This document shows positions 1-64,000 of a stretch of DNA of 64,000 nt, one piece after another; position 1 is the stretch's first letter; each line of letters starts with the position of its first letter. The notes under the pieces were generated by a model, which was given only the letters and a program-made list of their open reading frames with translations, had not been told where the DNA came from and ran no database searches. Source of the stretch: Pontederia crassipes (taxonomy: Eukaryota; Streptophyta; Magnoliopsida; Commelinales; Pontederiaceae); NCBI GenBank assembly GCA_030549335.1, contig CM060195.1, positions 13,793,501 to 13,857,500 of the forward strand. The letters run 5' to 3'. Both the position numbers and the translations under genes were made by a program.

Positions 1-901
1 GGTCTTTAAAAAATGTTTTATGTTGTGGTTTTTAACAAATCCTGTCTCAAGCTTATGTCTCTTGTTTGTTAAGTTGTTCTTAACCTTCATTTCAGTGCAC
101 TTCTTACCAATAGTTTCATTAAGCTACCCTATATATATACACACATCTGCTGTGTTAAAAATTGTAAAATACAGAATTATTAGTTTTGTAATGACGACTT
201 ATTTTTTTTTAAAACAGTTGATAGTTCAAGTGTTTAGGACAGTTCATATAGGATCAATTAATTGTCTGGCGAAGTCTTGATAAGGATCGAATTGTCATGA
301 AGTCATGTGGATGGGTTGAACTTCAAACAAGACAAAGATTACTTGTACATTTGTCAACTGGTGGATCCTGAAGAGTCAGCAGTCCCAGCCCTAATCAGAA
401 ACGCTCCTTGCTGAAACAAAGCGTACGTTGCATATTTTATCAAACGGTATTTTATTTCATTTGTTCTGGCATTGAAATTAATTTGTATTGATTCTGTGGG
501 GGTTAATTAATTAGTAATTAAAGATGAACCGGGTCGTTGCTAAATGAAGGAAAATGTATTCATGTCCTGTCGCCAACTGATCAAATTTCAAACTCTATCG
601 AACTTTATCAGTTTAATTCGATGACTTGCTCATGCAACTACGCACGTACTGTGTGTCCAGCTGTACATCGAAGACAAAGAAATTAGGAACCGCAGGCCGC
701 AGTGAAGTTTGACATTCGCGGCCAGCAATGGAGTCCAAGAGAAATAAGCGGATCAGAGAGTTGAAACAGATGAGCGAGCTCTGATACGTCCATCTGGCTA
801 AGAAAATCAAGACAATTACTTCAAACTTGTGAGACCTCGATCCTTATATGAGTATTCCAAATTGTCTTTATCTTTGTATTTGTGTTTACACGCCTTGGGC
901 G
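1..901. other. Anonymous flanking DNA
   Basis: I see no recognisable gene or repeat here. The short open frames (for example 20-280 plus and 613-810 minus) lack family motifs and have the composition of random AT-rich DNA. The segment ends at the 5-bp target duplication GGTAA (902-906) of the next element. Confidence 0.5.
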
Positions 902-906
902 GGTAA

Positions 907-2495
907 TGGTTTGATTTATGTGGAGTGTGATTAATAGACTGATTTATAGCACAAAATTGAAAATACAACTAAAAGATATATAATTTAAATTCCTCACTTT
1001 ACTAAACTATAAGTGCATAGATCAGAGTAGTAGACTCGAATGTCGTATTTACAGTGATTTGAAACTAAAGATTCACTAACTAATCTAGATTAATCATACA
1101 CTAAGATAACTCTTTTTTGTGTTTTTATAGTAATTGATATAAAGTGATACTAATAGATATGAAATATTCTTTTAGAAGGGGTTCATTTAATATTCTATTA
1201 TTGAATGAATTAGAACAACTTAGCAATACAAATCAAACCAGATTCAACCTATAAAGACTGCTCTCACAGTGCATTAAAGTTAAAACTAATATCATACTTT
1301 CATATAAATATTAGTTAGGTTGATTCAGCAAGGGTTTCCACTGAAATTAGATTATCATGAAACATCTAGATCAATGCATAAATACAATCAAATCCACAAC
1401 TAGTGCTGATGCTCTTGGTTTATCTCTAAACAATGAGGGAATCTAAAATCAACCTCTCGGCTGCAATTCCAATACGAAATTCACATCAACAAAAGTAAAT
1501 GAATTCATTCTCAGCATGGATTATTTAGAATCAGGAAACGAAACTCAACAGAAATCACAATTGAAATCAAAATCCATAAACTAATTGCTAATGTTCTTGA
1601 TTCACTTATGAATAACAAGAGAATCTAGAATCAGCTTCTCAGTTGCCATTACAAGATGATATTCACATTAGCAAGAAGTAAAATGATGCATTTAGATCTT
1701 GACAAGGATAAAACTAGAAAATAAATGGTGATGCTCTTGACTCATTTCTGAGCAAGAAAGAATCAAACAACAACTTCTCAGTTGTCACTAGAAAATATGA
1801 TTCACATCAACATAAAACTGATTTGAAAACATTCAGAAATGCACTAACATCAATGGCAAAAGTGTTGTTTAATCATCCATCCATAAACATAAATTAAACT
1901 ACTAACCTATCCTAAAGCTAATATTTAGCTCCTCATAAGTGATGAAAATAATAGAAATCAGATGAGGAACAGAATCATTAACATCCTAAAATATAGAAGA
2001 ACAAAACCCTCAGCTCCCAAAACTTCAGCAAGTAACCCTCAGCCTCCAGTCCAATGGCTAGGAGACAAGATCCCTAATTGTTTCTCCACCTTCTCCTTTT
2101 ATATGACACTATCATCACCATTTGATCATCATTAGAACTTTCCATTCACTCTAATTTTGCCACCTGTTGCCAAAAGATTCTTCTTGCTTTTGGCAGGCTG
2201 CAAACTTGTGGTCCCCCCTCCATTTCCAGCAACAATATTTGTCTTTTTATCCTTGATTTAGTCTTACAACATCATGAACAGCAAGCATCAAACTCTCTAA
2301 ATGAAAACTAGACAAATAAGAACTAAATCAATATATTATCCAGCTCAAATGTGCAAATGTAGGATAATATTATGCTGAAAAGATAAATGCATGTAGATTA
2401 GGCATAATTATCATAATATGAATATTTTGGGGCTTATATACACATGAATTAAGATGAAAAATGAGTAGAAATGTAGTATGATCAACTAGTAATCA
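907..2495 (-). repeat. 3' LTR of the 907-8045 element
   Basis: The LTR is 1589 bp and ends in TG..CA. It contains three degenerate tandem units of about 130-150 bp (about 1390-1800), each with a core like CTTCTCAGTTGCCA. The other LTR (1246 bp) has lost about 320 bp across these units, apparently by recombination between short CACATCAA repeats. Confidence 0.88.
2095..2105 (-). promoter_or_regulatory. TATA box in LTR
   Basis: The minus strand reads CATATAAAAGG, a strong plant TATA box. The same position is conserved in the other LTR (7675-7685). It would drive genomic RNA in minus orientation. Confidence 0.6.
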
Positions 2496-2512
2496 AACTC
2501 TTCCAAGCTTAG
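2496..2512 (-). other. Polypurine tract (PPT) of the 907-8045 element
   Basis: On the minus strand the sequence CTAAGCTTGGAAGAGTT directly precedes the 3' LTR. It matches the PPT AAGCTTGGGGGAGTT of the two related elements in this window, with a few substitutions. Confidence 0.75.
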
Positions 2513-2879
2513 TTTTTGCTTGTCCTCAAACAAAACATTCAGATATTAAGAACAATGATTGAATCAAATAGTTCACAAATGAATTCAGATTAAGCTATTT
2601 AAAATCAAATGAGTTTTCCACTTTGCTAACACTCCTTGCCATTCTTTCCAAAACCCAATCTCTAGCTGAGGAATCACAGAGGTTAAAGTAAATTTAAGCC
2701 ATGAAAGAAATACTAACAATAACTGATTTGAATTTTAGGGATTTTCAACTTTACTAAAAAGGTTGAACTATCAATCTTTTGATGAACAGATTTGTGTATT
2801 GCTTAAACAGGATAAACCTGAATTTTATTCATGATAATGCAAATAAACATGTTTGAAACCTGATTTTTATTCATGCTGG

Positions 2880-3074
2880 TCACAGGATAAAAATCCTGAC
2901 TTTATTCAGGAGAGTTTTCTTTTGGAATTTAGCTCTCTTTATTGATGCACGCATGCAATGCAAAATGCAACTTTTCATGTTCTCATTTTCTTCATTTTTT
3001 TTCCTTTTCTGTTCATGAAGTGAGAAGCTGTTCAAACTCAAGTAAAGTTTAAATTCCTTAATACAAAGAGTCAA
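2880..3074 (-). other. Conserved 3' non-coding block or small ORF (64 codons)
   Basis: A 64-codon frame begins MTLCIKEFKLYLSLN and runs to SLHEQKRK. The plus-strand relative has a 66-codon frame at the equivalent place (59707-59907) beginning MTFWIKGSKLYLSVN with SLHEQDRK. The first 25 or so codons align and the rest diverges. The similarity may reflect conserved RNA rather than protein, and no known family is recognised. Confidence 0.4.
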
Positions 3075-3439
3075 GTTTTCCTATTTAACATAGCAGCAAA
3101 AGCCTTGATTTCATTCTAGACATCTTCTAATTTCTAACCAACCATGAGCGTCAGCTAGTGTTACCTACAAAAAGAAAAATTTCAACTGAATTGAAATCAA
3201 ATGCATCTGAATATGAGTTGATTGAAGCAAAAAGATTAACAACCAAATCAATTATTACTTGGTGTTGGAGTGTACTAGCTATTATACTCAAGGATTTCTA
3301 TTTAACAATGATGAGCACAAATGATAACATGATTTGAGCTAAACTACAATGATAATAGTGATAATATGGGTATAGACATAATATTAACTTTAAAATAGAG
3401 CTAAAACATGATAATTAAGTTTAGAAAAGTATCAAATTC

Positions 3440-3475
3440 CTCCCCCAAGCTTATCATCAGCACTGTCCTCAATGA
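3440..3475 (-). other. Internal PPT with conserved GAGGACAGTG motif
   Basis: Minus strand: TTGAGGACAGTGC, then AAGCTTGGGGGAGG. The same pair of signals (a small hairpin followed by a second polypurine tract) occurs in all five Athila/Tat-type copies in this window. Here it lies about 950 bp upstream of the true PPT. Confidence 0.6.
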
Positions 3476-3503
3476 TGAATCATCCAAGCAAGGGAGAGGG
3501 TTG

Positions 3504-4722
3504 TGTTAGGTCAAAATTTTAATGATATAAAATTATATTTTGATGAAACAAACCTCGAAAGATTAAAGTTGAAATGCTAAAAAAAGTTTAAAGAAAAATG
3601 GATAACTTTATGCACCACGCTTTGATTAAATAATTATCACTGATCGAATTAGTTTTGGAAAAAAGTAGACAGAGTTGTAGAGAATTCTGTTAGCTTTTCA
3701 TAGACTCCAAGATCATCTAATTTGGATAACCGTGCAGAAAATTATGATCAAAATAGTGCAGGTCAGTCAACCTGTCGGTCGAAGCAAAGAAGGCCGGTCG
3801 AGATAGTCCGGTCGACCGATCTGAGAAACCGATCAAGGCATAAGCTGCTCAAATGAAAACTGCGAAACTGTATCGGTCGACAAACTGGTCGATGCAGCGG
3901 CCGACCGATCAGCTCAACGACTACAAATTAAAATTGCGAGACTGTACCGGTCGACGGACCGGTCGACTGATCAAGCGCAGAAGTTGAAGGAAATACACAA
4001 CAGTCACATGGACCGGTCAACCGGTCCCGAAGTGCGATCGACCGGCCTCCGAGTCAAATGAACATTAACGGTCAAATTTGAAGGAGGAATTTGTGGAATG
4101 ATTTCTGGACGAATTTTTCACACATTGAAGACTATAAAAGGAGTGTCAAGGCCAGAGACAAAGGCACCGATACATTCATTCAAGAAAAGCTTCAAGTTGT
4201 CAAAGAGAGATCATTTCTTGAAGTTTTGATTTGCTTTCTCATTCTTTCTCTCTTCTTCTCTTGTGAGCTTAGTTTTGTAAAAGAGAGAAACACTTTTGTT
4301 CAAAAAAATTAGAAAGAGCTCCTATGTAAAAGAGGTTCTAAATCTTACCTATTGAGCGAGAGAAATAGATTAGCTTCCTAGAAGGAGAGGTTGCCTTACA
4401 TCTCGAAGCGGAGAAAAGGCGGTGGTGTAAAGAACTTTCTTCCTTGCCCCATTTGGAACAAAGAAAGTGCTAGTGAAATCTTCGACAGTCTCGAGGTCGA
4501 GAAGTCGGAGCGAGGACGTAGGTCAAGGTGTGGCCGAACCTCGTCAACAACCACCGTGTCTTTGCGTTTGATTTTCTCTCTCTCTCCCCCTGTTCATATT
4601 ATGATCTGAATTCTTTTATATAAGAATCGATTTTTGTGCTTCCGCAACGTATTTTTGTGAAATTGATATTTTTGATTGAACACCAATTCACCCCCCCTCT
4701 TGATGCCCTTTGAGATCCTACA
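3504..4722 (+). mobile_element. Solo LTR, probably Ty1/copia (SIRE/Maximus-like)
   Basis: This is a 1219-bp segment bounded by TGTTAGG and CCTACA, with no PBS or PPT on either side, so it is a solo LTR. The flanking pentanucleotides are GGTTG (3499-3503) and TGTTG (4723-4727), a target duplication with one mismatch. A TATA box (ACTATAAAAGG) lies at 4131-4141. The CCCCCCCTCTTGATG tail just before the 3' end resembles LTR ends of Maximus/SIRE copia elements from memory. About 300 bp upstream of the TATA box are packed with CGGTCGACCG-type motifs. It is inserted in the 3' non-coding part of the 907-8045 element. The superfamily call is inference because no coding region is attached. Confidence 0.7.
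3765..4060 (+). repeat. CGGTCGACCG motif array in the solo LTR U3
   Basis: About a dozen exact and decayed copies of the palindrome CGGTCGACCG, or its halves ACCGGTCGAC and CCGACCGATC, lie within 300 bp immediately upstream of the TATA box at 4131. The spacing is irregular (about 10-40 bp). The same motif is found in the Tekay LTR (about 45485-45690, 50140-50370, 63046-63245). Confidence 0.7.
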
Positions 4723-5109
4723 TGTTGGGTGGGTGTTCAACTTTTAAATGAGAGGTAGGCATGTCTTGCTCTACTTCTTCTTTGGGTCTATCATTTCAGA
4801 ATTTGATATCAACAATGGTTAATAGAATGAAATCTTGATCAACTCTTCCAGGTATTGAATCAAATATGCAATTAATTAGAGAATGATCAGTCTAACAATT
4901 AATAAGATTTAGAAAGGGTTAAGAAATTCACTGAAATTTGGCAAAGTTAGATTTGGACAACTGATATGAACAAGAAATCATAGTTATCATTATGATGATC
5001 ATAACATGAGATAAGTAATGATAATTAAGATAATCAGTTATCAAATGCATTTCAGTGACAAATCAAAGATATGAGTACTCCCTGAGCTGAATTTAATTCA
5101 GTGGTAGAA

Positions 5110-5240
5110 GATGTTCCTCTCTAATTTATTCCTGCAAAAACAAAAAGATATTAGATGTAAAAGACTTAGAATGCCTCCTAAGAAACGCCCTACTTTAATG
5201 TCTTAGGCTAGACATTGTTACAACTCTTTATGTCAAGGAG
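5110..5240 (-). other. Conserved post-pol block (relic)
   Basis: On the minus strand this stretch matches the block just after pol in the plus-strand relative (58790-58880). It runs from CCTAAGACATTAAAGTAGGG through a GGGAGG-like core to TTTTTGCAGGAATAAA. In the relative the core can form the hairpin CTTGGG-AGGTAA-CCCAAG; here the stem has decayed. The TTGCAG end resembles a splice acceptor. Confidence 0.5.
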
Positions 5241-5378
5241 GTTTAAATAGTATGATGTGATCAATTAGAGATCTTAATCTGTTGACAACTTCACTATTCA
5301 AGTATGGATCTCTTAGTTTGTCAATGATTGACCTTTGTTTTTCAGTTTGATTCCCTCCTCCATTGTACCAGAAATATA

Positions 5379-6086
5379 CTAACTTCTCATCCCCAAAACT
5401 CTCATGTATGATATTTGAATCTCCTGATCACCATCTTGTTTAAGCAGCCATTTCTTTAATGGTCTCTTCAAATGCAGCATTGTTGGAAGATCTTTGAGCT
5501 CTTTGTTCCATCTTTCAATAGGCAAACAATGATCTTCCTTCATTGAATGTTCCATTGCTTTTACAAATTTGAATTCTGCTATAACCTCCTCTATTTGAAA
5601 AGAAATTTCTTCTGCTTTTGTATCATCCTTTGCCATTTTAGTCTCATCATGTGTCTTTGCTATAATGACTTGTTTCCTTATAAGTGGATCTTCAATGTGA
5701 TTCACTTCTAATGTCATTGGAGTAGCATTTTCAGTAACTTCTACAACTTCATCTTGTTTCTTGGCTTGTGCTTTAAATGTAACAACTTCTTTTTCAACTT
5801 TAGCCTCCATGACCACTTCTTTTTCTTCATTTATCTCTCTCTCAATTTCCAGCTTCACCTCTGAATTAGATTGCAAAAAAAGTTTAGCCTCCAAAACTTG
5901 ATGTTGAACTTCAAGAGCATCCACAGCCATTTGTAACTGCTTCAACATTGCATCGTGCTCCTTTTGGAATGTATCTCGCTCCTTCCAGTATGCATCTTGC
6001 TCTTTGAGGTAGTTCTCCAACATAATCTCTAGTCTTGACTCTTCTATAGATTGATAAAGTGTTTGTTGATCTTCTGAAATATCCAT
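5379..6086 (-). CDS. Uncharacterised charged coiled-coil protein of a non-autonomous retroelement
   Basis: I do not recognise a family. The open frame runs from 6347 (322 codons), but I prefer the ATG at 6086, which sits in a good plant context (AACCATGGAT) and just after a TTTTCAG acceptor-like site. That gives 235 residues starting MDISEDQQTLYQ. Residues about 15-110 are rich in Glu, Lys and Gln with heptad-like spacing (ENYLKEQDAYWKERD), suggesting a coiled coil. There is no zinc knuckle, protease, RT motif or membrane segment. The C-terminal part contains KELKDLP, faintly like the ELKxLP linker between protease and RT in Athila/Tat Pol. It occupies the gag-pol position between PBS and the post-pol block. 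It has stayed open although the flanking LTRs have diverged noticeably. It could be a captured sequence or a much rearranged gag-pol remnant. Confidence 0.55.
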   Translation of the reverse strand: MDISEDQQTLYQSIEESRLEIMLENYLKEQDAYWKERDTFQKEHDAMLKQLQMAVDALEVQHQVLEAKLFLQSNSEVKLEIEREINEEKEVVMEAKVEKEVVTFKAQAKKQDEVVEVTENATPMTLEVNHIEDPLIRKQVIIAKTHDETKMAKDDTKAEEISFQIEEVIAEFKFVKAMEHSMKEDHCLPIERWNKELKDLPTMLHLKRPLKKWLLKQDGDQEIQISYMRVLGMRS

Positions 6087-6775
6087 GGTTGCAACCTGAA
6101 AATCTAACAATTGACAATGATTGTGATGGTAATACAAATGATTTTTGTGAGTTATAAATATAATGACTACTACTTGAGAAGTCTTCCTCACAATTTTAGT
6201 AATTTGAACTTTCATGACCATGTGAGGCATACATGTAAGCATTAGAGGGCTGTTGAAATTATGGTGATCATTGATTGCAATGAACTTGTGATGGTTCTCC
6301 AACATCAAAATCATATTTCTAAAGAGTTTTGAACACAATATCTTCAATTATAGAATCTAATTCATCCTGGTTGATTGGCATTTTCACTAGATTGATAATA
6401 GTCATGGGGCCAAGTTTGCCAATTCATATCCATCATGTACTTAATCTATCTCAGAAATCAAATTCAGAATTTTTTGCACTATAAACTTGTCATATAATGA
6501 GATCAAAAGCAGGAGTAAGCATGAAATCAAACATAGATTAAGATAAGATGTTAAGATTGAGCATAAAAAGAAAATTTCAAAAAGGACTAATCTAATAAGA
6601 AAAATGGTAGACAAAAATGGGACTAGATATAAACAATGGAATGTGATATAAACAATGATAGCAAAAGAAAAAAAACAGAGGTAAATATAGACAAAAGCTA
6701 AACTAAATAAAAGAAAATAAGTACTGAAAAATAGATTAATCTAAACTACAAAAAGTGAATCTAATCAGCTTCAAA

Positions 6776-6793
6776 TCCCCAACAACGGCGCCG
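6776..6793 (-). other. Primer binding site (tRNA-Asp-like)
   Basis: The minus strand reads CGGCGCCGTTGTTGGGGA. It differs at three positions from the PBS of the 30569-44923 element (TGGCGCCGTTGCCGGGGA), which fits the 3' end of plant tRNA-Asp from memory. It lies 6 bp from the right LTR, which fixes that LTR as the 5' LTR. Confidence 0.8.
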
Positions 6794-6799
6794 AAAACT

Positions 6800-8045
6800 T
6801 GATGTGATTGATGTGGAGTGTGATTAATGGACTGATTTATTGCACAGAATTGAAAATACAACTAAATAATATATGGTGTAAACTCCTCACTTCACTAAAC
6901 TGTAAGTGCACAGATCAGAGTCGTAGACTCGAATGTCGTATCCACAGTGATTTGAAATTAAAGATTCACTAACTAATCTAGAGTAATCCTAGACTAAGGT
7001 AACTCTTTTTGGCGTTATTATGGTAATTGATATAAAGTGATACTAACAGATGTGAAATGTTCTCTTAGGAAGGGGTTCATCTAATATTCTGTTATGGAAT
7101 GGATTAGAATAACTTAACAATACAAATCAAACCAGATTCAACATATAAAGACTACTCTCACAGTGCATTAAAGCTAGAACTAATATCATACTTTCATATA
7201 AATATTAGTTAGGTTGATTCAACAAGGGTTTCCACTGATATTAGATTATCATGAAACCTCTAGCTCAATGCATAAATACAATCAAATCCATAATTAATGC
7301 TAATGCTTTTGGTTTATCTATAAAAAATAAGGAAATCTAAAATCAACCTCTCGACTGCCATTCCAATACGAAATAGGATTCACATCAATATAAAACTGAT
7401 TTGAAAACATTCAGAAATGCACTAACATCAATAGCAAAAGTGTTGTTCAATCATCCATCCATAAATAAAAATTAAACTACTATCCTATTCTAAGAGAGTT
7501 AAGATTTAGCTCCTCATAAGTGATGAAAATAATAAAAATTAGATGAGGAACAAAATCATAAACATCCTAAAATAGAGAAGAACAAAGCCCTCAGCTCCCA
7601 AACTCCAGCAAGTAACCCTCAGCCTCCAGCCCAATGGCTAGGAGAGAAGATCCTTAATTATTTCTCCACCCTCTATTTTTATATGACACTATCATCACCA
7701 TTTGATCATTATTAGAACCTTCCATTCATTCTGATTTTGTCACCTGTCTCTCGTCCTCTTTTCCTGTCAAAAAATTCTTCTTGCTTTTGGCAGCTTGCAA
7801 ATTTATGGTCCCCCCTCCTTTTCCAACAATAATATTTGTCTTTTTATTCTTGATTTGGTCCTACAACATTATGAACAGCGAGCATCAAACTCTCCAAATG
7901 AAAAATAGTGATCAATATATTATGCTGAAAAGATAAATGCATGTAGATTAGGCATAATTATTATAATATGAATATTTCAGAACTTATATGCATATGAATT
8001 GAGATGAAAAATGAATAGAAATGTAGTATGATCAGCTAGTGATCA
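6800..8045 (-). repeat. 5' LTR of the 907-8045 element
   Basis: The LTR is 1246 bp, bounded by TGATGTG and GTGATCA and followed by the target duplication GGTAA. It is shorter than the other LTR because two internal degenerate repeat units are missing near 7370-7380. Its TATA box is at 7675-7685. Confidence 0.88.
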
Positions 8046-8050
8046 GGTAA

Positions 8051-9779
8051 TTACGATGAAGCTCTCTATGCATGAAAAAAAAGCAGCATGACGAGACTCA
8101 TTTGGGCATGCAGTAGCAATAAGAGGTGTCAACATTGTCTAAAACTAAAAGAGACAAAGGAGTTGGTCAGTCAAGTGATGGATCAGCCGTGAGATTTGGG
8201 TCGCAGAGAGAATTCTGTGACGAAGAACAAATTGCCGTGGATGTTAACATGTGCGCATATCCAGTGCATATTGTCCAAAGTAGGTTGCCCATGCCAATAA
8301 GCCATGCACTATGGGCCAATGGTTGAGAGGTCCAAGTCCTGCAACACAACAACAAAATTGAAAGAGAAGGGGAACCTACCACTTAAAAAAAGTCTTCTCT
8401 AGCATTACTCCATATCACGACAGCTGAGAGAGTGAGAGTGAGAGAGAGAGAGATGAGATGAATATGTGTTCCTTTCTATGGTCTCGCCAAGGTCAAATAT
8501 AATATTTTAACTATATATATCATCGTGTGGAAGACGGAACATAAAAGGTCTGGTTCCGTTATAAAGACCCTCGCAGCCCAAATATTCATATATATGTGAT
8601 CAAATGAGGAGGGGGAGTGGCGGATGAGAAAAGCATCTCTTTGTCATTTCTCTCCTCAAGTTGGAGTTTTTAGCACATGCAGATGGTGCTGAAGCCTCAC
8701 GCCTGAAAGGCTTCATGTAACCCTAGACCAGCTCATCATATGTTTCAGGGGTTTATATACACACACATATATATATATATACAGCTATTTTTTCAATTAG
8801 AAATAATATCTGGCCGCAAAATGAGACTGGTGAGCTTTGACATTTCTTGAACAAGAATCTTTTTTTTTTCTTAATTTTTCAAGGATCAAAGCTATCTTTC
8901 AATCTCAAATGGCATATGCAGCAACTAGCAATATTACTTAATTTGGTGAAATAAACTAAGAGATTACGTTCCTGAAGAATCATTACATTAAGAACTGAAG
9001 AAACACTATTAATATTCCACTCAGCCTGTCCATAGAGAATCCAAGTTAAATCATATGGATCCATCATTTTCTCACAAAATAATCCCAAATAAAAAAATGC
9101 ACAATAATTTTCTAACAGCATAATGAATGCATGAAAGAGTAACAATTTGTTTTGTGGGGATTCCACCCTTCATTGGTTAATTGAGATTTTTGTCTTTTAT
9201 ATTTGAGCATGTGTAGCTGAAAATAAAAATTAAAGGAAAAAGTGAGAATTATAGGTGTGGTTGAACTCACCGTATGCATCTTTTCCATTCTTAGAAAACT
9301 ACGTCATCTCAAGGAGTGTCTTCTTGGCCTCCATTTTTGAGCTGGGAAAGAAGAAAAAAGTTCTGCTGCCCATTTTGCATTTTTGATGAAAATGATCAAG
9401 AATAAGGCAATGCATGATGATTTATTCAAGTTCTCAACATCTAAAAGCATTTAGGGCATCCACTTTGGTGTCAAATTTCTACATTTGTATTTTCATCTTA
9501 GTGCATTATTGCATGATGGAAAGAGTAGATTTGTGTAAGCCATTGTAGCGGAAAAACAATTGACATAGTGAAATTTTGAGTCCTTCTCAACATCATAATT
9601 TTTTACCCACTCGAGTTTTAGAATTTTTTCATGTTAAAATTGTTGTTTGCATCTGCGTTGATATGTGGTTGTAATTGTATTCTTCTATTTGTGCAATTTT
9701 TGAATTTCCATAACTAACACCACGCTAAAATAATCGGAGGATTTTAACTTCACAATTTACTGATTTACTTACCTTTTTT
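8051..9779. other. Anonymous intergenic DNA with microsatellites
   Basis: I see no gene. A GA-rich run lies at about 8423-8455 and an (AC)n/(AT)n run at 8758-8782. The opposing short frames at 8126-8326 and 8167-8382 overlap each other and lack motifs. The 95-codon minus frame at 8879-9166 is also unsupported. Confidence 0.4.
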
Positions 9780-9789
9780 TTTACTTAAC

Positions 9790-9965
9790 CTGGCCCGAGT
9801 TCCCTTGAACTTGGGTCGTGCAGTTCTTTTTGACTTCATGACAGTTACATATAATCCGGGCTGGGTTGTATTACACCCGGGCCGGGTAGATGCCACTGCA
9901 CGAAACACCACTCGGCGTGATCATATAATCAACCCGGCCCGTGTCTGCTCAACCCAGACCGGGTT
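9790..9965 (+). repeat. CCCGGGCCGAGTT-type motif cluster (spacer)
   Basis: At least six variants occur in 170 bp (GGCCCGAGTT, CCGGGCTGGGTT, CCCGGGCCGGGT, CCCGGCCCGTGT, CAGACCGGGTT). More copies occur in the same element's 3' LTR at 13226-13262, immediately upstream of the TATA box, and at 13827-13940. The core CCCGGG is palindromic and stands out in otherwise AT-rich DNA. Confidence 0.65.
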
Positions 9966-10722
9966 TGTTCCACGATTATTTCGCCGGATTTTCACACGGC
10001 GAATCCGGCCAACATAATTTGAATTTCAAACGTGGGTTTTGGCCATTGAGCTGCCACCTACCTGCCATTATTGCAGATTTATTACTCCCCGATCTTCAAG
10101 GCATTCACACAGCCCGAGTTTGGTTATAAAAGCTGCTTGAAATTAGCCTTTCGGGACCACGTTACCGCTCTTCATCTTCTCCTCCAACACTGCCTACCAA
10201 GAGTTCACCGCCACCCTCTCCTTCTCTCAGACGCGCTGCCGCCTCTCTGCTTCAAACCCCGGAGACCAGATTTGTTGCCCATCAACACACAGGCGACACT
10301 GCCTTCCTCTTCATCGACGACCAGCTCCGGCGTGCAAACCTCATCCACTGCGGCCTGTCTAAGTTCTGACGGTGCCGCCTCCTTCCAATGCCAGATCCCG
10401 TCACGACTGCCTCATGCAGCCGCGACTCTGCTTTTCATCGTCGCTAGCATCGCGTTACATCACCGTCAGCACTCGGGCTGCGCTTTCTATACCTGGACCG
10501 TGCTCAGCGTTTAGGACGACCCACTGCCTTAGACAACTCGGGCCATGCCACTCGCACTCCGGTCTACGTTGCGCCTTTCTCCACCCCAGGCCGCGTCGAC
10601 TGTAGACCCGGGTCAGGTCCTTCTTTCAGCAGCATCTTTTGCGAGAGCTCCTACCCGGGCCACGCCTCCTCCTGACCCAGGCGGGTTTTGTTCACAGTGT
10701 GCTTCAGCTCACATTTTCTACG

Positions 10723-12155
10723 ATGCAGCCACGCCGGAAAGTCATAACCCGTCGCTCCCATGCTTCTTCGACGGCTGATAATGAAGCTACCCAACAGGAA
10801 GACCGACACTACGACCTACTAGTCTCGAGTTTCGTGACTCTACCCAACGAAAATGCTACCGACAGACATTCTTCTTTACTATTATTCCCACCCGGTATGC
10901 ATGTGACAATACCATGGCAGATTTGAATATTGATGATGACATTATGTTACTCTTTGAGAGGGTGGGGATGCAGACCTTTCTAGATCAACGATGGCCGACG
11001 TACGAGAAGTTGTGCCATGAGTTCTTCAGTTCATATGCTTATGAGTGCTCTGCTCGGCACCATCGAGTTAGCTTCCGCATTTTTAATAATGAATATAGAT
11101 TTTCTATGTCAGAGTTTAACTCTATTTATGGATTTCCCCTATTGGAGTCTTATGCTACTTCTCCTGAGTTTCAAGGAGTTGCCTTCTAGAAAGCTATAAC
11201 AAATGATGAGCCCTTCCTTCCTTCCAGAGCAAAGGCGAGTCTTATTCAGAATCCAGTATTTCGATATGTCCACAGGATCATCTCTTATACCATTTGTGGT
11301 AGAGGAGAAAGTGAGAGAGCCATTAATACTAAAGAGATGGAGATATTGTGGGCTATGGTGGAAGGAAGGCAGATTAACATCGGCGCCAACAGAGCCGATA
11401 ATTTTCAGAGATAGGCCTCCAGGTCTTCATGCAAAGTTATTATTGGTGGTCTGATTACTCCTTTAGCCCATTATTTGGGCATTGACCTTTCCTCTCTTGA
11501 GCCCATCGAGCCTACATTTATTGGGATGACCACGATTCTCCAGATGAACCTTTTCGAGAGGACTTCAGGTGGTCTGGTCTTCAAGTTTCGCAATAGGCTC
11601 GAGACATTGTCGTGCACTAATACTGATCGTTTCACTGTCTTTGATCGCATGAACTAGACATACTTTCCTTCTTTGAGACAGGTGAAGCCTCGCCACATTG
11701 TAGACCCTCGTGCACACTCAGATCTAGATGATGATGATCTAGTACCTCTGCAGGACAAGGGGCCTTCATAGCACCCGCAGCCATTCTTTATGGCTCTAGG
11801 TCCACCACTTCAGCACGGGTCTACTTCTCAGCTGACTTATTCTTCAGCCCCTGCCAGTTTCGATATTTCGGCTTTGCAGGATACATTAGACGCACTTCTT
11901 GCGGGACAGGAGCGACAGTACAAACTTATGCAGCAACACCATCAAGAGACTCAGGCTCAGTTTCGACAGCTTAGCGACCGCCAGGATCACCTTGAGCAGC
12001 TGGTTCAGGACTACTTTGATCAGTATCCACCACCTCCACCGGCCTCTAAAGATGGGCTAGCCGGTCGTGTCTTTTCGTTTCTTCTTTTCTATATTTTTGA
12101 GCTTTTCATCTTGTACTCCTTATCTTTTCTGGCTAACACTGAGGACAATGTTTAG
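10723..12155 (+). pseudogene. Decayed ORF3 (Athila/Tat accessory protein)
   Basis: Stitched by eye over several frames, this stretch aligns along its length with the uninterrupted ORF3 at 33435-35111. Matching landmarks are MQPRRKVITRRS (N-terminus), QRWPTYEKL (HSWWPTYEVL), SEFNSIYGFP (GEINNIYGFP), IQNPVFRYVHRIIS (IQNPVLRYVHRMLS), a C-terminal Gln-rich segment and PPPPPAS. There is a frameshift near 10890-10915 and stops at about 11187, 11413, 11655 and 11769. The function in this lineage is unknown; such ORFs lie downstream of pol. The hydrophobic tail VFSFLLFYIFELF before the final stop corresponds to non-coding sequence in the intact relative, so I do not treat it as a real membrane anchor. 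Confidence 0.72.
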
Positions 12156-12172
12156 TTCAAGCTTGGGGGAGA
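12134..12172 (+). other. Internal hairpin plus PPT
   Basis: AACACTGAGGACAATGTT followed by TTCAAGCTTGGGGGAG. It is equivalent to 33318-33356 (minus) in the intact relative and follows the end of ORF3. Confidence 0.65.
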
Positions 12173-12659
12173 TTGCATTTCAAGCATCATATTTGCTTAT
12201 TGTACTGCATCATCATGTTTGCTTTCTTTTAGTTTATTTCAGTATTGCACGTCTACTTATCTTTTGCATCTTACGAAAATCCATAAAAAATTAAAAATAA
12301 CTTCAAAAATCACAAAAATACCATTCACCATCATTTTGCCTTATTGTTTGTTCTTCTTATTTGCACTTAAGTGAAATTCAAGGACACTCTATGCACTTAT
12401 GAAATTCTCTTGCCATATTTTTACCTGTTTCATCACCTTAGTATTGGGTAATTTGGAAAGTATATGTTGCCAAGTAAAGTTATGGATACTTAGACCACTT
12501 ATTCTTGTTCATGCTCGCATTTCATTTTTTTTTCTTATTTTACGTCTAGATGATAGTAGCCTTTTTATTGAATGCATAAAGTATTTTGTGAGCTTAAAAT
12601 AAATAATCAAATATGAAAGAGGGTTAGTCGAACCCCAAAAGTTATAGTAAAGTATAATT

Positions 12660-12990
12660 GTGTTATCCGGAACCTGAGTGTGTTCGGGTGATTAGACCCG
12701 TAGGGGATTCTTGCCTGGCGATGTAAGGGCAACTGCTCTGGGATCCATCGGTCGAAAGCCTGTTACATGAACCACCTTGAGCAATATGGAGAAGCACAAG
12801 AGTACCAAATCAGTAAAAGGGACAAGTTTTAAACGATGCATAAATGTGTTATTTGGAACCTTGGTGTGTTCGGGCAATTAGATATGTAGGGGATTCTTGC
12901 TTGATGACCTAAGGCCAACTAGTCTGGAATTCGTCAATCGAAAGCCTGTTACATGGACTACCTTGAGCAATGTGGAGAAGCACATGAGTA
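12660..12990 (+). repeat. Conserved 145-nt block, tandemly duplicated
   Basis: Two diverged copies (about 12661-12807 and 12847-12990) share GTGTGTTCGGG, GTAGGGGATTCTTGC, TCGAAAGCCTGTTACATG and GGAGAAGCACA. A third copy exists once in the 30569-44923 element (32701-32850, minus). It has no open frame and no obvious tRNA, SINE or protein identity. It lies between the internal PPT and the 3' LTR. Confidence 0.65.
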
Positions 12991-13059
12991 ATTAATTCTG
13001 TATGAAAATAATAAAGTGAATAAAGTAAAATTAAGCTCACTCTTTACTTTTGCATTCAA

Positions 13060-14551
13060 CATTAATGCTATTATTTGATAGGCTATATGTTTTCTTGCAC
13101 GGAGCTGAACTAGAATAAGTTTAAATTGTTTAAGTTCTAGAAATTTTATGAGGCTGGGTTATGGTTTATGGATAGATACTTTTGCGATGGACTTGTAAAA
13201 CGATGGTAGTACAAATCTGAACAGAACCCGGCTCGAGTTAGAACAGATCCGGCCCGAGTTAGTACAAATCTACCAAATTGGCAGATCTCATAGTTTTTCG
13301 ATCGACTTTAACTTGGATTTAAATCGCGATTTCAACTTGGAACCCTAGGAGGCTACCACCTCTATAAATGTGGATGTACCATGAATCCAAGGAGCATGCA
13401 ATCTCGGAGTTCGAAGCCCTAACCACACAAGAAACGAGAGACGAAGTTCTATTGCGCGCCACTTCAAATAATTCGAAGAAGTAGAGATTTCGTAATTTCG
13501 GGCAATCGTTTGGAGCATAGTTTCGGCCAAAGCTTGTTCCAGAGACGTCCACCACTTCTTGGGAGTTTGATTTACAATTTCTATCTTTTATTTTATATTT
13601 TCTCCCTTGAATTTGATGTTAATTCTTCCGATTATGGATTAGTTAGTTGTTAGAGGAACACTACGTTGAATCACAATTTTCTATTAATATTTTTTATTGT
13701 TTAGACTTCTAAGAACATGGTTATGATGTAGAATTCATGTTTAATATGAGTTTATTAGTTTCTTGCATTAATTTCATATAATTTCACATAAGTTTTGCAA
13801 GAGAAAATCGGTCGGATATGTCTCTGTGAAGAACCCGGGCCGTGTCGGATACAACCCGGGCCGGGTTGCTTCTTTATTTTCACCGTGTTTTACCTTTGAG
13901 TCATCCCGGGCTGAGTTCCATATGACTCGGGCCGAGTTCTGTTATTTTGATATTTTTATTAGTAAATTAGTTTTAATTGCTAACAATTATATCATTAAAC
14001 GGAGGTTTGCAACTTAAAGCATCATAGATAAAGTAGATTGGAGTTGATCGAGTTTTTGACGTCTTTAATCTTACTTCTATTTAAGATAGTTATGTTTTCA
14101 AATTTTTGAGTCATTTACTTTAAGAACCCTTTCATATTAATGCATCTTAGTTCAGAGTATATTAAAGTGGATTGAGTTTTCAACATGCTTTGATTATATT
14201 CTTTACTAGGGTAGTTAGGTTCTCAAGTTTTTTGAGTCCTATACCTTTTATCCATTTATTTTCGACAAGAAGTCTATATTTAATTATTGATAATTAAGAG
14301 AATACGATAGGGATATGAAGTCCGAGTTCTAACTTTCTCTCACATTCTTAAGGGAATCATTATCTTTGATTGTCATCATTTGAATATTGTTATCTCAAAT
14401 CAATTCTTGTTATTCTCTCAATTAATAAACTTAAGTTAGAAAGATAAGAATCTAGATTAGTCCTCGTGGGTTCGACACTCTATTCACTCTTTATTACTTG
14501 ATACGATTTAGTATACTTGCTAGTATATTTGCGCTTAATTTGCATACATCA
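13060..14551 (+). repeat. 3' LTR of the Tat-like fragment
   Basis: The right end is firm (TTGCATACATCA at 14551); the left border is approximate because no PPT is preserved next to it. A TATA box (CTCTATAAATG) lies at about 13369-13379, preceded at 13226-13262 by two CCCGGCTCGAGTT-type motifs. The downstream part contains degenerate tandem units near 14040-14250 (GAGTTTTTGACG, GAGTTTTCAACA). Confidence 0.6.
13369..13379 (+). promoter_or_regulatory. TATA box of the Tat-like LTR
   Basis: CTCTATAAATG at this position is a good plant TATA match, about 110 bp downstream of the GC-motif pair. Confidence 0.5.
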
Positions 14552-15429
14552 TTAAGGGCAAATAATTAGTTATACCTTAATTGTTATTAACAAAATTATG
14601 ATGTAAATGTAATTTTTTTAGCTTTGATCTTCAAATAATAAATATTTTTTATTTGTTTTCTCATCATTTTTTTAGATAATAAAAAATAATGTAATATATA
14701 TATATATATATGTATATTTATACATTAAATCATACTCAAAGTTGAAAAAGATTGAAAAAAGTTAAACATACACAAAAATAAAAAAAATGAATGATTAAAT
14801 ATTATTAATTATTACAAGTAAAGAGACACCAACATTCTTAATTACATTAATAATAAATATTAAAATTAAAAATGAAGATATTTGTTTATTTTTTTATTAA
14901 TAATAATAAAACTTAAAAAATGATATTAAATCATAAAGTATAATTTAAAATTTTATCTTGAATCTTAAAATAATAAACAATAATATTATTTGGTAAGAAG
15001 ATATATAGAAATTAAAGTAAGATAAGAAGATAAAAACTATATATTTTAAATATCACTACTATAAATTTTAAGAGATATTTTTTAACTCGTTAATATTTTT
15101 AACGATAAGATGATGATCATTAATTTAAATATTTTAACGTCAATTTTAATATTGTTCCTACTATTAACTTTTAACGACCAGTCGTAAAAATATTAAGGAC
15201 CATAATTTTGCTGGTCCTTGTTATTGATGACCAAAATTTTTTCTTGTTGTTAATAATAATATATAACAATAATATTTGAATCTCTTTATTAATTATGGTC
15301 GTTAAAAGTCATTTTTCTTGTAGTAAAACCTAATGATTGAATTTTGATAGACAATGTTCTAAATATAAGCTATAAGACCATAACAATGCTTAATGAAGAA
15401 AACATGACCTAAAGACCTACAATGTTGAA
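14552..15429. other. AT-rich DNA, no gene
   Basis: Extremely AT-rich, with an (AT)n run at about 14695-14711. The only structure I can suggest is the CACTA-like inverted-repeat segment reported separately. Confidence 0.4.
15054..15324. mobile_element. Possible CACTA-type MITE
   Basis: The left end is CACTACTATAAATTTTAAG. The right end read in reverse is ACTACAAGAAAAATGAC, which resembles the CACTACAAGAAAAA ends of CACTA elements. Inside, complementary tracts such as TTAACGACCAG and GGTCGTTAAAAGTC support inverted structure. No 3-bp target duplication is evident and the left terminus is poor. Confidence 0.35.
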
Positions 15430-15445
15430 AGTAAACATGCAGTCC

Positions 15446-15484
15446 TTTCCCCAAGCTTGAACTTGACACTATCCTAGTGTTAAG
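15446..15484 (-). other. Internal hairpin plus PPT
   Basis: Minus strand: AACACTAGGATAGTGT, then GTTCAAGCTTGGGG. It has the same arrangement as at the end of ORF3 in the related elements, and the stem AACACT/AGTGT is preserved. Confidence 0.6.
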
Positions 15485-15549
15485 ATTGTATATAGAAAAG
15501 AGAATAAATAAAAAATACATAAACAAAAATGCAAAGGAGAAAGAAACAA

Positions 15550-16370
15550 CTGTCTAGTTTTCTGGTGGTGATGATGGCAGGAAAGATTTGATGTGTCCCT
15601 GACTGACATACAACAACAACAACAACAAAGCCTTATCCCACTAGGTGGGGTCGGCTACATGGATCATACGACGCCATTCCGCTCTATTAGTATTCGTTGA
15701 TCCATGTTCATAAGATTCGACAGGATTTTATGCTGGCTGTCGGGGCCTAACACAACCCTCCTCCTTTATCCGGGCTTGGGACCGGCTATAAAATATAGGC
15801 GGAGTTGTGTCCCTGACTGACATGATAGTCATAAATCTTTTGAGTCATCTGCTTTGCTTTGTCTGATGTTGGCATGCTGACATCTCGACAAAGTGTTGTT
15901 GTTGTTCGTGAAAGAACTCTTGTTGTTGTGTCTGCTTAGCTCTGAGAGAGACTTGAAAGTAGGAGAAGTCATATGTCAGAGTTGGCTGTGGAGGATCGAT
16001 GTTCATCTCAGTATGTGGAGCGAAAATGGAGAGGACTGCCATGATACACTAGAGAAGTAATAGGTGCTAGACGGCCTGCGTTTGATGGTGAGAAGAAGAG
16101 TCAATTATCATAGTTGAATATCATAATTCTATCAATGTCTATGCAGGCTACTTTATAGTAGAGTCTTTAAACATGAAGAAAATTTCTTCACCATACTCAT
16201 GAACAACCCGTTCATAGCACTGACTTCATGTCTGTCGAGAAAAATTGATCCAATTACCCATGCATCCTGCTCCAAAACCATCTCCAAGTGTTACGTAATA
16301 GGAGTAATTACGCTTCCTACAAATATTTTGCCATTGACCCGAATTATATTCTTTAGAAAATGGCATATCA
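15550..16370 (-). pseudogene. ORF3 C-terminal half (decayed)
   Basis: On the minus strand a Gln/His-rich segment (QTQQQEFFHEQQQHF, from about 16042) leads to a tail reading FLPSSPPEN then stop near 15550. This corresponds to the tail HPPSLPRRQ of the intact ORF3. The frame is interrupted by the LINE/SINE at 15610-15805 and by scattered frameshifts. The right part is cut by the MULE. Confidence 0.5.
15610..15805 (-). mobile_element. 5'-truncated RTE-type LINE or Au-like SINE 3' end
   Basis: This 196-bp insertion ends in a (TTG)n tail on the minus strand (15610-15630). A perfect 18-bp target duplication flanks it (15592-15609 and 15806-15823, TGTGTCCCTGACTGACAT), the hallmark of target-primed reverse transcription. 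The GCCGACCCCACCTAGTGGG stem next to the tail is, from memory, characteristic of plant RTE LINE 3' ends and Au SINEs. The 5' part (GCCGGTCCCAAGCCCGG) also fits the RTE 3' untranslated region. The choice between SINE and truncated LINE is open. Confidence 0.8.
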
Positions 16371-16379
16371 TATAGTGGT

Positions 16380-16700
16380 GGATAAATTAAACGATTGGTC
16401 CCCAAACTTTGAGTCGCTTTCAAACTCGTCCCCCAACTTCAATTTGTAACCAGAATGTCCCGCATCTTTTAATTTCTTGCACGATTGGTCCTCTTGACAG
16501 GTGATAGTGGGTTTCTCGGTTGCCTTGCATACGTGGCCTACACGTAAGTTGTTTCTCTCTCATCCACATCATTTTTATCATCCACATACGCAAGGCGTAA
16601 AAGTGGAAACCGTTTCCCCGCTATAATATTATATTCTCAAATCCCTTTTCATGTCTGGTCCTTCCCCCCAAAGTCGAAACCCTTCCCCCCCCTTTCCCCC
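16380..16700 (+). repeat. Left terminal inverted repeat of the MULE
   Basis: It matches the reverse complement of about 21420-21744 nearly base for base, through TTTTAATTTCTTGCACG, CTCTCATCCAC and ATTATATTCTCAAATCCC. Similarity fades beyond about 16640. Confidence 0.85.
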
Positions 16701-16915
16701 CTTCTTAGGCGGCGGCGATCTCGTCAGTCGGGAATCTGTCACCAAGGTCGCCGGGGTCGCCTTGAAGTTTTGCTGTGGAACGCTCGGAGCGTTGGGAGCA
16801 GTGTAGTCGTCGCCAAGGTCACAGGTAGGAAAACATAGGTTATGCTATGGTTTTCATCGGCGTTCGAGTTTATTTCGCCGATTTTGTATTGATTTCTCTT
16901 TGAAACTAGGGTTTT

Positions 16916-17379
16916 ATGTTGTTGTTTTGTTCGGTCTCGAGTGATGTCAATGGGCAAGTGCAAGAATCCTTTAAGAAGATGCGAATATGGGAGGAAGCAG
17001 TCATTAGGACTTATTTGGCCGTAATCAATCCTAGACGCATGTTTTACGGATGTCGAAACTATGAAGTGAGTACCATTGACTCTGTTGATCACTCAACATA
17101 TTTTGTGAAATTCGTACTCTGATTACTTGTTCCTCTTTCTGTCACTAGCGTACTAGATCACGTGATTACTTCGATTGGGTGGATCCTCCTATCGAAAAAG
17201 TAAACATCAACAGGCTTTTGAGTATGATGGAAACTTTGGAGGCTACAATCGACTCTGAGAAGAAAACAAATGGTCAACTAGAGGCTCAAATTGGATCACA
17301 AAGGAAGAATTACATGCAATTTATTAGGAAGTTGAGAGCATTATGTTTGGTCTTGTTCCTAATGTATTTCATGAAATAA
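16916..17379 (+). pseudogene. GRF-type zinc-finger protein fragment carried by the MULE
   Basis: Two exons can be read: one to 17065, then an intron with GTGAGT donor and CACTAG acceptor (17066-17148), then 17149-17379. The product reads EEAVIRTYLAVINPRRMFYGC, then RDYFDWVDPPIEK, then a coiled-coil segment and a hydrophobic C-terminus (LCLVLFLMYFMK). This is the layout of plant GRF zinc-finger proteins such as At4g04775-like (from memory): CxCG, NPGRRFYGC, C-x-FxWxDPP, coiled coil, tail anchor. Here the CxC pair upstream of AVIRT is missing and the last Cys is replaced by Arg-Asp, so zinc binding is probably lost. The N-terminal start is uncertain. Confidence 0.6.
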
Positions 17380-17629
17380 TGGTTAAGTTATATTTTACTA
17401 GTTGAAGTGTTTCATTATGTAGCTGAACAAGAATGTTTACCACTACAAGTTGTGTGTCATTGAAGTGTACCAGTTCAAATGTTGAACAACATTGTGTATT
17501 ATGTCATGGCAAACAAATTTGTTCTACATCTATTAGGCATTTTGTATCCCATCATGCCATACAGATCTATTGAACACTTGTATTTTGAAGCCACGAAGTT
17601 AGTACTCAACAATTTGAAGTGTTGAGGCC

Positions 17630-17835
17630 ACAAAGTTGGGGGACTAATCGTGCAAGAGAAAACAAAGATGAGGGTCGTTCTCATTATCTTATTGAAGTTG
17701 GGGGACTAATCGTGCAAGACAAATCAAATATGAGAGACGTTTTCGTTATCTTATTGAAGTTGGGGGACTAATCGTGCAAGAGAAATTAAAGTTAAGGGAC
17801 GTTCTGTATAATATCCTAAAGTTGGGGGACTGTTT
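17630..17835 (+). repeat. Three tandem TIR-derived repeats inside the MULE
   Basis: Three copies of about 62 bp share AAGTTGGGGGACTAATCGTG, CAAGA and GGGACGTTCT-like segments. They resemble pieces of the MULE right terminal repeat (TTGGGGGACCAATTCG, CAATCGTGCAAGAAATTAAA), suggesting internal amplification of terminal sequence. Confidence 0.65.
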
Positions 17836-18280
17836 CTTGTAAATAATCAAACAAACATTACATTGGAAGATAACATTCATTTAACCAACATTACATTGGA
17901 AGATATGTTTGGGATTACATTGCAAGATATCACTCAAACAGTCAACTGTTCTTAGGCCACTACCTGGCACATGTTTTCATCAATATTACAACTGTTCAAA
18001 GTCCTTCAACTATCCTCAAAATACAACCCATGTTTTAAAGTACAGCCAAAATACATTAATTCGCTCAAAATAAAAGTTTTCAACTCGTAGCATTCCTTTT
18101 CCTCTTCTTCACGGAACGCGAAGTTGATGTTGTTGCATTTGTTGCCTGAGAAGACTCAAGGTGTACACTTGATCTTTGGGTTCCTGACATGTTGGGTTCA
18201 AATTCTTTTGATCCTTTTTACTGCAAATTGAAAATCATTAGTAAAAGAGTAATCATAGTAAAAAGTAGCCTAGACAGTAA

Positions 18281-19067
18281 AAAAATGAACCTGATGTGCT
18301 TGAGAAAAACCCTGGTGTACACTTGATCTTTGAGTCCCTGACATGCTGGGTTCAAGGTTGTCAGGATAGCTTACCGAGATAGGATCGTAAGGGGCTTCGA
18401 GGATCGAGGATCGCAGGATCGGATCGAGGATCGTAAGATCCTACCCCATGAGTAAAAAAATATTTTTTAATAAAAAATAATAAAGTAGTATATTTATTCA
18501 TAAATATTATGTTTATATATAAGTTAATTAAACATTGACCATTAATACTTTATTGATATTTTCATGTCTAATAGATAATTCTTTTTATATCATCCGAAAG
18601 ACAATAGGATATATTCTTAAAAAACACTAAAATAATAATATATAATATTTGGTCTTAATGAATTATAATATTTATTAATGTGAAATATGATTCTTAGTAT
18701 ATGTGCAATAATAAAAATTAATTTTGATGTAAGATAATATAGTACATTAAAGGAAATTAAAATTCATGAAAGTGAGACTAAGATATACAATATATATAAA
18801 TAAAATAGTTAAATCTAATTTTCTCAAGGACCTTTATGTTTACTTCTATTTTTTTATTCGAATAAATTAAGTTGTGCTAATATTGTAGGATCGCTAGGAT
18901 CGTAAGATCCTACCGATTTTAAGATCCGGTATAGATCCTACGTTTAAGATCCTTTAGATAGGATCGGGATCATTTCTGTCCGGAGGATCGTAAGATCGTA
19001 AGATCTTACTATCCGAATCGGGATCCTGACAACCATGGCTGGGTTCAAATCCTTTTGATCCCTTTGT
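18281..19067 (-). repeat. Duplicated C-terminal exon of the transposase, split by a MITE
   Basis: The minus-strand segments 19038-19067 and 18281-18355 together read KGSKGFEPSMSGTQRSSVH. The last exon (18080-18220) reads KGSKEFEPNMSGTQRSSVH. Both follow a TTTGCAG acceptor-like site, so an exon with its acceptor was duplicated in tandem. Confidence 0.6.
18356..19034. mobile_element. TIR-bounded MITE, 679 bp
   Basis: The terminal inverted repeat is GGTTGTCAGGAT, with the reverse complement at the right end (ATCCTGACAACC). Both subterminal regions are dense in GGATCGTAAGATC palindromes, and the middle is very AT-rich and non-coding. GCTGGGTTCAA (11 bp) precedes it directly and recurs 3 bp after it (19038-19048), consistent with a target duplication. 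The superfamily is unclear (Mutator-like or hAT-like). Confidence 0.65.
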
Positions 19068-21419
19068 CTGCAAATTAAATTAATACTAAACAATGGTATC
19101 CTAGTAAAAACCTGCATGCAACTAATAGTTAGTTGTATAAGATTTAATAAACAAATAGTTAGTTGTAACAAATATTTACCTTTATCTCTAAAGTTTGCCC
19201 ACAAGTTCCTCACACACATTCGATGGTCTGCTGACGACAAAACAAAATTCGCACTGTTTACTAAACCCTACATGCATAGAACAAGTTTTTTACATAAGTA
19301 AAGGTGATATAAATGAAGTTTTTTATAAAACACATAATTTTATAACAAAGACAACTTTTGTCTGTCACTCATAATGGTTCATCCCCTTCCATTGTTCATA
19401 TCCAAATCTCCCTTTAGTCTCTCAATGAACCAAGTCCAGGTAGCATTGCATTCATTTTTCACAATAGCATATGCAAGGGGAAAGATGCAGTCATTTGCAT
19501 CTATTCCTATAGCTATGAGTAGCTGCCCTCCATATATTCCCTTCAAAAAACAATCATCCAAACACACAATGGGCCTGCATCCACTCTTCATGCCATCAGA
19601 TAGTGCCTTCAAACAAACATAAAACCCCTTCCATTGAAGGTCTTCAAATAGTCCATTTACTGTGCTGCCAGGATTGGCCCTCAGAAGCTCAGCCCTGTAT
19701 CTGTAAAGCAATTTATATTGTTCAGCCCCATCACCATGTATAGTTTTTAAAGCAAGGTCCTTTGCCCTCCAGGCTGTCATCCTAGTGATTGTGTAGCTGA
19801 GCTCTCTCTTCACCTGATCAATTAGTCCTTGAAGTTCCTAGGTAGGTGCACTCCTAAAGTTGGGTTCGCATGACTTAGCCAACTTCTTGTAAGTTAGATG
19901 GGTACTTTTAAAAGCTTTAGGGCATGTGTGATTAGGTTGCAATCTTTTAATCTACCAGGTGCTATCCATTGGGTCTTTGTGATGCTCTGGAGCTTCCATA
20001 ATCCTCCAACCACACTCCTTATGGCATTCAGCTACCACCCTCCTCTTTTCATTCTTTAAAAACCTTATTAGATATATATGCTTAATCCCATGGTTCCTGC
20101 AGGCCTCCATGAACTCTGACTTGCTACTAAACCTCATGCCTACTTCAAATGTAGGGTCATCCATCATTCTCTCTGCATTAAAATAATGATCCTTTGGCCT
20201 TTTTTCATTCTCCTCTGAATCTGTGTCAGATGGAGATAACAATTTCTCAGAGTCATACTCAACCCCTGAGTCATGTAAGTCTTTACCAGCAGCTTGGGCA
20301 CTAACAAAAGAGTCATCCCATCTATTATTTTCCTTGGCTTATTAATTGTCTCTTGTAGGTCTTCATCACCATCGATGAAATTTTAATCCAAATCATCTAA
20401 TACATCTGCATCCTCATTTTCACTATCAATTGTAGGACCCTCATGCATTTGTGGTGTTACATTTTTCCTCTTCACCATTCAGGGGCCTATGGTTCATCCT
20501 CTACTACTTCTTCTATCACCATGGTTTTAGTTGGTGGGTGTGGTGACATGTATGAGCTGAACATTTCTTCTAGGTCTGCCCTAGTCAGATGTGAGATATA
20601 TGTCAATGCTGCCCAACTTAGTAGCTTCCTTGCACATGTCTAACACATTAGAGTAATTGGATAATGTTCTTAGGCCACTCTGCCAGTCTTTCCCTGGCTC
20701 AACCCATAAATATGAGATAGTACCTTGTACCCCAATGGATTTACACATGCTATCTAGCTCAATCATTGACATTAAAACACCATCACAATTCATATAGGTT
20801 TCCACCTCACCATCATGGTATTTCTGTTCACCCTTGTCTCCATTATAATGCACATGCAAATAAAAAAGACCATCTACAGAAGAAGAAAATCATACATTTA
20901 ATAATCAAATTGACATTGAAATATAACATAAGTACAAAATGACAATAACTCACTCACCAGTATGACTATTGCCCATCTTCACATAACGACACTGAAGACA
21001 ACTACAATCCTAGGGAAGAATTAAATACTTATTCAGAAATATAACGGCATAGTAATCTGTTAGAAATAAAGTATTGTGGACCCTCATTCACAGTCAGGGG
21101 GACCACGCAAAATGAATCTAGGGTTTTGGGGGAGCACAACACTTTAGGGCACTAAAAGACGATTAAAAAACATTCATAACAACATACAATCGCCGACAAT
21201 AAAGCAAATGGAGGAAAATAGACGACATACTTGGATTTCAGGCAAAAAAATTACCTAGGGTTCGCCGCGGTTCGCACAAATGCGGCCGACGCTGGAAAGA
21301 TATTCGTCGCCTGTCACCCATAGACTCTCATCTCTATCAAAGAGATCACCGCCGCTTGTCGAGATCGGCGACTGTCGAGATCGACGGAGAATGACTGAGA
21401 AGGGGGGGGGGAGGGTTAT

Positions 21420-21744
21420 TACTTTTGGGGGAAAGCGGAGTTTCTTCGACAAAGATGGGAATGGACCACACATGAAAAGGGATTTGAGAATATAATATTA
21501 TAGTGGGGAGACGGTTTCCACTATTATGCCTTGCGTACATGGATGATAAAAATGACGTGGATGAGAGAGAAATGGCTTACGTGTAGGCCATGTGTGCAAG
21601 GCAATCGGGAAATCCACTATCACCAGTCAAGAGGACCAATCGTGCAAGAAATTAAAAGATGGAGGATGTTCTGGTTACAAATTGAAGTTGGGGGACCAAT
21701 TCGAAAGTGACTGAAAGTTGGAGGACCACTCGTGTAATTTATCC
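21420..21744 (-). repeat. Right terminal inverted repeat of the MULE
   Basis: This is the partner of 16380-16700. It includes a C/G-rich run (GGGGGGGGGAGGG at about 21402-21414) near its inner edge, where the two arms diverge. Confidence 0.85.
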
Positions 21745-22330
21745 TATAGTGGCACATATCCAAGACAACATTATGCAAGATAGCCCAAAGGACAAATAAC
21801 TAGAACAAGGTGACCAACCCTTCACCGACACTCTAGGAAATAGCCCACATGATAGAACTCGATGAACATATCTCAAAATAGAATTATGAATATTAGTACT
21901 CTCTTTTGTCTTGAAATTGAATTGGCTTTCTTTCAATTCACTCCTATTGAACTTCTCATCATAGGATAAGTGATATATATATATATACACACTTACTTCC
22001 TCTCTTGTGAGCTAGAACTCCTTGTTACGCATCCTAAAATTGAGGGTTGAACAATCATCGTTAGTAGCAAAGGATGAAAGAAATCCAATTGTTAGCTTTT
22101 CACAACCGTTCTAGAAGCTTGTAGAAAATGAGTATAGGCCAATATTCTAAAACATGAGAAGGTCGACATCATCTTTCATTTTAAAGGCTGTGATTGTAGC
22201 ATCATGTGGAAATCGAGTAGGAACAATTGGGAGTTGTAGTTTATCTGCACACACTCATTGATCCCTATCATGATACTCAAAATGAGCCAATTGTGCTATT
22301 GGTCAATGAGAAGATTCTCCAATCCATGAG
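21745..22330 (-). pseudogene. ORF3 N-terminal half (decayed)
   Basis: The minus-strand reading, with stops, gives LLMF-NIGLYSFSTSF, EKLTIGFLSSFATN, LNFRMRNKEF-LTREE and IHNSILRYVHRVLS. These align in order with HLLFSQIGLFDFVHSWW, VLIMKFLSSLE, ISFQLYGRPFTLTLGE and IQNPVLRYVHRMLS of the intact ORF3. The MULE breaks it at 21745. A short (AT)n run at about 21978-21990 interrupts the sequence. Confidence 0.55.
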
Positions 22331-22960
22331 TTCTTCGGAGGACGATGAAGATGTTTTTTTTTACGAGTATCTGACATGATGAAAAAACTTATACACTCAT
22401 AAACGTTTTTGGATTTGTCATGAACAAGACCGCATTTGCGCTCTAGTCCTTCATGGTCGTGCCTAGAGATGATATATTCGAAGAACGACATCGCTATGGT
22501 CATCCTTCTATGGGCAACTATCGAGTGCAGTGTGATAGGAGAATAGGAAGATGCCGGCGACTGAGAAGAGGTGTTGACTATGGGCAAAAATAGCGGTGCT
22601 AGTAGTTTGCTGAAGTCGCTAAGGTTGTCGATTGCAGCCAGTAACATGCTGTAGGGAGACCCAACGGGGAGGCACAAGCAGCGTGGCAGAGGTGACGGGG
22701 TCATAAGGAAAAATTGGCTGACGCTTGAATAGAATTGAGGGTGTAGCCAACTCCTTGGTAGTTTGGTATGGTAGCTTTGGGCGATGGCGACAGCGGTGGG
22801 TGACAACACGACGAGTCAAACAATGACGAAGGTGTCGGTATCTTTGAAGAAAACCAGCTTGTGTCGGAGAAGGAGACAGTGCATCAGTGGGGTTTGTAAG
22901 CCTGTGAGTCATTGTGCTAGTGGCGTAAGCAATTGTCGACAATGAGTCAATGGCCAAGGT
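22331..22960 (-). other. GC-richer spacer upstream of ORF3
   Basis: Two overlapping minus frames (22303-22809, 168 codons, and 22619-22957, 112 codons) occupy this part. The end of the longer frame (MSDTRKKKHLHRPPKN) sits where the basic N-terminus of ORF3 is expected, so it may include the ORF3 start. The rest resembles the GC-rich spacers before ORF3 in the other Tat copies rather than a known protein. Confidence 0.35.
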
Positions 22961-23035
22961 AGTGGCGATTGGGTGTGTGCGAGCAAAGTGGCAGCTAGGG
23001 TTATGGTGTGTTTGATATCATCTACAATACCATGT

Positions 23036-23330
23036 TAGATCTGGAAGTTGTTGACATCAATTTTAGGAAGTGTAATATCACCTCTTTCATCTGCCATTTG
23101 TCTCATGTTGTAGTCTTGCATGTCCTCAACACAAATGGAGTAGGTAGTGGTGGATTCTCTATTTGCCTTTGATGTCCTACCATCTTGATAGCATTTGGAA
23201 TCTCCATCTTCAACCTTCTAGAAGTTTTCTCTATTTTAGGATCAAATAATGAATGTTCTCCTTAACTTCTTTTATTATGTCTATGTCCCAAGGCACTATT
23301 GTTGGAACATCTAGGATGTGTGGGTTATGA
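23036..23330 (-). pseudogene. gag N-terminal remnant of the Tat-like element
   Basis: One minus frame reads MRQMADERGDITLPKIDVNN then FQI and a stop. This aligns with MREYVSARY-SD-IVLPDINANNFEI of the gag at 40958-41560. An upstream stretch reading LFDPKIEKTSRRLK resembles the N-terminal leader of some plant gypsy Gag proteins. Nothing of pol follows; the homology jumps to the ORF3 spacer. Confidence 0.45.
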
Positions 23331-24099
23331 GTGATCAGCTCCTACAATCACACAAAAAGAATGAAGCGTAGTCATTCTCAAATCAACAAGTATAATAATT
23401 AATTATTAACACCGTCCCCAACAATAGCATTAGAAGTTTGATACATATTAAGTTGCACTAGAAAGAGAATTAAACATTCAAGTAATAAAGTGATGAATAG
23501 AGACCATTTTCACAAGGACGAGTGCCCGAGTTGAAGGTTCTACTTCGATATGTGAAGTGTCCATGACTCAAGAGATATCATATCTTCATTCCTACTACTT
23601 TTAAGTTCATGTAAAATGTGCAATAACAAGAGTTCATCAAAATGATGAAGTCTCAGAAGGAATGTCCAGATGACATACCTTATCAATTTTTAACCAACTT
23701 GGTCGACGCTACGACAAATTAAAAACGCATTGGTTAAATGATGTAGAGTTTGTGTTGGAAATGAATCATGTCCTCCTAATGTGGAAAAAGTGTAATGCTA
23801 TATCAAGTGAATATATTTCATTATATTTTAAAATTATTTGAACTTACTATTTTCTTAATTCGAATATTGATCATTGTAATTTTTAGTACTTTCGTGTAAT
23901 ACTTCAATATTCCTAAGAAACAAATACATGAGAGATTTGAGAAATATTTCACACAATGATCTACAAATTATGTAAGTATTATGGTATTACTCTAGCGCCT
24001 TTGAAGAATATAATGTTTTAATGAAAGTAGATTATCTATTAATGAAGGCGTCAGAAATGTCAAAATACATCAGTGTGAGGACCTCCAGAGGTGGGGTCT
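23331..24099. other. Anonymous DNA, no gene
   Basis: I could not assign this segment. It is AT-rich and stop-rich in all frames, and may include leader or LTR relics of the Tat-like remnant. Confidence 0.35.
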
Positions 24100-24500
24100 C
24101 CAACCAATAAGAATCAGAAGACGCATACCGGCTATTGCAAGTACTCGGCCACGCGGTTAACTTCGCTAAATGAATGAGTACATTTGAAGTGTTCAAAAGT
24201 GTCAATGATGTGGCATATCCTCATGCATCAGGTCCACAAACGCCATGGGCACTTGGTTCTTTTGCTAATGATGTTCACCAAGACATTTGAGTCGGTCTCC
24301 AACCAAATTCATGGTAGACGCAATTCTCTGCACTTCCTTACTCCCGACAGAGCTCCCCACGCTTCCGAACACAACACAAAGCTAGTATTACATCGTAGAG
24401 CATCTGCAAAAGGACAAGAGATGTTAGAATTGTGAATAATGAACCCTGCGCCTCCTGAATTATCGGGTTGGGTGAATGAACCGTATGAGTTCACCTTGAC
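24100..24500 (-). pseudogene. LINE (L1-type) RNase H domain remnant
   Basis: The minus-strand translation shows the plant RNase H-like pattern of L1 LINEs. NSYGSFTQPDNSGGAGFII corresponds to the usual D-G-S start, here with Asp replaced by Asn-Ser-Tyr. CSEAWGALSG carries the catalytic Glu, and WLETDSNVLVNII the next Asp. The sequence then degenerates (FKCTHSFSEVNRVAEYL, normally H-x-x-R-x-x-N-x-x-A-D-x-L). In-frame TGA stops lie at about 24310 and 24220. The LINE reverse transcriptase is not present next to it. A domesticated RNase H-like gene is less likely given the stops. Confidence 0.6.
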
Positions 24501-24649
24501 CCAAAAGGATGGCAGGGTCTCCCATTGGACCTAGGTTGGGCCTGTGGGCGAGAATAATATAATTATTAACATTTTATTTCAATATTGATTGGGTCTTCAA
24601 TTATCAAAGTTCAATGAGTATTGCTAGTTGATTCTATGCATTATTTATC

Positions 24650-25270
24650 ATGGGGACCAAGTCGGCATGTCACTAGTTGGTATGCATATTTTGTGAATAG
24701 TTTTAAATTTCACAAAGGAAGGTGAGTGCATGAAAAGAAAATAATTAATAGTGATGCACGCATTGATAGATGGCAAAAATAAGTGAATATTATAGTACTT
24801 AAGGGTGCCATTTACTAGAATATCTATTTGAAAATAGAGTTGCCCTATTTGAATATCTTTGGTTTGATCCAAAGAAGAACAAGAATCCATAAAGACTTCA
24901 AAATTACTGAAGTAAGATATAATAGATGATGTGAACAAATTGATTCCTTTATCATTCATTCATCACTGAGGAAATTCTATTATGTTAATTACCTTGAGAA
25001 GACGAAGGAAAAATTTCAATGGTGGGTAGTAATTAAAACGAAAGCAAAAAGTCGGATAGAAGTTGAAGGTGCATTATAAGTTACATATTAAGATGATTTG
25101 TTGACCTCCGTGGAACTTGTTATGGACACCGACTTAATTGCAGATTTGCATAATGAGAACAATTATTTGATTATTTTGATGATGTCAATATCAATGAAGA
25201 AACAAGTTGAAGATGAAGATGAGAGCACAAATGAGGATGTCTATGAAAGTATTTCATCTTCATAATATGA
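24650..25270 (+). pseudogene. CACTA (En/Spm) TNP2-type transposase, C-terminal remnant
   Basis: Plus-strand pieces in shifting frames match the C-terminal region (DUF4216-like) of plant CACTA TNP2 proteins. They are GPSRHVTSWYAYFVNSFKFHKG near 24655, YGVL/VLKGAI near 24800, LFEYLWFDP near 24850 and YLEKTKEKFQWWVVIKTKA near 24990-25050. An acidic tail (VEDEDESTNEDVYESISSS) ends at 25265. Several stops and frameshifts are present. I saw no CACTA termini nearby. The family match rests on remembered motif order. Confidence 0.5.
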
Positions 25271-26269
25271 ATAATGTAATAGTTTTGATAATGATAATTA
25301 ATTTCATCCTTAACATTATGTTGTAACTATTTTTATGTATTACATACTCCATCATTTAATATCTTTTGAGTAAGTAATTTATGCTTCTCGTAATGTTTTT
25401 CGTATTTAGTTTGTAATGCATCAGCAACCGAGTCTTCATATCTAAGTTGCCATATGATGAGTAAGAAAACAACTGCTTCAATTTGATATACATATTCATC
25501 GGATGCATGTTTTCATTTACAATGATTTTCTCATGATTGTAGGAATTATTCCCTATATGTTCTCTTTACCTTCTCATGAGTATTTTTTATTCATAATAGT
25601 TAGCATTGGTAAAAATTTTGGACGGTAAGTTATGCTATTATATTTTCTTCTTCATATGAGCCTACATATATTAATAATTAGTTCTCCAGTTATTTATATC
25701 ATTTAGTTCAAGAGGATGTGACACAAGGCATAAAAGAATTTTAGGTTAGTAGAGCTTTAAGATTATTACATTATTATAAACTAAAATTTATGTTATAGGT
25801 GTTTTTTATATACAAATGTTTCTCTTCATAAGAGGAAAATGTAAACGGAAAGAAAAAGTCCCTCCTCCTATATTAGAAAGAGAAAGACCATTTAGTGCTA
25901 GACTTCTTGGAATTCATATTGTGGAAAGGCTACTCCATTAAAGTATATATGGAGTCACAATTGCCTAAAATGGTTATTGATGCTTCTACGGTGGGATATC
26001 AATATAAAGTACACTTACAATTGGTACAATACCTCAATAGTATAAATTTAATTCTTCTTATACATTAATTTGAACGTTTGTGCCGTTTACAATGGCTTAT
26101 ACTAAAATAATTTGCCTAAGATATGATCAATTTTTACTTACATGGAAAGAGATTTCTCATGCCACAAAATAGATGTGGTTTAGAATTTAAACTTTATACA
26201 TTTTCTAATTATTAATTTTAGGCTCAAATAACTGTGCCATTAATTTTAAATGTTTATTTGAATACTGAT
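25271..26269. other. AT-rich DNA, possible CACTA internal sequence
   Basis: No coding similarity is recognised. It lies between two possible CACTA gene remnants, so it could be the non-coding interior of one decayed element. Confidence 0.3.
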
Positions 26270-27060
26270 GTCTAGTGGGATGTTGAGCACACAAAACAAT
26301 AGTAGAAAGCATTTAATTGTAAGTGCTTAAAAAGATTATCAAAAGCCCGACTAGAGGACAAAGACCCAATTGGATAATTGAACAATATGTACAGAGTTAT
26401 TACCAAAGTGATCCACTTAAGCATAGAAATCAAAGTGTGAAAAGTCAGTAAATCAAACATTTGACCAAGGAACTTGCCTACACCTTGGTGGTTATGTATC
26501 TACATTCACTATTGTAAGAAGAGTGGTATGTTATCTATTCTTTACTTGGTTCTTGTTATATTACTATTTTCTTTAACGAAAGGACACTAATTTCTCAAGT
26601 ACTTCGGCATCACTCCATCAAAAGAATAAAGAATGTTTCTCATCATTAGCTCAGGAGGCACAATATGTTCAAAATATTCAATTAGTGGTTAAAAGTAAAG
26701 TTGAGCATATTACTCAAGGAGTGATGCCGATGAGTACCTGAGAACTTTGGGCTAGTTATGTCGGTGTAAAAAATGGTCACGCGCACGATCTTGTATAATT
26801 TCTTAATTATGTTGAGATTAGATTTGCGCGTAGATTAGTGTCCAACTATTTGCATCAATAGGTACAATGACTTTCGGATGATAGAGATCGTATGTGGAAG
26901 TCATGCAACGACAAATGCAACAACAAATACAAAACAAGCACACCAGCAATAACAAATGCTACAAGCTTAACAAAAAAATGAAAATGATGATGAGCCAGAT
27001 GATGTGTGGTTAAGATGGTGATGTGATGAGGAGGAGGAAGAGGATGAGTCCTACATTTTG
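26270..27060 (+). pseudogene. Possible second CACTA ORF (Transposase_24-like) remnant
   Basis: Fragmentary plus-strand reading gives TQNNSRKHLIVS near 26290, ELWASYVGVKNGHAHDL near 26735-26795, then a Gln/Asn-rich stretch (MQRQMQQQIQNKHTSNN) and an acidic end near 27040. This order recalls the accessory transposase of plant CACTA elements. Stops are frequent and the assignment is tentative. Confidence 0.3.
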
Positions 27061-28115
27061 TATAATTATTTCAAATTATATGAAATATTCAAATTTTGTA
27101 TAAACAATAATTTTATAAATTAACTTATCCTAAAAGATGAGATTTATATATCAATAATTTATTTTAAAAATAAATTATTAATTTTCTGATGGATCCAATT
27201 TCCTTTGCAAGTTCTGGCTAAATGTTTGGCGTATTGAGTTGGAAATTGCGAAGAAAAATCTTATCTCTACAATTTCAAACAGGTAACTTTGTGAAAACAT
27301 TTGATGCATATTTGATGTTAAATAAAATAACAATGTATATGTTAAAGTCCTATGCATGTTTTATATATTGTTATTGAGTAATCTTATATTTCTTAGCCAG
27401 GGGCGATCACATATATATGTCAAATATCTAACACGTACCACTTTTCAGACTTGGGCTAATTAAGTGAATTAAAAATATGTGTTAGATGGCGTCGGGAATC
27501 CGAATTTTCAATATTCAGACGTATAGTGGCAGGTGAGATTTATGTCGACAAACGTATGCATGTGTATCATTAAATTAAGCAGCAAAAAGGAGCAACAAAA
27601 TCTGAAGAAACTTATCATCAGACAAAATTTATGTGGACTTCGTTGCGAACGTCTGAAAAAGGATGGAGTCAAGAGTTGAACAAAAATCCCAAGTTAAGAT
27701 CACAATTCCAGTCATATCCAGTTGCCAATTAATTAACTAGGGTTCACAAGACAAAATGATCTTTTGGCATCATCTTAAGAAATTGATAGATTTAACTTTG
27801 ATACGACAGCATATTCAAATGGTTACTATATAACTCAATCCAGATGGTAAATAAATAAGCTTCTACTGCTAATTAACTTCGTGAACCATTCACAGGTATT
27901 GTGAACATCATTATAGGGTTAAATGAAGGTTCGAACTCACAAAATTGTTTTATTTCTTGGACCAGGATTAGTCACTGCTGGATCGTTACACATTCATTTT
28001 ATCTGGATTATTTGGCTTATACAATATTTTATTTTAATTATGTGGATTATATAAATGTTAACATTAGACCTTAATTATACAACACCATTGACTTCCTGTG
28101 AAGATTGCCATGGAT

Positions 28116-28162
<47 letters not shown>

Positions 28163-28776
28163 GATCCTTTTCACTTGGATAAAGAACATAAACAGATGCC
28201 CTTGGCTAGACGTGGCATTGGCAGTTATGTCGATAAAGTGGGAATGCATGTTGAGAACTGCAAAGTCTTCTTCTCCATAGCCGGCGACCGACGGAACTAC
28301 GACAATCTCTTGTAAACAAATAATATATACATTGTCGTCCTTCATTTTACCTTTTGAGAAAAATAAATATGTAGCGCATGTAGAGGGTAGTTTTATCCAT
28401 TTGATTTAATCAATAATTATTGATTAATTTCATATTACTAGTTAGATATATAGTTATCACAATAAAAAGTATTTGAAATATTTGATGTTTTAATAGTCAA
28501 TATTTATTTGTTATTATATTTTTATCTAGCATTATCTAATTGGTCCAGTTAACATATATTAATTAATCCATAATTGATAAAAACAAGTTAGAAGTATAAA
28601 TAATGTTATTTTCTATATTCTGTAATTAGTGAAATTAAGAAGTGGACATAATTGATTTCTGTTCGTTCCAATCTCGACAGGGTTTTTTTTTATGATTTCT
28701 ACAAAATCGATCTCAAACCGATCACATCCCGTTGGAAATCGGTACCATTATTTGTCGAAGGAAATAGAAAACAAAG
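27061..28776. other. Anonymous AT-rich DNA with a (TA)n microsatellite
   Basis: No gene is supported. The three frames at 28055-28345 run through a (TA)n tract (28119-28160) and code for Tyr-Ile repeats, so they are artefacts of the microsatellite. Confidence 0.4.
28119..28160. repeat. (TA)n microsatellite
   Basis: About 21 uninterrupted TA units. Confidence 0.95.
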
Positions 28777-29930
28777 TTCGAACATCCTAGTTATTTGTGT
28801 TCATCGAAATTTGAAAAATAAATTAAAAAAAGATAAATATACATTCGTAATACCGATATATGTATGTCTATTATATATATATATATATATATTTTTTTTT
28901 CTTTTCTTCTTTAACTATAGATGGCGTGCCTCTACTATTTTTCCCCCACCACCTGAATTCAAAGCCCGAGATCAATGCTGTCGACCGGGGAGACGATCGA
29001 GCTAGAACGTCAGGAATCAATTAAGGTGGGATACCGGTCCTATTGTGACATTTTTGTCATTTTTGGGACTATTTTATTTAATCTTTTGGTCTTGTCTTTC
29101 TTCACCCGGTGCGACTAGCAGGTATAGAGTACCAAGGACAAGCAAGGATTGTGTAACCCCTCCGAAATCGCACCTCTCGTCACGTAGGCGGTCGGATTAA
29201 TTCCGGAGGCGCTACATTATCTATTGCTCTACTGATCTTAACCATTCAATAAAATAGCTTACGTGACACTAATAAAATAATAATAAATATAATAGAGGAC
29301 TTTAAATGCGGAAATTCCATAGTCGAATATTAAGATGAAAGACTGCGGATTCGAACATCCTGGTTATTTGTGATCATCGAAATTTGAAAAAAAAATTAAA
29401 AAAAGATAAATATTCATTCGTAATACCGATATATGTATGTCTATTATATATATATATAAATATATATATATATAATTTTTTCTTTTCTTCTTTAACTATA
29501 GATGGCGTGCCTCTACTATTTTTTTCCCCCACCACCTGAATTCAAAGCCCGAGATCAATGCTGTCGACGGGGGAGACGATCGAGCTAGAACGTCAGGAAT
29601 CAATTAAGGTGGGATACCGGTCCTATTGTGACATTTTTGTCATTTTTGGGACTATTTTATTTAATCTTTTCGTCTTGTCTTTCTTCACCCGGTGCGACTA
29701 GCAGGTATAGGGTACCAAGGACAAACAAGGATTGTGTAACACCCCCGAAATCGCACCTCTCGTCACGTAGACGGTCAGATTGACTCCGGAGGCGCTACAC
29801 TATCTATTGCTCTACTGACCTTGACCATTCAACAAAACAGCTTACGTGGCACTATTAAAATAATAATAAACATAATAGAGGACTTTAAATACGGAAATTC
29901 CATAGTCGAATATTAAGATGAAGGACTGAA
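28777..29930. repeat. Tandem duplication spanning the Tekay insertion junction
   Basis: Unit 1 (about 28777-29349) and unit 2 (about 29350-29930) each contain TTCGAACATCCT, a TA microsatellite, GATGGCGTGCCTCTACTA and GGGATACCGGTCC. Each then has GGATTG followed by the Tekay LTR start TGTAAC (29152 and 29735) and about 190 bp of LTR. The duplication therefore arose after the retrotransposon inserted. The units differ by scattered substitutions and microsatellite length. Confidence 0.85.
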
Positions 29931-30568
29931 TGCGGAAGTTCATGATGTCTCATATTATAGAAATTATGCAGAAGTTCATGATGTCTTTCAATATAAGAAT
30001 TATGCGGAAACAAAATAGACTTGTTAGAAGTTTTATGAGCGGAAGAAAACATGATGTACTTGAACAATTAAAATGATTAAACAGATATGCAGTAAGAAAA
30101 ATTCGGAGCAGAAACATCAGTCATATGCAGCATTCTCCAAGCTCTGTGCCCTCCATCTCCTCATTAGTGGGCATTCTCACCTGCAAAATCCCAATGCAGG
30201 GGAATAGAATACCCATGAACAAAGATGCCCAGTACAATAGCAATAGACGTGAAATAAGGATCAAGATGATCATGAAATCAATGTGTCAATCACTAGTCAT
30301 ATCAGCACTTTATTCCTTGCTATAACAATGTTTGATCTTTATATTACTCTGCTCTTACTTTACCATGTCTCTACTTTGCTTTATTGTACTTTGTTTTACA
30401 TTGCTCTGCTATACATTGTTTTACATTGCATTGATTTACTGTACAATACTCTACTTTACATTGCTTTACATTACTTTACTTTGTTGTGAGTTGTACTACA
30501 TCTTTTACATAACTATGATATCTTTAGAGTTTGTTGTCCTATGCGAGCTCAACTTTATTAGGTTGAGA
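29735..30568 (-). repeat. Tekay 3' LTR, distal part
   Basis: It begins TGTAACACCC and matches 48823 onward at roughly 95 percent or better by eye. Its right part (about 30340-30490) is a degenerate CTTTACATTG-type repeat that produces meaningless Leu/Tyr-rich frames. It is interrupted at 30568 by the insertion of the 14.4-kb element. Confidence 0.85.
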
Positions 30569-32215
30569 TGATGCGTTGTATTGATGTAGCAAAATAGAAT
30601 AGCTAGCAAGTGCACTAGTCGCTCAAGTAATATAGTAATAGGAGTAAGAGTGTCGAACCCACGAGGAATATTATTAATTCAATATCTGGATTTATAAATT
30701 AATAAGAGAGGAAAAACATGGATTTTTGGAAAGAGGTTTTATGAAATAAAATAAAGAAAATAAGATAAAGATAAGATAGTGGTGTTGAAGTTAGACCTTA
30801 GGATGAAAATAGATCAGGATAAATATTTGAACCATAAAAGATAAATTTAATCTTTAAAGATGGATTAGAGTCTCCCTAAAGTAATCTAACATGATTAACT
30901 TGTGGTCTTCACGACTGGCATCCCTCAATCTAATCATATAGAACTATCTTAATTTAATAAGAATTGAAGTCTCCACGACTGGTACCCCCAAAATCATATT
31001 AAAATTAAGATGCATTAAATTGAATTCTCTAGACTATTAATCACACCACAAACTGGTATAGATTAATAGACCACACAAACTTGATTCTCCACACACTAGT
31101 TATCAAATTTATGTCAATTATTAATTCCAAATAAAATCAATTATAATTAGTATAATGAATTCTGAAATTAAACACTCCACAAACTGGTATAGCCTAATTC
31201 AGAAATTTAATTAACTAATATAAAAGTATTAAGCACAATTAATAATTGATCAGAAAAGATTAAAGCAAATAAAATAGGGTCCAAACATTTCCCTTCAATT
31301 AATAATCTCCTAAAATAATAATCCTAAAAGCATGGAGTTCATCCTAGAAATTCTGGAGAGATAATAAAATACAAATCATAAAAATTGAAAGAATTACACC
31401 CAAAATAGAGATCTCGAATCTGGCAAACAGTCGGGCAGCCTCTCGGACTTGATCAGGGTCGTGATCAACCTCCAACCATCGCACCTCTCTCCTCTTGGTC
31501 GTAGCCTGCAGAGCTCACGACTTGCCGTGGAAGAAACCTGAACTTCAGAGCACCAATTGAAACGACAGATTCTTCACGTATTTATAAGGTGCGGACGGCC
31601 TTCAATTTGATCGTGATGTACGGCCGAATTTAAATTCACGGATAAATCTCGGCCAAAAATGATAATTCTTTCAAAAGATAAATTCTTTTATCTTTACCCC
31701 CTTTGAATCTCGGCCAAAAAGAGATAAAATTCCTTTTACTCCCTCCAAATCTCGGCCGTAAGGAAGGAATTTAATCTTGTTACGCCCAAAAGATAAAATC
31801 ATTTATCTTTACCTTTCATATCTCGGCCAAAACAGAGAATTAAATCCCGTTACGCCCAAACAATTTTATCTTTACACCTTCATATATCGGCCAAAAGGAT
31901 GATTTCATTGCCATTACCCCCATCCAAATCTCGGCCAAAACAATAATCCTTTATCCTAATCTCGGCCGTAATGATAAATTCTTCGAAATTTTGGCCGATA
32001 TGGCACAATCCATCTAAATCTCAATTTTTCCTGCAAAATAATTATCAAAATTTAGTTAATCCATCCACAATTAAAATATTCAGAGAATTAATAATTAAAA
32101 TTGATAAATCTGGAATTATGATTAAAAATGACTAAAAATGATGCATGCCATGATCAAATTACAAAAAAATTAATTAAAATAATAATCTAAAATATGTTGT
32201 ATTTTGCATGCATCA
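30569..32215 (-). repeat. 3' LTR of the 14.4-kb element
   Basis: 1647 bp. Between 30895 and 31200 it has five degenerate units with cores such as CTCCACGACTGGTA and CTCCACAAACTGGTA. CGGCC(G/A)-type motifs lie at about 31615-32000. The TATA box is at 31577-31587. Confidence 0.93.
31577..31587 (-). promoter_or_regulatory. TATA box in LTR
   Basis: The minus strand reads CTTATAAATAC. In minus orientation it lies directly downstream of the CGGCC-motif array (31615-32000). The counterpart in the other LTR is CCTATAAATAC at about 44296-44306. Confidence 0.65.
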
Positions 32216-32230
32216 AACTCCCCCAAGCTT
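32216..32230 (-). other. Polypurine tract of the 14.4-kb element
   Basis: The minus strand AAGCTTGGGGGAGTT abuts the 3' LTR and is identical in type to the PPT of the 50371-63044 element. Confidence 0.85.
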
Positions 32231-32700
32231 AAAGTCTTGCTTGTCCTCAAGCAAAAATTCAAGGCAAGGCTCAAGAAAGTTCCATCATAGCCGCCACATT
32301 GTCAATTGATTAATTTTCTCACACAATTCTTTTGCACACCTGCTACTCAGTATCTCACCATTTTCCATGCACTTAGCTTCATAGAGGTTCTGAATGCTAC
32401 AAAAATTTAAACAATATCAAATTCAGCCTTGCAGAAAAATAAATTATCTGTCAAATAATAGCATTAATATTGAACACATAAGTACTAATTGAGCTTAAAA
32501 CTTTTTTTTTCATTTTTATTTTCAATCATTTTAAAAGTTCTAATCTTCAAGCAGGATTGCACAAGGAAGTTCATATAGCGGGCTTTAGACTGATGACTCC
32601 TAGACCAGATGATCTTAGGGCACCAGGTGATAAAGCACCCCTCGAGTTTACTTGCCCGAACAACCAAGGTTCTGAATGAAGAGTTCAAACTTAGCCATGA

Positions 32701-32850
32701 TTCAGTACTCATGTGCTTCTCCATATTCCACAAGATGGTCCTTGTAGCAGGTTTTCGATCGACGGATCCCTGAGCAGTTGCCCTTAGGTCGCCAGGCATG
32801 AACCCCTACGGATCTAATTACCCGAACACACTTTGGTTCCGGATAACACT
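32701..32850 (-). other. Conserved 145-nt non-coding block
   Basis: The minus strand carries GTGTGTTCGGGTAATTAGA, GGCGACCTAAGGGCAACTGC, GGATCCGTCGATCGAAAACC and GGAGAAGCACATGAGTAC. The same order and spacing occur twice at 12660-12990. It sits between ORF3/internal PPT and the 3' LTR. Confidence 0.65.
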
Positions 32851-33317
32851 TTTGTACCTACACATAACTTTATTCATTTTTTTTTATTTGTTGGGGTTTA
32901 ACTAACCCTTCTTTTTTTTATAAGCTCAAAAAGTACTTGATATGGTCAATAAGAAGACTACTACTAATCAAGACTTAAAAGAAATAAATAAAAAAGGCAT
33001 GAATATGATTTTGTCGTCTAGTCATTCATAATTCTACTTAGCATGGGCACACAGTCTATAAGTTTGATACTAAAATAGCAAGTGATAAGAAAGAAAAGTA
33101 TTCAAATTTCATCAATTAACAATATCTTTGAACTTCTACTAAAAGATAATTAAAATAATAAGACAAGAGTTTGTAAGATGGTAGCAAAAATAAATGCATG
33201 CAATGGTATTTTTTTGAAAATTTTCAAAATTTTCAATTTTTTTGGATTTTTTTTTTACAAATAGATGCAAACATAAGCAAATAAAAAGAAAGAAACATGC
33301 AATGCATGGAATGCAAA

Positions 33318-33356
33318 CTCCCCCAAGCTTGAACTAGACACTGTCCTCAGTGTTAA
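33318..33356 (-). other. Internal hairpin plus PPT after ORF3
   Basis: Minus strand: AACACTGAGGACAGTGT, then AGTTCAAGCTTGGGGGAG. It is a short stem (ACACT/AGTGT) followed by a second polypurine tract identical in core to the terminal PPT. Confidence 0.65.
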
Positions 33357-33434
33357 GCTAGCAAGGAAAAGTGATACATACTTAAATAAAAAAGGAAAAA
33401 TAAAGAAATGAAAAGGGAAAAGACACAACCGGAT

Positions 33435-35111
33435 TTACTGTCTGCGGGGTAGCGATGGTGGATGGTAGCCGAGATTTCCTTGGCGCATATGATACTCATG
33501 GATGCGCCTCGTCATGCGCGCATGCTGATTCTGAAGGGATTCGAAGCGACCCTGACGATCATCCATATTTTTAAAATCGGCTCGAATGTTGGTCAACTCT
33601 TGTGCTTGTCGAAGTTGCTCTTCCTGAATAGCGTGCAACTGCCCTGACTGATGAAGTTGTTCTTCTTGAAAAGTGTGAAACTCCCCTGCTTGACGAAGTT
33701 GTTCATCATACATTGATTCCCATAAGTTTTGCATGGAAGCATAGTCAGGCTGAGGTGGTGGAAGTGGATAGTAAGTCTGCTCTGGGGCTGAAGTAAAAGT
33801 GGGCTCCGGTGCTATATAGCGATTCTGCACAGGTTCTTGTAAAGGGGCAGATACTTCCATCGAGTCGCGTTCCTCATAAGGAGTAGAAGGTATGAACGAG
33901 GAATCAGAAGAGCTCTCTTGTGCTGAAGATGGAATTGGAGAAGGCACCGGCATATAAGTTGAATGGACGGATGTGGCATATTGGGAAGCTGCCGGTGATG
34001 CAGCCTGGAATCCTTGTGGCTGTTGAAGGTAGGATTGGGCTGTCGCATAATCAGTAGAATCAAACCAGGAGAAAGGTTCATCCTGGTGTAGCTGTCCGAC
34101 AGAGGTAGATGGTCCTGCAGGTGGGATTACTGGAGCTATGACCTGCCTAAAAAGGAGCCAATTATTTGGATTAATTGGCATGAAAGCATCTCGATCTGAG
34201 CAGGGCACCTCCTGATTGTGGCCTTTAAAAATAAAAACTTTGATCCCTGAGTTGTTGGTCTTCACGAGACCCATAGCCTGAATGGTCCTACGAGAGAGGT
34301 GAGTGTTTCCTGGCACAGCTTCGAGATCATCCAAGTCAAGTTGTAGATGCTGAGCAATAGGTGTGAGAAGGGCACCCATATTAATGCTACCGCCACGATG
34401 AGTAGTGCGGCGCTGGAATCGACGAATGAGGAAGGCACCCACATTAACAGGAGTTCTATGAAGCATACTGTGGATGAGATATAACTCTCCCTCTGAGACG
34501 GCACCATCATTATCACTGCGTCCACTTAAGGTGTTGCTTAGCATGCGATGGACGTAGCGCAGAACAGGATTCTGAATTGAGCTATCTTTAGCGGTTTTCC
34601 AAACCAATCGGTCTTCTTCGGTTATCTGTTTCCAAAAAGTTTCCGCATCAAAGTCAGTAGGTACAGAAAGAGATCCATGATTGGGGAATCCATAGATATT
34701 ATTAATCTCTCCTAGAGTGAGAGTAAAGGGTCGCCCATAAAGTTGGAATGAAATGCGGGGTTGATCATAGTTCCTGCCATCTAAATTAAAGACTTCCAGG
34801 GATGAGAGAAATTTCATAATTAGTACTTCATAAGTTGGCCACCAAGAATGCACAAAGTCAAAGAGTCCAATCTGAGAAAATAATAGATGAATATCTGTAA
34901 GTAAATTATACTCCCTCAGCAATTCGATATCCGAAAATCTGGTGGCATGAATTCGAATCTCACACATCCGTTCATATCGAGCTTGATACGCCGGCTTAGT
35001 CCAATAATAATCTCCGGGGTAGGAGATTAATTGTGAGGGCTGTGGGGCCGGCTGAGCATTCGAATGTCGTCGTTCTTGATGTCCCCTCCATATATTAGCA
35101 AATCGCCTCAT
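33435..35111 (-). CDS. ORF3, Athila/Tat accessory protein, uninterrupted
   Basis: This is a 558-codon ORF after integrase. I start at MRRFANIWRGHQ (35111), because TTTTTGTCCAG just upstream looks like a splice acceptor for a subgenomic mRNA. The frame is open to 35135. Residues about 65-145 hold the family core (HLLFSQIGLFDFVHSWWP, ISFQLYGRPFTLTLGE, NNIYGFP), then IQNPVLRYVHRMLS and a basic RRFQRR. The second half is rich in Pro, Gln and Ser, with three heptad-like repeats (EQLRQAGEFHTFQE, EQLHQSGQLHAIQE, EQLRQAQELTNIRADF) suggesting a coiled coil. I see no signal peptide or membrane segment, so an envelope role is not supported. Decayed relatives occur at 10723-12155 and 15550-22330. It may belong to the Athila ORF1/plant transposon protein families; the function is unknown. 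Confidence 0.75.
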   Translation of the reverse strand: MRRFANIWRGHQERRHSNAQPAPQPSQLISYPGDYYWTKPAYQARYERMCEIRIHATRFSDIELLREYNLLTDIHLLFSQIGLFDFVHSWWPTYEVLIMKFLSSLEVFNLDGRNYDQPRISFQLYGRPFTLTLGEINNIYGFPNHGSLSVPTDFDAETFWKQITEEDRLVWKTAKDSSIQNPVLRYVHRMLSNTLSGRSDNDGAVSEGELYLIHSMLHRTPVNVGAFLIRRFQRRTTHRGGSINMGALLTPIAQHLQLDLDDLEAVPGNTHLSRRTIQAMGLVKTNNSGIKVFIFKGHNQEVPCSDRDAFMPINPNNWLLFRQVIAPVIPPAGPSTSVGQLHQDEPFSWFDSTDYATAQSYLQQPQGFQAASPAASQYATSVHSTYMPVPSPIPSSAQESSSDSSFIPSTPYEERDSMEVSAPLQEPVQNRYIAPEPTFTSAPEQTYYPLPPPQPDYASMQNLWESMYDEQLRQAGEFHTFQEEQLHQSGQLHAIQEEQLRQAQELTNIRADFKNMDDRQGRFESLQNQHARMTRRIHEYHMRQGNLGYHPPSLPRRQ

Positions 35112-35149
35112 CTTGATCTGGACAAAAATCAGCAAAGAAAAGGTGCCGG

Positions 35150-36030
35150 CTCAGTGAAAGCTCGGCCGTAGTATGTGTTGAAGAGCTGATTGTCGGAGGT
35201 GCGTCGGCCGTAAGGCAGAGAGGATGAGGTACCTCGGCCGAGGTGATGATCTTGTAGTTTTCGGCCGTAAGGAATGGCGGTGTGGCGCTGGTGTTCGGCG
35301 CTCGTCTGGGCGTAAGGAGTCAGCTCCGGTGGAAGCTCGGCCGTAATATGTGTCGGCCGTAAAGTGAAAAGTCGATGAGGAATCTCGGCCGGAGTCAATG
35401 ATTGAGTAGATTGTGCCCGTAAGGTGACGACCATGTTGATGGCAGCTGACGTCTCGGCCGTAAGGAGAAAAGCTCGACCGGAGTTTGGCCGTAAGAGAGC
35501 GGCGTGATAACGGCCGTGTGACTTCGGGCATAAAAGAGCAGCGGTGACGCCGTGAGACTTCGGCCGTAAAACGAAGGCGGCGTGGAACTTTGGGCGTAAG
35601 GGAGCAACGGTGACGTCGTTGAGACTTCGGGCGTAATGCACAGAGGGCGTAAGGGAGCGGCGGTGCGCGGTGTTGAGGCTCGGCCGTAACGAAGAAAGGG
35701 CGAGACGGCGGTGATTGATCTGCAACATACGAGAAGGGGGTAAGATTTTATAGATGAATTTATGGGGGTAATACCTGTTCCGACAGCGCGCAGTGAAGGG
35801 TCAAATCCGAGCGTAAAAGCATGCATTTTTTTTCTTTCGATTGGACTTGTGCATGCAGATGTTCTGTCTTGTCATTCTCGTCTGTGGTGTGATTGCATAA
35901 CACCTCAGCCGTAAAAAGACATCTGGCGTGGCCTCGGCCGTAACGAGGTGGCAGTGTCTTGTCATGTCCGTTGGAGTCTTTACGGCGTGGTCATCGAGGT
36001 GATTCTCGGCCGTAACGAGGAACATGGCGT
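35150..36030 (-). repeat. CGGCCGTAA motif array, spacer before ORF3
   Basis: About 20 copies of TCGGCCGTAA or one-step variants (GGGCGTAAGG, CGGCCGGAG) lie in 880 bp, as read on the plus strand, spaced about 25-60 bp. The overlapping Pro/Arg/Ser-rich minus frames at 35129-35826 are by-products of this array. Confidence 0.8.
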
Positions 36031-36335
36031 AATAGTATATTGTCGTTTCGCCTTGTGTTTCCCAATTCATGCATGGTGCATTCCTCGGTCGACGTATGAT
36101 TATCCGAATTCCGCTCGGTGCACAGAAAGAAATATCGATTAGATGACTCGATATAAAATAAAAATAAAATGCCTAATTAAAATAAAATTATCTCCCAAAC
36201 TAAGATATTAAAATGTTAATCAGTAACTAATTAAACTTATCTAAAAAAATTAAGTAAATAAAATAAAATAAAATAAAAAGGATAGAAATAGTTCTGATTT
36301 ATAGTCGTCAGCTTGACTTAGTTCTGATGAAAATT

Positions 36336-37263
36336 TCACACATCATAGAGAGTGATCATAGAAAGGTTATGATAATAAGTGCCACCATGATAAAGTTTCA
36401 ATCTATGTCCATTCACTTTGAGTCTTTGTTTTTTGTCTAATGATTCAATCTCAAAAGTTCCATAGGGTGAACAATTAATTATAACATAAGGTCCGGTCCA
36501 TCTTGATTTAAGTTTTCCAGGAAATAATCTGAGTTTACTATTATAAAGAAGTACTTGTTGACCAGGTAAAAATTTTTTATGTTTAATGTGCATGTCATGT
36601 AAATTTTTTGTGCGTTCTTTATATAGCTTGCTATTTTCCTATGCATAGTGTCTAAATTCATCAAGCTCATTTAATTGTAATAACCTTTCAGATTGTGATG
36701 ATTTTAGATTCATATTTAAAAATTTTGTTGCCCAATAAGCCTTGTGTTCTAGTTCCACAGGAAGGTGACATGCTTTTCCATAAACTAATTTATAAGGAGA
36801 AGTACTTATGGGTGTTTTAAAAGCAGTCCTATATGCCCAGAGTGCATCATCTAATTTCAAAGACCAATCCTTTCTAGATGAATTTACAGTTTTCTCTAGA
36901 ATCCTTTTTATCTCTATTTGAAATTTTCACTTGTCCACAAGATTGGGCATGATATGGTGTACTCAAAAAATGTTTGACTCCAAATCTATTAAGAAGAGTT
37001 GACATTATTTTATTATAGAAATGTGTTCCATTGTCACTTATGATAGTCCTAGGTGTTCCAAATCGAGTAAAAATATTTTTTCTTAGAAAGTTGGCAACTA
37101 CCTTGGCCTCATTTGTTGGTGTGGCTACAGCTTCTACCCATTTGGAAACATAATCAACCGCCACTAAGATGTATTGGTTGTTAAAGGATTTAGGGAATGA
37201 TCCCATAAAGTCAATGCCCCAAACATCAAAAATATCACACTGTAAAATATTTGTGAGAGGCAT
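36336..37263 (-). pseudogene. Integrase core and C-terminal domain (broken)
   Basis: The core reads [16 protein letters not shown] (first Asp), [17 protein letters not shown] (second Asp) and [13 protein letters not shown], where the catalytic Glu is replaced by Lys. A frameshift follows at about 36895-36905. Then come [16 protein letters not shown] and, after another frame change near 36600-36640, PGQQVLLYNSKLRLFPGKLK and NGHRLKLYHGG of the C-terminal domain. The Glu change corresponds to a G-to-A transition. The enzyme would insert cDNA into the genome; this copy cannot. Confidence 0.85.
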
Positions 37264-37383
37264 TTCATCTCGACGAGAAATATTACCTATCCTTTGACAT
37301 TTGTCACAATACTTACAGTAGTTTCTTGCATCTCTGTAAATGGTTGGCCAATATAGTCCACATTCAAGTACCTTAGCCGTTGT

Positions 37384-38260
37384 TCAATTGGGTCCAAAGT
37401 GACCTCCAGCTTGTCCATCGTGGCAATGACTTAGGATATTATCAATCTCATCTTCGTGAACACATCTTCGAACTACTTGATCTGCACATAATCGAAAAAG
37501 GTAAGGATCTTCCCAGTGATAATTCTTGACATCAGATAAGAATTTCCTTTTTTGATGAGTGGTCATGCCCTTTGGAATGTAATGTCCTGCAAGGTAATTA
37601 GCAAAATCAGCGAACCATGGTGTAGTGTCAGAAATTTGAAAAATTGTAGAGATAGAAAAAAGTTTCACGTCTGGGAATTCTTCAAGTATGTTTGTGACTT
37701 CTCTTGGAGATGGCTCCAAACGAGATAGGTGATCAGCTAATAAGTTTTCAGTCCCTTTTTTGTCTTTTACTTCCACATCGAACTCTTGCAAAAGTAGTAT
37801 CCATCGGATTAGTCTAGGTTTGGCATCTTGTTTGCTCATCAAGTGCTTGATGGCTACATGATCTGTGTAGACAATAATTCTTGAACAAATTAGATATGAT
37901 CTAAACTTGTCAAAAGCAAAAATAACAGCAAGAAACTCCTTCTCTGTTGTTGCATAATTTAGTTGGCAGCATTCAATGTCCGGCTTGCATAATATATAAC
38001 ATGAAATGTTTTATCTTTTCTTTGCCCTAAAACAGCTCCTACGGCACCATCACTCGCATCGCACATCAACTCGAATGGTAAAGACCAGTCTGGTGCTACA
38101 ACAACGGGGCAGAAATTAGCATTTCTTTTAACAAATTAAAGGCAGCAAGACATTCTGAATCAAAATCAAATTTTGTGTCCTTAGCAAGAAGATTAGTTAA
38201 GGGTTTAGCCATTTTTGAAAAATCTTTGATAAAACGGCGATAAAATCCTGCGTGCCCAAG
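37384..38260 (-). pseudogene. RNase H and integrase zinc-binding region (broken)
   Basis: The left part (37384-37842) is open and includes [30 protein letters not shown] and the start of the integrase HHCC region ([14 protein letters not shown], then stop). The RNase H start ([19 protein letters not shown], about 38020-38090) and FYRRFIKDFSK (about 38225-38250) are in other frames. At least three frame changes separate these pieces. Confidence 0.8.
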
Positions 38261-38266
38261 GAAGCT

Positions 38267-39052
38267 TCAAATACCCTTCACATTGGTTGGAGGAGGCAGA
38301 TTTGCAATAACATCTATCTTGGCCTTATCCACTTCAATTCCTTTTTCTGAGATTTTGTGGCCAAGAACTATACCCTCCTTAACCATGAAGTGACATTTCT
38401 CCCAGTTAAGGACCAAATTCGTTTCTTCACATCTCTGCAAAATTAGAGATAAGTTATCCAAACAGTTATTAAAAGAGCTACCAAAAAGTGTAAAATCATC
38501 CATGAAAACTTTGAGTATCTTCTCATTCATATCTGCAAAGATTGACATCATGCATCTTTGGAATGTTGCTGGAGCATTGCATAGACCAAATGGCATCCTT
38601 CTATAGGCAAATGTTCCATATGGACATGTGAACGTTGTCTTTTCTTGATCCTCAGGTGCTGCTGTTATTTGATTGTATCCAGAATAGCCATCTAGAAAAC
38701 AATAATAGCTATGACCTGCAACACGCTCCAACATTTGATCAATAAAAGGTAATGGAAAATGATCTTTGCGGGTAGCATCATTAAGCTTTCTATAGTCTAT
38801 ACAGACTCTCCAACCTGTAACTGTTTTTTGAGGCTCCAATTCATTATTTTTGTTACTTACCACAGTGATTCCTCCTTTCTTAGGAACTACCTGCACATGA
38901 CTTATCCATGAACTATCAGAAATGGCATATATAATACATGCAACAAGGAGTTTGATGACCTCCTTTTTCACAACTTCCCTTAAAGTTGGGTTGAGCCTTC
39001 TTTGATATTGAGCAATTGGCTTGGCATTGTCCTCCATCAAAATCTTGTGCAT
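38267..39052 (-). pseudogene. Reverse transcriptase domain
   Basis: This 261-codon open segment has the Athila/Tat RT hallmarks: [68 protein letters not shown] and the active site VFMDDFTLFG. It begins after a TGG-to-TAG stop and frameshift near 39060-39140. It ends at a CGA-to-TGA-type stop (NVKGI, stop, SFLGHAGFY). The RT core itself looks intact. Confidence 0.88.
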
Positions 39053-39134
39053 GCAAATGGTAGGAGAGATGCCCCTGATATCTGAAATAGACTAAGCGAT
39101 TGCTTTCTTGTGTTGCCTTAATACTTCCAAAAGT

Positions 39135-40345
39135 TTATTCTCCATCATCTGTCAAGTCAGCAGATATGATAACTGGGTAAGTGTTATTTTCAAGAAAAGC
39201 ATATCTTAAATGAGATGGAAGTTCTTTAAGTTCGAATTTTGGAGGACAATCCAATTTTTCAATTTCCTCCTCGAGTGTCTCTGTTGTTATTGGCGCATTA
39301 TCCTCTCCCACAATTTCTCTAGAATCCTCCATCATTTCCAAAGCTTCCTTAGCATATGGATCTGAAACAAAATCTGCAACAATATCATCAAAAGCATCAG
39401 TCGTGTCATCTTCTAGAGAATCAATAGCATAACAGGATGAGTGATCAAAAGGTTGTTTGAGAGAATTTTTTATATTGAAAGTGATGTCTTCGTTGTTGAC
39501 GCGAAGTGTGAGCATCCCTTGTTGAACATCTATAAGTGCATTTCCTGTGGCTAAAAATGGTCTCCCGAGGATGATAGGGGTTTTTTCATCTGCTTCATAT
39601 CCAGAACAATAAAATCTGCAGGAAAAATAAATTTATCAACTTTTACCAAAAAATCTCTTAATATTCCTTGGGGTCTCTTGCATGAAGAATCTGCAAATTG
39701 AAGAGTCATGCTTGTTTCTTCTAATTCTCCATAACCTAGCTGCACAAATATAGAGTAAGGCATTAAACTTATACTAGCACCAAGATCACATAAAGCTTGT
39801 GCACAAAAGAATTTTCCTATAGTGCAAGGTATGGTGAAGGTTCCCGGATCCTTCATTTTTCTAGGTATATCTCGATCATAAATGGCACTACACTCCGATG
39901 TCAACATTACTCTCCCAGTGTTTTCAAACTTTCTTTTTGAGGATAATATATCCTTCATGAATTTAGCATAGCTCGGCATCATCTGTAAAGCTTCATGAAA
40001 GGGAATGTTAATAGATAATTGCTTCAGAATATCAAGAAAGCGAGAAAATTGCTTATCTAACTGTTCTTTGCGAAATTTTTGTGGATAGGGCAGATCCTTT
40101 ATGTTGGTATTTTTTGAATTGTCAGTTTCTTTTTTCTTCATATTGATATCTACAGTAGTCTGATCTTGTGTCTTTGATGCTTCAGTTTCTTCTTTATGAT
40201 CAATTACTCTTGGCGGGGAATCTGATCTCAGACTTCTCAATTGTTTCCCACTTCTAAGAGTCACAGCTTTGGTCTCTTCGTTAGGATTTTTCTCTGTATT
40301 GCTTGGAAGAGTCCCTGGTGCACGTTCTGCCATCATATTGGCCAT
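39135..40345 (-). pseudogene. Gag-Pol linker and aspartic protease (broken)
   Basis: The segment 39551-40345 contains RSGKQLRSLRSD, YPQKFRKEQLDKQF, LPYSKFMKD-like motifs and the protease site ALCDLGASISLMPYSI. A one-base loss near 39600 (GATATGAAGC where an extra G is expected) shifts into 39135-39515. That segment continues with LTLRVNNEDITFNI and ELKELPSHLRYAFLENNTYP, the linker to RT. Confidence 0.82.
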
Positions 40346-40519
40346 CTACCCTATTTGCATTTCTAAATTCCTGATTGTAGCATCTTGATTGTTTGCCCTT
40401 GTTTCCATTGTCTTCTGCATGGTTTGCATAGTGTCAATAACTCTTGCCATCATCTCTTTCATGGGATTAGTCGATTGTTGGACAGGAGCTTCTTGTTGCC
40501 TTCTCAAAAGTGTATAATT

Positions 40520-41560
40520 TTATGGATGAGCTTGATTCTGAAATTTCTCAAAAACTTGCCCTTGATTTGACCTGTAAGGAAACTTCTGATTGTTCCTCCA
40601 ACCATAGTCATTATTCCTGAAAAATGGATTGAAGACAAAGTTAGCATTTTCAATATGATCAGGATTAGAAATGTTATCTTGAGGACAATAATTGCTCGCA
40701 TGTCCTCCTCCACAGTTGTTGCACACCATTAATGACATCATCTGCTCAAATTTTTGATTAAGTGACTCTAGCTGAGTCACTACTTTAGAAGAATTTTTAC
40801 TTTCTGTAGCATGCACATCATGAGTTCGGCGAGATGGTCTCCTTTCTTGGCTCGACTTGAGGGCTACAACTTCAATTATATCTTGTATCTCACTATGACG
40901 TTTAGATCCTAGCACTGTCCCTCCTGCTGATTGGTCGAGTTTGTCTTAATCTGCATGTCATAATCCATGATAGAAATCTTTCATCACTTGCCACTTTGGA
41001 ATTCTGTTGTCAGGAACTCTAGCTAATAGTTCTTTATATCGTTCCCATGCCTCATATAATGTCTCGTTATCGTCTTGAACAAATGCCCTCAATTCTCTTC
41101 GATATTTGCCTACCTTTTGTGGTGGACAATATTTTCCAACAAACTTTTCTACTAGCTCCAACCAAGAATGAATCGATCCTGCAGGCAAAGTTTTAAACCA
41201 AGTGGAAGCTTTGTCACGTAAAGATTGAGGAAATAATAATAAACGAATAACTTCAGAAGAAACATTATTATTTCTAAAGGTGCTCAGAGTGGCAAGAAAT
41301 TTGTCAAGGTGATCGTGAGGGTCTTCATGAAATCCTCCTCCAAATTGGGATGCTTGTATCATCCTCACGATTGCGAGATTTATCTCAAAATTATTTGCGT
41401 TAATATCAGGCAGCACGATGCATGATTCTCGGTCACTGTATCTGGCCGAAACATATTCTCTCATAGAAAGCTCTGCTTCATCTTCTCGCCGATTATTATG
41501 TGGTGGAACCAGTTCATTTTGTTGCTCCAGTCTCTGATTGTCGCGTGCTTGTTCCGCCAT
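40520..41560 (-). pseudogene. Gag (broken)
   Basis: The start is ATG 41560 (MAEQARDNQRLEQQN). The retrotransposon Gag domain follows: VLPDINANNFEINLAI, DKASTWFKTLPAGSIHSW, FVGKYCPPQKVGKYRREL, MKDFYHGL. A stop and frameshift at about 40950 lead to 40520-40915 with LGSKRHSEI and the zinc knuckle CNNCGGGHASNYC (C-x2-C-x3-H-x4-C spacing, as expected for Tat-type Gag from memory). A further frame change occurs near 40505-40560. Confidence 0.85.
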
Positions 41561-41814
41561 TTTTCATATATTTCTTCGTAATCGACGATAGGTTCTTTCA
41601 ATTTCAGGGATCAAATTCCAACAGTGGATTTGAACTCCTAGTGCACTTATTAGAAGATTTCAGGATTGGTTGTGATTTAATTTTCAATTAGTACCTGCAA
41701 TAACCAATTTTCAGTAAGATGAAAGAATAAAATAAAATAAAAATATATACAAGAAGGAAGAAATACAGATAATAGGTCACGAAAAATGAGATTTTAACAA
41801 ATAAAGTCTTTCGG

Positions 41815-43100
41815 CCAGATAGAATTGAAAATTCGTCATTAAAATTAATTTTCGAGAGAAACTTTTCAGAAACCTAATTACGGCCGCAAACGGAGGTTCT
41901 TCAAACCAATACAAATGCCAAATAACTCGACTGAAAGTAAATTAAATAGATAATCGTAAAAATCATGCACTCGTTCGGCCGTAAAAACCATGAAACAGTG
42001 TCGAAAGGATTAATCAACTTGAAGGCGTAAAACTCGTTAAATTACGGTCGAAACAAAATCATAAGATGGCATAAACATTAACACGACGATGAATCATTTC
42101 GGTCGAAAGAGAATTAAATTGACTTCTGCGGCATAAAGAATTAATCAACTCCTCGCATATAAAACTCTAGGTGTAAAGAATCGAAGTCAACAATCTTTGG
42201 CCGAAATAAAAATCGAACAAAATGTCGACAAATGAATTATTATGGCCGAGGAAGAGGACAATTCATATCGGCCGTAAATCGATGAAAATTAAGTCGAACG
42301 TGATCCTTGATGGCCGAGAAAGAAAAATTCACAAATAAACTGGCCGAAAAGGTCGTAATATGGCGTAAAAACAAATGTTCAGAAATTTATCGGCCGCAAA
42401 ATAATTCGATCGTGAAGTTTCAGTCGTAAAACTCAGATTAAATTTGCTAGCCGCAAAATATAAGCAAAGACTTTTGCGGTGTAAAAGATTTTTCGAAATT
42501 ATTAAAGGCGAAAGAGGTCAAATCAATAATAAAAGGAATTTTACGACCGTAAAATCATGAGATCAATTCTCGGCCGTAAAAAGAAAACCTGAGATAATGG
42601 ATTGTCAGAGATTAAATTCTCATCTGCAAGCTTAATCAATCATATCACAAGAGAGAGAATTCAATTCGATCTGGATGAAGTGAAATACCGGCCGTAAAGA
42701 TAAAAATTGTCAACTAAGCCGAAATGAGATCACATCGGCCGAGATGAAGTCAACATGATTGGCCGTAAATCAAAATAGGGTTTCGGCCGAAATAAAGTCG
42801 AATGAAACTTGAGAATATTATCCCAACTCTTACGTCGACAATTGAATCATTACGGCCGAAAGTGAATTAAGTTGATTCTTTGCGGCCATAAAACAACGAA
42901 ATCAAATCAACTAGAACAAACCACTTTGGCCAAAACGAGATCAAATCCATGGCATAAAATAACGTTCGAATAAAATTACGGTCGTAAAACAAAAGATTAG
43001 AACTCAATCGATATTGCGAGCCGTAAAACCAGTAAAGCCGACAAAAATCAATCTCGGTCGTAAAACCATAAGACGGCGACAGAATTTTAAGTCGAAAGTC
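41815..43100 (-). repeat. CGGCCGTAA motif array, 5' leader
   Basis: About 35 copies or decayed copies of CGGCCGTAAA (plus-strand sense) lie in about 1.28 kb between gag and the PBS, roughly one per 36 bp. The intervening sequences are unrelated to each other. Decayed copies are mostly transition variants (GGCATAAA, GGTCGTAAA, CGGCCATAAA), as expected from deamination of methylated cytosines. Confidence 0.85.
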
Positions 43101-43262
43101 GACAATTTAAAAAATTATCGTGACCTTTATCTGCAAAAGAAAAAATGTCAGTTTATTCACAAAAATAATTAAAACAATTAAAACATATTTATAAAAAATT
43201 ATTTACAATTTATTTACATCTCCTAATAATTCATAAAAATAAAAAATTAATTAATAAAATAG

Positions 43263-43280
43263 TCCCCGGCAACGGCGCCA
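43263..43280 (-). other. Primer binding site (tRNA-Asp type)
   Basis: The minus strand TGGCGCCGTTGCCGGGGA is 18 nt long and lies 6 bp from the 5' LTR. It is an exact complement of the plant tRNA-Asp 3' end as I remember it. Confidence 0.9.
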
Positions 43281-43286
43281 AAAACT

Positions 43287-44923
43287 TGATGCGTTGTATT
43301 GATGTAGCAAAATAGAATAGCTAGCAAGTGCACTAGTCGCTCAAGTAATATAGTAATAGGAGTAAGAGTGTCGAACCCACGAGGAATATTATTAATTCAA
43401 TATCTGGATTTATAAATTAATAAGAGAGGAAAAACATGAATTTTTGGAAAGAGGTTTTATGAAATAAAATAAAGAAAATAAGATAAAGATAAGATAGTGG
43501 TGTTGAAGTTAGACCTTAGGATGAAAATAGATCAGGATAAATATTTGAACCATAAAAGATAAATTTAATCTTTAAAGATGGATTAGAGTCTCCATAAAGT
43601 AATCTAACATGATTAACTTGTGGTCTTCACGACTGGCATCCCTCAATCTAATCATATAGAACTATCTTAATTTAATAAGAATTGAAGTCTCCACGACTGG
43701 TACCCCCAAAATCATATTAAAATTAAGATGCATTAAATTGAATTCTCTAGACTATTAATCACACCACAAACTGGTATAGATTAATAGACCACACAAACTT
43801 GATTCTCCACACACTAGTTATCAAATTTATGTCAATTATTAATTCCAAATAAAATCAATTATAATTAGTATAATGAATTCTGAAATTAAACACTCCACAA
43901 ACTGGTATAGCCTAATTCAAAAATTTAATTAACTAATATAAAAGTATTAAGCACAATTAATAATTGATCAGAAAAGATTAAAGCAAATAAAATAGGGTCC
44001 AAACATTTCGCTTCAATTAATAATCTCCTAAAATAATAATCCTAAAAACATGGAGTTCATCCTAGAAATTCCGGAGAGATAATAAAATACAAATCATAAA
44101 AATTGAAAGAATTACACCCAAAATAGAGATCTCGAATCTGGCAAACAGTCGGGCAGCCTCTCGGACTTGATCAGAGTCGCGATCAACCTCCAACCGTCGC
44201 ACCTCTCTCCTCTTGGTCATAGCCTGTAGAGCTCACGACTCGCCGTGGAAGAAACCTGAACTTCAGAGCACCAATTGAAACGACGGATTCTTCACGTATT
44301 TATAGGGTGCGGACGGCCTTCAATTTGATCGTGATGTACGGCCGAATTTAAATTCACGGATAAATCTCGGCCAAAAATGATAATTCTTTCAAAAGATAAA
44401 TTCTTTTATCTTTACCCCCTTTGAATCTCGGCCAAAAAGAGATAAAATTCCTTTTACTCCCTCCAAATCTCGGCCGTAAGGAAGAAATTTAATCTTGTTA
44501 CGCCCAAAAGATAAAATCATTTATCTTTACCCCGGCCAAAACAGAGAATTAAATTCCGTTACGCCCAAACAATTTTATCTTTACACCTTCATATATTGGC
44601 CAAAAGGATGATTTCATTGCCATTACCCCTCCAAATCTCGGCCAAAACAATAATCCTTTATCCTAATCTCGGTCGTAATGATAAATTCTTCGGAATTTCG
44701 GCCGATATGGCACAATCCATCTAAATCTCGATTTTTCCTGCAAAATAATTATCAAAATTTAGTTAATTCATCCACAATTAAAATATTCAGAGAATTAGTA
44801 ATTAAAATTGATAAATCTGGAATTATGATTAAAAATGACTAAAAATGATGCATGCCATGATCAAATTAAAAAAAAAATTAATTAAAATAATAATAAAAAA
44901 TATGTTGTATTTTGCATGCATCA
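43287..44923 (-). repeat. 5' LTR of the 14.4-kb element
   Basis: 1637 bp, about 98 percent identical to 30569-32215 by hand comparison, with two short indels (near 44531 and 44628). The CGGCC-type motifs (44338-44710) lie immediately upstream (minus sense) of the TATA box at about 44296-44306. Confidence 0.93.
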
Positions 44924-44928
44924 TGGGA

Positions 44929-45690
44929 TGACAGGAGTGCCTCTCTGATTCACTGATGCCAGTAAGACCGTAAATGAGGAAAAAGGGGGTGGGTGTTAAT
45001 ACCTCACCCAGTTCGGAAAGTAGGGGGATGAATTCCTACAATGCAGGAACAGTGATCAGTTACTAGACCTGTAGGTTCACTTTCTCCTCAGCTAGCTATA
45101 TGTCCCTCTCGCATAATACTTTAATCTTTAAGGGAAGAGGTGTGACCATAGCATCACCCTTCAATTCGAGATATCGGTGGGAGAACACCTGAAATCTCAG
45201 GGATAGTGGGCATTTAAGCTAGTAGCTTTGTTGTCCCCTCAGCTAACTACCTATCCCCAATTACTTTAATCTCTGATCTGTACTTTGACATTGGGGGCGG
45301 CACATAGCGATCCCGCATCTTTGTCTTTACTTTAATTATCTTTAGTTAATGTGAAATCTATGATTTAGGATCCATTGGAAGTTGATCCTTGCACAATGAG
45401 ACTCAGCCAGTATAGGTGAACTGGTCAGAATTGTAATTAAGATTAGGAGTGGATCAGTCCGATTAAGTTCGATTAAAGAGTCTCTGTTGGACCGGTCGAC
45501 CGCTCGTAATGGACCAGTCAACCGCTCACTGCTATCGGTCGACCGGTCCTCTAGGATCGGTCGGCCGAGTTCTTTAATTGGGCAGATTACAAATCGGTTG
45601 ACCGATTAGGGTGTCGATCGATCGTTCGATAAGCCATGAAGACGCGCACTGCACGTCGAATCGGTCGACCGCTCTTTGGATCCGATGGAC
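44929..45690 (-). repeat. Tekay 3' LTR, proximal part
   Basis: This continues the LTR after the nested insertion and matches 49589-50370. Its right portion (45485-45690) is rich in CGGTCGACCG motifs. It ends at ...TCCGATGGAC, homologous to TCCGTTCGAC at 50361-50370. Confidence 0.85.
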
Positions 45691-45811
45691 TGATCACTAG
45701 TTGATCACTATAAGTTTTTATCCCATTTTAGATGCATTTCATTCATATCGAGCCCCACTTTTGCCTATCTTTTGGCAAATTATGCTTGGAATGCATGGAT
45801 TGTGATATCTT
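45691..45811 (+). repeat. Fragment of the Athila-type LTR fused to Tekay RT
   Basis: The first 120 or so bp of the LTR of the 50371-63044 element (TGATCACTAGTTGATCACTA onward) sit at the position in the left Tekay LTR that corresponds to where that element is inserted in the right Tekay LTR. The sequence then switches to Tekay RT through a short repeated CCTATCTTTTGG tract. Confidence 0.8.
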
Positions 45812-46290
45812 TTACCTATCTTTTGGGCCATTTGTGAACCCAAACGGCATCATCATGAACTCATAATGTCCATATCTTGATCGGGATGCTATCTTCGGAA
45901 TGTCTTTTTCTGCCACACTTAGCTGATGGTATCCTCTCCTTAGATCGATCTTTGATAACACCTTTGCCTTGGACAGTTGATCAAATAAGTCATCGATGCG
46001 AGGTAGCAGGTACTTGTTCTTTATTGTGACTTTGTTCAACATTCTATAGTCGATACAAAGTCTCAAGGATCCGTCCTTCTTCTTGACAAAAAGGACTGGT
46101 GCACCCCACGGTGAAACACTGGGCCTGATGAAACCTTTTTCCAATAGTTCTTGAATCTAATCCTTCAATTCTTTCATGTCTGCTGGAGCCATGCGGTAAG
46201 GGGCTTTGGAAATTGGTGCTGTTCCGGGTGTCACCCCGATACGAAAGTCTATCTCCCTTTTAGGCGGTAGACCGTTAACATCCTCAGGGA
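45812..46290 (-). pseudogene. Tekay reverse transcriptase, N-terminal part
   Basis: Minus-strand reading gives [72 protein letters not shown] and MMPFGFTN, all typical of chromovirus RT. It stops before the catalytic YVDD box: sequence after GFTNGP is foreign. A TAA stop lies at about 46157. This copy is inactive. Confidence 0.88.
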
Positions 46291-46295
46291 ATACA

Positions 46296-46936
46296 TCAGA
46301 AAATTCTCTCACCACTTCTATGTCTTGAGGAGTCTTCTTTGGTTCCTCTATTTTGGGCTAGATAACCTCTACATCCCTTTTGCAGTAGTTTTTGTGCCTT
46401 CATGGCAAATACTAGAATCTTTGGTTCCTTTTGTGCAATTCTCCTGACTATAACTTTATCTTTACTCTGTGTGCCTATGATTACTTTCTTTTGTTTGCAC
46501 AAGATGGAAGCGTCATGGAAGGTTAGCCAATCCATGCCCAATATTATATCATAGTCTCTCATAGGGACGATGATGAGATTGGCAGGATGGTTCCTTTTCT
46601 CTATCTCTATGGGTGTATTGGGGAGATACTTTGTGGTAATGAGGTGCCTTGTGGGGTCAATATATTCATCTTTTGCTCTAAGTTCATTGCTTTTAATCCT
46701 AATATTTTGGCACATTCTTCTGATATAAAGGAATGTGAGGCACCGGAATCGAATAATACTTTTGTAGGTAAATCAGATACGAACAGCGTACCTCGAATGA
46801 CATCAGCGTCATTCTGGGGAGCATCCTCTTCTAGATTGAAGACCCTTCCCTGCACCAAGTGTTGTTGTCCGCGTCTCGGACAACTCGCTGCCATCTGTCC
46901 CATTCCATCGCAGTAATAGCATGCTCCTGACTTCAT
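46296..46936 (-). pseudogene. Tekay aspartic protease and zinc knuckle
   Basis: Two overlapping frames cover this stretch. 46607-46936 has the zinc knuckle (CYYCDGMGQMAASC) in which the His is replaced by Gln, and the protease site VLFDSGASHSFIS. 46296-46715 continues with HLITTKYLPNTPIEI and MRDYDIILGMDWL, the usual flap and C-terminal protease motif. A frameshift lies near 46610-46715. Confidence 0.85.
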
Positions 46937-47914
46937 TCGGCATTCCCCCGCATGGGTCCGGCCACATGTGTTGCATAAAACCCGCTCACCTTGTGCGGGT
47001 GGTGCTTGAGGAACTCTAGGAGGCTGTTGCCTTTGCTGTTGAGCTGGGCGTCTTTGGCCCTGCTGAGGTGGTCGCTGCTGTTACTGTTGCTGTGGTGACT
47101 ATTGCGATGGGGGAGGAGTTTGTTGTGGAGGATGGTAGGATTGTTGTTGTTGTGGAGGATGGTAGTTCTGTTGAGGCGCAGAATATGGGTGGTACCGATT
47201 ATCCCATCATTGGTATTGCCGGTTGTTCTCACGCAACTACTGTTGCTAGTGGGAACTCTGCTCTACATTCTGCTGAGTCCTCTTTTCCTTCATGAGGTCT
47301 TGATGGTCCCTCTCGGTCAGGGTTGCCAGGCTGACCACTTCATTCAGGGTTTTGCAATTCCCTGGCCTGGTCTGGGATCTCAGTGAGGGCCTCAGTCCGT
47401 CCACAAAACATTTCGTCAGGGCCAAATCGTCCAACGCCATATTCGAGTACTTCTTCAACCGGACGAATTTGGTCACGTATTGGTCTACGGTCATAGCCCC
47501 TTGCTCTAGATGCAGAAATTCCTTCTGCTTCAAGTCTTTCTGGAAGGACGGGAGGTAGCGCGTCTCAAATACTTTGCGGAAGTCTCTCCATTCCACAGTC
47601 CTGACTCCCAAAAAGCTGGTGGCCTTCTTTGCCTTCCATCATTCTTTGGCATCTCTCTGGAGAGTATCTTCAGCGAATAGGACCTTCTTGTGCTCCGGGA
47701 CGTCGAGGATGTCGAACTTTTCTTCCAAAGTTTTGATCCACTGCTCAGCGACGTTAATTCCTCCTTCCCCATTAAACGTCGGAGGCTTCGACCTCCAAAA
47801 CTCTTGCAGTGTACAAGGGATGGGGGCCCGGCGTCCCTGCTGCGGTGGCGAACCGGGCATAGGTGGGGAAGGCGGAGGAGGATCCAATGGAGGTAGAGGA
47901 ATAAAATGGGCCAT
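46933..47914 (-). pseudogene. Tekay Gag (broken)
   Basis: I place the start at MAHFIPLPPLDPPPP (47914). The Gag domain continues EFWRSKPPTFNGEGG, AEQWIKTLEEKFDIL (47639-47914), then after a stop VEWRDFRKVFETRYLP, FLHLEQGAMTVDQYV and FVDGLRPSLRSQ (47246-47611). A frame change near 47240 leads to a Gln/Asn/His-rich low-complexity linker (46933-47232) before the zinc knuckle. An alternative start at about 47960 (MADQRRGSASSEYD) would need one more frameshift. Confidence 0.82.
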
Positions 47915-48146
47915 CTATATCATATTCACTGGACGCTGATCCTCTTCTCTGGTCGGCCATATATAAAGAGATCATGGCAATGTTTGAGAAGAGTGTATAA
48001 TCAAGGATCTTTAATAAGGATCAAAATCTTAGATTAAAATGGAGACCATGCTTCTCGACATTTACTAAAGTAAAATGTTCATTTTTCATTAACATATATC
48101 TGAGGCACACTAAGGCCTTCCACAAAGAAAAGAAAACAACACGATA

Positions 48147-48611
48147 CTAATCACTACGTCGAGAGGGTCCCTCTGGTTCATTCCCGGGATTCTTCGGGGG
48201 CTTAGGGCACTCCTCTTCAAAATGTCCATCCTGATCACAGAGACTATAGTATGGCTCTGGATCAAACTGGCTTATCGGGCTGGCCTCCCGACTCTGAATT
48301 TCTTCTTCAGGTTCAGGGACTTCTTCTTCATCATCCGAGGATATATAAATCAGATTGTCAATACGTCCTCCTCTCGTCTGGAAATGCCACCTTTGATTCA
48401 TCTCCTCACATGTCTCCATGGGGTAATAGTGGCATGGGGAGAGTAACTCCGGATCATTACTCCCCACACTCTCTAAATCCAAATCTGAATGCTCCGGTCT
48501 TTCTGGAGCAGGCTGTGGTGGAGTTGGAGGATCTAGTGGCCACATACGTATCCCAACTATATGGCCCCTACCTCTTCATATAATTCTGGTGACCATGCGA
48601 CGTGGAGGCAT
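48147..48611 (-). CDS. Pre-gag ORF with degenerate CCHC knuckle
   Basis: This reading frame lies between the PBS and gag. From ATG 48611 it reads MPPRRMVTRII, then one in-frame TGA (probably from CGA). It continues in frame through MWPLDPPTPPQPAPERP (ATG 48545) for 132 codons to a stop at 48147. It has an acidic centre (ISSDDEEEVPEPEEEIQ). Near the C-terminus, YSLCDQDGHFEEECPKPP fits C-x2-C-x4-H-x4-C except that Tyr replaces the first Cys. The gene lies about 230 bp upstream of gag on the same strand. It could be an accessory protein or a split-off Gag-related domain. I do not recall this ORF as a standard Tekay feature. Confidence 0.5.
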
Positions 48612-48806
48612 CTATAACACAATTTAATTCAATATCATAAGTATGATTCGCATAGGAATGTATTTTTTACTTACTTGAGGAGTGGAGCCGCAGATGCTTG
48701 AGAAGTTTGCACATGATTTTACTTTGAGCTGTGTAATTAACATGAGCAATGAATGCTATGCATGTACCTATACTCTACTATGATCAGTGAAGGAGCCAAG
48801 AACTTA

Positions 48807-48819
48807 GGATCTGATACCA
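48807..48819 (-). other. Primer binding site (tRNA-Met type)
   Basis: The minus strand TGGTATCAGATCC lies 3 bp from the LTR. It is one base off the usual initiator tRNA-Met PBS TGGTATCAGAGCC. It fixes the orientation of the Tekay element. Confidence 0.88.
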
Positions 48820-48822
48820 AAC

Positions 48823-50370
48823 TGTAACACCCTCAAAATCGCACCTTCTGCCACGTAGGCGATCAGATTGACTCCGAAGGTGCTACATTATCTATTGCTC
48901 TACTGACCTTGACCATTCAACAAAATAGCTTACGTAGCACTAATAAAATAATAATAAACATAATAGAGGACTTTAAATGCGGAAATTCCATAGTCGAATA
49001 TTAAGATGAAGTACTGAATGCAGAAGTTCATGATGTCTCATATTATAGAAATTATGCGAAAGTTCACGATGTCTTTCAGTATAAGAATTATGCGGAAACA
49101 AAATAGACTTGCTAGAAGTTCTATGAGCGGAAGAAAACATTATGTCCTTGAACAATTAAAATGATTAAACAGATATGTAGTAAGAAAAACTCGGAGCAGA
49201 AACATCAATCATGTGCAGCATTCTCCAAGCTCTGTGCCCTCCATCTCCTCATTAGTTGGCATTCTCACCTGCAAAATCCCAATGCAGGGGAATATAATAC
49301 CCATGAGCAAAGATGCATATCAATACTTTGTTCCTTGCTATAACAATGTTTGATCTTTATATTACTCTGCTCTTAATTTACCATGTCTCTGCTTTGCTTT
49401 ACTGTACTTTGCTTTACATTGCTCTGCTATACATTATTTTACATTGCATTGATTTACTGTACAATACTCTGCTTTACATTGCTTTACATTACTTTGCTTT
49501 GCTGTGAGTTATACTACGTCTTTTACATTACTATGATATCCTTAGAGTTTGTTGTCCTATGCAAGCTCAACTTTATTAGGTTGGGATGCCAGGGGTGCCT
49601 CTCTGATTCACTAATGCCAGTAAGACCGTAAATGAGGAAAAAGGGGGTGGGTGTTAATACCTCACCCAGTTCGGAAAGTAGGGGGATGAATTCCTACAAT
49701 GCAGGAACAGTGATCAGTTACTAGACCTGTAGGTTCACTTTCTCCTCAGCTAGCTATATGTCCCTCTCGCATAATACTTTAATCTTTAAGGGAAGAGGTG
49801 TGACCATAGCATCACCCTTCAATTCGAGATATCGGTGGGAGAACACCTGAAATCTCAGGGATAGTGGGCATTTAAGCCAGTAGCTTCGCTGTCCCCTCAA
49901 CTAACTACCTATCCCCCATTGTTTTAATCTCTGATCTGTACTTTAACATTGGGGGCAGCACATAGCGATCCCGCATCTTTGTCTTTACTTCAATTATCTT
50001 TATTTACTGTGAAATCTATGATTTAGGGTCCATTGGAAGTTGATCCTTGCACAATGAGACTCAGCCAGTATAGGTGAAGTGGTCAGAGTTGTAATTAAGA
50101 TTAGAAGTGGATCAGTCCAATTAAGATCGATTAAAGATTCTCTATTGGACCGGTCGATCACTCGTAATGGACCAGTCGACCGCTCGTAATGGACCAGTCG
50201 ACCGCTCACTGCTACCGGTTGACCGGTCCTCTAGGATCGGTCGGCTGAGTTCTTTAATTGGGCAGATTACAAATTGGTTGACCGATCAGGGTGTCGGTCG
50301 ACCGTTCGATAAGCCATGAAGATGTGCACTGTGCGTCGGATCGGTCGACCGCTCTTTGGATCCGTTCGAC
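48823..50370 (-). repeat. Tekay 5' LTR, first part
   Basis: It begins TGTAACACCC, equivalent to 29735 onward. It preserves the uninterrupted target (TTGGGATGCC near 49583) of the 14.4-kb element. It is rich in CGGTCGACCG motifs at 50140-50370 and is interrupted at 50370. Confidence 0.87.
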
Positions 50371-50564
50371 TGATCACTATAAGTTTTTATCCCATTTTAG
50401 ATGCATTTCATTCATATCGAGCCCAATTTTTGTCTATCTTTTGGCCAATTATGCTTGGAATGCATGGATTGTGATAATTAATTGATCTTGCTCATTTCAT
50501 ACTTAATTCCATGTGCATAGAGGTTCTAAAATGCTAAAATCAATAAATAATTCAATTCTATGTC

Positions 50565-51110
50565 AAGTTATCATTTTTAGGACAAGTTATCACTCCAATA
50601 GGTCAAGTTATCATTATTTTAAGTGAACTGATTTTCAATGATTTTCTTGCCCTAAATCCATTACTATCATGAATGAATCATATTTGGATGGTCATATCTC
50701 AACTTGTGCAAAGTTTTAAGTCCATTTGAACAAGTTATCATTTTTCCTTTACCAAGTTATCGTTAAAGGGCAAAATTGTTATTTCGATATGCAAAACTAT
50801 CAATTCTGCACAAAGGCCTTAGGCAATCGTTGTATTATTGTCCTAACTCATTGTTGTTCAAATTTGATCACATTTGGATAACCACAACAAAAGTTATGAC
50901 AAGTTATCATTTTTAAGGCAATTTAAGTTATCGTTTTGGCACCCAAGTTATCATTCCTATGAAATCTTATTCATATTTAATTTCTGACTTCACTCACTTG
51001 CCACCCTAATCCATTTGATGCCTTCAATGCTCTGAACCATCCATATTTGATCATTTTCCAAGATTTATGCAAAGTTATCATTCGGGGCATTGATAAGTTA
51101 TCATTTCAAC
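50565..51110 (+). repeat. AAGTTATCATT motif array in U3
   Basis: Ten copies of AAGTTATC(A/G) lie in about 545 bp (for example 50567, 50583, 50603, 50732, 50754, 50900, 50926, 50945, 51072, 51093), 280-830 bp upstream of the TATA box. Further copies in both orientations occur later in the LTR and in the 3' non-coding region (59380-59430). Confidence 0.8.
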
Positions 51111-51390
51111 CTTGATTTGCAATTCTGCATAACACTTAATCATACTTGGTGTTTGAGCTGATCATAGTGGTCTCCTTTATCCTTATTTGTTCATTTTCTA
51201 TTTGAGGACTTTGATGCTTGATGTTCTATCACTTCTAGCAGGAAAAAATAAGTTGCAAAAGGTTGGAAAAAGGTGGGGGGACCACTCCAAAAAGCTATTG
51301 ATTTCTGCGGCTGGAATGTCAGGACTAGAGAGGTGGCTCACATCAGAGGCTAAGGGATATCTAGATGCTGATCTAAGGGTGATTCAAGGC

Positions 51391-51400
51391 CATATATAAA
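51391..51400 (+). promoter_or_regulatory. TATA box of the Athila-type 5' LTR
   Basis: CATATATAAA. The counterpart in the 3' LTR is CTATATATAAA at about 61315-61325. It is the only strong TATA match between the motif array and the PBS. Confidence 0.6.
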
Positions 51401-53174
51401 CTGAAGAAACCCTGGATCAAGGGGGGAGGGCTGGCCATTGCGGGGTTTGGAGCAAGAGGAAGCAAGGGTTTGGAGGAAGCTCTGCTGCTGTGTTGCTGCT
51501 GCTTCTTGTCGACCAGCATCCAAGATGATTTACTTCTGTTCTCCAGTCTATTTTGTTTCAAACTTTGTAATTATGAGGATCTAAACTCCATGTCTCCTAG
51601 GATAGGATAGTAATCTAATATATGTTGTGGATGGATTAGGAACAAGCCTGATTTCCTGTACTGAACTCAATCCTGAATTTTCATATTTCTGCAATGTTAC
51701 GGGTCTGTTCTTGCCATTGTTAGATCCCATTTGTAATTTATAACTGAGAAGTTATCATTTGATCTAGCCATTATTCAGAAATGAATTAGGAATCAATGCC
51801 AAGTTACTGGATTCCATTTTGATTGAAAATCTGATTTCTGATTTCCTAATTTTTTGAACTTCCTGAATCTGATTTTCTGATTTCCTTGAATTTGTTTGTT
51901 AATTGGGATTTGATTAATTGAGCAACTGAGAGGTTGATATTGGTGCAAGTCTTGTTCAGAAATGAATCAAGATACTTTGGCATTTTATGATTCAAACATG
52001 TCCTCCAATTCTGAATTCTGAAATTATATTCCTGAAATCTATTTTCTAAAATTTATTGAAATCTGATTTGCTAACTGAGTCTCCAATTTCATTCAATCAC
52101 TGAAAGATGAACCCTAAGGATTTCTTATTGTCCAGAGATTGATCAATAAGCACTTAGCAAATCCAGAATTCCCATGAGAAGCATTGCTGATTTCCTTCCT
52201 GTTTTCCCAATCTGATTTCTGAAATTATTTCCCTGAATTCTGATTTCTGATTTCTTTGGAATCTGATTGCCATTGTTAAGCCCTACTTAATCCACCATTG
52301 AGAGATGGTTTTTAGGCATTCCTTGAGATTCAGAGATGAGCCAAGAAGCAATGACAATTTCTGATTTCCCATACTTGTATTAGATGCTGATTTCTATCCA
52401 ATTCATTAATGGAAATGTGGATTTCATTTGAATTTACTGCTGAGAAGCTAATTTTAAATCCTCTTGTAGTTTAGAGATAAACCAAGGAGCATTTGCATTA
52501 ATATTGGATTTATTTCATCCCTGTTTAGTTTATTGAAGCATTCCTTTCATTTTCAAGGTGCAATCTAGAAGTTATCATTTTAGATTTTATTGAAATTGCC
52601 AAAAATCAGCAAGTGCATTGAGTTGAACCCAATGATAACTTGATTTTCAGTGAGGATCCTTTTCTAATTCAACTTGGCGAACAATCATATGACAATGTAT
52701 TATTTAGTTCTGGTCTAATTGAGCTGTGAAAATAGCCATTTTAAAGGTTGGATTGGATTTGACTAAAAAAATGATAACTTGTTCCATTCCATCCATAATT
52801 AAGTTAGATGAACCCGAACTCCTAGGAGAACCTTCCTCATTGACAGTTAAACCTTTTTAGCTTATAATCTAGCATTTATAATTCAGTTTTGACAGATTTC
52901 CAAAACCCCAAAAATAGTTATCATTCTGCACAATTAAAAATCTATTTTTTTCAATTCCTTTAGTTTCCTATTTTTAGCCACTAAAGTAGAACTAGTCTAG
53001 ATTATTTTAGGAAGTCTTAGGCATCAAATTTTTGTGGATACAACAACCTGAGTCTACTACAACTTACCTGTGCACTTGCAGTTAGTGAGTTGAGAGACCA
53101 AAAATTGAAAAATTGCACTTTTACATAAAATTCAGCAAGTTATCACTACACCCACAATTTCACTATCAAGTTTT

Positions 53175-53192
53175 TGGCGCCATTGCTGAGGA
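53175..53192 (+). other. Primer binding site (diverged tRNA-Asp type)
   Basis: TGGCGCCATTGCTGAGGA differs at a few positions from the perfect PBS at 43263-43280. It lies 6 bp after the 5' LTR. Confidence 0.8.
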
Positions 53193-53343
53193 TTTGAGGT
53201 CAATTAGACTAACTTAGATAGTTTAGATTAATTTTTAGTCCATTTATTTGGCCAATTTTTAGTTTTTTCAAGTTATCATTCCCAATTTTCCATTTTTGTC
53301 TAGTTTTCTTTCTTTTCTCAATTTGATACTTCTGAATTCATTT

Positions 53344-53511
53344 ATGCAGGATTTGGACAATCAAGAGGACCATTACCAATCAGATCTTGAGCCTGAAAGA
53401 AGATTCTTAAGAAGAAGGAGATTGCAAAGGTTGGAGGCAAGAAGAAGGATATTTGAAGAAGAGGAAGAAGAGCAAGTAAACATGGCTGCACCAAGGACTT
53501 TGAAGGAATGA
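53344..53511 (+). pseudogene. Gag N-terminus, cut off by a stop
   Basis: MQDLDNQEDHYQSDLEPERR and an Arg/Glu-rich stretch run to TLKE and then TGA at 53509-53511. The same frame continues directly (YSPSNVRNQQGNGVLTP) into the long gag-pol frame, so a single substitution probably made the stop. ATG 53344 is chosen because it is the first good Met after the PBS in this frame. Confidence 0.75.
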
Positions 53512-53577
53512 TATTCTCCTAGTAATGTCAGAAATCAACAAGGGAATGGAGTCCTAACACCAGCTGCAGACTTTGAA

Positions 53578-56500
53578 GTGAATCCAGCCTTGGTGACAAT
53601 GATAAGGCAATACCAATTTTCTGGATTGGGCAATGAAGATCCAGCCTCACACTTGGATAACTTCAAGGAGATTTGTAGTACTATCCACTTCAACAACACA
53701 CCCATGGATGCTGTCTATATGAGGCTATTTTCATTCTCACTCAAGGACAAGGCCAAGACTTGGTACAAGACCCTCAAACCAGAAGAGATGGCTACTTGGG
53801 AATCTATTATTCAATTATTTCTAGCTAAATTCTTCCGACCTAGCAAAACTGATAACTATAGAGATCAGATTGTGAGGTTCTACCAATTAGATCAAGAGAA
53901 CATATGTGATGCATGGCAAAGACTCCAAGGCTTGTTGAGGACATGTCCACATCATGGCTTTGAAAAATGGCAACTTGTCAACTATTTTCACAAAGGATTG
54001 AATTACCCCAGCAAGGTTGCATTGGATACAGCTGCAGGAGGGATATTTGCATCAAGAAATATTGATGAAGCCTACCAATTGATTGAGAACATGGCCAAGA
54101 ACCACCATTTCCTTACATGTGACAGGACAAGAAGGCCATCCAATGAAAACCAAGTCAATAACATTACTGTCCAGATTGAAGAAGGATTGATAAAGGCATT
54201 GGAGAACCTGAATTTGTCCACTAATGTAGGAAAGTCTTCAAATCAGGAATCAAGGTGTGATGTATGTGGAAACCAGGGCCATGTCACCGAGAGTTGCAAC
54301 TTGATAATGCAGCAATATGAGCAATCCATAGATCAAGTCAATGCTGTGGGGAATTATGGAGTCAAGCCACCCTCTGAATTCTATACTCCAGAGAATAGGA
54401 ACCATCCCTATTTTTCCTACAAGGCCAATCATTACCAAGGGCCACCAATGCAGAATTCTAATTGGCAACCCAAGATTTTGCCAAGGAATCAACCTCCACC
54501 ATACCAGCATCCACAAGTTCAAGTGCAAAGACCTCCTTTTGAGCAACCACCACCAACTCAACCTTCTCAATTTTCAAAAATAGAGGAGATGCTGCAACAA
54601 ATTCTGAAGAAGAAAGGCAATCAGGAGGAGGCAATTCTGAAAATGAATTCTAGACTTCATACCATTGAGAATCAAGTTGCTCAGCAACCTAGCACCTCAA
54701 CTAGACCTCCTTTATTCTTTCCTGGACAGCCAGAGGTGAACCCTAAAGAACAAGCCAAGGCAACTCAACTTAGGAGTGGAAGGCTAGTGGAAGAGCAAAT
54801 GCAAAATTTAGAAGCCAATCCAGCTCAAGAGAGTCCAAACTCCATGAATGTGGAAGGAAATTCAGCTAAGGAAAGCTCATGTCCAGAACCTAAAGAAAAG
54901 GGAATTGAAGAGGCTGCTGTGAGAAATCAGAAGAAGAGTTTTCAAAATGAAGCCAATGGAAGAATTTTTGACAAAGTGCCTTTTCCTCAAAGATTAGTGA
55001 AGGCCAAGCAAGATCAGCAATATGGAAGGTTTTTAGAGATCTTAAAGAAGCTATACATCAATGTGCCATTTGTTGAAGCCATTCAAGAGATGCCTTCATA
55101 TGCAAAATTTTTGAAGGAAATCCTAACCAAGAAGAGGAGAATTGTGGAATGTGAGACTATTGCACTAACTGAAGAGGCTTCTGCAATAATTCAAAATAAG
55201 CTACCTCCTAAATTGAAGGATCCAGGGAGTTTCTCCATTCCATGTGAGATAGGAAATAGAAAAATCCAAAGGGTCATGTGTGACTTGGGTGCTTCTGTAA
55301 GTGTTATACCTTTGTCCCTATGCATGAAACTTGAAGTAGGAGATATGAAGCCCACCAACATGTCTCTACAGCTGGCTGATAGGTCCATCAAATATCCCCA
55401 TGGAATCATTGAAGACATATCCCTAAAGGTTAGAAAATTTTATATACCAGTGGACTTTGTGGTTTTGGATATGGATGAGGATTTGAATACACCCATCTTG
55501 CTTGGGAGACCCTTTCTTGCTACTGCTGGAGCTGTCATTGATGTTAAGGAGGGGAGATTGACCTTTCAAATTTGTGAAGACAAAATAGAGTTCAACCTTG
55601 CACAAGTTATCAGCAGGCCAGCTTGTCAACAGGATGATTTTGGGGATGGACAGATTGATCAAATTGTGGAGCAAGCCTCAGCAATAATACCCATTGAAGA
55701 TCCATTGCAAAGGCACCTTATGTTTGATCATTTGAAGGAATTGGAGGATCCAGAGGCTGCAGCATACCAATCAGCATTGAATCTGTCCAAATCAGTGGAA
55801 AATTCAGGAAATCAGCACCAAGTTCAGGAAGTTATCACTACTGAACTCCAAGGAACTCAAGCCAATTTTTCCAAATTGGAACTCAAGCCTCTCCCCAACA
55901 ACTTGAAGTATGAATTCTTGGGAGAGAATTCAACATTCCCTGTTATTATCAATGCAAATTTGCCCAAGAATCAAGTTGAAGAGTTGCTGAAAAAACTAAG
56001 GTTGTACAAGGAGGTAATTGGCTATTCTATTGATGACATTAAGGGTATCAATCCCTCAATTTGCATGCATAGGATCCCCATGGAGGACAGCTACAAGCCC
56101 TCCATTGAATACCAAAGAAGACTCAACCCAATTATGAAGGAGGTTATCAAAAAGGAAGTATTGAAGTTGCTGAATGCTAGGATTATTTACTCTATTTCAG
56201 ATAGTGAATGGGTCAGCCCTGTCCAAGTGGTGCCTAAGAAAGGAGGGATTACAGTAGTCAAATCAGATTCTAATGAACTCATACCCACCAGGACAGTCAC
56301 AGGTTGGAGAATGTGTATTGATTTCAGGAAATTGAACAAGGCAACTAGAAAGGACCACTTTCCATTTCCTTTCATTGATCAAATATTGGAAAGATTGGCA
56401 AGACACTCTCACTTTTATTATTTGGATGGTTATTCAGGTTTTCTACAGATCCCCATCCATCCACAAGACCAACACAAGACTACCTTCACTTGTCCATATG

Positions 56501-57201
56501 GGACATTTGCATATAGGAGGATGTCATTTGGATTGTGCAATGCCCATGCCACATTTCAGAGGTGTATGACGTCCATCTTTTCAGATTTTATTGAGGACAT
56601 TATGGAGGTGTTTATGGATGACTTTTCAGTTTATGGGGATTCCTTTGAAGCTTGTTTGGAAAATTTGACAAAAGTGCTACAAAGGTGCAGGGAATCAAAT
56701 CTAATTCTGAATTGGAAGAAATGTCATTTCATGGTCCAGGAAGGGGTTGTTCTAGGACACATTGTGTCTAATAAAGGAATTGAAATGGACAAGACAAAGA
56801 TTGAGGCAATTGAGAATTTGCCATCTCCAAAGAATGTCAAAGCAATTAGGAGTTTTTTGGGACATGCAGGCTTCTACAGGAGGTTTATTAAAAACTTTTC
56901 AATGATAACCAGACCCCTCACAAGGTTGCTGGCCAAAGATGTGGAATTCAATTTTGATGAAGATTGCTTAAAGGCTTTCAACCACTTGAAGGAAGCCCTC
57001 ACTTCAGCCCCCATAGTGCAGCCACCAGATTGGGCTTTCCCCTTTGAAATTATGTGTGATGCATCAGATCAGGCAGTAGGGGCAGTGTTGGGGCAAACCA
57101 AAGAGAAGAAGCACTATGTTATATGTTATGCTAGCAAGACATTGGATGAAGCCCAAGTCAACTATGCCACCACTGAAATTGGCTGTTGTGTTTGCCTTTG
57201 A
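53578..57201 (+). CDS. Gag-protease-RT-RNase H polyprotein, Athila type
   Basis: 1207 codons are open from the first Met after the 53509 stop. Gag domain at residues about 15-140 ([43 protein letters not shown]). Zinc knuckle [14 protein letters not shown] at about 226. Protease site [16 protein letters not shown] at about 567. Linker [21 protein letters not shown] at about 830-1060 with [20 protein letters not shown] and active site [10 protein letters not shown] near 1010. RNase H start [18 protein letters not shown] near 1155. Two conserved prolines of the RT motif are changed ([15 protein letters not shown]; the sister element has RRMPFGLCNAPATFQ), so RT may be weak. The frame ends early ([10 protein letters not shown]) because about 11 bases are lost near 57180. 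Confidence 0.9.
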
Positions 57202-57808
57202 TAAATTCAGATCTTATTTGATTGGATTCAAAGTAATTGTCTTCACTGATCACCAGGCAGTAAGGCACTTGATCAACAAGACGGAATCAAAACCAAGGCT
57301 CATAAGATGGATCCTATTGCTACAAGAATTTGATGTTGAAATCAGGGATAAAAGAGGGACAGAAAACTTAGTTGCTGACCACTTATCAAGGATGGAAGGA
57401 GTTCAGGATTCCAATGACTCACTCCCCATCAATGATTCCTTCCCTGATGACTTTTTAATGGCAATATCAGATGCCCCTACTCCTTGGTATGCTGATATTG
57501 TTAATTACTTGGCATGTGGGATTATTCCTTCTGACTTTTTCTATCAACAGAAGAAAAAGTTCTTCCATGACTTGAAGGATTTCTATTGGGATGACCCTCT
57601 TCTATTCAAAAAGTCCCCTGATGGCATTTTCAGGAGATGTGTACCAGAAGCTGAATTCCAATCAATTTTGTATAAATGCTACTCATCTCCATATGGTGGA
57701 CATGGATCCACTCAAAAGACTAATGCCAAGGTGCTACAATCTAGTTTCTATTGGCCTTCTTTGTTCAAAGATGCATATATGTATGTGAAGAGTTGTGATG
57801 AATGTTAA
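57173..57808 (+). pseudogene. RNase H (rest) and integrase zinc-binding domain
   Basis: The frame restored after the 57180 deletion starts [20 protein letters not shown], with [32 protein letters not shown] and [11 protein letters not shown]. It then has the HHCC region ending [20 protein letters not shown] and VKSCDEC. The next codon is TAA (57806-57808) where the family has CAA (Gln) before [12 protein letters not shown], a single transition. Confidence 0.85.
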
Positions 57809-58770
57809 AGAGCAGGGTCAATATCAAGGAGGAATGAAATGCCTCAGAATGGGATTTTAGAAGTGGAAATATTTGATGTTTGCGGCATTGACTACATGGG
57901 GCCTTTCCCTAGTTCATTTGGATACAAATTCATACTACTTGCTGTTGACTATGTATTCAAATGGATAGAGGCAATTCCAACTTCAGCTGCTGATTCCAGA
58001 GCTATATTCAAGCTTTTCAAGGAGATAATCTTCCCAAGATTTGGAATCCCAAGATAGTCATAAGTGATGGAGGCAGCCACTTCATTGAAAAATGTTTTGA
58101 GAACCTTCTAAATAAATATAGAGTTAAGCACAAGGTCTCAACAGCATATCATCCTCAAACAAATGGCCAAGCAGAAATTTCAAATAGTGAAATCAAGGCC
58201 ATATTGGAGAAAATAGTATCCTTGACAAGAAAAGATTGGAGTTTGAGGCTAAATGAGGCACTTTGGGCATATAGGACAGCCTATAAGACCCCTATAGGCA
58301 CTTCTCCTTACAAATTGGTTTATGTGAAGACATGTCATCTACCAATTGAGTTGAAGCATAAGGCATATTGGGCAGTAAAGGCACTCAATTTTGATATGCA
58401 AGCATGTGGACAAAAGAGGCTTCTCCAAATTGATGAGTTGGATGAGATTAGGCTAAATTCCTACCATAATTCAGAATTTTACAAGGAAAGGACCAAGAGA
58501 TGGCATGATAGTAGAATCCTGAAGAAAGAATTCAAGGTTGGAGACTTGGTATTGTTGTTTAATTCAAGGTTGAAACTATTTCCTGGAGAGTTGAAATCAA
58601 GGTGGAGTAGACCCTTCAAAGTCCACAAAGTTTATCCATATGGTGCTGTGGACCTTCTGAATGATAAAGATGATATATTTAAGGTCAATGGACAGAGGTT
58701 GAAGTTGTACAACCCCACAGCCATGAATTCAGCAAAAGAGGTGCTGAACTTGAAAGATTTGCCTACCTGA
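57809..58770 (+). pseudogene. Integrase catalytic core and C-terminal domain
   Basis: 57809-58057 reads [15 protein letters not shown] and [17 protein letters not shown] (first Asp). A one-base loss at about 58053 causes a stop. In the next frame ISDGGSHFIEKCF (second Asp) and NGQAEISNSEIKAIL (Glu) are intact, followed by LWAYRTAYKTPIGTSPYKLV. 58204-58770 is open through the C-terminal domain (VGDLVLLFNSRLKLFPGELK, NGQRLKLYNP). All three catalytic residues are present. Confidence 0.88.
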
Positions 58771-58817
58771 ATCCACTTGGAAAAATGTTCAGCCTAAGAC
58801 ACTAAAGCAGGGCACTT

Positions 58818-58835
58818 CTTGGGAGGTAACCCAAG
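58818..58835 (+). other. Post-pol hairpin, followed by acceptor-like site
   Basis: CTTGGGAGGTAACCCAAG can form a perfect 6-bp stem with a 6-nt loop. About 30 bp on, TTTTCTGTTTTGCAG (to 58865) looks like a splice acceptor, although no ORF3 follows. A decayed homologue is at 5110-5240 (minus). Confidence 0.55.
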
Positions 58836-59271
58836 TCATTTTACACTTAACTTTTCTGTTTTGCAGGAATAAAAAAGGGAGGAAATAGATCCATCACAAA
58901 TTGATAAGAAGGGAGTACCCTTACCCTAATTTTTCATTTTCCTCATTGAAATCCCAATGATAACTGATATAATCTTTTCTCTCATGATGAAATCATCATA
59001 CTATTATCTGAATTACCATTCATATCAGCTATCCAAATCCTCCATTGCTGAATTCCAGTGAATTCCAATGCATTTCAGTGCATTACTAAATCCTGCATCC
59101 CGAAAATCTGATATTTACAGACTTTATTGATATCCTTTGTTTCTCTACAGGATTAGTTGCAACTCATGAAAAGTGGATCACCCAAAGCCTCTGGTTCAGA
59201 TGCCAAAAGGATTCAAGTACCCAATTCCATGAATTTGATACCCTCCCATCCCTCTCCCTTGCCTTTACTTT

Positions 59272-59310
59272 CAACACTAGGGACAGTGTTGAGAATAAGC
59301 TTGGGAGAGA
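59272..59310 (+). other. Internal hairpin plus PPT
   Basis: CAACACTAGGGACAGTGTTG (7-bp stem, 6-nt loop), then AATAAGCTTGGGAGAG. It lies about 1 kb upstream of the true PPT. Here it follows non-coding sequence because ORF3 is absent. Confidence 0.65.
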
Positions 59311-59706
59311 AAATTTGGTGCTTTTCTAACCTTTACACCATGTTTTCAATCTATTTTAATGTTTATATCATCAATTACCACCAGGTTATCATTATTTGAA
59401 CAAATTATCACTCGATTATCACTAGTTATCACTATTCGAGTCCAATGCAAGTCTTGCCTTTATTGTGAATCTAAAATGGGTAGAATACTTCATTATGACA
59501 ATTGGTACACTCCAATACCAAGTGGCCAACTTGGCCATTAGTCTTGTTGCTTTAATTGGCTATTCAATTCAGATGCATTTGAATCAACTTTCAGCTGAAA
59601 ATTTTCCTTTTTGTGGGTCACATTAGCTGATACTGATGGATTGAATTAGTAATATCAGATGTCTAGAAGGGAGTCAAGGCTCTTGATCCATGTTAAATAG
59701 GAAAAC

Positions 59707-59907
59707 TTGACTTTTTGGATAAAGGGATCTAAACTATACTTGAGTGTGAACTATTACTCACTTCATGAGCAGGATAGAAAAATGAGAAAAAGGAAAAGTA
59801 AAAAGTTGCATGCATGCATAGAAAAACTTCTAAAGGAATCTCTCTTCAATGCAAAAAGAAAGAGAAAAAATTTAGGAGAGCAAAACTTCCAAAGGAATCT
59901 CTCCTAA
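59707..59907 (+). other. Conserved 3' block or small ORF (66 codons)
   Basis: MTFWIKGSKLYLSVNYYSLH and then a Lys/Arg-rich tail. It is the counterpart of 2880-3074 (minus). Only the N-terminal 25 or so codons are alike, so coding status is unproven. Confidence 0.4.
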
Positions 59908-60270
59908 AGAAAGCTTGAATAAAAATCAGGTGCTAAACCTATTTATTTGCATTTCATTAATAAAGGTCAGGTATTAAACCTGTTTAAGCAATGAAAATCT
60001 ATTCATGAAGGGATTTGTAGTTCAACCTTGTAGTAAAGTTGACAATTCCTAAAATTCAAACATGTTATTGCTAATACTTCTTTCATCGCTTAAATTTACT
60101 TTAGCCTCTGTGATTCCCTAGCTAGAAATTGAGTTTTTGGAGAGAATAAAGTGTTGGCAAAGTGGGAAACCCATTGGATTCAATTCAGCTGACCTTTGCT
60201 TCATTTGTAGACTTGTAATTCAAATTGGTCCTTAATTTCTGAATGTTTTGCTTGAGGACAAACAAAAAGC

Positions 60271-60286
60271 TAAGCTTGGGGGAGTT
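60271..60286 (+). other. Polypurine tract of the Athila-type element
   Basis: TAAGCTTGGGGGAGTT directly precedes the 3' LTR (60287). Confidence 0.85.
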
Positions 60287-63044
60287 TGATCACTAGCTGA
60301 TCACTATATGTTTTTATCCCATTTTAGATGCATTTCATTCATATCGAGCCCCACTTTTGCCTATCTTTTGGCCAATTATGCTTGGAATGCATGGATTGTG
60401 ATAACTAGTTGATCTTGCTCATTTCATACTTAATTCCATGTGCATAGAGGTTCTGAAATGTTAAAATCCATAAATAATTCAATTCTATGCCAATTTATCA
60501 GTTTTAGGACAAGTTATCACTCCAATAGGCCAAGTTACATTAATTTGAGTGAACTAATTTTCAATGATTTTCTTGCCCTAAATCCATTACTATCATGAAT
60601 GAATCATATTTGGATGGTCATATCTCAACTTGTGCAAAGTTTTAAGTCCATTTGAACAAGTTATCATTTTTCCTTTACCAAGTTATCGTTAAAGGGCAAA
60701 ACTATTATTTCGATATGCAAAACTATCAATTCTGCACAAAGGCCTTAGGCAATCATTGTATTATTGTCCTAACTCATTGCTGTTCAAATTTGATCACATT
60801 TGGATAACCACAACAAAAGTTATGACAAGTTATCATTTTTAAGGCAATTTAAGTTATCGTTTTGGCACCCAAGTTATCATTCCTATGAAATCTTATTCAT
60901 ATTTAATTTCTGACTTCACTCACTTGCCACCCTAATCCATTTGATGCCTTCAATGCTCTGAACCATCCATATTTGATCATTTTCCAAGATTTATGCAAAG
61001 TTATCATTCGGGGCATTGATAAGTTATCATTTCAACCTTGATTTGCAATTCTGCATAACACTTAATCATACTTGGTGTTTGAGCTGATCATAGTGGTCTC
61101 CTTTATCCTTATTTGTTCATTTTCTATTTGAGGACTTTGATGCTTGATGTTCTATCACTTCTAGCAGGAAAAAATAAGTTGCAAAAGTTTGGAAAAAGGT
61201 GGGGGGACACTCCAAAAAGCTATTGATTTCTGCAACTGGAATGTCAGGACTGGAGAGGTGGCTCACATCAGAGGCTAAGGGACATCTAGATGCTGATCTA
61301 AGGGTGATTAAAGGCTATATATAAATTGAAGAAACCCTGGATCAAGGGGGGAGGGCTGGCCATTGCAGGGTTTGGAGCAAGAGGAAGCAAGGGTTTAGAG
61401 GAAGCTCTGCTGCTGTGCTGCTGCTGCTTCCTGTCGACCAGCATCCAAGATTATTTATTTCTGTTCTCCAGTCTATTTTGTTTCAAACTTTGTAATTATG
61501 AGGAGCTAAACTTCATGTCTCCTAGGATAGGGTAGTAATCTATCATATGTTGTGGATGAATTAGGAACAAGCCTGATTTCATTTGATCTAGCCCTTATTC
61601 AGAAATGAATTAGGAATCAATGCCAAGTTACTGAATTTCATTTTGATTGAAAATTTGATTTTTGATTTCCTGATTTTCTGAACTTCCTGAATCTGATTTT
61701 CTGATTTCCTTGAATCTGTTTGTCAATTGGGATTTGATTAATTGAGCAACTGAGAGGTTGATATTGGTCCAAGTCTTGTTCAGAAATGAATCAAGATACT
61801 TTGGCATTTTATGATTCAAACCTGTCCTCCAATTTTGAATTCTGAAATTATATTCCTGAAATCTATTTTCTAAAATTTATTGAAATCTGATTTGCTAACT
61901 GAGTCTCCAATTTCATTCAATCACTGAAAGATGAACCCTAAGGATTTCTTATTGTCCAGAGATTGATCAATAAGCACTTAGCAAATCCAGAATTCCCATG
62001 AGAAGCATTGCTGATTTCCTTCCTGTTTTTCCAATCTGATTTCTGAAATTATTTTCCTGAATTCTGATTTTTGATTTCTTTGGAATCTGATTGCCATTGT
62101 TAAGCCCTACTTAATCCACCATTGAGAGATGGTTTTTAGGCATTCCTTGAGATTCAGAGATGAGCCAAGGAGCAATGACAATTTCTGATTTCCCATACTT
62201 GTATTAGATGCTGATTTCTATCCAATTCATTAATGGAAATGTGGATTTCATTTGAATTTACTGCTGAGAAGCTAATTTTAAATCCTCTTGTAGTTTAGAG
62301 ATAAACCAAGGAGCATTTGCATTAATATTGGATTGATTTCATCCCTGTTTAGTTGATTGAAGCATTCCTTTCATTTTCAAGGTGCAATCTAGAAGTTATC
62401 ATTTTAGATTTTATTGAAATTGCCAAAAATCAGCAAGTGCATTGAGTTGAACCCAATGATAACTTGATTTTCAGTGAGGATTCTTTTCTAATTCAACTTG
62501 GCGAACAATCATATGATAATGTATTATTTAGTTCTGGTCTAATTGAGCTGTGAAAATAGCCATTTTAAAGGTTGGATTGGATTTGACTAAAAAAATGATA
62601 ACTTGTTCCATTCCATCCATAATTAAGTTAGATGAACCCGAACTCCTAGGAGAACCTTTCTCATTGACAGTTAAACATTTTTAGCTTATAATCTAGCATT
62701 TATAATTCAGTTTTGACAGATTTCCAAAATCCCAAAAATAGTTATCATTCTGCACAATTAAAAATCTATTTTTTTCAATTCCTTTAGTTTCCTATTTTTA
62801 GCCACTAAAGTAGAACTAGTCTAGATTATTTTAGGGAGTCTTAGGCATCAAATCTTTGTGGATAGAACTAGTCTAGATTATTTTAGGGAGTCTTAGGCAT
62901 CAAATCTTTGTGGATACGATAACCTGAGTCTACTACAACTTACCTGTGCACTTGCAGTTAGTGAGTTGGGAGACCAAAAATTGAAAAATTGCACTTTTAC
63001 ATAAAATTCAGCAAGTTTTCACTACACCTACAATTTCACTATCA
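60287..63044 (+). repeat. 3' LTR of the Athila-type element
   Basis: 2758 bp. Relative to the 5' LTR it has lost about 105 bp (equivalent of 51650-51757) and gained a 52-bp tandem duplication (62813-62864 and 62865-62916, GAACTAGTCTAGATTATT onward). Otherwise it is very similar to the 5' LTR. Confidence 0.92.
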
Positions 63045-63049
63045 TCGAC

Positions 63050-63745
63050 CGATCGTAATGATCCAACCTTTCCGTTGACAGGCAGATCGGTCGACCGCCA
63101 TGGTGAGCCGGTCGACCGATATCTAAGTACTTATATATGTTCTGTACGCAAACCGGTCGACCGTTTAATAGAATCGTTCGACCGGTCCCTGTGATAAAAC
63201 AGGGCCGTCGGATTTCTCCATTGATTTCAGCGGTCTTCCGACCGTCAATTGACGCCGACATAAATACGAAACTTGTAGGAATTTACATCACGATCAATAT
63301 GAACCTACTTTATGCATCACATGATCATTAATTCATCGTCTATAGGACTTTAACGCTAAGGTACCTCTAACTTGTCGGAATTTGGGTTCGTCGTTCGCTA
63401 TTCGTCCGCCGATGGTCACCGGTCATCCTTGGCCGGTGTAGGCAGGTGCGCTCGGACCTCTCGCACATTAGGGAAGGGTTGCTAGCGTTAAAGGGTCGTC
63501 GGTGAGAGGTCAATTCGTGCTTGCTCTACTTCGGCGTCGCACGTCATCGTTCGCTGGTGCGAAGGAAGACGAAGATGGAGAGGGTGGTGGTGGTCGGGGG
63601 TTCCAAGGGCGAAAAGGGGCGGCCTTCCTCCCCCTTTTATACACCTCGGCCGACCCTTGGTCAGACGGAGGCGAACGGTCAGCCACCTCCCCTGCCGATT
63701 GTTCGTTTCATATTTCTTTTTTTTGTATAATTACGAAGCATCACA
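63050..63745 (-). repeat. Tekay 5' LTR, distal part (right border uncertain)
   Basis: The CGGTCGACCG-rich sequence resumes right after the target duplication (CGATCGTAATGATCC, ACCGGTCGACCG), continuing 50140-50370. Toward 63640 the minus strand has GTGTATAAAAGGGGG, a TATA-like site. The border at 63745 rests on CATCACA followed by TATTG, one base off the left flank GATTG. The LTR could instead extend past the window. Confidence 0.55.
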
Positions 63746-64000
63746 TATTGACCTCGGGGAACCTTCATGGACTGTCAATGCGGAAAATGAACAAAAAGAA
63801 GAGGGCCGAATAACAAAGAACTCACACAGAGATAAGTGGATTGTTGGATTAACTTTTGAATCAATTTTAACAATAGACTTGCATGATGTTATGGTACAAT
63901 TAGGATCCTATCATCGTCTCCTATTATTCATCATTCGCGCTATGTAATTATTTTATTCCAAAGAGGTTTATTCCAACTAAATTACATAAAAATCGAGCAA
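63746..64000. other. Unassigned right end
   Basis: I see nothing recognisable here. It may be flanking DNA or the remainder of the Tekay LTR. Confidence 0.4.

Follow-up and report, generated by a model that had tools for sequence, protein, structure and literature searches.

Introduction

Enhancer repeats of the U3 region, such as BII of Tnt1, the L box of Tto1 and the heat elements of ONSEN, are repeated factor sites upstream of the TATA box. To our knowledge, these occur in few copies and are not repeated in the leader or in the spacer between pol and ORF3. The closest described parallel to the arrays reported here is found in the Sireviruses (Ty1/copia), whose repeated motifs (RM boxes), according to the sections of Bousios et al. 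(2010; PMC2829016) used here, are palindromic, have a CGG-CCG core in 12 of 13 cases, number 8-32 copies per element and form CpG islands. They cluster upstream of the TATA box of the LTR, the mean distance from island to TATA being 37 bp, and extra boxes precede the ENV gene. The consensus listed for a Vitis Sirevirus is CGGTCGACCG. Table 3 of the same paper contains four Sireviruses that bear motifs but lack ENV, the core being CGG-CCG in three of these, and the motifs are called Sirevirus-specific relative to the classic Ty1/copia elements compared there.

A second system is the DNA transposon VANDAL21, in which the self-encoded protein VANC21 binds a nine-base motif, YAGTATTAY, in non-coding, tandem-repeated regions (PMC5735166; PMC10398659, each cited from part of its text). 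In sunflower, an Athila clade has weakly methylated LTRs in every context, its GC being the highest among three clusters, and the authors ask whether Athila elements encode factors that shape methylation; the portion of that study cited here does not describe a CGG-CCG motif (PMC12844716). Among the open-literature matches listed, mostly titles and the beginnings of abstracts, we found no description of such arrays in Athila or other Ty3/gypsy elements. Here we analyze a 64,000-nt stretch of the Pontederia crassipes genome (the window), one element of which carries CGG-CCG palindrome arrays that extend the published Sirevirus kind of array to Ty3/gypsy and add an array in the 5′ leader. The array analysis covers this one element.

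Results

The Carrier Element

A correction to an earlier note on this DNA concerns orientation. The element is 14.4 kb long and lies on the minus strand, and its 5′ LTR is therefore the copy at 43287-44923. Its main features are as follows.

30569..44923, minus strand: LTR retrotransposon with the arrays, assigned to Athila-type Ty3/gypsy (LTR pair, domain hits, flanking 5-mers)
43287..44923, minus strand: 5′ LTR, ends TGATGC...GCATCA, pairs with 30569-32215
44298..44304, minus strand: LTR TATA box, TATAAAT
43262..43279, minus strand: primer binding site (PBS), TGGCGCCGTTGCCGGGGA
40958..41560, minus strand: start of gag (Retrotrans_gag by Pfam), motif-free
33438..35111, minus strand: ORF3, 558 aa, open; Pfam ATHILA ORF-1 family PF03078, E 1.3e-21
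33314..33330, minus strand: extra polypurine tract, AAGCTTGGGGGAGTTTG, a 17-mer identical to one at 32214-32230 adjoining the 3′ LTR
30569..32215, minus strand: 3′ LTR, with a U3 array at 31590-32030 inside

The two LTRs differ at 27 of 1636 aligned sites, and 22 of the 27 differences are transitions. Read along the element, the order is the PBS (43279-43262), which we take to be of the tRNA-Asp type, followed by the leader, gag, reverse transcriptase (RT), integrase (IN), a spacer, ORF3 and two polypurine tracts, with Pfam matches to PF03732 (gag), PF00078 (RT), PF00665 (IN) and PF03078 (ATHILA; ORF3). The coding part upstream of ORF3 is split among several ORFs in this copy. Because gag, RT, IN and an ATHILA-family ORF follow one another in this order before the 3′ LTR, as in Athila, and because ORF3 matches PF03078, we place the carrier with the Ty3/gypsy Athila elements by gene order and ORF3. 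An additional polypurine tract, here located beyond the final ORF, is likewise a feature stated for Athila4/Calypso in the parts of PMC2829016 cited here. The element is nested in another retroelement and is flanked by the 5-mers TGAGA/TGGGA; an uninterrupted copy of the host retroelement has TGGGA at the matching place (49582).

ORF3 is 39-40% identical to the protein P0001, the same single protein having been returned by two homologue searches that each scored 7996 candidates. At E≤0.001, ORF3 matched the ATHILA family and, with a score under the latter's own cut-off, Transposase_32, neither of which carries functional information. No solved chain matched by sequence at E≤1, and the AlphaFold model (pLDDT 38) was too poor for a fold search. 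A long C-terminal helix was predicted. The segment FQLYGRPFTLTLGEINNIYGFPNHG may resemble plant mobile domain proteins; no such Pfam match was found in ORF3 at E≤1.

The Motif Arrays

Copies of the motif, scored below by the core CGGCCG and the longer palindrome TTWCGGCCGWAA, are concentrated in four places, far above chance.

41790..43120, no strand: leader array; 21 cores at ≤1 mismatch (9 exact), 16 palindromes at ≥10/12, CpG observed/expected (o/e) 1.93
35140..36060, no strand: array of the pol-ORF3 spacer; 19 cores at ≤1 mismatch, of which 13 are exact, GC 0.54, CpG o/e 1.38
44310..44740, no strand: U3 array of the 5′ LTR; 10 cores at ≤1 mismatch (3 exact), CpG o/e 1.52
31590-32030, no strand: U3 array of the 3′ LTR; 11 cores at ≤1 mismatch (3 exact)

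Each array thus holds 10-21 cores at ≤1 mismatch, compared with the at least 8 copies of a Sirevirus RM array. When the motif CGGCCGTAA was counted on both strands as exact matches and at ≤1 and ≤2 mismatches, the leader had 6/20/36, the spacer 9/15/30, the 5′ LTR U3 1/4/14 and the 3′ LTR U3 2/3/15, against means of 2.5, 2.8, 0.8 and 0.7, respectively, in 60 shuffles at ≤2 mismatches. Outside the arrays, the counts were 0/0/2 in gag-pol and 0/0/1 in ORF3, and none was found at ≤2 mismatches in the rest of the 3′ LTR or in the 3′ UTR. The excess over shuffled controls that the earlier note had anticipated is therefore present in all four arrays. Its copy numbers depend on the mismatches allowed: about 35 in the leader is reached only with two mismatches, there being 20 at ≤1, and its figures for the spacer (about 20) and each U3 (about 11) fall between the one- and two-mismatch counts.

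Cores at ≤1 mismatch numbered one in gag-pol and three in ORF3 (1.8 per kb), the latter at background level, with 1.5 and 2.0 per kb in the flanks of the window and none in the 3′ UTR or the rest of the 5′ LTR. Palindromes matching TTWCGGCCGWAA at ≥10/12 numbered 16 in the leader, 11 in the spacer and 8 in the 5′ U3, where the maxima of 1000 first-order Markov simulations per array were 3, 2 and 2. There were none in the 3′ UTR, ORF3 or gag-pol, and the 30.6-kb and 19.1-kb flanks contained 2 and 1, as expected there. Overlapping matches were left unmerged in all counts, and the 3′ U3 was omitted from the simulations and from the pooled mismatch spectra because it duplicates the 5′ U3.

The repeated unit had been described as a 9-10-mer. 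A short repeated motif is indeed present, but the unit proper is a near-palindrome of ~12 bp, TTWCGGCCGWAA, with a CGG-CCG core. Over the four arrays, including the 3′ U3, the two core halves were directly adjacent (CGG-Nn-CCG with n=0) in 28 occurrences, as opposed to 6 for n = 1-11 together. With both sides of the core pooled, flank information by position was 0.17, 0.51, 0.83 and 0.21 bits in the leader and ≤0.15 thereafter, and 0.72, 0.47 and 0.34, then 0.19, in the spacer, with 0.18 at position 6. In both arrays it is centred on the core and fades beyond about 3-4 bp per side; the U3 was noisier (20 flanks, up to 0.38 bits at position 9). Frequent half-sites are CGTAA and CGAAA, as well as CGAG in the U3 and spacer, and the unit is therefore a near-palindrome. 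Its flank symmetry is found mainly in the leader, where HAA borders the core on either side in 8 of 21 sites; the U3 and spacer are asymmetric, and among sites with HAA on one side only, one orientation is favoured 6:1 and 11:0, respectively. Motif discovery by EM yielded a sensible matrix for the leader, one that was looser for the U3, and compositional drift for the spacer, and was not used for the counts.

Placement Relative to Promoters and ORF3

In the 5′ LTR, the core nearest to the TATA box (44314-44319, one mismatch) lies 9 bp upstream of it and the nearest exact core (44339-44344) 34 bp upstream, so that the LTR copies do sit just upstream of TATA, as noted earlier and as in the Sireviruses. 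The leader array starts about 1.2 kb downstream of the same TATA box. The spacer array ends just ahead of ORF3, giving a cluster before an ORF whose env-like status is assumed from its lineage. All arrays are confined to non-coding regions, as are the VANC-type motifs.

35746..35752, minus strand: TATAAAA, which may be the TATA box of an internal promoter for ORF3; it lies within the spacer array with sites on either side

Spacer 9-mer sites (≤1 mismatch) occur upstream of this TATAAAA at 35906, 35935 and 36007, and the others lie between it and ORF3. A TATAWAW string arose by chance in the spacer in 4.3% of 2000 Markov simulations; the element strand of 30569-44923 contains 14 such strings in total, and a further TATAAAT is located at 36297-36303, just before the spacer array. 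An internal ORF3 promoter is thus possible from the sequence, as is expression of ORF3 by splicing.

Several overlapping minus-strand ORFs cover 35129-35826 of the spacer and show no sign of being genes. Several frames stay open here because, on the element strand, the motif lacks a stop codon whichever frame is read. We rejected these ORFs as genes, since the leader is also rich in the motif and contains no ORF of ≥100 aa.

Duplication, Decay and CpG Content

The flanks of the motif diverge from copy to copy, which agrees with the earlier view that the array is not a simple tandem repeat; it is not purely dispersed, however. Tandem Repeats Finder (TRF) detected duplications with periods of 66 bp and 53 bp in the spacer, and further duplications were found at a lag of 169 bp in the U3 and 753 bp in the leader. 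Part of the spread of the motif is due to duplication, and some copies lie inside old duplications. In four aligned internal duplications, 75 of 82 motif columns were identical, compared with 104 of 131 flanking sites (Fisher p 0.02), a test that is biased, since motif columns were chosen by core match, but suggestive of the palindrome being held better than its flanks. Between the two LTRs, 4 of 124 motif columns differ versus 23 of 1512 sites elsewhere, giving no sign of constraint since insertion (none was expected). Decay mainly by transitions, as proposed earlier, was seen in the leader (12 of 12 variants) but was weak over three arrays (20 of 25), the control, sequence outside the arrays, having 59 of 84 (Fisher p 0.03 for the leader and 0.45 for the three arrays).

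Unmasked CpG o/e was 1.38-1.93 in the four arrays, as against 0.43 in gag-pol, 0.35 in the 3′ UTR, 0.70 in ORF3 and 0.81 in the rest of the 5′ LTR. When every 9-mer within three mismatches of the motif was masked, CpG o/e was still 1.19 in the leader (24 CpGs) and 1.12 in the spacer (32), compared with 0.40 in gag-pol and 0.22 in the 3′ UTR; masked ORF3 gave 0.69. Masked TpG/CpA values were 1.08 and 1.10 in the leader and spacer versus 1.27 and 1.18 in gag-pol and the 3′ UTR. The contrast was weak for the U3s, with 0.96 (5 CpGs) and 0.81 (4) versus 0.78 in the rest of the 5′ LTR. Long-term lower methylation of the leader and spacer would leave such CpG retention, though copies that have decayed past the three-mismatch limit could add to it. 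The GC content of the three arrays is 0.36, 0.37 and 0.54, exceeding 0.5 only in the spacer; the leader and U3, below 0.4, would fail the classical CpG-island GC cut-off.

Other Arrays in the Window and Searches for Relatives

Short arrays of a second palindrome occur elsewhere in the window.

45493-45671: CGGTCGACCG array (≤2 mismatches), second gypsy element, in one of the repeats flanking gag-protease-RT
50151-50351, continuing at 63088-63184 past a nested insertion: CGGTCGACCG array (≤2 mismatches), second gypsy element
3809-4044: CGGTCGACCG-type array, CpG o/e 1.45 over 3760-4070

CGGTCGACCG is a CGG-CCG palindrome of spacing 4 and is identical to the Vitis Sirevirus motif as given in the part of PMC2829016 cited here. 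The second gypsy element has, in minus-strand order, gag (PF03732), protease (PF08284) and RT (PF00078), and breaks off in RT; no TATA box could be assigned downstream of its array. The array at 3809-4044 is followed after about 90 bp by TATAAAA on the plus strand (TATAAAAG at 4133). Summed CGG-N0-8-CCG occurrences in the four short arrays were 8, 6, 3 and 5, versus means of 1.1-1.3 and maxima of 6-8 in 500 composition-matched simulations, none of the four exceeding the simulation maximum; their distinguishing mark is spacing 4, which accounts for 3, 5, 3 and 4 occurrences. With caution, these short arrays suggest that the CGG-CCG core is not confined to copia elements.

The nested element itself (50371-63044) has LTRs of about 2.8 kb, a target site duplication (TSD) TCGAC and a 1207-aa gag-protease-RT-RNaseH ORF. 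It is nearly free of CpG (o/e 0.02 for the coding sequence, with 3 CpGs in 3624 bp, and 0.11 for the LTR), a striking depletion beside an open ORF, and no 500-bp bin wholly inside it contained ≥3 CGG-N0-8-CCG. A fragment of the start of its LTR at 45695-45810 is positioned relative to a CGGTCGACCG array like the full insertion at 50371, which suggests recombination between the two CGGTCGACCG-bearing repeats.

A search of viral contigs with a single RT sequence gave no DNA match. With patterns built on an RT alignment, viral contigs yielded 76 matches and genome contigs 14, and none of these was confirmed as a relative. A pattern of paired motifs found 46 loci in viral contigs, with 2-3 motif copies in 38 of them (highest 10) and GC above 0.5 in 37; by motif count and GC only, we took these for chance phage matches. 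In the literature, the titles of the matches listed for CGGCCGTAA showed no link to retrotransposons, and the string CGGCCG was absent among the matches listed for a plant factor; no candidate is named.

Discussion

The earlier note knew of no description of such an array. As to its kind this was wrong, since the Sirevirus CGG-CCG motifs, as reported in the sections of PMC2829016 cited here, show an almost identical layout: a palindrome, CGG-CCG at its core, in many copies, with a cluster shortly before the LTR TATA box (exact core at 34 bp here, island mean of 37 bp there) and another before ENV or ORF3. CpG o/e is high in all four arrays, GC in the spacer alone. Unlike the Sireviruses, the carrier is Ty3/gypsy Athila rather than Ty1/copia, the core halves touch, the flanks are AT-rich and partly asymmetric, and a further array, the largest, occupies the 5′ leader. 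The VANDAL21 arrays, in the parts of the sources cited above, resemble ours in that a short motif is repeated in the non-coding regions of one transposable element and was spread partly by tandem duplication; they differ in carrier class, in having YAGTATTAY instead of a CGG-CCG palindrome and in their self-encoded binder. The repeats of Tnt1, Tto1 and ONSEN share the placement in U3 before TATA, in few copies.

We consider it probable that the arrays are cis-regulatory clusters of double-stranded DNA-binding sites, of the Sirevirus repeated-motif kind, for a dimeric protein. Of the functions suggested earlier, an enhancer or transcription-factor array or a methylation island fits the dyad symmetry, the position relative to TATA and the CpG retained in leader and spacer. 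The palindromes TTWCGGCCGWAA would be bound by a dimeric sequence-specific protein, with the U3 array upstream and the leader array downstream flanking the LTR promoter and the spacer array flanking the possible ORF3 promoter. The bound protein would boost transcription and keep the arrays open and under-methylated, which we propose as the reason that CpG persists in the arrays and is depleted in gag-pol and the 3′ UTR. Copies would have multiplied partly by duplication, their flanks drifting while the palindrome was held. The protein is more likely to be the host's than the element's, a point on which we are less confident than on the binding-site reading itself; we favour a host factor because unrelated lineages share this core and because, in Table 3 of PMC2829016, Sireviruses without ENV also bear motifs.

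The main rival is self-encoded anti-silencing, in which a protein of the element, ORF3 being the candidate, binds the palindromes and strips methylation as VANC does for VANDAL. It would account for arrays that are non-coding and also precede an extra ORF, as the VANC21 targets do in the cited part of PMC5735166, for the CpG retained within the leader and spacer arrays, and for an ORF3 that is open here and has a relative at 39-40% identity. ORF3's matches are nevertheless silent on function, a solved-chain match is lacking at E≤1 and the AlphaFold model is useless in this respect, and the four listed Sireviruses that bear motifs without ENV speak for a binder from elsewhere; we regard this rival as unlikely. 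A host small-RNA target is suggested by analogy with maize, where small-RNA hotspots lie over Sirevirus LTR palindromes (PMC5311732, cited in part). Elements would be expected to lose, not keep, a silencing target, and since the leader and spacer arrays are not CpG-depleted either, we rate it as highly improbable.

Two further readings were considered. Neutral decay of an old CpG-rich minisatellite, leaving remnants with no function, draws on the duplications detectable in U3, spacer and leader, as duplication alone can copy a motif. Yet what the arrays have in common is a unit of no more than about 12 bp, shared by three separate arrays of differing GC, the motif is missing from coding sequence, the 3′ UTR and the rest of the LTR or stays at background level there, and the leader and spacer keep CpG where gag-pol and the 3′ UTR have lost it, which makes this reading quite improbable. 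An RNA-level signal for packaging or dimerisation, or a structured leader, would fit the leader piece 42100-43090, which folds better than 20 of 20 shuffles (z -4.27) and lies at the edge of a control in which the motifs were kept (3 of 60 at or below native). The motif-kept shuffles had a mean of -237.2, between the native -247.9 and the -214.2 of full shuffles, so that about two thirds of the excess can be put down to the palindromes. The spacer showed no such excess (z -0.18; 9 of 20 shuffles as good), and the motif is dense outside the leader too, in U3 and spacer. The packaging signal raised in the earlier note is accordingly disfavoured, and we judge an RNA-level role very unlikely.

Binding-site clusters for a dimeric protein thus remain our preferred reading. 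As a wider conjecture, which we advance tentatively and think more doubtful than secure, CGG-CCG palindrome arrays may be a promoter device shared by copia Sireviruses, gypsy Athila elements and another gypsy lineage, each having acquired it convergently. One host protein family would open or demethylate the arrays, the spacing of the half-sites (0, 4 and others) would act as an element-specific channel, and the second array would drive the env-like ORF3 by way of an internal promoter. If such arrays do span copia and gypsy, they would represent a common way of keeping plant retrotransposon promoters active, and the protein that reads them should be findable. The array around the possible TATA box before ORF3 would also make expression of an env-like ORF, by an internal promoter or by splicing, directly testable.
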